Assembly (NCBI RefSeq): GCF_002283365.1
Contig: NZ_MQWD01000001.1
Location: forward strand, 4,509,203 to 4,556,473
From: Rubrivirga marina
GTDB taxonomy: Bacteria; Bacteroidota; Rhodothermia; Rhodothermales; Rubricoccaceae
Length of the DNA stretch: 47,271 nt
Reading direction: 5' to 3'
Positions 1 to 47,271 of this stretch are shown one piece after another. How positions within the stretch are numbered: the first letter of the stretch is position 1; the number at the start of each line of letters is the position of its first letter. The position numbers were made by a program, and so were the translations under genes. Under the pieces are notes generated by a model. That model made no database searches. It worked only from the letters and a program-made list of their open reading frames with translations, and was not told the origin of the DNA.

Positions 1-1320
1 GTGATGCGCCGCGCCGCCCTCTTCCTCGCCGTCCCTGTCCTCGCCCTCGCCGTCGCCGGGTGCGACTCGGTCCTCGACGTCGAGCCGCCGAGCCAGCTCA
101 CGAGCACGATCGCCATCGAGGACGCCAACGGCGCCCGCAACGCCCTCCGGGGCGCCTACAGCGCGCTCCAGTCCGGCTCGTACTACGGCGGCGACCTCGT
201 CTTCTTCGGCGACCTCCTCGCCGACAACACGACCCACACGGGGACCTTCACGTCCTTCGCCGAGGCCGACGCCAACACGTTGCTCGCCACCAACGGGTCG
301 GTCGAGGGCTTGTACGAGTCGCTCTACTTCGGGATCGGCATCACGAACCAGATCCTCCAGCGGGTCCCCGCCCTCGACGACCTCGGGGAGACGGAAAAGA
401 ACGAGATCCTCGGCGAGGCCCACTTCCTGCGGGCGCTCCACTACCACAACCTCGTCAAGCTCTGGGGCCCCGTTCCCATCGTCACCACGACGCTCTCGAG
501 CGTTGAGGAGGCCTCCCAGGTCACGCGGAGTCCGGTCGACGCCGTCTACGCCCAGGTCCTCTCGGACCTCCAGGAAGCCGAGCGCCTGATCACGGACGCC
601 GACCAGACGAAGCAGGCGTCGCTGGGCGCCGTGAAGGCCCTCCTCGCCCGCGTGCACCTCTACCGCGGCGAGTGGACCCTCGCCGAGCAGCAGGCCGACG
701 AGGTGATCGCGATGGGCTACCGCCTCGCAGACGCCTACGGCGACCTGTTCACGCCGGACGCGGAGACCCCCGAGGCGATCTTCTCGCTCGACTTCAACAC
801 CCAAGACTTCAACAACTTCGGGTACTACTTCGAGGTCCGCCGCGAAGTCCGGCCGACGCCCGACCTCTACGACGCCTACGAGAACGAGGACGCGCGCCGG
901 GCGTGGTCCATCGAGCAGAGCTCGACCGGGCGCCTCACGGGGACCAAGTACCCGACGACGACCGGTGAAGAGGACCTTCACGTGCTCCGCCTCGGCGAGG
1001 TCCTCCTGATCCGAGCCGAGGCGCTCGCTCGGCAGGGCCGTCTCGCGGACGCGGTCGACGCCTACAACGCGCTCCGCGTCCGCGCCGGCCTCGCCCCCCA
1101 CGTGCTCGGCGTCGACGTCTCGACGCCGCAGGACGTGCTGGCGGCCATCTGGCACGAGCGCCGCCTCGAACTCGCCTTCGAGGGCGACCGCTGGCCCGAC
1201 CTCGTCCGGACCGGCCGGGCCACGGACGTCCTCGGCATCCGGGAGTGCCAGGTGCCCTTCCCCATCCCCCAGCGGGAGCTGAACGTGGCTCCGAACCTGG
1301 AACAGAACCCGTCCTGCTAG
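1..1320 (+). CDS. RagB/SusD family nutrient-uptake outer-membrane lipoprotein
   Basis: SusD-type surface lipoprotein that would cap a SusC TonB-dependent channel and bind oligomers for uptake. The protein is 439 aa and starts GTG-ATG at the window edge. It has a short basic n-region, a hydrophobic stretch and a lipobox with Cys near residue 21 (AVAGC). The N-terminal SusD-like domain (about 25-230) carries the TPR-like helices typical of the fold (EAHFLRALHYHNLVKLWG, LLARVHLYRGEW). The C-terminal half ends in the usual ERRLELAFEGDRWPDLVR and FPIPQREL motifs. It is somewhat short for SusD (often 450-550 aa). The SusC partner is expected upstream, outside the window. The next gene, 16 nt downstream on the same strand, is a lipoprotein cyanophycinase, so the bound ligand may be a cyanophycin fragment rather than a glycan; that is inference. 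Family assignment is secure; the exact start (GTG at 1 or ATG at 4) is not. Confidence 0.93.
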   Translation: MMRRAALFLAVPVLALAVAGCDSVLDVEPPSQLTSTIAIEDANGARNALRGAYSALQSGSYYGGDLVFFGDLLADNTTHTGTFTSFAEADANTLLATNGSVEGLYESLYFGIGITNQILQRVPALDDLGETEKNEILGEAHFLRALHYHNLVKLWGPVPIVTTTLSSVEEASQVTRSPVDAVYAQVLSDLQEAERLITDADQTKQASLGAVKALLARVHLYRGEWTLAEQQADEVIAMGYRLADAYGDLFTPDAETPEAIFSLDFNTQDFNNFGYYFEVRREVRPTPDLYDAYENEDARRAWSIEQSSTGRLTGTKYPTTTGEEDLHVLRLGEVLLIRAEALARQGRLADAVDAYNALRVRAGLAPHVLGVDVSTPQDVLAAIWHERRLELAFEGDRWPDLVRTGRATDVLGIRECQVPFPIPQRELNVAPNLEQNPSC

Positions 1321-1336
1321 CCCCGGCACGAGCCCT

Positions 1337-2197
1337 ATGCTCCCCCGCTCCACGGCCGTTCTCCTCCTGCTCCTCGCCGCCGGCTGCACGGGCGCCGGGC
1401 GCGTCCACGGCGCCGCGCCCGTCTCCCAAGGCAAGCTGTTCATCATCGGCGGGGGCAGCCGCCCGCTCGCGATGGTCGAGCGGATGATCGAGGAGGCCGG
1501 ACTCCGCGACGACGGGTACGTGGCCATCCTCCCCATGTCCAGCTCCGAGCCGGACAGCGCGGTGATCTGGTCGGGCGAGCAGTTCGCCGAGTTGGGCGTC
1601 GAGGTGACTGGGTTCAACTTTCAAGCGGGCGCCCCCCCTCCCCCCACATGGCTCGACTCCCTCCGCCAGGCGCGCTTGATCTACATCTCCGGCGGAGACC
1701 AGGCCCGGTTCATGGACGTCGTGTCCGGGACGGCCATCGAAGACGCCATCCGCGAGGCGTACCGATCGGGGAGCCTGATCGGGGGGACGAGCGCCGGGGC
1801 CGCCGTGATGAGCGCGCAGATGCTCACCGGCGATCAGCGCAAGCACCCCGAGTACACCTCGACCTACGAGGTGCTCGAGGCCGACAACATCGACCTCGCC
1901 CCCGGCCTCGGCCTCCTCACGGGCGCCATCATCGACCAGCACTTCGTCCGACGGAGCCGGTACAACCGCCTCCTCACCGCCGTCACCGAGTTCCCCGAGA
2001 TCGTCGGGGTGGGCATCGACGAGTCCACGGCGATCCTCGTGGAAGGGGGACGGGCCGAGGTCGTCGGGGAAGCCCAAGTGGTGGTGGTGCAGAACCCCGG
2101 CCGCTCGGCCAACGAGCAGGATGGGAAGCTCGGCGCCCACGGCCTCCGCGTGGACGTGTACCTGCCGGGCGAGACGTTCGCGCTCGACGGGCGCTGA
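1337..2197 (+). CDS. Exported lipoprotein cyanophycinase (peptidase S51)
   Basis: Cyanophycinases hydrolyse multi-L-arginyl-poly-L-aspartate to beta-Asp-Arg dipeptides. The 286-aa protein has a signal peptide with lipobox Cys17 (LLAAGC), so it should sit on a membrane, probably facing the periplasm or surface. All S51 landmarks are present: GGDQ at 119-122, the nucleophile elbow GGTSAGAA with Ser152, DQHF with His202 followed by three spaced Arg (about 206, 208, 211), and the GIDES acidic residue Glu229. The Gln of GGDQ, the DQH group and the three Arg correspond to the substrate pocket described for the Synechocystis enzyme. It follows the SusD gene by 16 nt and is probably cotranscribed with it, which supports a joint role in external cyanophycin degradation and uptake. 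An alternative is a related beta-aspartyl peptidase, but the intact DQHF/Arg set favours cyanophycinase. Confidence 0.9.
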   Translation: MLPRSTAVLLLLLAAGCTGAGRVHGAAPVSQGKLFIIGGGSRPLAMVERMIEEAGLRDDGYVAILPMSSSEPDSAVIWSGEQFAELGVEVTGFNFQAGAPPPPTWLDSLRQARLIYISGGDQARFMDVVSGTAIEDAIREAYRSGSLIGGTSAGAAVMSAQMLTGDQRKHPEYTSTYEVLEADNIDLAPGLGLLTGAIIDQHFVRRSRYNRLLTAVTEFPEIVGVGIDESTAILVEGGRAEVVGEAQVVVVQNPGRSANEQDGKLGAHGLRVDVYLPGETFALDGR

Positions 2198-2232
2198 GCC
2201 CGCCGCCCGTTTGGGGACCGCCGACGGCGGAC

Positions 2233-4224
2233 CTATCGAGCGCCGAGCGTGACCCTCTGATGCCAGACGGCGGCCCCGACGCGCACCCGGACGACGTACA
2301 GGCTGGCGGGGAGCCCGCGGAGGTCCAGCGTGACCCGAGCCTCACCGGCAGCGAGAACGCCGAGGTCCCGCCGAAGCACCTCGCGGCCGACGAGGTCGTA
2401 GAGGGCGAGCGCCGCGGCTCCCCCCGTCCCGACGTCGAAGCGCAGGGCCGCCCGGCCGGTCGTCGGGTTTGGATGGACGAGGAGGTCGCCCGTCGTCGCT
2501 CCCTCCGCACCCGGCTCTGAAGCCGTGGGAGCGGAGGCAAAGTCGAAGGACTCCCCATCGGCAACGACGTGAACGAACGCCCCGACCAGGGCCGGGTTGT
2601 TCCGCCGCGCGGGGTAATCGACGAGGTCGACGGAGCGAGCGTCGAGCACGAGCGTGGGCATGGCCCCCTCCATGGTCACCGTGCTCCCCTCCACGGCGAG
2701 CGTACTCCCGTCCCCGAGGAGCACGCCGTAGGACGCACGGCTCTGCGCGAGGCCCCACGCCAGCCCGGTGACCTGGTTCTCCCAGTGGCAACGGTCGACG
2801 TCGAAGGCGAGGGGCATCACGACCAGACCGCCGGTCAGATTGAGGCCGGGCGCGAGGTCGAGCGCGCCTCGATAGGAGGCGTCGCACCGGCTCTCCGTGT
2901 TGAGAATGCTCACTTGGCCAACGGCACGGGCATCGGTGCCAAGCATGAGGGCGGGGACGCCGGCTGCGAGTCGGCCGCGCAGGGCGGCGCCCACGGCAGT
3001 CCCCGCGTCGGCCAAGGCGGCGATCTCGCTCAGATCATTCGCGACCCACACCTGCGCCTCGCAGTCGCGGACCGCGTCCGCGAGGCCGGCGTCGCCCTGG
3101 CTCCCGGCATCGAGACCGACCGCCAGAACCGGCTGGCCCGAATCAGCCATCGCGGACGCCACAGCTGAAGCGGGGGCGGCATCGGGGCGCGAGACCACGC
3201 AGACGAGGGCATCCGGGGGCAGGCGGCTCTGAAGCTGCCCCACGCTCCCCCCAGCGGCGAGCCAGGCGTCTGCGTCACCGCTCCCGTCGAGGACGAGAGG
3301 GAAGGCTGGGGCCTCGAACGGGACGGCCGCGTACGACTCTCCCGTCCCGGGCCCTCCGACGACCGTGCCGTTGGAGACCTCCACCCGGTACCCCTCGGTG
3401 AGTTGGACGAGTCGAACGTCGGAGAGGGAAAGGGAGTGGGCAGGCTCCACGGTGGCCTCCGTCCGGTCCGTCGGATACAAGAGGGTGACGGCGCCTCCGC
3501 CCAGCACCTCGCCTACGCCGTCCGGGGTGACCGCGAGGGCCGTCCCATACGAGAGCCCAATCCCCGTCACCCACCGCCCCTCGTCGGCGTGGTAGCGCGC
3601 CAGCATGGCGAGCAAGCGCCCGAGCCGCCCGCGCTCGTCGAAGTGGGTGTCGGCCAGGGTGCCGGGGAGCACCGAGAGGAAGTCGTCGGTGAGAGAGAGG
3701 TCCGGCGTCGTGGGCACGAGGAGCGCCTCACGGGAGGAGACGCTGCCGCGCCGAGCGTCGAAGACGACCTCGCTGAGCACGGCCGCCCCGGCGCTCGTCC
3801 CCCCGAGGACGCCGCCACGGTCGAAGACGGTCTGGAGCGCCTCCTCGATGAGGGTCCCCTTCCAGCGACTGACGTAGCGCCACTGGTCGCCGCCCGGGAG
3901 AAACACGCCGTCGGCGGCGAGGACCGCGTCACGGTTGGCCGGGTCGTTGGCCTCGGCCTCGGACGCGATGGCGAGGTAGGTGACCGTCGCGCCCTCGTCG
4001 GCAAGGCGGCCCGTGATGGATGTCCCCGGGTCGCTCGTGTAGTCGAGGACGACAACCCGCTTGCTCGGCGCGTGATCGACGAACCAGGCGTAGGCCCCCG
4101 GCGCCTCGCTCCCTCCCCCCACCAGCAAGACCGAGCCCTGCGCTTGAGCCCCCCCTGCCAGCGCGAGAAACGCGAGTGCCAGTCCGTACACGGACCGGGT
4201 GCATCGTCTGACAACGGGGGTCAT
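2233..4224 (-). CDS. Secreted cyanophycinase-like protein with duplicated, degenerate S51 domain and T9SS sorting tail
   Basis: I chose the ATG at 4224 (663 aa) because it puts a signal peptide (residues about 8-29, ending GGAQAQ) at the N-terminus; longer in-frame starts add implausible Arg-rich sequence. The first S51 domain (30-290) keeps GGDQ (111-114) and GGTSAGAA (Ser144), but DQHF is DTHF (192-195) and the GIDES segment reads GIGLSYG (221-227), so the usual catalytic acid and a pocket Gln are missing. A second region (about 350-580) repeats the fold in order: a segment resembling GTAIEDAI, then LGTDARA where GTSAGA should be (Asp431 replaces Ser), APGLNL for APGLGL, and LLGDGSTLAVEG for GIDESTAILVEG. 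It looks like a dead copy. The last about 80 residues are a T9SS type A sorting domain starting HPNPTTGRAALRF. The gene converges on the lipoprotein cyanophycinase, 35 nt apart. Confidence 0.85.
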   Translation of the reverse strand: MTPVVRRCTRSVYGLALAFLALAGGAQAQGSVLLVGGGSEAPGAYAWFVDHAPSKRVVVLDYTSDPGTSITGRLADEGATVTYLAIASEAEANDPANRDAVLAADGVFLPGGDQWRYVSRWKGTLIEEALQTVFDRGGVLGGTSAGAAVLSEVVFDARRGSVSSREALLVPTTPDLSLTDDFLSVLPGTLADTHFDERGRLGRLLAMLARYHADEGRWVTGIGLSYGTALAVTPDGVGEVLGGGAVTLLYPTDRTEATVEPAHSLSLSDVRLVQLTEGYRVEVSNGTVVGGPGTGESYAAVPFEAPAFPLVLDGSGDADAWLAAGGSVGQLQSRLPPDALVCVVSRPDAAPASAVASAMADSGQPVLAVGLDAGSQGDAGLADAVRDCEAQVWVANDLSEIAALADAGTAVGAALRGRLAAGVPALMLGTDARAVGQVSILNTESRCDASYRGALDLAPGLNLTGGLVVMPLAFDVDRCHWENQVTGLAWGLAQSRASYGVLLGDGSTLAVEGSTVTMEGAMPTLVLDARSVDLVDYPARRNNPALVGAFVHVVADGESFDFASAPTASEPGAEGATTGDLLVHPNPTTGRAALRFDVGTGGAAALALYDLVGREVLRRDLGVLAAGEARVTLDLRGLPASLYVVRVRVGAAVWHQRVTLGAR

Positions 4225-4438
4225 TCGAGCCGGCATCCTGGAGCGTCCGGAGGGGGGCGGCCCCGTTTTGAAAGGACCCCGGAAGGGCCCCTCGTCCGAG
4301 CCGAGCAGTTCGCCGAAAGGTACGCTGCCAACCCGGGCCGGGCCCCAGCCCCACGGACGAGGCCTCTTCCGGTGGCGCCACCGCCCCCCGCAGCATGCCG
4401 GGAGACGGCGGCGCCACATAGCGGTGCTCCTCCAGACG

Positions 4439-5419
4439 CTACTTGCCGCGAGGGCCGGGCCTCACCCTTCGGCCCACCTCACGACCTCGCTCGCCACCCG
4501 TCAGCGCGCGGTGCACGGCGACAATGGCCTTCTGCTCGTCCGTCAGGAGGGGGTCCGCTCTCTCGCGGAGGGCCTCACGCTCGGCGCGGGCGGCCTCGCG
4601 GCGCTCTCGCTGGGCCTCACGGAGGGCGTCGCGGTCGAATTGGCCGTTCTCGTCGAGGTACGGATGGAGGTCGGGCCGGCCTTCGCGGACGCGGTCCAAC
4701 ATCCGCGACTGGAACGTCGCCTTCTGTGCCTCGGTGAGGTCGAGCGCGGCTTCACGGGCCGCCGTCTCGGCGTCGCGCTGCTGCAGGCGCTCGCCGAGAC
4801 GCTGGGCGGCCTCGGCCGGGAGCGCCGCGACGCTCTGGCGCACGGCCTCGTCACGGAGCGCCTTCGTCCGAGCGACGAACTGGTCCTCGGAAAGGTCGCC
4901 GGCACGGAATTGCGTCACGAGGGCCTCGATCCGCTCGCGGGCGTCGGACCGGATGGCACGGAGGGCGTCGCGCTGTTCCTCGGTGAGCTGGACGCGCTCG
5001 CCTCGGTCGCCGTACGGTCGGTCGGCGCGCTGGCGGCGACCTCGGGTCGGGCGCTCGCCGTCCGGCCGAGCGCGGCGCTCAGCACGGCGTTGGCCCCGCT
5101 CGCCGCGGCCCTCCCGACGCTCGGCCCCGCGCGCCTCGGCGGCCTGCTGGAGTTGGTCGATCTGGGCGTCCGTGAGGATGGACGAGACGTCGGCGGCGGC
5201 GGCCCAGAGGTCGGCGCGCTCGGCGTCGGCGTAGCGCTCGGCGAGGTCCTCGAGAGAGGACGTCTGCTCGGCGGTCAGGTCGAGGCCCTGGGTGAGTCGG
5301 TCGAGGCGGGCGTCGAGGCCGGCATGCTCGGGCGTCTGCGCGTCGGCCGCGAAGGCGACGCCGAGGCCGATGAGCACGGCGACGCCGAGGCAGTGGAGAC
5401 GGTCGGGGAGTCGAGTCAT
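4439..5419 (-). CDS. Periplasmic Spy/CpxP-like LTxxQ-repeat protein
   Basis: Predicted exported, highly charged helical protein of 326 aa, with a signal peptide at residues about 5-27 (ends FAADAQ). The ATG at 5419 was chosen because it directly precedes this signal. Six LTxxQ-type motifs are visible: LTAEQ (48), LTDAQ (82), LTEEQ (145), LSEDQ (176), LTEAQ (228) and LTDEQ (292). LTxxQ is the signature of Spy/CpxP periplasmic chaperones and related metal-resistance proteins, which usually carry two. Residues 100-140 are an Arg/Glu-rich low-complexity linker, and DENGQFDRDAL near 256 resembles a calcium-binding loop. An envelope chaperone or stress-sensor role is inferred from the motif alone. 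It could also be a structural coiled coil. Confidence 0.7.
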   Translation of the reverse strand: MTRLPDRLHCLGVAVLIGLGVAFAADAQTPEHAGLDARLDRLTQGLDLTAEQTSSLEDLAERYADAERADLWAAAADVSSILTDAQIDQLQQAAEARGAERREGRGERGQRRAERRARPDGERPTRGRRQRADRPYGDRGERVQLTEEQRDALRAIRSDARERIEALVTQFRAGDLSEDQFVARTKALRDEAVRQSVAALPAEAAQRLGERLQQRDAETAAREAALDLTEAQKATFQSRMLDRVREGRPDLHPYLDENGQFDRDALREAQRERREAARAEREALRERADPLLTDEQKAIVAVHRALTGGERGREVGRRVRPGPRGK

Positions 5420-5578
5420 GGGGAATGGGGAACGTCGTGGGCCGACACTACGGGCCGCCCGGCCCCTTTCATCTGCCCGACTCGCATCGCCGCACGACCA
5501 CCGGAGCTCCGGCACAACTCCGCCACATCCGACGCCGGACGGCCGCAGACGGGCGGCCACTCCGCCCTCGGAGCGTCC

Positions 5579-7513
5579 CTACAGGAACGGCGCGAACTCA
5601 CCGGCCAGCGACTCCGCGAACGCACGCGACAGGTGCCCGCCGTCCCGGTAGCGGACGAGGTCGCCATCGCGCGGACCGCACGTCCCCCCCGGACACACGA
5701 CGCCGGAGAGATCGAGGACGTCGACGCCCGGGACCGACCGCGCGGCCGCGGCCTGGGCGTCTACCCGCTCGGCATCGTCGGCGTCGGAGCCGCGAGGTCG
5801 ACAGTCCGGATCCAAGGCCGTGCCCGGTCTCCACGCTACCTGGGCGAGGCACGCTGGCACGTTGATCTGTGCGGCCGGCGGGTCAACGATGAGAACCGTG
5901 CGCCCGGCGAGCTCGACCAGATCCTGGAGCGTCGCGCGCGTGCCCCCGGCCCACACGTCCGGGGCGAGGTCGTAGGCGTTCGACATCGACACGAACACCG
6001 CCTCGGGGCGCATCGCCCCGATCGCCTCCATCGCCGACGCTCGCCACACGGCGCACGCGACGTCGTCTCGGCCCAGAACCTCGTTGTAGAGCACGGGCAC
6101 GTCGGCGACGGGGCAGGCCGAGAGCGTGTAGACGACGAGGCGCCAGCCGGCCGCCTCGGTCGCCGCGCGGAGGGCCGGAAACCACTGGCCCGCGTGGCTG
6201 TCGCCGACGAGGACGGCGACCCGCTCCGCCTCGGGGTCGCCGTAGGCGCACTCGACGAGCGTGGCCTCGCCGTAGGGATCGCAGCCGTCGTCGTAGATCT
6301 GGGGGAGGTCGGCGCGGACCTCGGCGAACGCCGCCTGCCCCGGCCGCTCGGCCCACCCCGCGCTCGCCCACCACCACCCGAGCGTGAGCGCCGTGAGCGC
6401 GACCGTCGCGCCGACCGTCCACCCGAGGCTCCGCCGCGGACGTCCGACGAGCGCCGGCGCGTACCGAATCGGCGACTCGACAAACCGGTACGAGAGCCAC
6501 GCGGGCACGATCGAGGCGACAGCGGCCAGTATCCGCCCGCCGAGCGTCATCGGCCCCAGGGCGGACTGCGCGAACACGAGCGCGGGCCAGTGCCAGAGGT
6601 ACCACGAGTACGACAGCGTCCCGATCCACTGGAGCGGACGGGCCGACAGCGCGCGGACGCACGAGGCGTCATCGCGCGTCCCCGCGCGCAGGACGGCGAC
6701 CGTCGCGAGCGCTGGCAAGAGCGCGGCCACGCCCGGGAACGGCGTCGACGCGTCGAGCAGCACGCCAGCCAGGGCGATGCCCGCGAGTCCGCCCCAGCCC
6801 AGAATCTCGGCTCGTGTTCTCGACCCGCCGGCCGGCACGAGCACCGCGAGCGCGCCGACGCCGAACTCCCACGCCCGCGTTGGCGAGAGGTAGAACGCCC
6901 ACGCCCGCCCGACCGGCGCGTACGTCAGCGCCGTCGACAGGCCGAACGACAGCGCCGTGACCGCGCCCAGCACGAGCCCGAGGCGGCGGAGGCTGGGCGT
7001 CCGAGCGCCGCGCCACAGCCCGAGCCCGAGGAGCACGAGGACCGGCCACGCCAAGTAAAACTGCTCCTCGACGCCGAGCGACCACGTGTGGAGCAGCGGG
7101 TGCTCGGCCGCGCGCGGCCCGTGGTAGTCGGGCGCCCAGTCCGCGAACCCGACGTTGCTGAGGTAGAGCGCGGCGAGCGGCCAGAGGCGGGCCACGTCGC
7201 GCTGCTCCATCGGCGCGTAGAGGACGCCCGCCAGGGCGCCCGTGACGAGCAGGACGACGAGGAGCGCCGGCACGAGACGCCGCGCCCGCCGCGCGTAGAA
7301 CCGCCACAGGTCGATCCGCCCCTCCCGCCCCGCCTCGTCCACCAGCAGCCACGTGATGAGGTACCCCGAGACGACGAAGAACACGTCGACCCCGACGAAC
7401 CCACCGTCTAGGCCGGGCACCCCGGCGTGGAAGGCGACCACGAGGAGGACGGCGACGGCCCGGAGCCCCTCGATGTCCGGCCGGAACCGGGGGCGCGGGA
7501 GAAGCTGGGGCAC
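5579..7513 (-). CDS. Membrane acyltransferase (acyltransferase-3 family) with C-terminal SGNH domain
   Basis: OafA/YrhL-type enzyme that would transfer acetyl or another acyl group to a cell-surface glycan. The N-terminal part (about 1-390) is a ten-helix acyltransferase-3 domain with RPDIEGLRAVAVLLVVAFHAG (catalytic-type His), GGFVGVDVFFVVSGYLIT and a RxxR pair (RRARRLVPALL). The C-terminal part (about 430-644) is a periplasmic SGNH hydrolase-like domain: GDSHAGQW holds the Ser nucleophile and DGGHLSRAFA the terminal Asp-His pair. The start is uncertain. An in-frame ATG lies at 7675 but reads through the repeat at 7671-7700 and Arg-rich sequence, so I prefer the GTG at 7513, which puts the conserved RPDIEGLR close to the N-terminus. 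The gene stands alone between the LTxxQ protein and the ABC exporter. The substrate cannot be read from the sequence. Confidence 0.9.
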   Translation of the reverse strand: MPQLLPRPRFRPDIEGLRAVAVLLVVAFHAGVPGLDGGFVGVDVFFVVSGYLITWLLVDEAGREGRIDLWRFYARRARRLVPALLVVLLVTGALAGVLYAPMEQRDVARLWPLAALYLSNVGFADWAPDYHGPRAAEHPLLHTWSLGVEEQFYLAWPVLVLLGLGLWRGARTPSLRRLGLVLGAVTALSFGLSTALTYAPVGRAWAFYLSPTRAWEFGVGALAVLVPAGGSRTRAEILGWGGLAGIALAGVLLDASTPFPGVAALLPALATVAVLRAGTRDDASCVRALSARPLQWIGTLSYSWYLWHWPALVFAQSALGPMTLGGRILAAVASIVPAWLSYRFVESPIRYAPALVGRPRRSLGWTVGATVALTALTLGWWWASAGWAERPGQAAFAEVRADLPQIYDDGCDPYGEATLVECAYGDPEAERVAVLVGDSHAGQWFPALRAATEAAGWRLVVYTLSACPVADVPVLYNEVLGRDDVACAVWRASAMEAIGAMRPEAVFVSMSNAYDLAPDVWAGGTRATLQDLVELAGRTVLIVDPPAAQINVPACLAQVAWRPGTALDPDCRPRGSDADDAERVDAQAAAARSVPGVDVLDLSGVVCPGGTCGPRDGDLVRYRDGGHLSRAFAESLAGEFAPFL

Positions 7514-7817
7514 GGGGGACGCGGGGGGACGGCCGCCCAAGGTCGCACCGCCCCGCCCGCCTCGGCGTCCCGTTCGGTAGGGTCGTCGGCTGCACTCTTG
7601 CACGCACCAGAACCCGCTCGCTGCTCTGGCGAACCGGCTCGTGCCCGTCCAACGCACCGCCCATTTTGTTGTCATCCTGAGCGAACGCGAAGGATCTCGC
7701 CGGACTCGGGCGCCCCGTGCCTCGACACACAGGAGGACATGAGTCGAGGGCTGACTCGAACGAGACGTGCCCCGGCGCCCCGGTCGGCTGGGGCGCCGAG
7801 GCGGGGCCGGCCAGCGC
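7514..7817. other. Intergenic region with one dispersed repeat
   Basis: A 304-bp gap between the start of the acyltransferase and the end of the ABC permease gene, both on the minus strand. It should contain the acyltransferase promoter and the permease terminator, but I recognise no convincing -35/-10 pair. The only recognisable element is the repeat at 7671-7700. The open frames that cross it have Arg/Pro-rich translations typical of non-coding GC-rich DNA. Confidence 0.6.
7671..7700. repeat. Dispersed intergenic repeat of the TCATCCTGAGCG...GAAGGATCT type
   Basis: The segment has the hallmark arms TCATCCTGAGCG and GCGAAGGATCT, an imperfect inverted repeat (ATCCT/AGGAT). I recognise it from intergenic regions of many unrelated bacteria; read in reverse it gives the spurious peptide RSFAFAQDD often seen in mis-called ORFs. 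Here it lies in the 304-bp gap upstream of the acyltransferase. Its function is unknown; it may be a small mobile or REP-like palindrome. Only one copy was seen in this window. Confidence 0.65.
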
Positions 7818-9083
7818 TCAGGCCGTCCGGACCCAGCGCCAGAGCTCGGCGAGCGACGGCTTCTTTCCGTACATCAGGATCCCGACCCGGTACACGCGCG
7901 CCGCCAGCGCGATCATCCCGACGAACGCCACCGCCAGGAGCACGAGCGCCAGGACGACCTGCCACACGGGCACGTCCGTCACCGCCATCCGCACGACCAT
8001 CAGGATCGGCGACGACAGCGGGAAAAGCGAGAGGAACACGCCGAGCCCGCCGTCGGGGTCGTTCGCCACGAACGACAGGAACAGGAGCGGGATCATGATC
8101 GGGAGGATCACGACCGTCTGGAGGCTCTGCGCGTCGGACTCCTGGTCGACCGCGCTGCCGACGGCGGCGAACAGGCTCGAGTAGAGGAGGTAGCCGCCGA
8201 GGAAGAACAGGACGAACGCGATGAGGAGGCCGGGGTCGACGATCGATCCGATGGCCTCCGGCCCAAACGGCGCCTCGCCCCCGTCGCCGGCCGCCTCCGG
8301 CACGAACGCCACGAGGAGCGGGCCCGCGGCGAGGCTCAGCCCGAACGTGAGCGCGCCCCACGCCAGGAGTTGGCTCAGCCCGACGGCCCCGATTCCGAGC
8401 ACCTTCCCCATCATCAGCTCGAACGGCCGGACGCTCGACGCGATGACCTCGACGATCCGGTTCGCCTTCTCCTCGATCACGCCGCGCATCACCATCATCC
8501 CGAACACGAGGATGGCGAGGTACATCAGCAGGCTGAGCACGTTGGCGACGAGGAACCGGCCGATGGCGGCGTCGGCCTCGTCGCCGTCCTCGGAGACGGT
8601 CACCAGGCGGAGCGGGACGTCGGACTCGTAGGCGGCGAGCGCGGCCGGGCTGGCGCCGGCGGCCCCGGCCCGCGCCCGCCGCACGACCTCACGGACGGCC
8701 CCGCGGACGCCGTCGCCCGCGTCGAGCCCGCCGCGTGAGAGGTAGCGGACCTCCGCCTCGCCGTCGCCCTCGACGAGGCCCTCCGGCAACACGAGCACGC
8801 CGTCGAGGTCGTCGGCCAAGAGCCCCGCGCGGAGGGTGTCGAGCGGGGCGTCGGAGACCTCGACCTCGACGCGACCACCCAGCGCCTCGGCGAGCGGCCC
8901 CGCCAGCCCGGCGTCGTCGATGACGGCCACGCGGTCGACGCCGTCGCCCGCCGAGAACGCGATCATCGGCAGCAGAAACACGCCGATGGCCAGAACCGGC
9001 ACGGCCAGCGTCGCCACGGCGAACCACTTCGACCGGACGCGCCGGAGGTACTCGCTCTTGGCGATGAGGAGGGTCTTGTTCAC
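7818..9083 (-). CDS. ABC-2 type transporter permease (NatB-like)
   Basis: Membrane subunit of an ABC exporter, 421 aa. One N-terminal helix (residues about 22-46) is followed by a large extracytoplasmic domain (about 50-175). A cluster of five or six helices follows, including FLVANVLSLLMYLAILVFGMMVMRGVIEEKANRIVEV, whose EEKxNRIVEV stretch is characteristic of the ABC-2/NatB family. The C-terminal AARVYRVGILMYGKKPSL is also typical. The ATPase gene ends 72 nt upstream on the same strand, so the pair should be one operon. NatAB exports sodium in Bacillus, but the substrate cannot be deduced here. Confidence 0.9.
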   Translation of the reverse strand: MNKTLLIAKSEYLRRVRSKWFAVATLAVPVLAIGVFLLPMIAFSAGDGVDRVAVIDDAGLAGPLAEALGGRVEVEVSDAPLDTLRAGLLADDLDGVLVLPEGLVEGDGEAEVRYLSRGGLDAGDGVRGAVREVVRRARAGAAGASPAALAAYESDVPLRLVTVSEDGDEADAAIGRFLVANVLSLLMYLAILVFGMMVMRGVIEEKANRIVEVIASSVRPFELMMGKVLGIGAVGLSQLLAWGALTFGLSLAAGPLLVAFVPEAAGDGGEAPFGPEAIGSIVDPGLLIAFVLFFLGGYLLYSSLFAAVGSAVDQESDAQSLQTVVILPIMIPLLFLSFVANDPDGGLGVFLSLFPLSSPILMVVRMAVTDVPVWQVVLALVLLAVAFVGMIALAARVYRVGILMYGKKPSLAELWRWVRTA

Positions 9084-9155
9084 GTCGTGCGTGGAGCGTG
9101 GTCCGTGGGGGCAGGCGGGGCAGGGGACGGTGTCCGACGCCTCACGCGCGGGGTC

Positions 9156-10112
9156 CTACGAGAGGGACGGGGTAGGCGTGGCGGAGGCGGCCGTCGCCGG
9201 AGGGGCCGCGCCGACGGCCTGCCGGAAGATGTCGGAGAGCGGCGGCTCGTGGACCTCAAACCGGTCGACCTCGACGGCGCCGGCGAGGGCGGCCTGGAGC
9301 ACCTCCCGGGGGGCCGTGGCCTCGCCGAGGCGGACCGACACGAGCCCCTCGCTCCGGTTCAGCACGCGGACCGCGCCCGCCTCGGCGAGCGGGTCGAGCC
9401 ACGCGCCGTCGCCGTCGAACGCCACCGAGACGGTGTCGCGGCCGTACCGGCGCTTGACCTCGCGGAGCGTGCCCGAAAGCACGACGCGGCCGTTTGCCAT
9501 CAGGCAGAGGTCGTCGCAGAGGGCCTCGACCGACTCCATCCGGTGGCTCGCGAAGAGGACCGTCCGCCCCGCTTCCCGGAGCTCGCCGATGACCTCGACC
9601 AGGAGGTCGGCGTTGATCGGGTCGAGGCCGGAGAACGGCTCGTCGAGGATGACGAGCGTCGGGTCGTGGACGACGGTCGAGATGAACTGGACCTTCTGCT
9701 GCTGGCCCTTCGAGAGCTCCTCGGTCTTCTTCCCCGCCCACGCGCCCGCGTCGAACCGGTCGAGCCAGCGGCGGACGGCCGCCTTCGCGGCGGCCTCGGA
9801 CATCCCCTTGAGCCGGGCGAGGTAGACCAGTTGCTCGCCGACCTCAAGCTTCCGGTACAGCCCGCGCTCCTCGGGGAGGTAGCCCATCCGCGCCTGCGTC
9901 GCGGGCCCGACGGACTCGCCGCCGAGCGTGATCGTCCCCTCGTCCGGCGTCGTGATGTAGGTGACCATCCGGATGGTCGAGGTCTTCCCGGCGCCGTTGG
10001 GGCCGAGCAGGCCGAACAGCCGCCCCGGCTCGGCCTCGAACGACACGCCGTCGACAGCGACCGTTTGCCCATAGCGTTTGGTCACCTTTTCGAGACGTAG
10101 AGCGGAAGTCAT
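9156..10112 (-). CDS. ABC transporter ATP-binding protein (NatA-like, DUF4162 C-terminus)
   Basis: ATPase partner of the downstream permease, 318 aa. Walker A is GPNGAGKTS (37-45), the Q-loop region is GYLPEERGLYRKL, the signature is LSKGQQQK (133-140), Walker B is LVILDEP (153-159) and the switch His is in FASHRME. After about residue 215 there is an extra domain of the DUF4162 type seen in NatA-like exporter ATPases. Gene order ATPase then permease on one strand is the usual arrangement. There is no sign of truncation. Confidence 0.95.
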   Translation of the reverse strand: MTSALRLEKVTKRYGQTVAVDGVSFEAEPGRLFGLLGPNGAGKTSTIRMVTYITTPDEGTITLGGESVGPATQARMGYLPEERGLYRKLEVGEQLVYLARLKGMSEAAAKAAVRRWLDRFDAGAWAGKKTEELSKGQQQKVQFISTVVHDPTLVILDEPFSGLDPINADLLVEVIGELREAGRTVLFASHRMESVEALCDDLCLMANGRVVLSGTLREVKRRYGRDTVSVAFDGDGAWLDPLAEAGAVRVLNRSEGLVSVRLGEATAPREVLQAALAGAVEVDRFEVHEPPLSDIFRQAVGAAPPATAASATPTPSLS

Positions 10113-10210
10113 TAAGTCGGCGTCGCGGGGGGAACGGTGCGAGAGAGCGTCGGTTACGCACCTCGCCCGCGGAGGTTACTCCGGTCCCCCCGGCGCCGCC
10201 CCCCTTTCCC

Positions 10211-10801
10211 ATGCCCCGCCCCCTCTCTCTCCCATTCTTGCCCCTCTCTCTCCCATTCTTGATCGCCCTCGTCGCCCTCGCCGGGTGCGACAGCGAGGAC
10301 AGCCTGCTCGGCGAGTTCGTCGGCCGCGTCGAGGTCGACGCCGAGGCCCGGGCGGTCGACGGCGAGGCGGTCTACACGGTCGTCGAGACCGCGAGCGGAC
10401 CGGAGTTCGTGCTCGGCCTGTTCGTGGGCGACCTCTACGAGAGCGACTACGACGCGTACGACTACGTCCTCTTCCGGCGTCCCGGCGACCGCCCCGGGGT
10501 CGGCGCCTACGCCATCGCCGACGAGCAGGACCGGTCCGTCGCCGCGACGATCGCGAAGGTCGACGAGGCCGACGACCCGCTCGAGTCGGTCGGCGCCGTC
10601 CTCCGCGGCGTCGACGGGACGCTCGCGCTGACCCGGATCGACAGCTACGGCTTCCTGGCCGGCTCGTTCGAGTTCGACGCCGATGGGCTGACGGTGACGT
10701 CGCCCACGCGGCGCGTCGGCGGGGCCGCGCAGGGCACGTTCGAGGCCCGCTACGTACCTCCGGCCACGTTCCGCCGCCTCGGGCTCGACCTCGGGATCTG
10801 A
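10211..10801 (+). CDS. Hypothetical lipoprotein with duplicated signal-peptide segment
   Basis: Unrecognised 196-aa lipoprotein with lipobox Cys25 (VALAGC). The signal peptide is unusual: a 21-bp exact tandem duplication (10220-10261) encodes PLSLPFL twice in a row, lengthening the hydrophobic core. The mature part is acidic and probably beta-rich (YTVVETASGPEFVLGLFVGDLYE, SYGFLAGSFEFDADG), which suggests a small beta-sandwich or barrel, but I match no named family. It is divergently oriented from the ABC ATPase gene, with only 98 nt between the starts. It ends in the hairpin at 10808-10827. Confidence 0.75.
   Translation: MPRPLSLPFLPLSLPFLIALVALAGCDSEDSLLGEFVGRVEVDAEARAVDGEAVYTVVETASGPEFVLGLFVGDLYESDYDAYDYVLFRRPGDRPGVGAYAIADEQDRSVAATIAKVDEADDPLESVGAVLRGVDGTLALTRIDSYGFLAGSFEFDADGLTVTSPTRRVGGAAQGTFEARYVPPATFRRLGLDLGI
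10220..10261 (+). repeat. Perfect 21-bp tandem duplication inside a signal peptide
   Basis: Two identical, adjacent 21-bp units (10220-10240 and 10241-10261) begin CCCCTCTCTCTCCC and each encodes PLSLPFL in frame. The pyrimidine-rich CTCTCT core is prone to slippage. Loss or gain of a unit would keep the frame and change the length of the hydrophobic core. Confidence 0.95.
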
Positions 10802-10807
10802 GCCTCT

Positions 10808-10827
10808 CCGCCTCGACGCCGAGGCGG
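10808..10827. terminator. Hairpin of the CCGCCTCG/CGAGGCGG family after the lipoprotein gene
   Basis: Perfect 8-bp stem with loop ACGC, starting 7 nt after the stop codon. No T-tract follows. It shares both arms exactly with the hairpins at 11532, 15099 and 33599. The minus-strand gene on the other side ends at 10852, so it may serve both. Confidence 0.65.
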
Positions 10828-10851
10828 GAGGGGCCCGGCGCCCGCGCGGAC

Positions 10852-11145
10852 TCAGATCAGGCCCGCCCGGTCATCGGGAATGGGGAGGACATACTGCGGC
10901 TCCAGCGACTCCTGGTGGACGCCGAGTTGGCCGGTCCCGCGGAAGTCGACGAGGACGTGCTCCTCGGTCTGCGACAGGACCTCCCCGACACCGTAGAAGG
11001 TCGGGGCCGGGCCGTAGTAGACGAGTTCGCCGCGACGCACCGCCGAGGCCCGCGCGCGCCGGTAGTACGGCGGCACCACGGGCAGCAGCTCCAGCCGGTA
11101 CGGCGGGCGCGGGTTGGGGAAGGCGGCGGTGGATGAGGCGGGCAT
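10852..11145 (-). CDS. Small conserved-looking hypothetical protein
   Basis: Predicted 97-aa soluble protein starting at the ATG at 11145; longer frames add Arg/Pro-rich sequence that looks non-coding. It has no signal peptide or membrane segment. The segment RRGELVYYGPAPTFYGVGEVLSQTEEHVLVDFRG reads like a small SH3-like or CarD-like beta-barrel, with residues alternating as in beta strands, and the N-terminus is Pro-rich. The family is not recognised. It is divergent from the gene at 11234, with an 88-nt shared promoter region. Confidence 0.6.
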   Translation of the reverse strand: MPASSTAAFPNPRPPYRLELLPVVPPYYRRARASAVRRGELVYYGPAPTFYGVGEVLSQTEEHVLVDFRGTGQLGVHQESLEPQYVLPIPDDRAGLI

Positions 11146-11233
11146 CGGGCCAGGGAGCGGTCTCTCCGAACTGTCGGCGACCGCCCGTAGTATAGCGGTG
11201 CCCCGCCGGGGTCCCCTCTCCTCTCCCGTCTCC

Positions 11234-11515
11234 ATGGTCTACGACCGCCGCATCCTCGACCGCCAGGTCGGCCGGAACGCCCAGCTCTTTGCCGAGGCCA
11301 CCGGCGCGCTGCCCTCCGCCGAAGAACGCTTCCCCTACGTCCGCATCCTGGTGTCGCTCATCGAGAACGCGCACCCGGAGTGGAGCCAGGCGCCGCAGAA
11401 AGCCGAGCAGGTCGCCGAGCTGGCCGTGGCCCTCAGCAACCGGACGCTTGACGCGAGTGAGGTCGCGGACGTCGTCCGCGTCCGCGACGAGGAGCGTGGC
11501 CTCGGCACGACCTAG
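11234..11515 (+). CDS. DUF4290-like small protein
   Basis: A 93-aa helical protein starting at the ATG at 11234. The order YDRRILDRQVGRNAQ, then RFPYVRILVSLIENAHPEW, then a helix with KAEQVAELAVALSN resembles the DUF4290 family of Bacteroidota (tyrosine-rich start, YGRNIQ, then IIxIMxNxxP and a KLWDHLA-like helix). This copy is shorter than typical DUF4290 proteins and drops their C-terminal half. The function is unknown in the family. It converges on ruvC, with a shared hairpin between the two stops. Confidence 0.6.
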   Translation: MVYDRRILDRQVGRNAQLFAEATGALPSAEERFPYVRILVSLIENAHPEWSQAPQKAEQVAELAVALSNRTLDASEVADVVRVRDEERGLGTT

Positions 11516-11531
11516 CGGGCGCCAGCCCTCG

Positions 11532-11551
11532 CCGCCTCGGAACCGAGGCGG
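11532..11551. terminator. Bidirectional hairpin between the DUF4290-like gene and ruvC
   Basis: Arms CCGCCTCG/CGAGGCGG with loop GAAC; the innermost G-C can extend the stem to 9 bp. It lies 17 nt past the plus-strand stop and 13 nt past the ruvC stop on the other strand, which fits a shared bidirectional terminator. No T-run is present. Confidence 0.7.
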
Positions 11552-11563
11552 AGGCCCTCGCGG

Positions 11564-12100
11564 CTAGCGGACGCGGCCGGGGTTGGCCTTGATGAACGCG
11601 GCCCAGTCCTTGGGCGCCCCACTGGCGGGGCCCGTCGTCGCGCGGCGGGCGTGGCAGAGGGCGACGGCGAGGGCGTCGCTGGCGTCGAGCGCGCCGGAGT
11701 CCTCCAGGCGGAGGATCGCGCGGACCATGAAGGCGACCTGCTCCTTCGCCGCGCGGCCCTTGCCCGTCACGGCCTTCTTCACCTCGGCCGGCGCGTACTG
11801 CGCGACCGGGATCTCGCGGTGCATCGCCGCCAGCATCACCGTCGCCTCCACGCGAACCAGCTTCCGCATCGACTGGACGTTCTGGCCGAGGAACGGGACC
11901 TCGACGGCCGCCTCGTCGGGCATGTGCTCGTCGGCCAGCTCGAGGATGCGGTCGTAGATCCGCTGCAGCCGGAGCGTGTGGTCCATCGACTCCGGCAGGT
12001 CGATGGTGCCGAAGTCGAGCGCGCGCTCGCGGTTGCCCTCGACCTCGACCACGCCGAAGCCGGCGGTCCGCGTGCCGGGGTCGATGCCGAGGACGATCAT
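11564..12100 (-). CDS. ruvC: Holliday junction endonuclease RuvC
   Basis: Resolves four-way DNA junctions with RuvAB during recombination. At 178 aa it is close to the usual 170-190. The four acidic catalytic residues are visible: Asp7 in GIDPG, Glu67 in AAVEVPF, and Asp139 and Asp142 in LDASDALAVALCH. The conserved FLGQNVQSMRKLVRVEA and APAEVKKAVTGKGRAAKEQV motifs of the DNA-binding face are also intact. yebC lies 65 nt upstream on the same strand, the classic yebC-ruvC order; ruvA and ruvB are not in the window. Confidence 0.97.
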   Translation of the reverse strand: MIVLGIDPGTRTAGFGVVEVEGNRERALDFGTIDLPESMDHTLRLQRIYDRILELADEHMPDEAAVEVPFLGQNVQSMRKLVRVEATVMLAAMHREIPVAQYAPAEVKKAVTGKGRAAKEQVAFMVRAILRLEDSGALDASDALAVALCHARRATTGPASGAPKDWAAFIKANPGRVR

Positions 12101-12165
12101 GGTGGGGCGGGATGGAGATGAGGGATAGAGGGAGGAGGCGCCCCGTATGGCCCCTCCCGGATCCC

Positions 12166-12915
12166 TTATCCCTCCACTGCGGCGAGCGTTTCCTCGTCCA
12201 TCTCCAGCGTGGAGAAGACGGCCTGGACGTCCTGGTGGTCGTCGAGTTGGTCGAGGAGGCGGAGGACCTTGGCCGCCTGGTCGGGCTCGAGCTTGGTCGT
12301 CGTCGTGGGAAGCTGTCGGAGGTCGGCCTCGTCGGCCTCGATGCCGGCGTCGGCCAGGGCGGCCTGGACGTCGCCGAAGGCCTCGGCCGGCGCCTCGACC
12401 GTGAAGTGGTCGCCCTCGCGACGGAGGTCCTCGGCACCCGCGTCGGCGACGAGGAGGAACAGGTCGTCTTCGGTGAGGCCGGCGGCCGGGATCTCGAACA
12501 CGGCCTTCTGATCGAACAGGAACGCGACGGAGCCCGACGTGCCGAGGTTGCCTCCAGCCTTCGAGAAGAGGCTCCGGAGGTCGGCGACGGTCCGGTTCGT
12601 GTTGTCCGTCAGGACGTCGACGTAGATGGCGATCCCGTTGGGCCCGTAGCCCTCGTAGGCGAGCTCCTCGTAGTCGGCCCCCTCGATCTCGCCGGTGCCC
12701 CGCTTGATGGCCCGCTCGATGTTGTCCTTCGGCATGTTCTCCGCCTTCGCCTTGTCGACGGCGAGCGCGAGCGGCGCGTTGAGGGCGGGGTCGCCAACGC
12801 CCCCGCGGGCGGCGACCATGATGTCACGCGTGATCCGGGCCCACACCTTCGAGCGCTTCGCGTCGGCGGCGCCCTTCTTCCGCTTGATCTTCGACCATTT
12901 GTTGTGACCGGCCAT
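12166..12915 (-). CDS. YebC/PmpR family protein (TACO1-like)
   Basis: A 249-aa YebC family member starting at MAGHNKWSKIKRKKGAAD, the near-invariant N-terminus, which fixes the ATG at 12915. The three-domain layout is complete: basic helical N-domain with DAKRSKVWARITRDIMVAARGG, then NMPKDNIERAIKRGTG, then YEGYGPNGIAIYVDVLTDNTNRT. These proteins were long annotated as transcription regulators; recent work ties some members to ribosomes stalled on Pro-rich stretches, which suits the Pro-rich proteome seen here (inference). It is cotranscribed with ruvC. Confidence 0.96.
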   Translation of the reverse strand: MAGHNKWSKIKRKKGAADAKRSKVWARITRDIMVAARGGVGDPALNAPLALAVDKAKAENMPKDNIERAIKRGTGEIEGADYEELAYEGYGPNGIAIYVDVLTDNTNRTVADLRSLFSKAGGNLGTSGSVAFLFDQKAVFEIPAAGLTEDDLFLLVADAGAEDLRREGDHFTVEAPAEAFGDVQAALADAGIEADEADLRQLPTTTTKLEPDQAAKVLRLLDQLDDHQDVQAVFSTLEMDEETLAAVEG

Positions 12916-13018
12916 CGCTGAATCCTGGGCTGGTTGTCTGTGTGCCCAAGATAGCCTGGCCCGCGATACGCTCCGGCCGCATCCAATCCAGACCGCCGGA
13001 ATCCCCGACGAATCGCGC

Positions 13019-13144
13019 CTACCACACGGCGACCAAGACGGTCGGCATCGGGGCGGTCGGCGCGGTGACGACCTGGACAAAGCCGGCGGCCATGAACGCG
13101 GTCACGGCGGCGAGGCAGAGGAGAACGGGCTTGAGAGCACGCAT
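13019..13144 (-). CDS. Possible 41-aa single-span membrane peptide
   Basis: A short frame from the ATG at 13144: MRALKPVLLCLAAVTAFMAA followed by more hydrophobic residues and a Pro/Val tail. The composition (basic start, 20-residue hydrophobic core) is that of a signal anchor, unlike the Arg-rich translations of random GC-rich frames. It sits in the gap between yebC and the PLP enzyme. No family is recognised, and a chance ORF remains possible. Confidence 0.4.
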   Translation of the reverse strand: MRALKPVLLCLAAVTAFMAAGFVQVVTAPTAPMPTVLVAVW

Positions 13145-13280
13145 GACGGTCAGATCGGAGATGTCTTCCCCTGAGAGAGACCTATGCCGTTCCCGACGGA
13201 GTCGCAATACGACGCCCGAAGCGGAACGCCAACGGCTCCTAGCCGGGCTCTAAACATCTGCTGTCTCGCCCCGGGACCCC

Positions 13281-14438
13281 CTACCTCGCCACAACCTCCA
13301 GCGTCTCAAGGACTTCGTCGCCGTCGACGAGGTACAGCTCGCGGCGCGTCGCGACGGCCACGCACGCGTGGTTCGGCACGACGAACACCGGGTCGCCGAC
13401 GTCCCAGATCGAGCCTCCGGGCGTATCGACCCAGCCGTGCTCCTCGCTCAGCGCCTCGACCACGGCGTGCGGGTGCGCGATCATGGTGCGCGGGCTGTAC
13501 AGGACGGTCCCGTACGTGTCGAGCCCCGGCCGCCGGTCCGACGTCAGGATCTTCTTGCCGGCGTCCGTGATGATCCGCTCGGTCCCATCGTCGAACCGTT
13601 TTCTGGAGAGCGCCGTGGCGACGCAGACGAGCGCGCAGTCCTGGAGCCGCGCCGCGCCCAGCGCGACCTGCATCGCGTCGAAGAAGACGTACGTGCCCGG
13701 GCGGATCTCGGTGATGCGGAGCCCGCCGACCTCCCGGTTCGTGAACGCCGTCACGCCGGGCGTCGAGCCGATGGAGAGCTCGGCCGTCGCCGCGTCGAGG
13801 TGGCCCGCCTCGGTGAGCCGCCCGGCGACTCCCAGGACCCGGTCGCGCTCCTCGTCCATCACGCGATGGCGAAGGTCGTCGACGGACTCACCGCCGGTGC
13901 CCGGTCCGTAGGCGTGGCCGCCGTGCGAGAGGAGCCCGACCAGCCGGAGCCCCTCGGCCCCGTTCACGAACGCGGCCAGCTCCGCGAGCGCGCCGAGGTC
14001 GTCCCACTCGACGCCGCAGCGGCCGTAGCCGGTGTCGACCTCGATCAGGACCTCGGCCGTCTGCCCCGCCGCCGTGAAGGTCGCCGACGCCCGGTTCGCA
14101 CCCTCGACCGAGTCGACCGTGAACGACACGCGCGTGCCGCCGTCGGCGAGCGCCCCCAGTCGCTCCAGCTTCGTCGGCCCGACGACGGGCGTCGCCAGCC
14201 GAATGTCGTCGAAGCCGGCCTCGGCAAACGCCTCGGCCTCCTCGACCGTCGCGCAGGTGATCCCGCGCGCCCCACGCTCGGCCTGCATCCGCGCGATCGC
14301 GGGCGACTTGTGCGTCTTGACGTGCGGCCGGAGCGCGACGCCCTGGGCCTCCGCCCGCGCCTGCATGGCGTCGAGGTTGGCGTGGAGCCGGGCGTGGTCG
14401 ACGAGGAGGGCGGGCGTGGGGAGGTCGGAAACGAGCAC
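13281..14438 (-). CDS. PLP-dependent D-threonine aldolase / D-serine dehydratase family enzyme
   Basis: A 385-aa alanine-racemase-fold enzyme acting on D-hydroxy amino acids. The N-terminus DLPTPALLVD and the PLP-lysine motif RPHVKTHKSP (Lys41) define the family. C-terminal metal ligands read PNHAC (His357, Cys359): the HxC pair is that of zinc D-serine dehydratases, whereas bacterial D-threonine aldolases usually have HxD. Loops GSTPGVTAF and EIRPGTYVFFD bind the cofactor phosphate. The substrate is therefore uncertain between D-Ser, D-Thr and related 3-hydroxy-D-amino acids. It follows the DUF4870 gene by 66 nt. Confidence 0.88.
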   Translation of the reverse strand: MLVSDLPTPALLVDHARLHANLDAMQARAEAQGVALRPHVKTHKSPAIARMQAERGARGITCATVEEAEAFAEAGFDDIRLATPVVGPTKLERLGALADGGTRVSFTVDSVEGANRASATFTAAGQTAEVLIEVDTGYGRCGVEWDDLGALAELAAFVNGAEGLRLVGLLSHGGHAYGPGTGGESVDDLRHRVMDEERDRVLGVAGRLTEAGHLDAATAELSIGSTPGVTAFTNREVGGLRITEIRPGTYVFFDAMQVALGAARLQDCALVCVATALSRKRFDDGTERIITDAGKKILTSDRRPGLDTYGTVLYSPRTMIAHPHAVVEALSEEHGWVDTPGGSIWDVGDPVFVVPNHACVAVATRRELYLVDGDEVLETLEVVAR

Positions 14439-14504
14439 GCGGTCGGGGGCTGGGGGCTCTCCCCTACCCTCCGACCGCGTGGTCAGATCCTGCCGAGTAC
14501 GGCC

Positions 14505-14930
14505 TCAGCCCTTGACGAACCGGATCGTGGCCGGGTAGCGGTACCACTCGCCCGCGTTCGCCTTTGTCGCGCCGATGGCCGTCCCGACGAGCCACCAGAT
14601 GCCGACCACGAAGATCAGCGCGAACCCGACCAGGACGAACATCAGGATGACCGAGGCGATGGACGCCAGAACGATCGTGAGCTGGAAGTTCAGCGCCTCG
14701 CGCGCCTGATCCTCGATGTACGCCGACTCGTCGCGCTTGAGGATGTAGACGAGGAACGGCCCGAGGAGGCTACCGAACGGGAACGCGAGGCCGGCGTAGC
14801 CTGCGAGGTGAGCGAGCATGGCCATCGAGCGCTCTTTCGAGTCGGGCTCGTAGCCGTCGAGGTCGACGTCCATCAGCGGGTCGTCGAAGTCGGAATCGTA
14901 GGGGCCGGTGTGGGGGATCGTGCTAGGCAT
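14505..14930 (-). CDS. DUF4870 domain membrane protein
   Basis: A 141-aa protein with an acidic N-terminal tail (about 1-30) and a DUF4870/Tic20-like membrane domain: LAHLAGYAGLAFPFGSLLGPFLVYILKRD, then DQAREALNFQLTIVLAS and two further hydrophobic spans. The ALNFQ motif is diagnostic. Its role is unknown in the family. A partner D-amino-acid enzyme lies downstream on the same strand, with no evident functional link. Confidence 0.88.
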   Translation of the reverse strand: MPSTIPHTGPYDSDFDDPLMDVDLDGYEPDSKERSMAMLAHLAGYAGLAFPFGSLLGPFLVYILKRDESAYIEDQAREALNFQLTIVLASIASVILMFVLVGFALIFVVGIWWLVGTAIGATKANAGEWYRYPATIRFVKG

Positions 14931-15097
14931 AGCGGGCCTCGGTGTGCGGTTGGCCTCCCTACGGACGGCGCGCGGCCGGGGTTACGTCACCGATCGTCAC
15001 GATTCACCGGAAGGCGCCGACCGTACCGGGCGGTCGTCGCCCGCACGATACGGCACGGCCCGTGCCCACCGCCGGGCCCTTCGTCGGCTCCGGGGTC

Positions 15098-15119
15098 CCC
15101 GCCTCGACGCCGAGGCGGG
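15098..15119. terminator. CCGCCTCG-family hairpin after argS
   Basis: Nine-base-pair stem (CCCGCCTCG/CGAGGCGGG) with loop ACGC, ending 5 nt beyond the argS stop codon on the minus strand. The arms and loop are identical to those at 10808-10827. No T-tract follows. Confidence 0.68.
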
Positions 15120-15124
15120 CGGGG

Positions 15125-16843
15125 CTACATCTGCTCTGGCGCGGTGACCCCGAGGATCGTCAGCCCGTTCTTGAGGACCGTCCGCGTGGCGCGGGCCAGC
15201 TTCAGGCGGGCCGTCGCGAGCTCGGTCTCCTCGCCGACGATCCGGCAGTCGCGGTAGAACGCGTTGAACGCCGTCGCCACGTCGCGGAGGAACGTCGCCA
15301 GCTTGTGCGGCGCGCGGGCGTCGGCCGCCGTGCGGACCTCGTCGGGGAACTGGAGGAGCGTCTTGACCAGGGCCTCCTCGCTCTCGTGACTGAGCACACT
15401 CAGGTCGGCGTCGCCCGAGGCGTCGAGGCCGGTCTCCTCGGCCTTCCGCTCGATCGACGCGATCCGAGCGTGGGCGTACTGGAGGTAGAACACGGGGTTC
15501 TTCTCGCTCGCCTCCTTGGCCAGGTCGAGGTCGAACTCGAGGTGCGTGCCGGGCGCGCGCATGAGGAAGAAGAACCGCGTGACGTCCTCGCCGACCTCGC
15601 TCATGAGGTCGTCGAGCGTCTCGTAGGTCGCCTTCCGCGTGCTCATCTTGACCGGCTGCCCGCCGCGGACGAGCGTGACGAACTGGTACACGACGACTTC
15701 GATGGCGTCGGCGTCGCCGCCGAGCGCGGTCACGCCGCGGAGCACGTCGGGGTACGTCGCGATGTGGTCGGCGCCGAACACGTCGAGCACGAGGTCGGCG
15801 CGGCTGAGCTTGTCGAGGTGGTAGGCGATGTCGGGCAGCCGGTACGTCGGCTCACCGGACGACTTGACGAGGACCGTGTCCTTGCCCTCCTCGTCGCCGT
15901 CGCGCGAGTCAGTCTTCCCGAGCGCGGACGTCCTGAACCACACGGCGCCGTCTTCCTCGTAGGCGAGGTCGTTGGCTTTGAGCGTCTCGACGACGTCCCA
16001 GACGGGCGCCGGGTCGCCCTCGTACAGAGTGCGCTCGTTGAACGTCGAGTCCATCTCGACGCCGAGCCGTTTGAGCGTCGCCATGATCTCGGCGAACACG
16101 GCCTGCTCGGCGGCCTCCTTGAACGGCGCCTCGTCGGGCGCGTCGAGAAGCGCGTCGCCGTGCGCGTCGGCCAGGGCCTGCGCCACGTCGGTGATGTACT
16201 CGCCGCGGTAGCCGTCGTCGGGGAACGAGGCCGGCACCTCCAGGCCGTCCTCCAGCGTCTTCGTCGGCCCGCCCGGTCGGACGACGGCCTCGTAGCGAGC
16301 GCGGACGCTCTGCCCGAGCACCCGCATCTGGCGGCCGGCGTCGTTGAAGTAGTACTCGCGCGTGACCTTATAGCCCGTCCAGTCGAGCAGGTTGGCGATG
16401 GTGTCGCCGAGGACGGCGTTTCGCCCGTGGCCGACCGTCAGCGGGCCGGTGGGGTTGGCCGAGACGTACTCGACGATGGCCGTCTCGCCGTCGTGGTCCG
16501 CGACCCGGCCGTAGTCGGCGCCCTGCTCCAACAACTCCGCCAGCCCGGCGGTAAGGTGGGCGCTCGCGAACCGGACGTTCAAAAAGCCCGGCCCGGCGAC
16601 CTCGACGGCCGCGACGCGCGTGGGGTCGACCTCGATCCGCTCGGCGACGCCCTCGGCGATGGCGCGCGGGCTCCGGCGGAGCGGGCGCGCGAGTTGGAGC
16701 GCCACGTTCGTGGCGAGGTCCCCGTGAGACGGGTCGTTCGGCGTCTGGAACTCGACCTCGACCGCCTCGGCGTCGAAGTCGTCGGGGAGATCGGGGAGCG
16801 CCGCGAGGGCGGCGCGGACGGCGGCGGCGAGCGTGTCCTCCAT
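15125..16843 (-). CDS. argS: Arginyl-tRNA synthetase
   Basis: Class I synthetase charging tRNA-Arg, 572 aa, full length. The N-terminal additional domain includes NDPSHGDLATNVALQLAR. The HIGH-equivalent lies in SANPTGPLTVGHGRNA (128-143). QPVKMSTRKATYETLDDL is the KMSK-equivalent, and the C-terminal anticodon-binding domain ends with GLTILGVTAPEQM. The gene is monocistronic in appearance, divergent from the DUF3298 lipoprotein with 78 nt between them. Confidence 0.98.
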   Translation of the reverse strand: MEDTLAAAVRAALAALPDLPDDFDAEAVEVEFQTPNDPSHGDLATNVALQLARPLRRSPRAIAEGVAERIEVDPTRVAAVEVAGPGFLNVRFASAHLTAGLAELLEQGADYGRVADHDGETAIVEYVSANPTGPLTVGHGRNAVLGDTIANLLDWTGYKVTREYYFNDAGRQMRVLGQSVRARYEAVVRPGGPTKTLEDGLEVPASFPDDGYRGEYITDVAQALADAHGDALLDAPDEAPFKEAAEQAVFAEIMATLKRLGVEMDSTFNERTLYEGDPAPVWDVVETLKANDLAYEEDGAVWFRTSALGKTDSRDGDEEGKDTVLVKSSGEPTYRLPDIAYHLDKLSRADLVLDVFGADHIATYPDVLRGVTALGGDADAIEVVVYQFVTLVRGGQPVKMSTRKATYETLDDLMSEVGEDVTRFFFLMRAPGTHLEFDLDLAKEASEKNPVFYLQYAHARIASIERKAEETGLDASGDADLSVLSHESEEALVKTLLQFPDEVRTAADARAPHKLATFLRDVATAFNAFYRDCRIVGEETELATARLKLARATRTVLKNGLTILGVTAPEQM

Positions 16844-16921
16844 GAGGAGTCGGTCGGGATGCGGACCGCCAAGCTACCCCGGGCGTACGCCCGCCCCCGG
16901 AGCCTCGCCCGCTGTTCACAC

Positions 16922-17767
16922 ATGCGCCTCGCCTCTCTCGTCGCCCTGCTCGCCGGCCTGACCGTCCTCGCGGCCTGCGGCCCCGACCCCGCGCCCGACG
17001 CTCCCGAGGCGGGCCCGCTCGAGTCTCCCGCCCCGCCGAGCCCGACGTCTGGCCCGTCGCTCACCGTCGCCGTCGACTCGCTCCTCCGTGACGAGCCCGA
17101 CCTCAACTACCGCGTCGCCATCGGCTACCCGCAGATCCGCGGGACCTCCGGCGAGCCGATGGCACCGGCGCTCCAGGCCGTCAACGCCGCCATCCGCGAC
17201 ACCGTCGAAGCGCTCGCCGACGACTTCCGGCCCGAGGCCCCACCGCCGGGCGCCGACGCACCGCACTATCCCGTCGAGGTCGATGGGGGCACGCCGCGCT
17301 CGTGGATCTCGGACGACGCGTTCAGCGCGCTCGTCGAGGTCTACGCCTACACCGGCGGCGCCCACGGCAACACGTACTTCCTGCCCCTCACCTTCGACCT
17401 CACGACCGGCGAGGCCGTCCGCCCCGCCGACCTCTTCGCCGAGGGCACGCCGTGGGCCGACACGCTCGCGGCGCACACCGAGCGCGGCGTCCTGCGCTGG
17501 CTCGGCGACCGCGGCGCGCTCTTCGCCGAGGGCCTCGACCCCATCCGCGAGGGCCGCGTCGACCTCACGCTCGACCCCGACTCTCTCGTAGTCCACGTCC
17601 CGCCGTATCAACTCTCGGCCTACGCCGCCGGCTCGTTCCACGTCGGCGTGCCGCTGTCGGCGGTCGCGCCGTTCGCGCGGCCGGGCAGCGTGCTGGCGCG
17701 CCTGACCGACGGCCCGGCGGTTCAGGCGACCGACCCGTCAACGAGCCGTACCCTCAGAGGCGACTAG
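16922..17767 (+). CDS. DUF3298/DUF4163 lipoprotein
   Basis: A 281-aa lipoprotein with lipobox Cys19 (VLAAC) and a Pro/Ala-rich linker to about residue 45. The core has the DUF4163 region (VAIGYPQIRG) and the DUF3298 signature YTGGAHGNTYFLPLTFDLTTG followed by ADLF and the final VPPYQLSAYAAGSFHVGVPL. Such domains occur in RsiV-type lysozyme-binding anti-sigma factors and in many envelope lipoproteins; no transmembrane anti-sigma segment is seen here, so a surface-binding role is only a suggestion. A second small exported protein follows after 47 nt. Confidence 0.82.
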   Translation: MRLASLVALLAGLTVLAACGPDPAPDAPEAGPLESPAPPSPTSGPSLTVAVDSLLRDEPDLNYRVAIGYPQIRGTSGEPMAPALQAVNAAIRDTVEALADDFRPEAPPPGADAPHYPVEVDGGTPRSWISDDAFSALVEVYAYTGGAHGNTYFLPLTFDLTTGEAVRPADLFAEGTPWADTLAAHTERGVLRWLGDRGALFAEGLDPIREGRVDLTLDPDSLVVHVPPYQLSAYAAGSFHVGVPLSAVAPFARPGSVLARLTDGPAVQATDPSTSRTLRGD

Positions 17768-17814
17768 TGGCGCCCGGCTCGGCGGGGGCCCCAGAGTCGA
17801 CAGCCCTCGCCGCC

Positions 17815-18201
17815 ATGGTTCGCCCGCTCCTCCTCGCCGCCCTGCTGGCCGCCTCCGCCAGCGCCCAGGTCGCGCCCGACCGCGACGTCCGGCTCGACGG
17901 CCAGTCGATCGTCGGCCGCTGGCACGCCGTCGAGGTCGTCGACGACGCCGACGCTACGGCCGATCTCCGCCGTGGGCTCCTCTCGACGACGCTCGTCGTC
18001 AACCCGACGGGCCACGTGATCCTCCGGGGGACGGACCGTCGGGAGGGCCGCGGCGCGCCGTCGGCGTTCTCGGGCCGGATAGAGGGCGACCGCCTCCGCC
18101 TCGGCGGCTTGCCGGGCGAGGCCGAGGTAGCCGTCTACGGCTGGCGGCTCCACCTCGTCGACCCCCGCGGCCGCCGGACCGTCTTCGAGCGCGAGCGCTG
18201 A
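17815..18201 (+). CDS. Small exported hypothetical protein, lipocalin-like
   Basis: A 128-aa protein with a signal peptide (about 1-18, ASASAQ). The mature part begins with a SIVGRWHAVEV motif like the GxW of small lipocalin-like or calycin domains, then repeated short beta strands (TLVVNPTGHVILRG, GRIEGDRLRLGG). The family is not firmly recognised. It is probably cotranscribed with the DUF3298 lipoprotein upstream, and it converges on rodA 100 nt away. Confidence 0.7.
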   Translation: MVRPLLLAALLAASASAQVAPDRDVRLDGQSIVGRWHAVEVVDDADATADLRRGLLSTTLVVNPTGHVILRGTDRREGRGAPSAFSGRIEGDRLRLGGLPGEAEVAVYGWRLHLVDPRGRRTVFERER

Positions 18202-18301
18202 GGGGGAAGCGGGAACCGGGGCGTGGGAACCGGCAAACCCGATTGCCGGACGATCTGCCGGTTCCTCTTTCCCTGGTTCCCACGTCCCAGCGGCGAAGCC
18301 G

Positions 18302-19555
18302 CTACGAGTACACCGCGAACTGGTCGCGCTTGGCGTGGAGGTTCAGCGCGATGGCCAGCATCGCCGTGTTCGCCAGCAGCGCCGAGCCGCCGTACGAGAT
18401 GAACGGCAACGGGATGCCGATGACCGGCATGAGCCCGATCGTCATCCCGACGTTGATCAGGATGTGGACGAGGAAGATCCCCGTCATCCCGGCGATGAAC
18501 AATCGTGGCAGGGCGAAGCCGGCCTGCACTCCCAGCCCCGCCATGCGGATCAGGAGGAACGCGAACACGAGGAGCACGGCCATCGAGCCGAGGAACCCGA
18601 ACTCCTCGCCGATCACGCAATAGATGAAGTCGGTCGAATTCTCCGGGATGTAGGCCAGCTGCGTCTGCGTCCCGTTCGTGAACCCCTTGCCGAAGAGTCC
18701 GCCTGAACCGATCGCGGCCTTGGCCTGGATCACGTGGAAGCCGGCCCCGTAGCGGAACGCCTCCGGGTCGTCGAACGCCACGAGGCGGTCGACCTGGTGC
18801 GGCTCGAGCACGCGGAACAGCCCGAACCACGCCGCGATCGCGATCGCCCCGACGCCGACGAGCATCAGCGCCGACATGGCCTTCGAGCGCGTCCAGAGGA
18901 GCATCCCGACGGTCGCGAGGCCCACGAAGATGGCCGCGTAGGCCGGGCTCACGATCACGAGGTAGACGGCCGCCGCCGCGCCGCCCGCCAGCGCCATCCA
19001 CGGGAGCGGGACGGCCCCGCTCCAGAACATCATGATGGGGATGAGCGCCAGGAAGACGAGGCCCGTCCCGGTGTCGTTCTGCATCACCACGAGGACCGCC
19101 GGGATCAGGATCAGCAGGGCGGCCCCGACGAGGTAGGGCACGCTCCCCCGGCGGGCCTCCTTCCGCGACAGGAGCGCCGTCACGGCGAGGACGGTCCCCA
19201 CCTTCGCGATCTCGGCCACCTGCAGCCCGACGGGCCCGATGTACAGCCAGCTCTTGGCGCCGTTCACCTCGCGGCCGAACGCGAGCGCGGCCCCGAGCAG
19301 CCCGAGGCAGACCACGTAGGCCACGGGCGCCGCCTTGACGATGAACCGCGCCGGCAGCAGCAGGATGATCCCCAACACCGCCGCCGAGATGCCGAACCAC
19401 TGGAGTTGGCGGTTGAAGTTCTGCTGGACCGACTCGAGCAAGAACTCCCGCGCGGGCCCGTGCGTCGCGCTGTAGATCGCCGTCAGCCCGATACCGACCA
19501 GGGCCACCCACAGCAGGATGCTGACCCAGTCGAGGTTCTTGTACCAGGGACGCAT
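18302..19555 (-). CDS. rodA: SEDS peptidoglycan glycosyltransferase RodA
   Basis: Polymerises lipid II for cell elongation together with PBP2. The 417-aa protein has about ten membrane helices. SEDS landmarks include GREVNGAKSWLYIGPVGLQVAEIAKV (95-118), QNDTGTGLVF with the conserved Asp161 in the large loop region, the GKGFTNGTQTQLAYIPENSTDFIYCVIGEEFGFLG block and the C-terminal GIPLPFISYGGSALL. It lies 87 nt downstream of mrdA on the same strand, the standard pbpA-rodA order. The mreBCD genes usually found beside them are not in the window. Confidence 0.97.
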   Translation of the reverse strand: MRPWYKNLDWVSILLWVALVGIGLTAIYSATHGPAREFLLESVQQNFNRQLQWFGISAAVLGIILLLPARFIVKAAPVAYVVCLGLLGAALAFGREVNGAKSWLYIGPVGLQVAEIAKVGTVLAVTALLSRKEARRGSVPYLVGAALLILIPAVLVVMQNDTGTGLVFLALIPIMMFWSGAVPLPWMALAGGAAAAVYLVIVSPAYAAIFVGLATVGMLLWTRSKAMSALMLVGVGAIAIAAWFGLFRVLEPHQVDRLVAFDDPEAFRYGAGFHVIQAKAAIGSGGLFGKGFTNGTQTQLAYIPENSTDFIYCVIGEEFGFLGSMAVLLVFAFLLIRMAGLGVQAGFALPRLFIAGMTGIFLVHILINVGMTIGLMPVIGIPLPFISYGGSALLANTAMLAIALNLHAKRDQFAVYS

Positions 19556-19642
19556 AGGGAGTTCGGAGTTGAGAGTTGGGAGATCAGCGTTCGGGCAAGC
19601 GGGGTGACGACTCGGAACCCCGACCCCCGAACCTTGAACTCG

Positions 19643-21532
19643 CTAGATGCGGCCGACGGAGCGCTGGGCGCGGACGAACGGGATGAGCGCGTTGCGCTGC
19701 GGCGAGACGATCTGGCCGCGGAAGTACTGCTCGATCATGAGGGACGCGATCGGCGCCGCGGTCGTCGACCCGAACCCGGCGTTCTCGACGATCACGCCGA
19801 CCGCCACCTGGGGGTCGTCGACGGGCGCGTAGGCGATGAACACGGCGTGGTCCTTGCCGCGCGGGTTCTCGGCCGTGCCCGTCTTGCCGGCGACGGTGAT
19901 CTCGGGGAACTCGCCGGCCGCCGGGATCTGCGCCCGCCGCGCCGTGCCGTTCGCGACCACGGCCTCCATCCCCTCGCGGACGACCTGGAAGTTCCGCGGC
20001 TCGATCGGGATCTGCTGCGGGCGGCGGCGGGCCGGCGTCGTCGTGACGCCCGTCTCGGGGTTGGTCTGCTGCATCACGAGGTGCGGCGTCACGAGCGTCC
20101 CGCCGTTCCCGATGGCGGCCGTGTAGCGGGCGAGTTGGAGCGGGCTCGTGCCCATGTTGCCCTGCCCGATTCCGAGGTTGACGGTGTAGCCGGGGCCCCA
20201 ACCGGCCGGGAAAACGCGGTCGTAATACGACGAGTCCGGGATGAGGCCCGTCCCCTGGTTGGGGATGTCGATGGGCGCGAGCTGGCCGAAGCCGAACCGG
20301 TGGGCCCACTCGCCCCACATGTCGAGGTTCATCCGGATGCCCTCGGGGTGGGCCTCGTTGACGAACGTGTCGTTCATCAGCCGGAAGAAGAACGTGTTGC
20401 AGGACACGCGGATGGCGTCGCGGACGGCGATGTTGCCGTGGCTCCCGCCGTGGCACCGGTAGAGCCGGCCGAGGACGTAGCCGCCGCCGCAGTAGAGCGT
20501 CGTGTTCTCGTCGATCATCCCTTCCTGGAGCGCGACGGCGGCCATGAACGGCTTCCACGTCGAGCCCGGCGGGAGCGCCGTCTGGGTCGCCCGGTTGAAG
20601 TCGGGCTGCTCGGGGTTGCGGTAGAGGAAGTCGACCTCGGCCTGGGTGAACCCGTCGCGATAGATCGAGAGGTCGAAGTCGGGCGCCGAGACCATCGAGA
20701 TGACCCCGCCCGTCTTGGCGTCCAGCATCACGGCCCCGCCGCGCTTGTTGACGAACAGGCTCTCGGCGAGGGCCTGGACGCGGGCGTCGACGGCGAGCGT
20801 GAGGGCGAAGCCCGATTCGGGCTCGACGTCCTGCTCGCCGCCCTCGTACGCCTCGACCTCCATGCCGTGGACGTTCTTGAGCACGAACTCGCGCCCGACG
20901 CGCCCGCGCAGGACCGGCTCGTACTCGGCCTCGATGCCGGACTTGCCGATCCGGTCGCCGAGGCGGTAGCCCTGTTCGCGCATGGCGTCGAGTTCGTCGG
21001 AGTTGATCTCGTTGACGAACCCGAGCGCGTGCGTGAGCCGGGCGTCGCCGTGGTAGCGCCGCTGCTGGTCCTCGCGGAAGTTGATCCCCCGGAGGCGGTA
21101 CTGGTTCTCCTGCAGCCGGGCGAACGTCCAGAACGGGACGTTCTCGAGGAGCACGTCCTCCTGGTACGCCGAGCGCTCGGTGATCTCCGCGTAGCGGGCT
21201 TCGAGCTCCTCCAGGGGCCGCCCGGCCAGCTCGGCCACGAGCGGAAGGTCGGCCTCGTCGAAGTAGCGCGGCGCGACGGTCACGCTCACGGTCGTCTCGT
21301 TGTCGACGAGAAGGATCCCGTTCCGGTCGAAGATGTAGCCGCGGGCGGGCCGGACGATCTTGGTCTCGATCGCGTTGCCCTCCGCCTCGGTCGCGTACTG
21401 CTCCCGGTCGACGATCTGCATCTGCACCAGCCGCGCCCCCAGGAACGCGACGAGCCCGAGAACGAGGACGCTGAAGACGCGGTAGCGGAGGCGCGCGTCG
21501 TCGCGGGCGGTCTGGGCGAGTACGGTGGGCAT
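19643..21532 (-). CDS. mrdA: Penicillin-binding protein 2 (elongation transpeptidase)
   Basis: Transpeptidase partner of RodA, 629 aa. One N-terminal membrane span (about 18-38) is followed by a PBP dimerisation/pedestal domain with RPARGYIFDRNG (61-72). The transpeptidase domain has Ser324 in GSTWKP (SxxK), SCN at 377-379 (SxN) and KTG at 550-552. The start was set at the ATG at 21532; the frame stays open far upstream but only as antisense to the next gene. Cys348 and Cys360 flank a GGS-rich loop in the region where Gram-negative PBP2 proteins bind zinc. Confidence 0.97.
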   Translation of the reverse strand: MPTVLAQTARDDARLRYRVFSVLVLGLVAFLGARLVQMQIVDREQYATEAEGNAIETKIVRPARGYIFDRNGILLVDNETTVSVTVAPRYFDEADLPLVAELAGRPLEELEARYAEITERSAYQEDVLLENVPFWTFARLQENQYRLRGINFREDQQRRYHGDARLTHALGFVNEINSDELDAMREQGYRLGDRIGKSGIEAEYEPVLRGRVGREFVLKNVHGMEVEAYEGGEQDVEPESGFALTLAVDARVQALAESLFVNKRGGAVMLDAKTGGVISMVSAPDFDLSIYRDGFTQAEVDFLYRNPEQPDFNRATQTALPPGSTWKPFMAAVALQEGMIDENTTLYCGGGYVLGRLYRCHGGSHGNIAVRDAIRVSCNTFFFRLMNDTFVNEAHPEGIRMNLDMWGEWAHRFGFGQLAPIDIPNQGTGLIPDSSYYDRVFPAGWGPGYTVNLGIGQGNMGTSPLQLARYTAAIGNGGTLVTPHLVMQQTNPETGVTTTPARRRPQQIPIEPRNFQVVREGMEAVVANGTARRAQIPAAGEFPEITVAGKTGTAENPRGKDHAVFIAYAPVDDPQVAVGVIVENAGFGSTTAAPIASLMIEQYFRGQIVSPQRNALIPFVRAQRSVGRI

Positions 21533-21871
21533 GGGGCGTCCGGGGGCGGAGGGCCGAGGGCGATTCGGAGGGCCCTGGGTCGGGGAGCGTACGAACGCCG
21601 GCCCGCGCCGGTTCGTGCAGTCCACGGGGTTCTTCGCGGGCCCTCCGGATGTCACGGGCGCCCTTCCGACGTGCCTCCACCGGGGGCTCGGGAATCGCCC
21701 CAGCGCGCCCCCAGCGCCGGATCCGAAGAACACGACCGGCGCCGGGGGGTATGCCCACGCCCGGCCCGAGGCGGACCCGCCCGGCCCGGGCTCCGGCGTG
21801 GGGCCATCCGCCGTGCCCCCCGTGACGCCGACCGGTCCTGGCCCGGCCACTCCCTCCCGCCCCGCTCTGCC
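21533..21871. other. Divergent intergenic region without a recognisable gene
   Basis: A 339-bp region between the divergent starts of mrdA and the metallopeptidase-barrel gene. It must hold two promoters, but no convincing -35/-10 or Bacteroidota-type TAnnTTTG element is evident. Several GC palindromes are present (for example GCGCCGG...CCGGCGC around 21715-21755), of a kind common by chance at this base composition. No RNA gene is recognised. Confidence 0.5.
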
Positions 21872-24800
21872 ATGCGCTCCCGCTCCCTCCCGGCCCTGCT
21901 GGTCGCCGCGTTCCTGTTCGCGCTCGTGCCCGAGGCCCAGGCCCAGTACTTCGGCCGCAACAAGGTCCGGTACGACGACTTCGACTTCCGCATCCTCGAG
22001 ACCGAGCACTTCGACCTCTACTACTACGAGGGGATGGAGCAGGCCTCGCGCGACGTGGCCCGGATGGCCGAGCGGTGGTACGACCGGCTCTCCTCGATCC
22101 TCGGCCACGAGTTCGACGAACGGAAGTCGATCATCCTCTACGCCGACGACGCTGACTTCCGTCAGACGAACATCGCCAACATCGGCGAGGGCACGCAGGG
22201 CGTGACGGAGGGGGCCCGCCAGCGCGTCGTGCTCCCCATGGCCGGGACCTACGCCGAGACCGACCACGTGCTCGGCCACGAGCTCGTCCACCAGTTCCAG
22301 TACGACATCTCGCAGCGGAGCGGCCGGTTCGCCCAGTTCATCCGCCTCCCCCTCTTCGTCATCGAGGGGATGGCCGAGTACTACTCGGTCGGGCGGGAGG
22401 ACGCGCTCACGGCCATGTGGATGCGCGACGCCGTCCTCCGCGACGACTTCCCGACCCTCGACGACCTCCAGCGCTCCGGCGCTTACAACGAGTACCAGTA
22501 CGGCCAGCCGTTCTGGGCCTACCTCGCCGGCACCTACGGCGACCAGGCCGGCGTCCAGTTTTTCCGCACGGCGCTCGACATGCCGCTCGACTCGGCCGTC
22601 GTCGCCGTGACCGGCCTCTCCCCCGACGACTTCTCGGCCCGCTGGCGGGTCGCGCTCGAGGACCAGCTCGCGCCGCCGGCCGCCGGCCGCTCCGTGCCCG
22701 GCCCCGACCGGACCGACGAGGAGCTCGAGGCCATCGCCAAGGACCGGCGCGAGCGCGCCGAGGCCATCGCCGAGGGCGACCGCCCCGACCGGCCCCGCTT
22801 CCTCGCCTACCCCGACTCGCTCCCCCGTCTCACTGCGCAGCGCCTCCTGGCGCGAGAACGTGAGACCGGCACCATCAACATCGCGCCCCAGCTCTCGCCC
22901 GACGGCCGCTACGTGGCCTACCTCAGTGAGCTCGACCTGTTCGGCATCGACCTGTTCTTGGCCGACGCCGAGACGGGCGAGGTCCTGACCAAGCTCGAGA
23001 GCGCGACGACCGACCCACACCTTGACGCGCTCCGCTTTATCGAGAGCGCGGGCACGTGGAGCCCCGACGGGACGCAGTTCGCCTACGTCGTGTTCGCGGG
23101 CGGCGACAACGAGATCGCCCTCCTCGACGTCGACCGACGCGACGTCGTCCGCCGCCTCGCCGTCGAGGGGATCGGGGCCATCAAGGACCCGGCGTGGAGC
23201 CCGGACGGGACGCGCATCGCGTTCGCCGGCGTCCGCGGGGGGATCACCGACCTCTACGTCGTCGAGCTCGCCACGGGCGAGGTGACCCAGCTGACGAACG
23301 ACCGGTTCGCCGACCTCCAGCCGGCCTGGAGCCCGGACGGCACCCAGATCGCGTTCTCGACCGACCGTGGGGCCGGGACGGACTTCGTCCGCCTCACGTT
23401 CTCGCCGATGCAGCTCGCGCTGTACGACGTCGCGGACGGGACGATCGAGACGCTCGGCGTGTTCTCGGGCGTCAAGCACATCAACCCGGCGTGGGCGCCG
23501 GACGGCGAGAGCCTCTACTTCATCTCCGACCGGGGCGGGTTCAACGACGTCTACCGCCTCGACGTCGCCACGGGCGAGGCCTACCAGGTGACGAACCTCG
23601 CGACGGGCGTCTCGGGCATCGCCGACCTCTCGCCGGCGCTGTCCGTCGCCGAGCAGACCGGCAACCTGGCGTACTCCGTGTTCGAGGGCCAGCGCTACTC
23701 GGTCTACCGCACCGAGGCGGCGGATGCAGTCGGCACCCCGGTCGGCGGGACGGCCTCGAACGCCGCGGCCATCCTCCCGCCGGAGGACGCCTACGCCCGG
23801 TCCGTCGTCCAGAACTACATCGCCGACGCGACCGGCGGGCTCCCCGAGGCGACCACCTTCCCGACGCGCGGGTACAGCCCAAAGCTCTCGCTCGACTACA
23901 TCAGCCAGCCCCAGGTCGGCGTGGGCACCGACCCGTACTACAACTCGGGCTTCGGCATCTCGGGCGGCATCTCGTTCCTGTTCTCGGACCAGCTCTCGGA
24001 CAACGTCCTCGGCCTCGCCGTCGCCGCGCAGGGGACGTTCAAGGACATCGGCGGGCAGGCGCTCTACCTCAACCGCGGCAAGCGGCTGACCTACGGCGCC
24101 ATCGCCGGCCACATCCCGTACCTCCAGGTGTTCTACGACCGGCCGCCGCTCGAGGAGCCGGACGAGGTGGACCTCATCGGGTTCACGCGCTACTACTACC
24201 GGACGTACGTGACGCAGGCCTCCGGGCTCGCGTCGTACCCGCTCAACCAGAGCCAGCGGTTCGAGGCCGAGCTCGGGTACCGCCGCCTCGGCTACGACGT
24301 CGAGTACGACGCGTACTACCAGACCGGCTCCGGCTGCTGCGGCATCGAGCGGCGCGAGCTCGACTCGTTCTCGATCGACCCGCTCCACCTCGGGCAGGGC
24401 GGCGTCGCCTACGTCGGCGACACGTCGCTCTTCGGGTTCACCTCGCCCATCCGCGGCTCGCGCTACCGCCTCGGCGCCGACCTCACGGCGGGCTCGCTGG
24501 TCTTCGGCTCGGTCACGGCCGACGCCCGGACGTACGTCTTTACGCGCCCGCCGGGGTTCCCGCGCCGTACGCCGGTCACGCTGGCCGCCCGCCTCCTCCA
24601 CTTCGGCCGCTACGGCGCCGACGCCGAGTCCGGCCGGCTCACGCCGATCCTCCTCGGCAACCCGCAACTCGTCCGCGGCTACAACCCGCGCTCGTTCGAC
24701 TCGAACGAGACGTTCGGCGCGTTCGTCGACCGGATCTACGGCAGCCGCCTCGCGGTCGCCTCGATCGAGGCCCGGCTCCCGCTCCTCGGCGTCCCCCAGC

Positions 24801-25129
24801 TCGGGCTGATCAACTTCCCGTACCTCCCGACGGAGCTCGTCTTCTTCGGCGACGCCGGGTTCGCGTGGGGCGAGGCCCCCTACTTCGGGATCTCCGGCCC
24901 GCCGGTCGGCGGCGAGGACCTAGTCTGCGACGTCGAGGTCACGTGCTACGGCTCGACGTTCGGCGACCAGAAGCCGATCTTCTCGGCCGGCGTCTCGGCC
25001 CGCGTGAACCTGCTCGGGGCCATCATCGTCGAGCCGTACTACGCCCTGCCGTTCTCGCGCTGGGAGGTCGAGGGCGACGTGTCGCCGGGCCGCGGCGTGT
25101 TCGGCGTCAACCTCTCGCCGGGCTGGTAA
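21872..25129 (+). CDS. Outer-membrane metallopeptidase / beta-propeller / barrel fusion
   Basis: A 1085-aa exported protein with three parts. After a signal peptide (about 1-26, EAQAQ), residues 30-270 are a peptidase-MA-like zinc protease: HELVH (136-140) followed by IEGMAEYYSVG, which supplies the third ligand Glu. Residues about 330-640 contain TolB/PD40-type propeller blades, each with a WSPDGT-like motif (SPDGRYVAYL, WSPDGTQFAYV, WSPDGTRIAFA, WSPDGTQIAFS, WAPDGESLYFI). Residues about 680-1085 form a BamA/Omp85-like beta-barrel, with PQLVRGYNPRSFDSNE resembling the substrate-gating VRGY motif and a final GVFGVNLSPGW. The layout suggests a protease held at the surface or periplasm by its own barrel. 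The long open frame upstream of 21872 is spurious. Confidence 0.85.
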   Translation: MRSRSLPALLVAAFLFALVPEAQAQYFGRNKVRYDDFDFRILETEHFDLYYYEGMEQASRDVARMAERWYDRLSSILGHEFDERKSIILYADDADFRQTNIANIGEGTQGVTEGARQRVVLPMAGTYAETDHVLGHELVHQFQYDISQRSGRFAQFIRLPLFVIEGMAEYYSVGREDALTAMWMRDAVLRDDFPTLDDLQRSGAYNEYQYGQPFWAYLAGTYGDQAGVQFFRTALDMPLDSAVVAVTGLSPDDFSARWRVALEDQLAPPAAGRSVPGPDRTDEELEAIAKDRRERAEAIAEGDRPDRPRFLAYPDSLPRLTAQRLLARERETGTINIAPQLSPDGRYVAYLSELDLFGIDLFLADAETGEVLTKLESATTDPHLDALRFIESAGTWSPDGTQFAYVVFAGGDNEIALLDVDRRDVVRRLAVEGIGAIKDPAWSPDGTRIAFAGVRGGITDLYVVELATGEVTQLTNDRFADLQPAWSPDGTQIAFSTDRGAGTDFVRLTFSPMQLALYDVADGTIETLGVFSGVKHINPAWAPDGESLYFISDRGGFNDVYRLDVATGEAYQVTNLATGVSGIADLSPALSVAEQTGNLAYSVFEGQRYSVYRTEAADAVGTPVGGTASNAAAILPPEDAYARSVVQNYIADATGGLPEATTFPTRGYSPKLSLDYISQPQVGVGTDPYYNSGFGISGGISFLFSDQLSDNVLGLAVAAQGTFKDIGGQALYLNRGKRLTYGAIAGHIPYLQVFYDRPPLEEPDEVDLIGFTRYYYRTYVTQASGLASYPLNQSQRFEAELGYRRLGYDVEYDAYYQTGSGCCGIERRELDSFSIDPLHLGQGGVAYVGDTSLFGFTSPIRGSRYRLGADLTAGSLVFGSVTADARTYVFTRPPGFPRRTPVTLAARLLHFGRYGADAESGRLTPILLGNPQLVRGYNPRSFDSNETFGAFVDRIYGSRLAVASIEARLPLLGVPQLGLINFPYLPTELVFFGDAGFAWGEAPYFGISGPPVGGEDLVCDVEVTCYGSTFGDQKPIFSAGVSARVNLLGAIIVEPYYALPFSRWEVEGDVSPGRGVFGVNLSPGW

Positions 25130-25198
25130 CGGGTGAAGAGTGACGAGCGAGGGGGGAACGGCGCGCGTTCGTCCCCCCTCTCTCTGTAGCCTCCCCGC

Positions 25199-26293
25199 AT
25201 GTACCGCCTCCTCCGCCCGCTCCTGTTCCGCCTCGACGCCGAGGCCGCGCACGGGCTGGGCGTCCAGGCCGCCCGCCTCGGGCAGACGTTCGGCGGGGTC
25301 ACGCGGGCCCTCTTCCCGCGAGCCGACGAGCGACTCGCGCAGACGGCGTGGGGCCTCCGGTTCGCCTCGCCGGTCGGGCTGGCCGCCGGGTTCGACAAGA
25401 ACGCCGCGCTCGTCCCCTTCTGGGCCGACCTCGGCCTCGGGTTTGCCGAGGTCGGCTCGGTCAGCGCCCAGCCCTCGGCCGGCAACCCGAAGCCACGCGC
25501 GTTCCGGTTGCCCGCCGACCGCGCGCTCGTCAACCGGATGGGGCTCAACAACGACGGCGCGGAGGCGGTCGCCGAGCGCCTCGCCCACACGGAGCGGCCC
25601 GAGGGGTTCGTCCTCGGCGTCAACGTGGCGAAGACGCACAGCCCCGACATCCTCGGCGAGGCCGGCGTCGATGACTTCCGCCAGTCGGTCCGCGCCCTCC
25701 TCCCCCATGCGGACTACCTCGCGCTCAACGTGTCGTGCCCGAACACGGCCGAGGGCAAGACCTTCGAGACGCCCGAGGCCCTCGACGCGCTCCTCACGGC
25801 GGTGATGGCCGAGGTCCAGGCCGCGTCGGACGCGCCACCGACGCTCGTCAAGCTGTCGCCCCCCGCGACCGGCGGCGTCGACGCGGGCGCGGTCGACGAG
25901 CTGGTGCGGATCAGCCTCCACTACGGCGTCGCGGGGTTCATCGCTACGAACACGGCCTCCGACCGGACTGGCCTCACGACCGAGGCGAGCCGGCTGGAGG
26001 CGATCGGGCGCGGCGGTCTCAGCGGACGGCCGCTGGCGGACCGCGCGACGGCGCTCGTCCGCCACCTCTACGGGGTCACCGACGGGGCGGTCCCGCTCAT
26101 CGGCGTCGGCGGCATCGACTCGGCCGAGGCGGCCTACGCGCGCATCCGGGCCGGCGCGACGCTGATCCAGGTCTACACCGGCCTCGTGTACGAGGGGCCG
26201 GGACTGATCGGGCGGATCCACCGTGGGCTCGTGCGCCTCCTCGACCGCGACGGCCTCGGCACGCTCGCCGAGGCGGTGGGGGCGGACGCCTAG
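25199..26293 (+). CDS. pyrD: Dihydroorotate dehydrogenase, class 2-like
   Basis: Fourth step of pyrimidine synthesis. The 364-aa protein has class-2 (quinone) features: an N-terminal amphipathic extension (RLLRPLLFRLDAEAAHGLG), AGFDKN (64-69), EVGSVSAQPSAGNPKPRAFRL and NRMGLNNDG. The catalytic-base position is unusual: LNVSCPNT (176-183) has Cys180, whereas class 2 enzymes normally have Ser there (SSPNT) and class 1 have Cys. FMN-phosphate motifs GVGGI and YTGLVYEGP are intact. The stop codon overlaps that of the convergent GH3 gene in a CTAG tetramer. Confidence 0.94.
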   Translation: MYRLLRPLLFRLDAEAAHGLGVQAARLGQTFGGVTRALFPRADERLAQTAWGLRFASPVGLAAGFDKNAALVPFWADLGLGFAEVGSVSAQPSAGNPKPRAFRLPADRALVNRMGLNNDGAEAVAERLAHTERPEGFVLGVNVAKTHSPDILGEAGVDDFRQSVRALLPHADYLALNVSCPNTAEGKTFETPEALDALLTAVMAEVQAASDAPPTLVKLSPPATGGVDAGAVDELVRISLHYGVAGFIATNTASDRTGLTTEASRLEAIGRGGLSGRPLADRATALVRHLYGVTDGAVPLIGVGGIDSAEAAYARIRAGATLIQVYTGLVYEGPGLIGRIHRGLVRLLDRDGLGTLAEAVGADA

Positions 26294-28062
26294 AGGCCGG
26301 GAACGTCGACTGGCAGGCGACCCGTCGCCTCGATCCGGCCACGGAGGACGTCCGCGACGGCGGAGGCCGTGCGTGTCGTCTCGTCGTAGGCCACGACCAC
26401 CCCCGCCTCGGGCGGCGCGAGGGCGGCGGCGTAGGGGCTGCCGAGGACGGCGACCACGACCGGCGTGCCCGTCTCGCGGATCGCCTCGACGGCGCGCTGC
26501 TGGGCCGACGTGAGCCGGGGCGGGAGGCGCATCCCCACGCGGAGGTGCATCGCGATGACGGCCACGTCCGCCTCGCGCGCGGCTGAGACGGCCGTGCTCT
26601 GCCCACCGCCGGACGACGACACGCGCGCGGCGCGGTCCGGCCCGAGGTCGCGCTCCAGCCGCGTCATCGGCCGGCCGGCGTCGAAGTTGCCCATCTGCAC
26701 GAGCGCCACGCGCTGGCCGCGTCGGATCGGGAGCGGGCCGGAGCGGACGACCGTGACGGCGGCCCGCGTGAGCGCGTCGGCGAAGCGGGCACCCCTCACC
26801 TCGGTGAGCATCCGGTCGAGGCGGGCACGGTCGGGCGGCGGGGCCGTGTGGAGGCCGAGGCGGGCCTTCGCCCGGAGGATCCGTCGGGCGCTCTCGTCCA
26901 CTCGGGCGCGCGGCAACTCGCCATTTTCGACGGCGTCCACCACATAGCGGATGGCCCGCCGCGGTGACGTCTCGTTGAGCACGACGTCGGCGCCGGCCTT
27001 GAGGGGCAGCACGGCCCGGTCGCGCGGCCCATAGCGGTCGCGGACGGCGGCCATGTTCATCGCGTCGGTCGTGACGATCCCGTCGTAGCCGAGGCTGTCG
27101 CGGAGCACGTCGGTGAGGGCGACGCGGCTGAACGTGGCGGGCGTGGCCGCATCGTCCAGCGCGCGGGCCCAGAGGTGCGTCGACATGACGAAGCCGGGCT
27201 CGGCGTCGAGCGCCACGCGGTACGGCGCGAGCTCCGTTTGCCAGAGGCTCCGCCAGTCGCCCGGGACGGCGGCGAAGGCCACGTGCGTGTCGGTGTCGGT
27301 GTTGCCGTGGCCGGGGAAGTGTTTGAGCGTGGCGAGGACGCCGTTCGCCTGCGCGCCGCGCACGTAGGCCGCCGCCAGCTCGCCGACACGCCGCGGGTCC
27401 TCCCCGAACGACCGCGTGTTGATGATCGGGTTGAGGGGGTTGTTGTTGACGTCGGCGACCGACGCGAACAGGACGTTGATGCCCTGCGCGCGGGCCTCCA
27501 GCGCCGTGACGGCCCCGCCCACCTCGGCGAGGTCGTCGCGGTCGGCGGCACCGTAGGCCATGGCCGCCGGGAGCTCCGTGAAGTTGGACCGCGCCGTCCC
27601 CACGCCCCACTCGTAGTCGGCCGAGAAGAAGAGCGGGACGTCGGCGCGACGGCTCAGGCGGTTCGTCACGGCGAGGACCTCGCGCGGCGGCGTCCGTCGG
27701 GACACGTGGAACCCGCCGATGCCCATCCGCGCCAGCCCGTCGGGGTCACGGACCGCGCCGAGCTCGACGATGAACAGCTGGGCGACGGTCTCCTCCAGCG
27801 ACAGCTCCGCGAGGCGGGCGTCGGCCCACGCCTCGGCCTCGGCACGGGAGACGCCCCGCGGTGCCTCGAAGCCGGCGTACGGCGCCAGCAGCGAGTCGAC
27901 GGCCGACCGGCGGCGGGCCTCCGCGAGTGAGTCGGCCGCGACGACGGCGAGGCTGTCGGCGCGGGCTTCCGCGGCGTCGGCCCGGTCGGTGGAGGCGTCG
28001 AGGCCGAGCGCCCCGGACACGCCGGCGATGAGCGCGGCGACGAGGGTGAGGGCGAGGCGCAT
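26290..28062 (-). CDS. Exported glycoside hydrolase family 3 (NagZ-like beta-N-acetylhexosaminidase)
   Basis: A 590-aa exported enzyme that probably removes N-acetylglucosamine from cell-wall or chitin-like glycans. It has an N-terminal hydrophobic segment (4-20), an Ala/Asp-rich helical spacer to about 60, a GH3 TIM barrel (about 75-400) and a GH3 C-terminal domain. KHFPGHG (247-253) and DTDTH (His260) give the NagZ-type His-Asp acid/base dyad, and IVTTDAMNM supplies the nucleophile Asp333. Many Bacteroidota relatives carry a fused beta-lactamase-like domain; this one stops before it. Peptidoglycan recycling is plausible because of the signal, but the glycan is not provable. Confidence 0.9.
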   Translation of the reverse strand: MRLALTLVAALIAGVSGALGLDASTDRADAAEARADSLAVVAADSLAEARRRSAVDSLLAPYAGFEAPRGVSRAEAEAWADARLAELSLEETVAQLFIVELGAVRDPDGLARMGIGGFHVSRRTPPREVLAVTNRLSRRADVPLFFSADYEWGVGTARSNFTELPAAMAYGAADRDDLAEVGGAVTALEARAQGINVLFASVADVNNNPLNPIINTRSFGEDPRRVGELAAAYVRGAQANGVLATLKHFPGHGNTDTDTHVAFAAVPGDWRSLWQTELAPYRVALDAEPGFVMSTHLWARALDDAATPATFSRVALTDVLRDSLGYDGIVTTDAMNMAAVRDRYGPRDRAVLPLKAGADVVLNETSPRRAIRYVVDAVENGELPRARVDESARRILRAKARLGLHTAPPPDRARLDRMLTEVRGARFADALTRAAVTVVRSGPLPIRRGQRVALVQMGNFDAGRPMTRLERDLGPDRAARVSSSGGGQSTAVSAAREADVAVIAMHLRVGMRLPPRLTSAQQRAVEAIRETGTPVVVAVLGSPYAAALAPPEAGVVVAYDETTRTASAVADVLRGRIEATGRLPVDVPGL

Positions 28063-28154
28063 GGGATGGGGGGACGACGAGGCCGGGTATCTTCGCCGGA
28101 GTCGGCGCCGCCGACGGCGGCCCGTGCGGGCCGGCCTCCGCCCAGCGATTTCGA

Positions 28155-28949
28155 ATGATAGACCGCCTCCGAAGCGAGTGGCAAGGCCTCCGCGCCGCCG
28201 TCGCCGGCCTCTCCCCCAACGCCCGACGGGCCGCGGTCGTGCTCCTCACGGCCACGGTCCTCGTCCTGTTCCACCTCCAGGTGGGCAGCCGCCGCGTCTA
28301 TCTCCGCCTCGACAACCCGCTCGGCTTCGCCGACGAGGCGTTCGGCGCGTGGGCGTGGTGGTTCGGGATGCAGGGCGTGCTCGGGTTCGTCGTGCCGGCG
28401 TTGATCCTGCTCGTCGGGTTCCGCTGGAGCCCACGCGAGGCCGGGCTCGGGCTGGGCGACTGGAAGCTGGCGAGTGCGCTCGCGCTCGGCTACCTCCCGC
28501 TCGTCCTCATCGGCACGTGGGTGCTCTCCGACGGGACGGCGTTTCAGGCGCAGTACCCGCACTTTTTCGGGGCCAAGGAGAGCTGGGGCGTGTTCCTGGC
28601 CTACGAGGCGCTCTTCCTGTTCTACTGGATCGGATGGGAGTACCTGTGGCGCGGGTTCGTCCTGTTCGGGACGGCGCCGGCGCTCGGGGCGCCGCTCGCG
28701 ATCGTGGCACAGACGGTCCCGTTCGCGATCCTCCACGCGCAGAAGCCGCCGGCCGAGGCCTACCTCTCGATCCTGGGCGGGCTCGCGCTCGGCGCGCTCG
28801 TGTGGCGCTGCCGGAGCTTCTGGATCGCCGTCCCGATCCACGCCGCGCAGATGCTGGCGCTCGACTTTTTTGCGACGCTCCGCTTCCGGACCGGTGCCGA
28901 CGGCGTCGGCCTCGGGGCGCTCATGGACGCACTGGGCGGTCTGGGGTGA
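28155..28949 (+). CDS. CPBP-family intramembrane protein (Abi/RCE1-like)
   Basis: A 264-aa multi-spanning protein with six or more helices. CPBP motifs are recognisable: motif 1 reads GWEYLWRG (canonical EExxxR, here with Trp at the first Glu), motif 2 is FAILHAQKP (FxxxH) and motif 3 is IAVPIHAAQM. In eukaryotic RCE1 these Glu and His residues form the protease site; bacterial members act as proteases or bacteriocin-immunity proteins. Losing the first Glu may mean altered or lost catalysis. It is divergent from the GH3 gene with 92 nt between them. Confidence 0.82.
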   Translation: MIDRLRSEWQGLRAAVAGLSPNARRAAVVLLTATVLVLFHLQVGSRRVYLRLDNPLGFADEAFGAWAWWFGMQGVLGFVVPALILLVGFRWSPREAGLGLGDWKLASALALGYLPLVLIGTWVLSDGTAFQAQYPHFFGAKESWGVFLAYEALFLFYWIGWEYLWRGFVLFGTAPALGAPLAIVAQTVPFAILHAQKPPAEAYLSILGGLALGALVWRCRSFWIAVPIHAAQMLALDFFATLRFRTGADGVGLGALMDALGGLG

Positions 28950-29002
28950 CTTGGGGCCAGGGACTGGGCGTCCTATCCTGCCCTCGATCCCACCTCGCCG
29001 TC

Positions 29003-29944
29003 ATGCGCTTGCTCCTCCTCGTGTTGGCCGCCACCGCCAGCGCACAGCCCGCCCTCGTCGCCGAGGCCTCCGTCGACAAGGACGTCTACGAATACGGCGA
29101 GCCAATCGTCTTCCGCTACTCTCTCCTGAACGTGGGGACCGAGGAGACGGTGATCCTGACCTCGGGGTCGTGCCGGGCTGCATTCGCCTTCGAAGGCGTC
29201 CCGCTCGACGAAGCCTGCACGCTCGACTCGGTGTCGTCGGTGCTCAAACCCGACGGCGGCTACATCTGGGAGTGGACCCTCGACCCGGCCGATCTCGGAC
29301 TCCCCGTCGCGGACGGGACGCAGACGATGACCGGATACATCGCCGGGTACTGCGGAGCCGAGGGGAAACCGTGTCCCGACAGCACCACGGTCTCCGTCTC
29401 GTTCGAGGCCCCAGCCTACCTCGGGGGCCGACTCTCCGTCCGGTACGAGGAGGCGAACGCAGACTCCGTCGCCGCGCTACGCACGGCCTACGACGGCGTC
29501 GTCGTCGATGAGTCCACACGCCCGGACGGGTCGCGCTCCGAAGAATGGCGGATCTCGGGCGTCCAACTCGACGAGGCCGCCGCCGCGCTCGACGCGAACG
29601 GCGCCGTTATCTCGGCGGAGGCCGTCCGCTGGGTCCCGACTTCTGAGCGATTCGAGGTGGCCACCGCTCCCCGGCCGACGAACGCTCTCCTTACGCCACC
29701 GACCCCGAACCCGACGTCGGACCTCGCCACCTTCAGCCTCCGCCTCCAAGCCACCGAGGCGGTCACGGTCGACGTCCTCGACGCGCTGGGGCGCCGGGTG
29801 GCCGTGCTCCACGACGGACCCCTCTTGAGCGGCGTCGACCACACCTTCGGGGTCGAGGGCGCCGCGCTGCCGGCCGGCGTCTACGTCGTCCGCGTCGTCG
29901 GCGAGACGGTTCGCCAGTCGCGGCGAGTGACCGTCGCCCGCTAG
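29003..29944 (+). CDS. T9SS-secreted protein with Ig-like/BsuPI-type domain
   Basis: A 313-aa protein with a signal peptide (about 1-15, ATASAQ). Residues 20-135 look like an Ig-like intracellular-proteinase-inhibitor (BsuPI) domain: VDKDVYEYGEPIVFRYSLLN, then a Cys-containing strand (SGSCRAAF) and CTLD. After a short helical segment, the last about 75 residues are a T9SS sorting domain (TPNPTSDLATFSLRL, DALGRRVAVL, LPAGVYVVRVVG). It is therefore likely to be secreted or surface-anchored. It ends in the same CTAG as the convergent PorV-like gene. Confidence 0.75.
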   Translation: MRLLLLVLAATASAQPALVAEASVDKDVYEYGEPIVFRYSLLNVGTEETVILTSGSCRAAFAFEGVPLDEACTLDSVSSVLKPDGGYIWEWTLDPADLGLPVADGTQTMTGYIAGYCGAEGKPCPDSTTVSVSFEAPAYLGGRLSVRYEEANADSVAALRTAYDGVVVDESTRPDGSRSEEWRISGVQLDEAAAALDANGAVISAEAVRWVPTSERFEVATAPRPTNALLTPPTPNPTSDLATFSLRLQATEAVTVDVLDALGRRVAVLHDGPLLSGVDHTFGVEGAALPAGVYVVRVVGETVRQSRRVTVAR

Positions 29945-31074
29945 AGGCCGAGACGGACCGTCGCCATGTGCATCAGCGCCGAGCCGAACGGCTCGACGAC
30001 GGCCGTGTAGTCGACGCGGAGGTCGAGCTCGCCGACGCGCTGCTCGATGCCGAACCCGGCCGAGGGGCGGAGCTCGCCGGCCTCGCCCGCGCCGATCCGG
30101 TCCAGCCCGAGCCGCGCGGCGAACCCGTCCGTCAGCCAGTATTCGCCGCCGACGCGCCCCTGCACGTCGGCGAGGGTGACTTCGAGGGTGGTGGTGGACT
30201 GCGACACGTCGGTCACGATCACGTCGACGCCGTCGAACCGGCGGGCCTCAGCGGGCTGGACGAACAGCTCGCCCTCGGCGGCGACGGTCAGGCGGGGGCG
30301 CCCCTCGCCACGGTCGCCGGCCGCGTAGGCCAGGCCGCCACGGACGCGCACGGGGAAGTAGTCGGTCGCCGAGGCCGAGGCCGACCCGGTCGAGCTCCAC
30401 TCGTAGCGCGCGAAGAGGTCGTCGACCACGACGCCGGCCGAGACCCGGTCGGTGAGTTGGGCCGTCGTCCCGAGCGAGATGCCGATGGCAGTCGGCGCGC
30501 GCGTGCCCTCGAACAGCTGGTTGCGATAAAGCCGGAGGCCGACGCCGGCCGACACACGGCTCGAGAACTGGGTCCCGAACGCGGCGAAAAAGGCGTACTC
30601 GTCGGCCCGGAGCGTGCCGTCCTCGTTCTGGCCGCTCGTCGGGTAGCCGCTCGCGTCGCGCCCGTCGATGCCGTCGATGCCGCCGTGGATCACACCGCCG
30701 GCGAACCCGGAGGCCGGCTGGAGCGGCGCCGCCACCTGAACGCCCTCCCATGACCGGCCGAACGCCAGGCGCCCGGCCGTCAGCTCGACCCCCTGGGCCG
30801 CCGTGAACGGCGCGAGCGCCGGGTTGAGGTAGGGGCTCGCGTAGCCCGACCGGTCGGCGACCTGGGACGGGACGGCGAGCGACCGCGCGCCCATCCCCAT
30901 GCGGAAGAACGCGCCCGGCGCCTGGGCCATCGCCGGCGCCGCGGCGAGGAGCAGCGCGAGCGCCCACCCCGCCCGCCTCGGCGCCGAAGCGGAGGACCGG
31001 GAGGCGGCCGACCGCCAACCGCCGACCGGCTTCTGCTCAGTTCCCCATTCCTGATGTCCCATTTCTCCCCTCAT
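29941..31074 (-). CDS. PorV/PorQ-family outer-membrane protein
   Basis: A 377-aa beta-barrel protein. The core after the signal (LLLAAAPAMAQ, about residues 40-50) has the family N-terminus APGAFFRMGMGARSLAVPSQVADRSGYASPYLNPALAP, then strands alternating as in FadL/PorV barrels and the C-terminal ALMHMATVRLGL. PorV proteins shuttle T9SS cargo to the attachment complex. I give the ATG at 31074 as start because it forms an ATGA overlap with the upstream stop, but the resulting n-region is long for a signal peptide (about 33 residues), so initiation further in is possible. It is the third gene of a coupled operon. Confidence 0.82.
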   Translation of the reverse strand: MRGEMGHQEWGTEQKPVGGWRSAASRSSASAPRRAGWALALLLAAAPAMAQAPGAFFRMGMGARSLAVPSQVADRSGYASPYLNPALAPFTAAQGVELTAGRLAFGRSWEGVQVAAPLQPASGFAGGVIHGGIDGIDGRDASGYPTSGQNEDGTLRADEYAFFAAFGTQFSSRVSAGVGLRLYRNQLFEGTRAPTAIGISLGTTAQLTDRVSAGVVVDDLFARYEWSSTGSASASATDYFPVRVRGGLAYAAGDRGEGRPRLTVAAEGELFVQPAEARRFDGVDVIVTDVSQSTTTLEVTLADVQGRVGGEYWLTDGFAARLGLDRIGAGEAGELRPSAGFGIEQRVGELDLRVDYTAVVEPFGSALMHMATVRLGL

Positions 31075-32693
31075 TGGATCACCAGGATGCGCCCCGAGAA
31101 CCGCTCGCCCGCGGCCTCGACGGTGTAGATGTAGGCCCCGTTCGCCACGCGGAGGCCGCTGTCGGACTGGCCGTCCCAGAACACCTCGTTCGGCCCCGCC
31201 GGCCGGCCCGGCGCCTCGAGCGTCCGGACGAGGTTCATCCCGACATCGAAGATCCGGATCTGGACGTCGGACGACGACGCGAGGTCGAGGCGGACGCGGA
31301 GATCGCCGTTGCGGGGGTTGAACGGGTTGGGGTAGGCGTAGACGTCGACCGGCCGGGCGTCGTCGCCCTCGGCCTGCGGTTGGACGTTGGCGCGGAACAG
31401 CTCCCAGGTCTGGGCGCCGTCCGTGCTCCGGAGGAGGCCGTCGGGCGTGCCGACCCAGACCGCCTCGGGCGTCGTGGCGACGGCCCGCGTCGTCGGCCCG
31501 GAGAGCGGGAGGGGCCGGCCGTCGGGCTGGCGGAACGTGCGGACGACGCGCCACGTCGCGCCGTCGTCGTCCGAGACGTAGAGGCCGTCGCCGCTCGTCA
31601 CGTAGGCACGGGCGTCGTCGAAGGCCAGGTCCTCCGCGACGACGCCGAGGAGGACCGTTTCGAAGATGGCGAAGCCGTCCTCATCGTCTCCCCTCCAGAC
31701 CACGACACCGGGTTCTTCCTCGCCCTGCGTGAACGGGTTGCCGGAGCTCCGGCAGATGGCCCAGACCTCGTCGCGGCCGTCGGCGACGCGCCGCGTCTCG
31801 AGCGCGAACACCTGGTTGCCGGGCAGCGCCCCGCCCAGGATCGCGTCCGTGTAGCGGACCCACGCCAGGTCGTCGGCGCCTTCGAGGCGGACTGACCGGT
31901 TGAGCCCACCGTTCGTCCCGACCCACACCGTCCCGGCCTCGTCGACCACCACGGAGAGGGCGATGTAGTTCTCCGAGAACTGGGAGAACACCGGCTGGTC
32001 CTCGTCGCCGTCGACGAACCCGACGGGGATCCGGACGTCGGGGTTGTAGAGGAAGTCGTACTCGACGCGCGGGTCGAGGACGAAGAGCGAGTCCGGCGGG
32101 AGGACGACGCGCGTCCACGTGGCGCCGGCGTCGGTGCTGCGGCGGAGGCCGGCGAGGAGGTTGGCCGAGTAGATCGTGTCGGCGTCCGCCGTGAGCGCGA
32201 CGTCGATGGGCGCGGCGCCCTGCGAGATCGTGGACGGGATGGCCGGGAGCGTCGAGACGCCGTAGGTCACGGTCGTGTCCCGGCTCTGGTCGAGCGGTGG
32301 GAAGCGGTAGACGTAGGACGCGCCGCGGTCGGTCGAGACGGCGAAGCCGGCGGCCGTCGCGGGCGGCGCGTCGGCGTCGGCCGTGACGTCGTTGAACCCG
32401 AGGCCGGCCACCACGACGCCGTCGCGGGCGTCGAGCGCGAACATGCGGGCGTCGATGGCCGTCGCGGGGTCGAAGGCGGCGGCGCGGCCGGGGATCGTGA
32501 CCGTCCCGTTCGGGGCGACCTCGACCAGGATCGGGCCGGCGCGGAGCGTGCTGCCGTCGGCGTCGAGGACGGCCACGCCGTTGCGGGCGCCCGTCGGGAG
32601 GAGCGTGGCCGTGCCGGAGCCGGTCTCGACCGTCTGAGCCTGCCCGCCGGCGGCGACCGCCAGCAGGACGAGGGCGAGGAAGGCGCGCGTCAT
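31071..32693 (-). CDS. Exported two-blade-type beta-propeller with FlgD-like C-terminal sorting segment
   Basis: A 540-aa exported protein with a signal peptide 1-19 (AAGGQAQ). The middle has repeated sialidase/photosystem-II-stability-like blades: STDRGASYVYRFP, STDAGATWTRV, SDDDGATWRVV and STDGAQTWELF (Asp-box type). The C-terminus has YPNPFNPRNG, then a FlgD-Ig-like domain (RIFDVGMNLVRTLEAPG, WDGQSDSGLRVANGAYIY), which in this phylum acts as or resembles a T9SS sorting domain. The start overlaps the upstream stop by ATGA and the stop overlaps the PorV start by ATGA, so all three are likely made together. Confidence 0.82.
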   Translation of the reverse strand: MTRAFLALVLLAVAAGGQAQTVETGSGTATLLPTGARNGVAVLDADGSTLRAGPILVEVAPNGTVTIPGRAAAFDPATAIDARMFALDARDGVVVAGLGFNDVTADADAPPATAAGFAVSTDRGASYVYRFPPLDQSRDTTVTYGVSTLPAIPSTISQGAAPIDVALTADADTIYSANLLAGLRRSTDAGATWTRVVLPPDSLFVLDPRVEYDFLYNPDVRIPVGFVDGDEDQPVFSQFSENYIALSVVVDEAGTVWVGTNGGLNRSVRLEGADDLAWVRYTDAILGGALPGNQVFALETRRVADGRDEVWAICRSSGNPFTQGEEEPGVVVWRGDDEDGFAIFETVLLGVVAEDLAFDDARAYVTSGDGLYVSDDDGATWRVVRTFRQPDGRPLPLSGPTTRAVATTPEAVWVGTPDGLLRSTDGAQTWELFRANVQPQAEGDDARPVDVYAYPNPFNPRNGDLRVRLDLASSSDVQIRIFDVGMNLVRTLEAPGRPAGPNEVFWDGQSDSGLRVANGAYIYTVEAAGERFSGRILVIQ

Positions 32694-33454
32694 CGGACCG
32701 TGAAGGTGTAGAGCGCCGGCTCGCTCTCCGCCCCGTACTTGTCGACGGCCACGATCGCCAGCTCGTACGTCCCCGGCTCGAAGTCGGACGTGACCGTGAC
32801 GCTCGCCGAGTACCGTCCGTCGTCGGCGGTCTGGTCGGCCGCGCCGCCCGCCGGGCCGTCGTCGAAGAGCCGGCCGATCGTGACGCCGCTCTCCGGGTCG
32901 ACGGCGACGACCGCCGCGATGTTGGCCCGGCCGTCGGGGTCGGTGACCGTCGCGACGAGCGGGACCCGGGCCGTGTTCGTCCCGCTCGGACGCGAGACCG
33001 GGCTCGGCGTGTTGGCCGTGACCGACGGCGGGCCGAGGTTCGTCGCCACGAAGCGGAAGACGGCCGCCGCCTGGTCGCCGGCCCGCCCGTCGGCGCCCTC
33101 CGTCGCCACGCGGACGCTGTACTCGCCGATGGCCCCGCGTGGGAGGTCGAACGGCGCGTCGACACGGAAGTCGCCGGGCTGGACCTCCGCCTCGGTCTGG
33201 GTCACGAGGGAGTCGGTCTCGGCGTAGCGGACGAGGACGAGCATCCGGACCGTCCCCTCGCCACCGAGCGTGCCCGTCACGGCGAGCGGGACCGTCGCGG
33301 TCGGGGCGTCGGTATCGAGGGAGACGTCGACCGGCGAGACGTCGACCGTGCCGAGCGTCGGGCGGGCGACCTCGCTGGCGAATCCGGGCGCGGCGTCGCA
33401 CCCCCAGAGGGCGACGGCGAGCAGGGCCACGGCGGGCCGAAGGGCTACGGGCAT
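32690..33454 (-). CDS. Lipoprotein with tandem Ig-like (choice-of-anchor X-type) domains
   Basis: A 254-aa lipoprotein, lipobox Cys19 (ALWGC). The mature part has two beta-sandwich domains (about 30-135 and 145-254). The second contains TDPDGRANIAAVVAVD and a glycine/Asp-rich LFDDGPAGGAADQTADDGRYSA segment like choice-of-anchor X proteins. It is the first gene of the coupled operon with the propeller and PorV-like genes, so it may anchor or present the propeller at the surface. That role is inferred from gene order only. Confidence 0.75.
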   Translation of the reverse strand: MPVALRPAVALLAVALWGCDAAPGFASEVARPTLGTVDVSPVDVSLDTDAPTATVPLAVTGTLGGEGTVRMLVLVRYAETDSLVTQTEAEVQPGDFRVDAPFDLPRGAIGEYSVRVATEGADGRAGDQAAAVFRFVATNLGPPSVTANTPSPVSRPSGTNTARVPLVATVTDPDGRANIAAVVAVDPESGVTIGRLFDDGPAGGAADQTADDGRYSASVTVTSDFEPGTYELAIVAVDKYGAESEPALYTFTVR

Positions 33455-33597
33455 CAGGGAAGAAAGCGGCGGCGTAGCGGTCCGGCGGGTCGCGTGGGGG
33501 GCTGGTTGGGGGCGCGGAGCGCGAACCTAGCGACAGTTGAAGGGCGCGCGGCGCATCCTGGAGCGCAGGGCGGCGGATTCGCCCTTTCTGCGCCGCC

Positions 33598-33619
33598 CCC
33601 GCCTCGGCCCCGAGGCGGG
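33598..33619. terminator. CCGCCTCG-family hairpin after the site-2 protease gene
   Basis: Nine-base-pair stem with loop GCCC, ending one base before the protease stop codon region (stop at 33621-33623 on the minus strand). The 8-nt arms are identical to those at 10808, 11532 and 15099. Confidence 0.65.
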
Positions 33620-33620
33620 C

Positions 33621-34877
33621 CTAGCCGACGAACTGGATCGGCTGGATCGAGAAGCAGAGGAAGAAGATCACGATGCAGAGGTAGGCCAGCGCCTTCCGCC
33701 TCGGCGTCAGCGGCTCCCGCACGAGCACGGGCGGGTGGTCGACGCGGATCACGAACAGGATCATCCCGACCCAGAACAGCCACCCGGTCCACCCCACCGA
33801 CAGCGCCAGCCCGGGCACGACGACGACGAGGAACGCCGTCGCCGCGGTCAGGAACGCGACCGCCGACGCCGTCAGCAGCCACTCGCCCCGGAACAACCAC
33901 GCGAGCGCGGCGGCGTAGATCAGGGCGACGGCGGCCCACAGCACGAGCGGCCCCGTCCCCGGCGCGAGGTCCGTCACCAGCCCGACGCCGCCGGACAGCA
34001 GGAGGACCATCGTCGTCACGCGCGCCACGATCTGGTGGACGCGGGGCCCCCACAGGGCGTAGACCACGTGCCCGCCGTCGAGCTGCCCGACGGGGAGCAG
34101 GTTGAGCGCCGTAAAGAAGAGGCCGAGCCAGCCCGCCAGCAGCACGGGGTAGTGCATGATCTCGTGGCCCGGCACGCGCGTCCAGCCGAGGCTCCCGAGC
34201 AGGTGGAACAGCGGCGTGTCGCCGAATACGAGCGCCGTCGAGTTCGGCTCCGGGACGAACTCCGGGAAGCGGCCGAACGAGCGGAGGTACGTCACCACGT
34301 CCTCGTGCCCGGCGACGCTGAAGAGGTAGTCGGGCCCGGGCAGCGTGAGGACGGCCACGAGCAGGACGAGGACGGCCGCCACGAACCCCGCGAGGGGGCC
34401 GGCCGCGCCGATGTCGAAGAGCTGGCGGGTGCGACGGAGCGGCTCCTTGATCCGGATGACGGCACCGAACGTGCCCAGCGTGCTCGGGAGCGGGACCGGG
34501 ATGAAGTACGGGAGCGAGACGCGCGTCTGGCGCCACCGCGCCGCGAGGTAGTGCCCGAACTCGTGGACCGTCAGGAAGCCGAGGAACGGGACCGCGTACA
34601 GGAACCCGTCCTGCAGGAACGCCCGGCTCGTGAGGAGCGCCAGCAGCGCGCCGATCCCGTTGCCAGCGACCTCGACCACCGGGTCCCACCGCTCGCTCCG
34701 CCCCACGAGGAGGGCGCCGCACCACACAGACGAAAGGAACGTGGCGACGAACAGGCCGACGTGGAGCCCGACCCGGTCCTCATCGGGCGCGGACGGCGGC
34801 TCGTAGTCGGTGAGGACGCTCGGGGCGTCGGGCGGCTCGGCACCGCGGCTCGGGACGGCAGGGGGACGGGGCTCCAC
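33621..34877 (-). CDS. Site-2 protease-family membrane metalloprotease
   Basis: Cleaves membrane-embedded substrates such as anti-sigma factors. The zinc-binding HEFGH and the second motif NLLPVGQLDGGHV are both present, in the order and spacing of S2P/M50 enzymes. Multiple helices follow, with an insertion (about 60 residues, HEDVVTYLRSFGRFPEF) between helices and a cluster of hydrophobic spans at the C-terminus. The start is uncertain: the frame stays open to a GTG at 35009 inside a hairpin, with low-complexity Arg/Pro sequence, so I take the GTG at 34877 (418 aa) as more plausible. The real start could be a little further in, near PSVLTDYEPP. Confidence 0.88.
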   Translation of the reverse strand: MEPRPPAVPSRGAEPPDAPSVLTDYEPPSAPDEDRVGLHVGLFVATFLSSVWCGALLVGRSERWDPVVEVAGNGIGALLALLTSRAFLQDGFLYAVPFLGFLTVHEFGHYLAARWRQTRVSLPYFIPVPLPSTLGTFGAVIRIKEPLRRTRQLFDIGAAGPLAGFVAAVLVLLVAVLTLPGPDYLFSVAGHEDVVTYLRSFGRFPEFVPEPNSTALVFGDTPLFHLLGSLGWTRVPGHEIMHYPVLLAGWLGLFFTALNLLPVGQLDGGHVVYALWGPRVHQIVARVTTMVLLLSGGVGLVTDLAPGTGPLVLWAAVALIYAAALAWLFRGEWLLTASAVAFLTAATAFLVVVVPGLALSVGWTGWLFWVGMILFVIRVDHPPVLVREPLTPRRKALAYLCIVIFFLCFSIQPIQFVG

Positions 34878-34995
34878 GGGTCGGGGCTGGGGGCGGCGGC
34901 GTACGCGGCGGCCCCGGGGGAGTTCAGTGAATCGACGGCGAGCGCGCCCCGCCCCCTCGCCGGCTCCGCCCGCCTCGGCGCCGCGCTCGACCGCA

Positions 34996-35017
34996 GGGAC
35001 ACCATGCACGGTGTCCC
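34996..35017. other. Strong hairpin upstream of the site-2 protease gene
   Basis: Perfect 8-bp inverted repeat GGGACACC/GGTGTCCC around loop ATGCAC, with flanking CCGC/GCGG that can extend the stem. It lies between aspartate aminotransferase and the protease gene. It could terminate the aminotransferase transcript or be an operator for the protease gene; the sequence does not decide. Confidence 0.5.
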
Positions 35018-35048
35018 CACCGCGGACACATGCGGAGGCGGCCTCCCC

Positions 35049-35067
35049 TACCTCGATGCCGAGGTGG
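35049..35067. terminator. Degenerate CCGCCTCG-family hairpin after the aminotransferase gene
   Basis: Right arm CGAGGTGG and left arm CTACCTCG with loop ATGC; one mismatch and one changed position from the perfect family. It ends 6 nt short of the aminotransferase stop codon region (35074). Confidence 0.5.
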
Positions 35068-35073
35068 AGGAAG

Positions 35074-36291
35074 CTAGCGGAGGCCCACGACGCCGGCCTC
35101 GATCCGGTCGCAGGCCGTCATGAGCGTGTCGAGATCCGTGGCGTACGAGATCCGCACGCCGGCGTCATTGCCGAACGCCTCGCCCGGCACGAGGGCCACG
35201 TCGCGGGCCTCCAGGAGGTAGGTGCAGAAGTCGACGCTGCCGGCGATCTCGGCGCCGTCGGGCGTCTGGCGGCCGTAGAGCGCCGAGACGTCGGGAAACA
35301 GGTAGAACGCGCCTTCGGGCGTCGGGCACGTCACGCCGTCGATGGCGCGGAGCCGCTCCAGCACGGCGTCGCGCCGCTGGCGGAACGCGCCGACCATTTC
35401 CTCCAGCACCTCCGGCCCCATCTCGAAGGCCGCCAGCGAGGCGTACTGCGTGATCGACGACGGCCCGCTCGTGAGCTGGCTCTGGATCTTGGCGACGGCC
35501 CCGCTCCACCACGCCGGCGCGGCGAGGTAGCCCAGCCGCCAGCCCGTCATGGCGAATGCCTTCGAGAACCCGTTGACGGTGCACGTCCGCTCGGCCATCC
35601 CGTCGAGCGCAGCGAACGACGCGAAGTCGGCGTCGAAGAGCACGTGCTCGTAGATCTCGTCGGAGATGATGGCGACGTGCGGGTGCTCGCGGAGGACGGC
35701 GGCCAGCCCCTCGAGCTCGTCGGGCGTGTAGACGGCGCCGGTCGGGTTCGACGGGCTGTTGAGGATGAGCACGCGCGTCTGCTCCGTGATGGCGTCGGCC
35801 AGCTGGTCGGGCGTCAGCTTGTAGTCGGCCTCGGACGTGGCGAGGACCGAGACGGGCGTGGCGCCGGCGAGCCGGGCCATCTCGGGGTAGCTCACCCAAT
35901 ACGGCGCGGGGATCACGACCTCGTCGCCGGGCTGGCAGATCGCGAGGACCGCCTGCGCGACCGACTGCTTGGCCCCGTTCGAGCACACGACCTGGGCGGC
36001 CTGGACGTCGAGCCCGTTCTCGGTCTGGAGCTTCTTCGCAATCGCCTCGCGGAGCTCGGGGATGCCGGGGTTCGGCGTGTAGCTGAAGCGCTCGTCGCGG
36101 AGCGCCTGGTGCGCGGCCTCGACGATGGGCGCGGGCGTCGGGAAGTCGGGCTCGCCGGCCGAGAGGGCGATGACGTCGCGCCCCTCGCGACGGAGCGCGG
36201 CGGCCCGCCCCGAAATCGCGAGCGTGGCCGACGGCTGCATCGCGGCGACGCGCGGGCTGAGGGTGTCGAGAGCGGGGGCCGGGGTGGTCAT
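35074..36291 (-). CDS. Class I pyridoxal-phosphate aminotransferase (aspartate aminotransferase-like)
   Basis: Fold-type I aminotransferase of 405 aa. Motifs: SAGEPDFPTP (substrate carboxylate loop), YTPNPGIPELREAIA, SNGAKQSV, NSPSNPTG (Asn that contacts the cofactor), SDEIYE (Asp for the pyridine nitrogen), FSKAFAMTGWRLGY (Schiff-base Lys) and RISYA (Arg for the alpha-carboxylate). It resembles the thermophile-type (AspC Ib) aspartate/prephenate aminotransferases. The ATG at 36291 gives the typical start; longer frames are Arg-rich. Distance to coaD is 143 nt. Confidence 0.93.
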   Translation of the reverse strand: MTTPAPALDTLSPRVAAMQPSATLAISGRAAALRREGRDVIALSAGEPDFPTPAPIVEAAHQALRDERFSYTPNPGIPELREAIAKKLQTENGLDVQAAQVVCSNGAKQSVAQAVLAICQPGDEVVIPAPYWVSYPEMARLAGATPVSVLATSEADYKLTPDQLADAITEQTRVLILNSPSNPTGAVYTPDELEGLAAVLREHPHVAIISDEIYEHVLFDADFASFAALDGMAERTCTVNGFSKAFAMTGWRLGYLAAPAWWSGAVAKIQSQLTSGPSSITQYASLAAFEMGPEVLEEMVGAFRQRRDAVLERLRAIDGVTCPTPEGAFYLFPDVSALYGRQTPDGAEIAGSVDFCTYLLEARDVALVPGEAFGNDAGVRISYATDLDTLMTACDRIEAGVVGLR

Positions 36292-36413
36292 GGCGACGCG
36301 GAGGGGACGCCGGAAGGTAGATCGGCCCGAACCGAGGGCGCGCGGCCCTCCCGGTGCGGAAGCGCTCCCGACGCCTAAAAAATCGAGGCCGCCGCCGAGC
36401 CACACTCTCCACT

Positions 36414-36428
36414 CCGCCCCCGAGGCGG
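36414..36428. terminator. Degraded CCGCCTCG-family hairpin plus T-run after coaD
   Basis: The right arm CGAGGCGG (36421-36428) is intact; the left arm is shortened to CCGCC. It starts 7 nt past the coaD stop. About 35 nt further, on the minus strand, a GC-rich stretch is followed by six T (36377-36382 as A on plus), so the real transcript end may lie there. Confidence 0.5.
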
Positions 36429-36434
36429 GCCGGG

Positions 36435-36941
36435 TCAGTCCGCCTCGACGTCCCGCTCGCGGAGCCCGGCCAGTGCCTCCACCACGACGGGCGGCACGAA
36501 CGACGACACGTCGCCTCCCCAGCGGTGGATCTCGCGGACGATCGACGCCGCGACGAACGTGTGGTCCTCGGCCGGCATCAGGAACACAGTCTGGAGCTCC
36601 GGGTGGAGCCGTCGGTTGGCGAGCGCCATCCGGAACTCGTAGTCGAAGTCGCTCACCTGGCGGAGTCCGCGGACGAGCGCGACGGCGCCGGTCGCGCGGG
36701 CGTGGTCCACGAGGAGCCCCTCGAAGGCCGTGACGGTCACGCGGTCGTGGGCGTCGAGGTCCGCCACGCAGGCCTGGACGAGCCCCACGCGGTCCTCGAT
36801 CGAGAAGAGCGTCTGCTTCGAGGCGTTGACGGCGACCGTGACCTCGATCCGGTCGAACACCTTCAGCGCGCGCTCGAGCACGTCGAGGTGGCCGTACGTG
36901 ACGGGGTCGAAGGTGCCGGGGTAGAGGGCGAGTTTGGACAC
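36435..36941 (-). CDS. coaD: Phosphopantetheine adenylyltransferase
   Basis: Fourth step of coenzyme A synthesis, 168 aa with a GTG start that gives VSKLALYPGTFDPVTYGHLDV, the nearly invariant N-terminus; TYGH is the T/HxGH nucleotide-binding motif. RGLRQVSDFDYEF, and the late EDHTFVAASIVREI with ISS-like signature, are conserved. It is 52 nt downstream of rsmD on the same strand, the usual pairing. Confidence 0.97.
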   Translation of the reverse strand: MSKLALYPGTFDPVTYGHLDVLERALKVFDRIEVTVAVNASKQTLFSIEDRVGLVQACVADLDAHDRVTVTAFEGLLVDHARATGAVALVRGLRQVSDFDYEFRMALANRRLHPELQTVFLMPAEDHTFVAASIVREIHRWGGDVSSFVPPVVVEALAGLRERDVEAD

Positions 36942-36993
36942 GGGGCGGGAAGGCAGGAGGCCCGAAAAGATCGTGCGGCCGTTCGACGCCCGC

Positions 36994-37539
36994 TCACGCG
37001 CCCGCGCCAAACACGCTCACGACGGTCCGGCCGTAGGCGCGCGAGAAGACGAGGCCGTCCGCCTCGGCGAAGTCGTGGCGCGCGTCGTGCTCCAAGGCGA
37101 ACAGGCCGCCCGGCGCGAGGAGCGGGCGGACGAGGCCCGGCAGCGTTGGGATCTCGCTCAGGTCGTAGGGCGGGTCGGCGAGGACCAGGTCGAACCGCGT
37201 GGCCGTGTCCACCGCAGCACCGAGGTGGGCGAGGGCGTCGGCGCGGAGGGTCCGGACGCGGTCGGCGACGCCGAGTTGGCGGGCGTTTCCCCGCGCCACG
37301 GCGAGCGTCGGGCCGTGGCGTTCGACGAGCGTGGCGTGCGCCGCGCCGCGGCTGACGGCCTCCAGCCCGAGGGCGCCGCTCCCGGCGAAGAGGTCGAGCA
37401 CGCGGGCGTCCCGGAGCTCCATCCGCGAGCCGAGCGCGCTGAAGAGGGCCTCGCGCACGCGGTCCGTCGTCGGCCGCGTCCGGTCGCCCTTCGGCGCGTC
37501 GATCGGGCGCCGCGCGAGCGCTCCGCCGGTGATCCTCAT
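36994..37539 (-). CDS. rsmD: 16S rRNA (guanine-966-N2) methyltransferase
   Basis: Modifies G966 of 16S rRNA. It is 181 aa and starts MRITGGALARRPIDAPKG. Motifs: RPTTDRVREALFSALG, LDLFAGSGALGLEAVSRGA (SAM loop) and LADPPYDL (catalytic DPPY). The gene lies between the DUF3822 gene (90 nt upstream) and coaD, consistent with a four-gene operon together with the GspG-like gene. Confidence 0.97.
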   Translation of the reverse strand: MRITGGALARRPIDAPKGDRTRPTTDRVREALFSALGSRMELRDARVLDLFAGSGALGLEAVSRGAAHATLVERHGPTLAVARGNARQLGVADRVRTLRADALAHLGAAVDTATRFDLVLADPPYDLSEIPTLPGLVRPLLAPGGLFALEHDARHDFAEADGLVFSRAYGRTVVSVFGAGA

Positions 37540-37629
37540 GAGGACAGAGGGAGAGATAGGGGATCCAGAACGCGGACTCCGTTCCTCCCGCGCCCCCTCA
37601 CCCCGACGGCCCCATCCCGCATCCCTCCC

Positions 37630-38502
37630 CTACAGCGCCGCGCCGAGGACGGGGGCGAAGGCGGCCAGTTCGCCGGGCTCGGCGTCGGGACGGCGACCGA
37701 ACGCCGCGAACGGGTCGAGCCAGACCGACGGCTGGCCGACGAACTCGGCCGTGAGGTCGAGCCGGTCGTCCGTCGCGTCGTCGCCGTAGACGAGGAGCGC
37801 GTCGAGGGTCGGCGCGTCGAGGCCGGCCTGCTGGAGCGCCGCGAGCGCGAAGTAGGCCGTGTCGGCGGGCGCCGTGCTCGGGCCGTGCGTGCCGAACAGG
37901 AACGCGCCGTCGCGGACCACCGCGACCTCGGTGTGCCCGTGGAAGGCCCCGATGACGAGCGCCGCGCCGGGCGCCGACGCGACGGCCGCCGCGGCCCGCG
38001 TCGTGTCGGCCACGTCGTAGCCGCCGACGCCGAGCGCGTCGGACAGGAACGAGAGCCGGGCGTGGACGGGCTCGGCCACGTGGACCACGTGGATCCACTC
38101 GCGGTCCCCGCCGGGCGTCGACTCGACCCGGACGGTCCGGGCACGGACGCGGACGGCCTGCGTGGGCGCGAGATCGGCGAGGAGCGCCGTCTCCTGGCGG
38201 AGCTGGCCGTCGCGATCGTCGGCGTCGAGCCCGACCGGGAGCCGTGAGAAGAACGACGTCGTGGCCGTCGGGTGGGCCGCGACGACGAGGGTGTCGGCGG
38301 CCGTCCCGCCCAGTCCCTCGACGAGCGCTTCGGCGACGGCCTCGAGCGCCTCGGGGTCCCCCGTCCGGAAGACGGCGGCCTCGGCGTCGAGGTCGAAGTC
38401 GGCGGCGCCGAGGCGGCGGAGGCGGGGGCCGTCGGGGCCCAGCGTGACCTCGGCGTACCGGAGCGTCCGCCCACTCAGGCCGGCGAGGGCACGGGCGGCC
38501 AT
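37630..38502 (-). CDS. DUF3822-like actin-fold protein
   Basis: A 290-aa soluble protein resembling DUF3822, a Bacteroidota family usually beside rsmD. Segments like LVVAAHPTATTSFFSRLP, GAALVIGAFHGHTEVAVVRDGAFLF (with a nucleotide-phosphate loop look) and LDALLVYGDDAT match an ASKHA (actin/PilM-type) fold by eye. The ATG at 38502 lies 4 nt after the stop of a GspG-like pseudopilin gene, so the two are translated together. In type IV pili, the PilM protein docks with the pilin assembly, so the pairing is suggestive. That link is inference. Confidence 0.72.
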   Translation of the reverse strand: MAARALAGLSGRTLRYAEVTLGPDGPRLRRLGAADFDLDAEAAVFRTGDPEALEAVAEALVEGLGGTAADTLVVAAHPTATTSFFSRLPVGLDADDRDGQLRQETALLADLAPTQAVRVRARTVRVESTPGGDREWIHVVHVAEPVHARLSFLSDALGVGGYDVADTTRAAAAVASAPGAALVIGAFHGHTEVAVVRDGAFLFGTHGPSTAPADTAYFALAALQQAGLDAPTLDALLVYGDDATDDRLDLTAEFVGQPSVWLDPFAAFGRRPDAEPGELAAFAPVLGAAL

Positions 38503-38506
38503 GGCG

Positions 38507-38983
38507 CTACTCCCAGGAGGCCGCGTTCCGAAGCGCCGGGTTCGGGGTGCGCGAGCCGATCGAGTCGGCCTCCATGTCCGGATCGCCGAGCCAGTAGACC
38601 TCGACGCCCGACGTGTCCTCGACGATCTCGTAGTTGAACCGGTTGCCCGTGCGCGGCGAGTAGACGAGCGAGTCGATGTTGAGCGGGCGGAGCCGCTCCT
38701 CGTCGGTCGCGATCTGGGCGTTGAACGCCGAGTCGGTCCGGACGAAGAGGACGAGCGAGTCGAGCGTCGAGGGGTAGCCGTCGAGCGAGTCGCGGTAGGC
38801 GATGAGCGCGGTCCGGACGTCCGACATCCGCTCGCGGGTCAGCTCCGTCTCCTGCTCGGCCGCGGCCGCCCGCTGCGCCGGAACCACCGTGACGTAGAAC
38901 AGGACGACGACGAGGCCGACGATGAGGAGCCCGAGGAGGGCGCGGATCGCGAGGTCAGAGCCGCTGGCGCCAGTGGTGGCCAT
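38507..38983 (-). CDS. GspG-like pseudopilin without a recognisable leader
   Basis: A 158-aa membrane-anchored protein. One hydrophobic helix (about 14-35, ALLGLLIVGLVVVLFYVTVVP) continues into a charged helix with ELTRERMSDVRTALIAYRDSLDGYPSTLDSL, which matches the YxxxxGxYPxxxxxL layout of major pseudopilin GspG. A 12-residue hydrophilic N-terminus precedes the helix, but no RGFTLIE-type prepilin peptidase site or Glu5 is present. The C-terminal part RTGNRFNYEIVEDTSGVEVYWLGDPD fits the GspG C-terminal beta region. It is the first gene of an operon with DUF3822, rsmD and coaD. Confidence 0.62.
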   Translation of the reverse strand: MATTGASGSDLAIRALLGLLIVGLVVVLFYVTVVPAQRAAAAEQETELTRERMSDVRTALIAYRDSLDGYPSTLDSLVLFVRTDSAFNAQIATDEERLRPLNIDSLVYSPRTGNRFNYEIVEDTSGVEVYWLGDPDMEADSIGSRTPNPALRNAASWE

Positions 38984-39145
38984 TGGGGACGCTTGGTGAG
39001 TCGAGAGAGGGGTGAGGCCGGCGCCGGCCGGCCCGACAGGATACCCCCGGGGCTCGTGCCTTGGCAACGGGGGGCCCTCCGGAGACCCCGTCGGCGCGGC
39101 TAGGTTGCCACGCCCCAGGCCGCTCCCGGATCCGCCCCGCCGCCC

Positions 39146-39940
39146 ATGACCCGCCTCAGCGTCAACTTCAACAAGGCCGCCCTCATGCGGAACGCCCGCA
39201 CGGGCAGCACCGGCGCCGGGCGCCCGAACGTCGGCCGGCTGGCCCGCGTCGCCGTCGGTGCCGGGGCCGTCGGCGCGACGCTCCACCCGCGGCCCGACGG
39301 CCGCCACGCGCTCGCCGCCGACGTCGAGACCCTGCGGGCGCTGATGGGCCGCGGCGCGCCCCTCGACGGCGCGGAGCTCAACGTCGAGGGCAACCCGTTC
39401 GAAGGACCGGCCCGCCACGGCGACTACGATTTCCCCGGGTTCATGGAGATCCTCCGCGCCGCGCGGCCCACGCAGGCCACGCTCGTCCCCGACGCGGCCG
39501 GGCAGCGGACGAGCGACCACGGCTGGGACTTCGCCCGCGACGGCGCCCGCCTCGGGCCGCTCGTGGAGGAGCTCCGCGGGCTCGGCTGCCGCGTGAGCCT
39601 GTTCGTCGACCCCGACCCCGAGGCGGTCCGCGCCGCCGCCGACGTCGGGGCCGACCGCGTCGAGCTCTACACCGGGCCCTACGCCTGGGCCCACACCGCG
39701 GGCGACGCGTCGGCCCTGCTCGACCGGCACCGCGCCGCGGCCGAGGCCGCCGCCGAGGCTGGCCTGACCGTCAACGCCGGGCACGACCTCGACCTGGAGA
39801 ACCTCGGCCCGTACCTCCGCGCCGTGCCGGGCGTCGCCGAGGTCTCGATCGGGCAGGCCCTCCTCGCCGACGCGCTCCTGATGGGGCTCGAGGGCGCCGT
39901 CCGGGCCTACCTCAAGGTCCTCGCCGAGGCCGGCGAGTAG
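39146..39940 (+). CDS. pdxJ: Pyridoxine 5'-phosphate synthase
   Basis: Ring-closing step of DXP-dependent vitamin B6 synthesis (3-amino-2-oxopropyl phosphate plus DXP). It is 264 aa with TRLSVNFNKAALMRN, GATLHPRPDGRH (catalytic His), ELNVEGNP, LVPD with GWD, and C-terminal TVNAGHDLDLENLG and EVSIGQALLADALL (phosphate-binding). Relative to E. coli the SDHGWD loop is of the Bacteroidota type. Divergent from the GspG-like operon with 162 nt between them. Confidence 0.95.
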   Translation: MTRLSVNFNKAALMRNARTGSTGAGRPNVGRLARVAVGAGAVGATLHPRPDGRHALAADVETLRALMGRGAPLDGAELNVEGNPFEGPARHGDYDFPGFMEILRAARPTQATLVPDAAGQRTSDHGWDFARDGARLGPLVEELRGLGCRVSLFVDPDPEAVRAAADVGADRVELYTGPYAWAHTAGDASALLDRHRAAAEAAAEAGLTVNAGHDLDLENLGPYLRAVPGVAEVSIGQALLADALLMGLEGAVRAYLKVLAEAGE

Positions 39941-40055
39941 GGCCCCGCGTCTCGGGCTGGGTCTCACATTGGGAAGAGACTCCTAACGGCGACTCCGCGG
40001 GGCGCCAGAAGGCGTCTCACGGGCGGTTTCCACCGGATCGGGCGGGAACGGGCAC

Positions 40056-40070
40056 GTTCCATTTTGAGAC
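40056..40070 (+). promoter_or_regulatory. Conserved upstream element of the first pseudopilin-like operon
   Basis: GTTCCATTTTGAGAC, 67 nt before the A1 start codon. The same sequence, differing at two adjacent bases, occurs 66 nt before A2 (45924-45938). The first half forms a palindrome with GGAACG just upstream (GGAACG-GGCA-CGTTCC, 40045-40060). It may be part of a promoter or an activator site; its position suits -35-like or operator function. Confidence 0.6.
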
Positions 40071-40137
40071 TGGAGGACGCGGGACGCGGGGTCAGGGCAT
40101 GGGTATGGCGATCCGAGAGGGTCCAGACCGCGCTCCC

Positions 40138-40671
40138 ATGCAGCAGACGATCCTCGCCCTCGCCGCGATCCTCTCCTTCGCCTACCTCGCCCTCGGCCGC
40201 CAGCGTCACGACAACGACGTCGAGCGCCGGGCGATGGAGGTCGAGGCCGAGCTCGCCGCGACCGACGTCGCGCAGGCTCAGATGGGCGCCATGGAGCGCC
40301 TCGCCTTCGACGAGGACGACACCGGCCAGACGGGCGTCCGGACCGTCCCCTCCTCGGCCCCGATCGGACCCGACGCGGGGGAGACGGACCCGTCGAGCTA
40401 CGACGACGTCGACGACTGGGACGGGCACGACGGCACAGTCTCGGTGCCGGTCGGTCGGGACTCGCTCCGGTTCAGGCTCCGCGTGAGCGTCCGATACGTC
40501 CAGAACCTCCAGCCCGAATCGCCCGCGGCTGCCCCGACGCTCACCAAGGAGCTGTTCGTGCGGGCCGATGAGATCCCGCCCGCCGCGACCGACCGGACCC
40601 CAGCGCAGGCCCACCTCCGCCGCGTCGTGACGCCGGCGAGCGTCGCCACCTACATCCACCAGGGCTCATGA
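40138..40671 (+). CDS. MshD/PilV-like minor pseudopilin, copy A1
   Basis: A 177-aa protein starting MQQTILALAAILSFAYLAL: a 20-residue hydrophobic helix directly after the initiator Met, with no basic leader, no G-F cleavage site and no Glu5. It is followed by an amphipathic helix and then YDDVDDWDG (88-96), the acidic loop characteristic of MshD/PilV-type minor pilins. The middle and C-terminus (VSVRYV, TKELFVRA, LRRVVTP) match the second copy A2. In-frame ATGs at 40099 and 40105 would add a short MAIREGPDRAP leader. It overlaps B1 by ATGA. Confidence 0.72.
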   Translation: MQQTILALAAILSFAYLALGRQRHDNDVERRAMEVEAELAATDVAQAQMGAMERLAFDEDDTGQTGVRTVPSSAPIGPDAGETDPSSYDDVDDWDGHDGTVSVPVGRDSLRFRLRVSVRYVQNLQPESPAAAPTLTKELFVRADEIPPAATDRTPAQAHLRRVVTPASVATYIHQGS

Positions 40672-41432
40672 CCTTCGTCATCGACAACCTCATCGCGATC
40701 GTGGTGGGGTCCGTCCTCCTCGGCGGGCTTCTCGTCCTCCAGCAGCGGCAGCAGCATGCCGCCATCGAGGCGACCCAGCGGTACCGAGCGCAAGCGTTCG
40801 CGTCCGAGATGACGTCGAGCGTCGAGCGCGAGATCGAGAACGCGAGGAGCCGGGCCGAAACCGACCGGTTCTTCGCGGTCGGCGCCGGCGGCCAGGTCGG
40901 GCCCGACACGTACCGCTTCCGCCTCCGCCGCGACGCGACGGGCGAGTACACCGAGGCCTTCGAGTTCCCGACGGCATCGAACCCCGACGCCCTCAGCGCC
41001 TCCGGGACGATGGTCGTCGCGTACCGCGCGACCCCGACGGGCGACTCGGCCCGCGTGGATGGCGTCGTCCGCCCCCTCCTCGAGATCACGCGCTACGAGT
41101 ACCGTCGCGGCGTGGGCGCCGTCGAGACCGGGACCTACGGTCGCGTGCTCGACTTCGACGTGACCGCGCTCGCCGACGCCGACGGTGGCATGATCGCCGA
41201 GGCCGAGGTCCTCGACCCCGTTCCGCCGCGGGTCTCGCTGACGATCGTGTTCGCGCCCGAGACCGCCGGCGCCCGCGCGTCCGACCAGGCGGCGGCCCCG
41301 GCCTACTCCCTCCGCTACGCCCGGACGATCCGGATCCCTGGCGCCACCGCGCTACCGGGGGGCTTCCCGGTCGACATGGACACGGAGGGCGGCATCCCCG
41401 ACGACATCCCAGCCGCCGCACCGCCCCGCTAA
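40668..41432 (+). CDS. GspJ/MshO-like minor pseudopilin, copy B1
   Basis: A 254-aa protein whose N-terminus, MTFVIDNLIAIVVGSVLL, mimics a mature pilin (FTLIELLIAIAI) without the leader; after Met removal, Asp sits at the position of the conserved Glu5. An amphipathic helix follows (AIEATQRYRAQAF..REIENARSR), then a beta-rich domain ending in a Pro/Ala tail. It aligns with B2 at 46518 through the whole N-terminal half (FxxDxL, xAxVEATxR, ExxxxNAR, SDQAAxxP). The start overlaps the A1 stop (ATGA), so expression is coupled. Confidence 0.72.
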   Translation: MTFVIDNLIAIVVGSVLLGGLLVLQQRQQHAAIEATQRYRAQAFASEMTSSVEREIENARSRAETDRFFAVGAGGQVGPDTYRFRLRRDATGEYTEAFEFPTASNPDALSASGTMVVAYRATPTGDSARVDGVVRPLLEITRYEYRRGVGAVETGTYGRVLDFDVTALADADGGMIAEAEVLDPVPPRVSLTIVFAPETAGARASDQAAAPAYSLRYARTIRIPGATALPGGFPVDMDTEGGIPDDIPAAAPPR

Positions 41433-41556
41433 GGCCGCACGGGGCTCCGATGCCGAGCCCGTCGACCCCGCCGCCCCCCGTCCCGCTCACTACGTCTCAC
41501 GAATCGTCTAACGCCTCTCCCCGGGCGCCCCCGACGTCTCCCAGACCCCTACTCTT

Positions 41557-43656
<2,100 letters not shown>

Positions 43657-43693
43657 GCCCACGGGTCAACGGGCCATCGCTGGTCGGTAAAGC

Positions 43694-43730
43694 GCGCGGG
43701 GGAGACGGTCGATACCCGTCTCCCCCGCGC
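43694..43730 (+). terminator. Strong intrinsic-terminator-like hairpin after the A1-B1-C operon
   Basis: Perfect 15-bp stem (left arm 43694-43708, GCGCGGGGGAGACGG; right arm 43716-43730) with a 7-nt loop TCGATAC, followed by TGTTT. It lies 37 nt after the stop of the PilX-like gene and 10 nt before the next start codon. It is unrelated to the CCGCCTCG family. Confidence 0.8.
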
Positions 43731-43740
43731 TGTTTCGGCC

Positions 43741-44640
43741 ATGGTGCCTGCCCCTCTCCCGTTTCGCCTCGCCCCGCGGAGGGCCGTCGCGAACCTCCTG
43801 TTCGGGATGATCTGGGCCGAGGTCCTCGTCGTCGTGCTCGACGTCTGGCTCCACCTCGGCGGCGGCGTCGCCTCCCCCGACCTCGCCGGGTGGTTCGACG
43901 CGGCCAGCGAGCGGGGCGTCGGATCGTGGCTGTCGGTCACGCAGACGGTCCTCCTGGCCCTGACGCTCTGGGCGGTCGTGGCCGTCGTCCGCCAGTCGGG
44001 CGCAGCGCGGGCGCGCGTGGTGGGCTGGGTCGTGCTCGCGGCCTTCATGTCCTACCTCGCGCTCGACGACGGGACGCGGCTCCACGAGCGCGTGGGCGCG
44101 GCGTTCGAGGACTCGGCGGCGAGCAAGCGCGGGATCGGCGCGGCGTTCCCGAGCTACTACTGGCAGCTCGTGCTCGGCCCGGCGTTTGCCGGGATGGGCC
44201 TGTTCATGGCTGTCTTCCTCTGGCGCGAGTTCCGGGAAAGCGGGCTGTGGAAATACGTGGGCGGCGCCTTCGCCCTCCTCGCGACGGCCGTCGCGCTCGA
44301 CTTCGTGGACGGGCTCGCCGACGGGCACCCGCTCGACCTCTACGGCCAGCTCGGCTCGCTGGCGGCCGTCGAGGCCCGCGCCGCGGCGTGGTTCGAGCTT
44401 CCCGGCCCCGCCGCGGTCCTCCACCTCTCGCGGATCGTGGAGGAGAGCCTCGAGATGGCCGCGATGACGCTCCTCTGGGTCGCGTTCCTGACCCACCTGA
44501 CGCGCCTCGCACCGGGCGTCCTCCTCACGTGGGCCCCGGAGGAACCGGCCCGCTCGCGCGTCCTCCGCGCCGACCTCGCCCCCGAGCTGAAGCCGGGTGA
44601 GGCCGAGCCGTCCGCGAGGCCGAAGCCCGCCGCCGTGTGA
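43741..44640 (+). CDS. Multi-pass membrane protein with paired DD/HE and EExxE motifs
   Basis: A 299-aa protein with about six hydrophobic segments. Within or next to helices, acidic and His residues recur: LALDDGTRLHE (Asp109, Asp110, His115, Glu116) and SRIVEESLEM (Glu234, Glu235, Glu238). Similar DE..HE and EE..E patterns occur in uncharacterised prokaryotic membrane proteins, and the arrangement could hold a metal centre; no family name is certain. The C-terminus is a hydrophilic Pro/Ala/Glu tail. It ends one base before an alternative upstream GTG start of era, suggesting coupling. Confidence 0.6.
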   Translation: MVPAPLPFRLAPRRAVANLLFGMIWAEVLVVVLDVWLHLGGGVASPDLAGWFDAASERGVGSWLSVTQTVLLALTLWAVVAVVRQSGAARARVVGWVVLAAFMSYLALDDGTRLHERVGAAFEDSAASKRGIGAAFPSYYWQLVLGPAFAGMGLFMAVFLWREFRESGLWKYVGGAFALLATAVALDFVDGLADGHPLDLYGQLGSLAAVEARAAAWFELPGPAAVLHLSRIVEESLEMAAMTLLWVAFLTHLTRLAPGVLLTWAPEEPARSRVLRADLAPELKPGEAEPSARPKPAAV

Positions 44641-44696
44641 GGCGAGCCGAACGGGACCCGCCGTCGCGCGTTCGCGAGGCCCCGCCCCCGCCCCTC

Positions 44697-45797
44697 ATGG
44701 ACCCCGACGCCCCGCTCGACCCCGCCGAGTTCGACACCGACCTCGACCCTGCCGGCCTCGACGCCGACGCCCCCGAGGCGGACGACGCCGACGGCGGGCC
44801 CACGCTCGGCACGCCCGAGGAGGCCGCCGAGGCCTACGGCGTCCCACGCCCCGAGGCGCCCGCGCGGAGCGCGGCCCACCAGAGCGGCTACGTCGCCATC
44901 GTCGGCGCGCCCAACGTGGGCAAGTCGACGCTCCTCAACCGGTGGCTCGGGACCAAGCTCTCGATCGTGTCGCCGCGCCCGAGCACCACGCGGAACCGCG
45001 TGCTCGGCATCCTCACGGCCGAGCCCGGCGAGCGCGAGGCGCACCCGGCCGGGTTCCAGCTCGTGCTCCTCGACACGCCCGGCGTCGTCCGCCCGAAGTA
45101 CCGACTCCACCAGCACATGATGCGCGACGTCGACCGCTCGCTCGGCGACGCCGACGTCACGGTCTTCCTGGCCGACGCCACGCGCGACCGGCTCTCGCAC
45201 GACGACCACCAAGCGGCCGAGCGCGTCCAGACCGCCCGAGGCCCGGTCCTCCTCGCGCTCAACAAGACCGATAAGCTGGGGCTCGTCGACGAGGCGCTCC
45301 CGCTCGTGGCGCTCTACACCGAGGCGCTCGGCCGCGAGCCCGACGCCGTCGTCCCGATCTCGGCGCAGGAGGGCACGAACACGGCCGCGCTCCTCGACCT
45401 CGTGCTGGAGCGGATCCCCGAGGGCCCGCCGTACTACCCGGCCGACCAGCTCTCGGAGCACCCGGAGCGGTTCTTCATCTCGGAGATCGTGCGCGAGGCC
45501 GTGTTCCACCAGTTCCGCGACGAGGTCCCGTACGCGACGCAGGTCGTCGTCGTGACCTACGAGGAGCGGCCCGGGCGGAAGGACTTCGTGGCCTGCGACA
45601 TCGTGGTCGAGCGGGACACGCAGAAGGCCATCCTCATCGGGAAGGGCGGGAAGGCGCTCAAGCGGCTCGGGCAGGCGGCGCGCGAGGAGATGGAGGCGTT
45701 CCTCGGCCGCGGCGTGTTCCTCCAGCTCTATGTCAAGACGCGGGCCGACTGGCGCGACCGCGAGGGCCACCTCCGCGAGTACGGCTTCGGACGCTGA
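44697..45797 (+). CDS. era: GTPase Era with acidic N-terminal extension
   Basis: Ribosome-biogenesis GTPase that binds 16S rRNA. It is 366 aa; the standard protein is about 300. The extra 60 residues at the N-terminus are acidic and Pro/Ala-rich (MDPDAPLDPAEFDTDLDPAG...) with no known motif. G1 is GAPNVGKST (70-78), G2 lies in SPRPSTTRNR, G3 is DTPG, G4 is NKTD, G5 is SAQ, and the C-terminal KH domain has VERDTQKAILIGKGGKALKRLG. I used the ATG at 44697; a GTG at 44637 would add 20 residues and overlap the upstream stop. Confidence 0.95.
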   Translation: MDPDAPLDPAEFDTDLDPAGLDADAPEADDADGGPTLGTPEEAAEAYGVPRPEAPARSAAHQSGYVAIVGAPNVGKSTLLNRWLGTKLSIVSPRPSTTRNRVLGILTAEPGEREAHPAGFQLVLLDTPGVVRPKYRLHQHMMRDVDRSLGDADVTVFLADATRDRLSHDDHQAAERVQTARGPVLLALNKTDKLGLVDEALPLVALYTEALGREPDAVVPISAQEGTNTAALLDLVLERIPEGPPYYPADQLSEHPERFFISEIVREAVFHQFRDEVPYATQVVVVTYEERPGRKDFVACDIVVERDTQKAILIGKGGKALKRLGQAAREEMEAFLGRGVFLQLYVKTRADWRDREGHLREYGFGR

Positions 45798-46004
45798 GCC
45801 GGCCGGTAGGTCTGCCCCCCCGCGGGGAGGTATCGGAATGGGAACCGCGCCGGCAGCGACGCCCCGGCGGCGGTCCCACGGTGGGACGACCGGGCGTACG
45901 GGCCTTTCCAGGGGAGGGTTGAGGTTCCAGATTGAGACAGTGCTTCGGCGTCGGGGCGCTTGGCACGATTTGCGGGAGGGCACGCCCAGCCCCCAGATCG
46001 CCCG
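45798..46004. other. Intergenic region upstream of the second pseudopilin-like operon
   Basis: A 207-bp region between era and A2. It contains the conserved element at 45924-45938 and a CCAGAYCGC stretch just before the A2 start, both mirrored upstream of A1. No gene is recognised. No clear terminator is visible for era. Confidence 0.6.
45924..45938 (+). promoter_or_regulatory. Conserved upstream element of the second pseudopilin-like operon
   Basis: GTTCCAGATTGAGAC, 66 nt before the A2 start codon; identical to 40056-40070 except for two adjacent bases (GA versus TT). Because the protein copies have diverged strongly while this element and its distance are kept, selection on it is likely. 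Confidence 0.6.
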
Positions 46005-46514
46005 ATGCCCCAAACGCTCCTCGCCCTTGGCGCCATCCTCGCGTTCGCCTACTTCGCGTTCTCTCAGCACCAGGCGACCGCCGACGTCGAGAAGAGCGTC
46101 GTCTCCGCCGAGTACGAGCACGCCGCCGCCGAGGTGGGCCAGAGCCGCCTCGCGGCGGTGACCGCCTACCCCTTCGACGAGGTCGACCTCCACCGGGAGG
46201 GCGTCCGGATCTCGCCGAGCGGCCTCTCGACCGTCGGCCGGGACGACGGCGAGACCGCCGAGGCCCACTTCGACGACGTCGACGACTTCCACGCGGCGCC
46301 CGCGCGGCCCGTCGACGTCCTCTGGGTCGGGCAGCCCCTCGCCTTCACGGACTCGGTGAGCGTCCGCTACGTCGACCCCGCGACCCTCGCCCCCGTCGCC
46401 GGCCCCTCGCTCGCGAAGGAGGTCACGGTCTTCGTCCGCGCCGTGCCCGTGGGGTGGATCGGGACGCCGCCCATCGTCGCCGAGCTCCGGCAGATCGTCA
46501 CCCCGACCCGCTGA
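46005..46514 (+). CDS. MshD/PilV-like minor pseudopilin, copy A2
   Basis: A 169-aa paralogue of A1: MPQTLLALGAILAFAYFAF matches MQQTILALAAILSFAYLAL, and FDE, GVR, GET, FDDVDDF (89-95), VSVRYV, KExxVFVRA and LRxxVTP are shared. Like A1 it lacks a class III leader; the preceding in-frame PPDRP residues also resemble those before A1, so an extended start (TTG at 45960) cannot be excluded. B2 follows after 3 nt. Confidence 0.72.
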   Translation: MPQTLLALGAILAFAYFAFSQHQATADVEKSVVSAEYEHAAAEVGQSRLAAVTAYPFDEVDLHREGVRISPSGLSTVGRDDGETAEAHFDDVDDFHAAPARPVDVLWVGQPLAFTDSVSVRYVDPATLAPVAGPSLAKEVTVFVRAVPVGWIGTPPIVAELRQIVTPTR

Positions 46515-46517
46515 CCT

Positions 46518-47271
46518 ATGGCCTTCTTGCTCGACCACCTCGCCGCGGCCATCGTCGGCGCGATCCTCTTGGTGAGCCTCATCGCCATCCAGATCCGCGG
46601 CCGCCAGTCCGCCGTCGAGGCGACGGTCCGTCACCAGGTCGAGTCCCACACGACTCAGTTCCTCCACACGCTCCAGCGGGACCTCGAGAACGCCCGGACC
46701 AGCCGCCAGGCCCGCGCCGCCCTCGGCTCGTACCAGACCGACCACCTCGGCGGCCCGACCGAGCGGGCCTTCGGGGTTCACGGGACCCCTACCCAGACCG
46801 ACTGGATCGAATTCGTGACGGTCGGGGACCCGACCGCCGGGTTCTCGTCTCCCCTCGTCGCGGTCGCCTACCGGATGGAGCCGACCGGCACGCAGACGGT
46901 GGTGAATGGGACGGCCCGTGACCTCTACCGCGTCGTCCGGTACGAGGCCACCTCGGCGGGCACCTGGGCCCCCCGGGGCGGCAGTTCGGACACCGTCATC
47001 GGCTTCCGCGTCCGCGCCCTCGACGCGAACGGGCAGCCCGTCGTCGACGGCCGACTGCGGGACCTGCCAGGCCGGGTCGAGATCGAGGTCCTCGCGGCGA
47101 CGGCCGCCCCCGAGCAGCGCTCGAGCGACCAGGCCGCGACGACGCCCGTCGGCGTCAGCCGCCAGGGCGCGACCGTCCGCATCGCCGCGGCGGGGGCCTC
47201 TGCCGGCGCCCTCCCGCCGCCGCAGGGCGGCGCGCCCGGCATCCCGCGCCCGCCGGGGACCCACCCGCCGC
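46518..47271 (+). CDS. GspJ/MshO-like minor pseudopilin, copy B2 (partial, runs off the window)
   Basis: Open to the right edge, at least 251 aa. The N-terminus MAFLLDHLAAAIVGAILL matches B1 position for position (FxxDxL, with Asp in the same place), followed by AVEATVRHQVESHTTQF and LQRDLENARTS. Later SSDQAATTPVGVS parallels ASDQAAAPAYS of B1. The tail so far is Gly/Ala/Pro-rich. The stop lies outside the window, and a PilX-like C copy may follow. Confidence 0.72.
   Translation, partial: MAFLLDHLAAAIVGAILLVSLIAIQIRGRQSAVEATVRHQVESHTTQFLHTLQRDLENARTSRQARAALGSYQTDHLGGPTERAFGVHGTPTQTDWIEFVTVGDPTAGFSSPLVAVAYRMEPTGTQTVVNGTARDLYRVVRYEATSAGTWAPRGGSSDTVIGFRVRALDANGQPVVDGRLRDLPGRVEIEVLAATAAPEQRSSDQAATTPVGVSRQGATVRIAAAGASAGALPPPQGGAPGIPRPPGTHPP

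Follow-up and report, generated by a model that had tools for sequence, protein, structure and literature searches.

SusCD systems have been studied mostly for glycans, and cyanophycin is a nitrogen store of cyanobacteria. Here we asked what is handled by a SusCD pair of Rubrivirga marina that is encoded next to S51-family proteins. The DNA analysed, which we call the window, is a stretch of 47,271 nucleotides, and its beginning had been read in an earlier note as a cyanophycin utilisation locus with two exported cyanophycinase-family proteins.

A susC-susD-S51 run at the start of the window

The features on which the analysis relies are listed below.

1..1320, + strand: SusD lipoprotein, start at GTG 1 or ATG 4
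1337..2197, + strand: S51 lipoprotein P0002, predicted exported cyanophycinase type (TIGR02069, fold and sequence)
1385..1387, + strand: lipobox cysteine Cys17 of P0002 (lipobox AAGC, 0 acidic residues at +1 to +5)
1790..1792, + strand: Ser152 of P0002, counterpart of the CphB nucleophile Ser132 by residue comparison
1934..1969, + strand: D200-Q201-H202 ... R206, R208 and R211 of P0002, catalytic His and binding-pocket residues by residue comparison
2021..2023, + strand: Glu229 of P0002, putative catalytic Glu
2233..4224, - strand: S51 protein P0003, 663 aa, CphE-like, convergent, with a T9SS-type sorting tail
2236..2487, - strand: T9SS-type C-terminal domain of P0003, residues 580-663 (tail model and fold)
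3547..3549, - strand: Tyr226 of P0003 at the catalytic Glu/Asp position (residue comparison)
L005:10122-13178 = G000:C1 4506121-4509177, + strand, outside the window: SusC/RagA (TIGR04056, 822 bits)

The SusD protein matched the Pfam models SusD-like_3 (88.9 bits) and SusD_RagB (87.2 bits), and the S51 lipoprotein gene follows it on the same strand after 16 nt, as had been described. The earlier note had also advised looking upstream for susC, whose absence would have refuted its reading. A full-length SusC gene is indeed there, its end lying 25 nt ahead of window position 1, upstream of SusD. The three genes thus form a tight same-strand run, separated by 25 and 16 nt, and may be co-transcribed. 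The promoter scan gave 0 sites (0.3 expected), terminator and promoter scans as a whole gave results at chance level only, and the window had no Rfam match at the gathering threshold. No tRNA and no isoaspartyl dipeptidase gene, the latter also suggested by the earlier note for a check upstream, were found in L005, which begins some 13 kb ahead of the window and runs to window position 5298. Permease and arginine-catabolism genes were likewise not found at the window locus.

The dipeptidases are encoded elsewhere in the genome. The only iadA (G000:C1 2382982; its product scores above the IadA cut-off) lies in a cphA-iadA-cphB operon, 2.1 Mb from the window locus, and Rubrivirga marina can probably also make cyanophycin, judging from its genes. 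There are three IaaA-type genes (G000:C1 4223238, 3118005 and 4130418), and one of their products has a signal-peptide-like start.

P0002 resembles cyanophycinases, and P0003 departs from them

P0002 scored 152.6 bits against the NCBIfam cyanophycinase model TIGR02069, passing its cut-off of 126.6, and 30.1 bits against the PepE model, whose cut-off is 156. According to the available text of PMC3235067, on which the residue comparison is based, CphB has a catalytic Ser-His-Glu and a pocket made of Gln101, Asp172, Gln173 and Arg178/180/183. All nine counterparts of the CphB/CphE residues are kept in P0002 (Q122, S152, D200, Q201, H202, R206, R208, R211 and E229) and in 44/44 members of its clade, P0002 included. 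They are nearly invariant in the other S51 groups of our tree too (ORFs shorter than 230 aa or below 45 bits were left out of it), and hence they mark cyanophycinase-type S51 proteins and not the P0002 clade in particular. A sequence search matched P0002 to the structures 7uqv and 3en0, and its modelled fold gave Z values of 32.9 and 31.8 with them, 7uqw falling within this range and other S51 structures at 18-24. The nearest solved structure bears the name 'pseudo-CphB', which we counted against cyanophycin as the substrate. From its sequence and model, P0002 looks able to cut cyanophycin.

P0003 was counted from ATG 4224, although a longer frame opens at 4419. With 111.3 bits it stays under the TIGR02069 cut-off of 126.6, and it carries Tyr226 in place of the catalytic acid. 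By sequence we class it as an S51-family protein and keep it out of the working cyanophycinases; its role here may be limited to binding substrate, or its function may be impaired. The complete cyanophycinase motifs noted earlier are true of P0002 but not of P0003, and with the catalytic acid lost from P0003, two working enzymes are not supported. P0003 has a predicted T9SS-type tail. The tail model gave 21.7 bits (cut-off 23) and was matched at E <= 0.001 by 16/16 aligned homologues, P0003 included. The modelled tail (580-661) superposed on the solved structures of C-terminal domains from T9SS proteins (8qb1, Z 10.1; 8glk, Z 9.8), a match that is weak when taken alone since unrelated beta-sandwiches reached Z 8.8-9.7. 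We also considered whether residues 293-575, approximately, make up another S51 domain in degenerate form, where the order of strands and helices is suggestive and the profile match is weak (collinear hhalign E 0.0011 and 0.0047, probability 20 and 7 percent), and do not claim it.

SusCD linkage recurs among relatives of P0002

The P0002 clade has 44 members, window enzyme included, and the 43 other loci were compared. Sixty regions had been fetched, around the 45 best non-self S51 rows and 15 chosen by hand from those ranking lower, and the linkage counts leave out matches below 150 bits for SusC, 100 for SusD and 150 for the dipeptidases. SusC or SusD lay within 8 kb in 29/43 loci and neither did in 14/43, with shortened flanking sequence in 6/43. 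IaaA or IadA (isoaspartyl dipeptidase) was near in 24/43 and a T-type S51 gene in 19/43. Same-strand linkage to SusD was found in 15 of 19 phylum-draw relatives, in comparison with 3 of 40 other S51 genes and with 2 of 18 (p 5e-5) in a non-random control made of the 15 hand-picked rows and 3 from outside the two clades. In two genomes of the same class, G273 and G167, the S51 frame starts about 2 and 58 nt past susD, taking the starts of the longest frames. Given that the Rubrivirga genome holds only 4 SusC genes above the TIGR04056 cut-off and 4 S51 genes, and that the linkage recurs in relatives, the adjacency of SusC and S51 is more than would be expected by chance.

Genes for a YfcC-type permease were present at 16/44 clade loci and at 0/35 control loci (the 15 hand-picked S51 rows plus 20 SusC neighbourhoods), or at 12/36 once near-copies were collapsed by hand (five Flammeovirga loci to one, and L132/133/135/136/138 to one). 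Arginine-catabolism genes would be expected beside these loci, cyanophycin being an arginine-rich substrate. Arginase-family, arginine deiminase/DDAH-family and ornithine aminotransferase (670.7 bits) genes do adjoin some of them. The ornithine aminotransferase linkage comes from two lineages only (2/36 collapsed, p 0.49), which weakens arginine catabolism as a general trait.

The SusC proteins were then compared by themselves. Among 24 non-self SusC matches (E <= 1e-200, maximum 2 scored per genome), 3 were S51-linked and 20 unlinked, the remaining one being left out. In the tree, from which L213 was left out for being the same gene as L140, the nearest neighbour of the window-associated SusC, on long branches, is that of G280, with no S51 gene in the 16 kb fetched. 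S51 linkage needs 8 changes on this tree, 7 of them forced by well-supported branches, and the linked rows cluster (0/500 shuffles as low). By this sequence comparison the SusC lineage is not S51-specific, and a tree that mixes linked and unlinked rows rules it out as proof of substrate.

One could argue that this is a general peptide-import SusCD (RagAB-like) with a beta-aspartyl or acidic-peptide hydrolase, where S51 trims mixed peptides and cyanophycin is at most one substrate. Such a system would fit the Met-zincin, sortilin/BNR-type or beta-lactamase-family genes that adjoin related SusCDs without S51, the SusCD and Met-zincin gene order common to G167 and G069, only one of which has S51, and the promiscuity of IadA and IaaA described in the available part of PMC10206079. 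It fits poorly with an arginine-rich pocket that is invariant in all 44 members, with the recurrence of YfcC-type genes by the clade and with the scores of P0002 against the cyanophycinase and PepE models, and we consider it unlikely.

P0002 is predicted to face the periplasm

P0002 is a lipoprotein encoded beside a surface SusD, and SusG-type surface enzymes exist, so that the scheme of the earlier note, with P0002 digesting cyanophycin outside the cell and SusCD importing the dipeptides, has some appeal. The acid rule after the lipid cysteine, which comes from other Bacteroidetes and may not hold in this class, points elsewhere: P0002 has no acid at +1 to +5, whereas one or more are present in 46 of 47 SusDs. 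At least two acids were counted in 1/13 clade lipoproteins versus 34/47 SusDs, from a comparison set of 54 frames (47 with a lipobox) that holds one gene twice and another split in two frames. Moreover, 31/44 clade members have a plain signal peptide only, as classed by a simple pattern rule and not a trained predictor, and with 272-318 aa they are too short for a T9SS tail, so they presumably remain periplasmic. As it lacks acidic residues after the lipid cysteine, unlike the SusDs, P0002 more likely works in the periplasm than at the surface, and digestion outside by this lipoprotein is decidedly improbable. The T-type lipoproteins were also considered as the surface enzyme; with two acids at +1 to +5 in 1/8, the same rule would make them periplasmic too, leaving only the T9SS-tailed ones as candidates.

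That the S51 gene merely landed behind an unrelated SusCD is hardly credible and was set aside: the mixed SusC tree and the lack of a close homologue of P0002 (best 39%) or an orthologous SusCD-S51 locus (SusC best 37-38%) among the family's 8 remaining genomes, several of them incomplete, would suit it, but the recurrent same-strand SusD linkage, the 16-nt gap in the window and the short distances in G273 and G167 would not.

A proposed route for cyanophycin

Our preferred reading, with a probability of about 0.62 from sequence and modelling, is that the locus takes up and uses cyanophycin through SusCD import and S51 cleavage, probably periplasmic. The outer-membrane SusCD would import cyanophycin fragments, which P0002 would cut to beta-Asp-Arg dipeptides. 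At the surface, cleavage would fall to the CphE-type S51 protein with the T9SS tail, wherever this is active. The dipeptides could be split by an IaaA-type protein that begins like a signal peptide, by the storage-operon IadA, or by both; the Arg and Asp set free would enter metabolism, perhaps via a YfcC-type permease encoded elsewhere. The cyanophycin-directed SusCD locus proposed before is thus retained in its core, backed by the residues of P0002, the clade linkage and the YfcC-type and arginine genes of some relatives; a dipeptidase in the locus and surface digestion by P0002 are not supported. If true, a main cleavage step shifts from the surface to the periplasm, and a SusCD-tied, probably periplasmic cyanophycinase clade would mark Bacteroidota able to eat the cyanobacterial nitrogen store, or that of cyanophycin-making bacteria like Rubrivirga marina. 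The clade would also be a sequence handle for locating such loci.

More tentatively, and with the odds somewhat against it, a two-tier Sus-like cyanophycin system may have been assembled repeatedly in Bacteroidota on different SusCD lineages, with a CphE-type T9SS S51 protein outside, SusCD importing oligomers and, in the periplasm, an enzyme of the separate and strictly conserved 44-member cyanophycinase clade to which P0002 belongs, along with a dipeptidase, a YfcC-type permease and the breakdown of arginine. The window would hold a stripped version, in a bacterium with its own cyanophycin synthesis operon, and a single dipeptidase would serve both import and storage.

Comparison with known systems

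Two strains relevant here are L21-Spi-D4, which we take to be Salinivirga cyanobacteriivorans, and Citromicrobium sp. JLT1363, presumably an alphaproteobacterium. The L21-Spi-D4 locus is that of Ben Hania et al. 2017, whose abstract reportedly draws a parallel between the complex that transports cyanophycin and a polysaccharide utilisation locus. A cyanophycin utilisation locus of a Bacteroidetes strain is already in print, as cited in the available part of PMC10206079, so that novelty is not supported for the window locus. There, L21-Spi-D4 is described with cyanophycinase genes and a transporter for scavenging, and the accessible text of PMC6243061 gives it two S51 proteins, of which the first is monomeric and the other carries a Por tail. 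Going by these citing descriptions, its locus is like ours in being from Bacteroidota and in having cyanophycinase, transporter and two S51 proteins; it is said to include iadA, whereas the window locus has no dipeptidase and its genome has cphA. The scavenging cluster of Flammeovirga pacifica WPAGA1, which is mentioned in the same part of PMC10206079, has by our reading of L075 the order T-type S51, SusC, SusD, PKD-type lipoprotein, S51, IaaA, YfcC-type, T-type S51, ornithine aminotransferase, of which the window locus keeps only susC, susD, S51 and the convergent T-type S51. In Citromicrobium sp. JLT1363, the portion of PMC3400609 available names a TonB-dependent transporter by a cyanophycinase, with cyanophycin proposed as substrate from the neighbourhood, and, unlike in the window, no SusD. 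As for P0003, it shares with CphE, as presented in the text available from PMC3235067, a Thr at the CphB Gln173 position and the Ser, His and Arg residues, and differs in having a T9SS-type tail, additional sequence in its middle and a Tyr where the catalytic Glu would be. The available parts of PMC10100682, PMC11573002 and PMC9723704 mention cyanophycin and SusD or SusCD, unlinked there; the 2017 locus paper was outside the search.

In our locus a TonB receptor of the SusC/RagA family is encoded next to a SusD lipoprotein, as in SusCD-type loci, and cyanophycinase and transporter share one cluster, as in the Ben Hania type. On sequence we class it as a SusCD-cyanophycinase locus, predicted to work like that type minus one feature, the dipeptidase. 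As far as the accessible portions of these papers go, a Bacteroidetes cyanophycin utilisation locus and TonB transporters beside cyanophycinases are already known, and the window locus is another such.

Gene order around the SusD gene

The start of the window falls within an operon-like run of genes. The earlier note had proposed that SusD and an adjacent S51 (cyanophycinase-family) enzyme form a cyanophycin utilisation locus, which called for a susC gene upstream, and this gene is present in the assembly (4.98 Mb, 11 contigs). The features of the locus are as follows.

Flanking region L005, ATG at 10122, end 25 nt before window position 1: SusC/RagA receptor, 1018 aa (TIGR04056, 822 bits)
Window 1-1320, start GTG 1 or ATG 4: SusD, downstream of SusC
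Window 1337-2197 (+): P0002, S51 protein with a lipobox, 16 nt after SusD
Window 2233-4224 (-): P0003, convergent S51 protein with a T9SS-type tail

Upstream of SusC, the opposite strand encodes a phosphodiesterase-TPR protein, a protein with a T9SS tail just below threshold, a sulfotransferase-family protein and 2-oxoglutarate dehydrogenase, none of them related to a cyanophycin locus. Elsewhere in the window we observed an acyltransferase-3 and SGNH domain fusion (5579-7675), an open frame of 2131 aa (18734-25129) that lies opposite the gene for a penicillin-binding protein and is in all likelihood a shadow frame due to high GC content, and a run of ORFs (40668-47271), part of them with similar hydrophobic N-terminal starts, which is possibly a pilin-like cluster; its ORFs at 41557-43656 and 43741-44640 gave no Pfam match.

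SusCD linkage of the P0002 clade

Of 395 genomes from the phylum, 96 have P0002-like proteins (E up to 1e-15), and the genome collection provided 68 named loci. The S51 tree (164 rows) places P0002 in a clade of 44 members, all from Bacteroidota (SH-aLRT 100). Neighbours were counted within 8 kb of the 43 other clade loci, 37 of which had 7.5 kb or more of sequence to either side. SusC or SusD was present in 29 of them and neither in 14; SusD was found in 27 (same strand in 25), isoaspartyl dipeptidases of the IaaA or IadA type in 24, and a T-type (CphE-like) S51 protein in 19. In the phylum draw, SusD accompanied 15 of 19 clade loci vs 2 of 18 other S51 loci (p 5e-5), these 18 controls being fetched from the same search and not at random; in the named collection, it lay near 3 of 40 other S51 genes. 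The susC-susD-S51 order is repeated in G273 and G167, both relatives from this class. In the family's eight other genomes, several of them incomplete, no homologue close to P0002 was found (39% at best). A second S51 clade (25 loci) showed no SusC or SusD above the thresholds used; many of these loci carry a frame of about 780-910 aa that resembles a TonB receptor and matches the SusC model weakly.

The SusC of the window locus is not from an S51-only lineage. Among its 24 non-self hits at E <= 1e-200, three are linked to S51 and 20 are not, with one outside the count. On the SusC tree, its nearest neighbour is unlinked and the next nearest linked, and S51 linkage needs eight changes, seven of them forced, with linked rows more clustered than under shuffled labels. 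In genomes G167 and G069, SusCD and a Met-zincin gene have neighbours in a common order, with S51 in one case and without it in the other.

Properties of the two S51 proteins

P0002 scores 152.6 bits with the NCBI cyanophycinase equivalog (cut-off 126.6) and 30.1 with the PepE model (cut-off 156). Its best sequence matches among solved structures are 7uqv, 3en0 and 7uqw, and its AlphaFold2 model (pLDDT 92.3) gave Z scores of 32.9, 31.8 and 31.9 to them, respectively, with other S51 structures at 18-24. The best match, 7uqv, was deposited as 'pseudo-CphB'; our literature search gave nothing on what the name implies. PMC3235067 describes Gln101, Asp172, Gln173, Arg178, Arg180 and Arg183 of CphB as critical in addition to the catalytic Ser132; for CphE, the putative catalytic residues that it names are Ser, His and Glu. 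P0002 has counterparts of all these, identical in 44 of 44 clade members, which speaks for a predicted cyanophycinase-type chemistry in the clade; they are nearly invariant in other S51 groups too and thus are no distinguishing mark.

P0003 falls under the cyanophycinase cut-off (111.3 bits). In its structure model (pLDDT 84.1), one domain resembles CphB (Z 29.5 to 7uqv) and the tail is similar to solved T9SS C-terminal domains; all 16 aligned family members matched both the cyanophycinase and T9SS tail models at E <= 0.001. In P0003, the Ser and His are retained together with the arginines, and Thr replaces Gln173 as in CphE (PMC3235067). The catalytic-acid position is Tyr226, a position with Glu or Asp in 33 of 36 members of its clade. 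Among 11 further S51 proteins of the order, nine have the acid, including the three nearest P0003 homologues (G001, G347 and G421), and the two lacking it are distant from P0003. Judging by this residue, P0003 may be impaired.

Probable site of cleavage

The rule for lipoprotein surface export derives from studies of Capnocytophaga and Bacteroides. Of the 47 SusD frames in which a lipobox was recognised, 46 had at least one acidic residue at +1 to +5 and 34 at least two; the corresponding values for the 13 P0002-clade lipoproteins were seven and one. P0002 itself has none, the other 31 of the 44 clade members have a plain signal peptide, and at 272-318 aa a T9SS tail would not fit. By analogy with those genera, the clade is probably periplasmic. 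Most T-type lipoproteins would be so as well (two acids in one of eight), leaving the T9SS-tailed proteins as surface candidates. For these reasons, instead of the surface digestion by P0002 proposed earlier, we prefer a model in which oligomers would be imported first and then cleaved in the periplasm.

Neighbouring genes and the rest of the pathway

A YfcC-type permease lies near S51 in 16 of 44 P0002-clade loci, 13 of 25 second-clade loci and none of 35 controls; it exceeds the Pfam cut-off for the DcuC family, and its best NCBIfam model, 'putative basic amino acid antiporter YfcC', is below its own. Ten of the 44 loci, from two lineages, carry ornithine aminotransferase (TIGR01885, 670.7 bits); L138 has an arginase-family gene (PF00491 over cut-off, TIGR01229 just under) and L131 arginine deiminase- and DDAH-family genes. 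These neighbours fit an arginine-rich substrate. None of these genes is found at the window locus; a DcuC-family and an arginase-family gene lie in other parts of the genome. In one lineage's SusCD-S51 loci (L132, L133, L135, L136 and L138), M28 peptidase, penicillin-amidase-type, AsnC-type regulator and ornithine aminotransferase genes surround S51. PKD-domain lipoprotein-like proteins, candidate surface binding proteins, lie near SusD in loci L128, L063, L070-L075 and L081; PKD-query matches were obtained in 13 of 44 clade loci vs 0 of 35 controls.

The dipeptidase needed by an import locus exists in trans, and not at the locus, where the earlier note had suggested looking for it. The iadA gene belongs to a storage operon 2.1 Mb away on the same contig.

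L007:8093-15448 (G000:C1, about 2382092-2389447): cphA, Mur-ligase-like gene, iadA, cphB

Here cphA scores 1104 bits and iadA 363.5 (cut-off 331.25). The Mur-ligase-like protein (564 aa) is without ATP-grasp, and a second genome of the order (L173) has a similar gene close to cphA. There are also three IaaA-type genes, one with a signal-peptide-like start, judged by eye; this Asparaginase_2 protein (L009, G000:C1 4223238-4224155) is a candidate exported isoaspartyl peptidase. Given cphA, iadA, cphB and the IaaA-type genes, R. marina is probably able both to synthesise cyanophycin of its own and to break it down.

Comparison with known systems

The literature searched gave no account of a probably periplasmic S51 clade with SusCD linkage counts. 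The idea of cyanophycin uptake is itself already in print: PMC10206079 cites a cyanophycin utilisation locus in a Bacteroidetes strain, gene neighbourhood led to the proposal that a TonB transporter has cyanophycin as its substrate (PMC3400609), and monomeric and Por-tailed S51 proteins were described in Salinivirga and a strain of Balneolaeota (PMC6243061).
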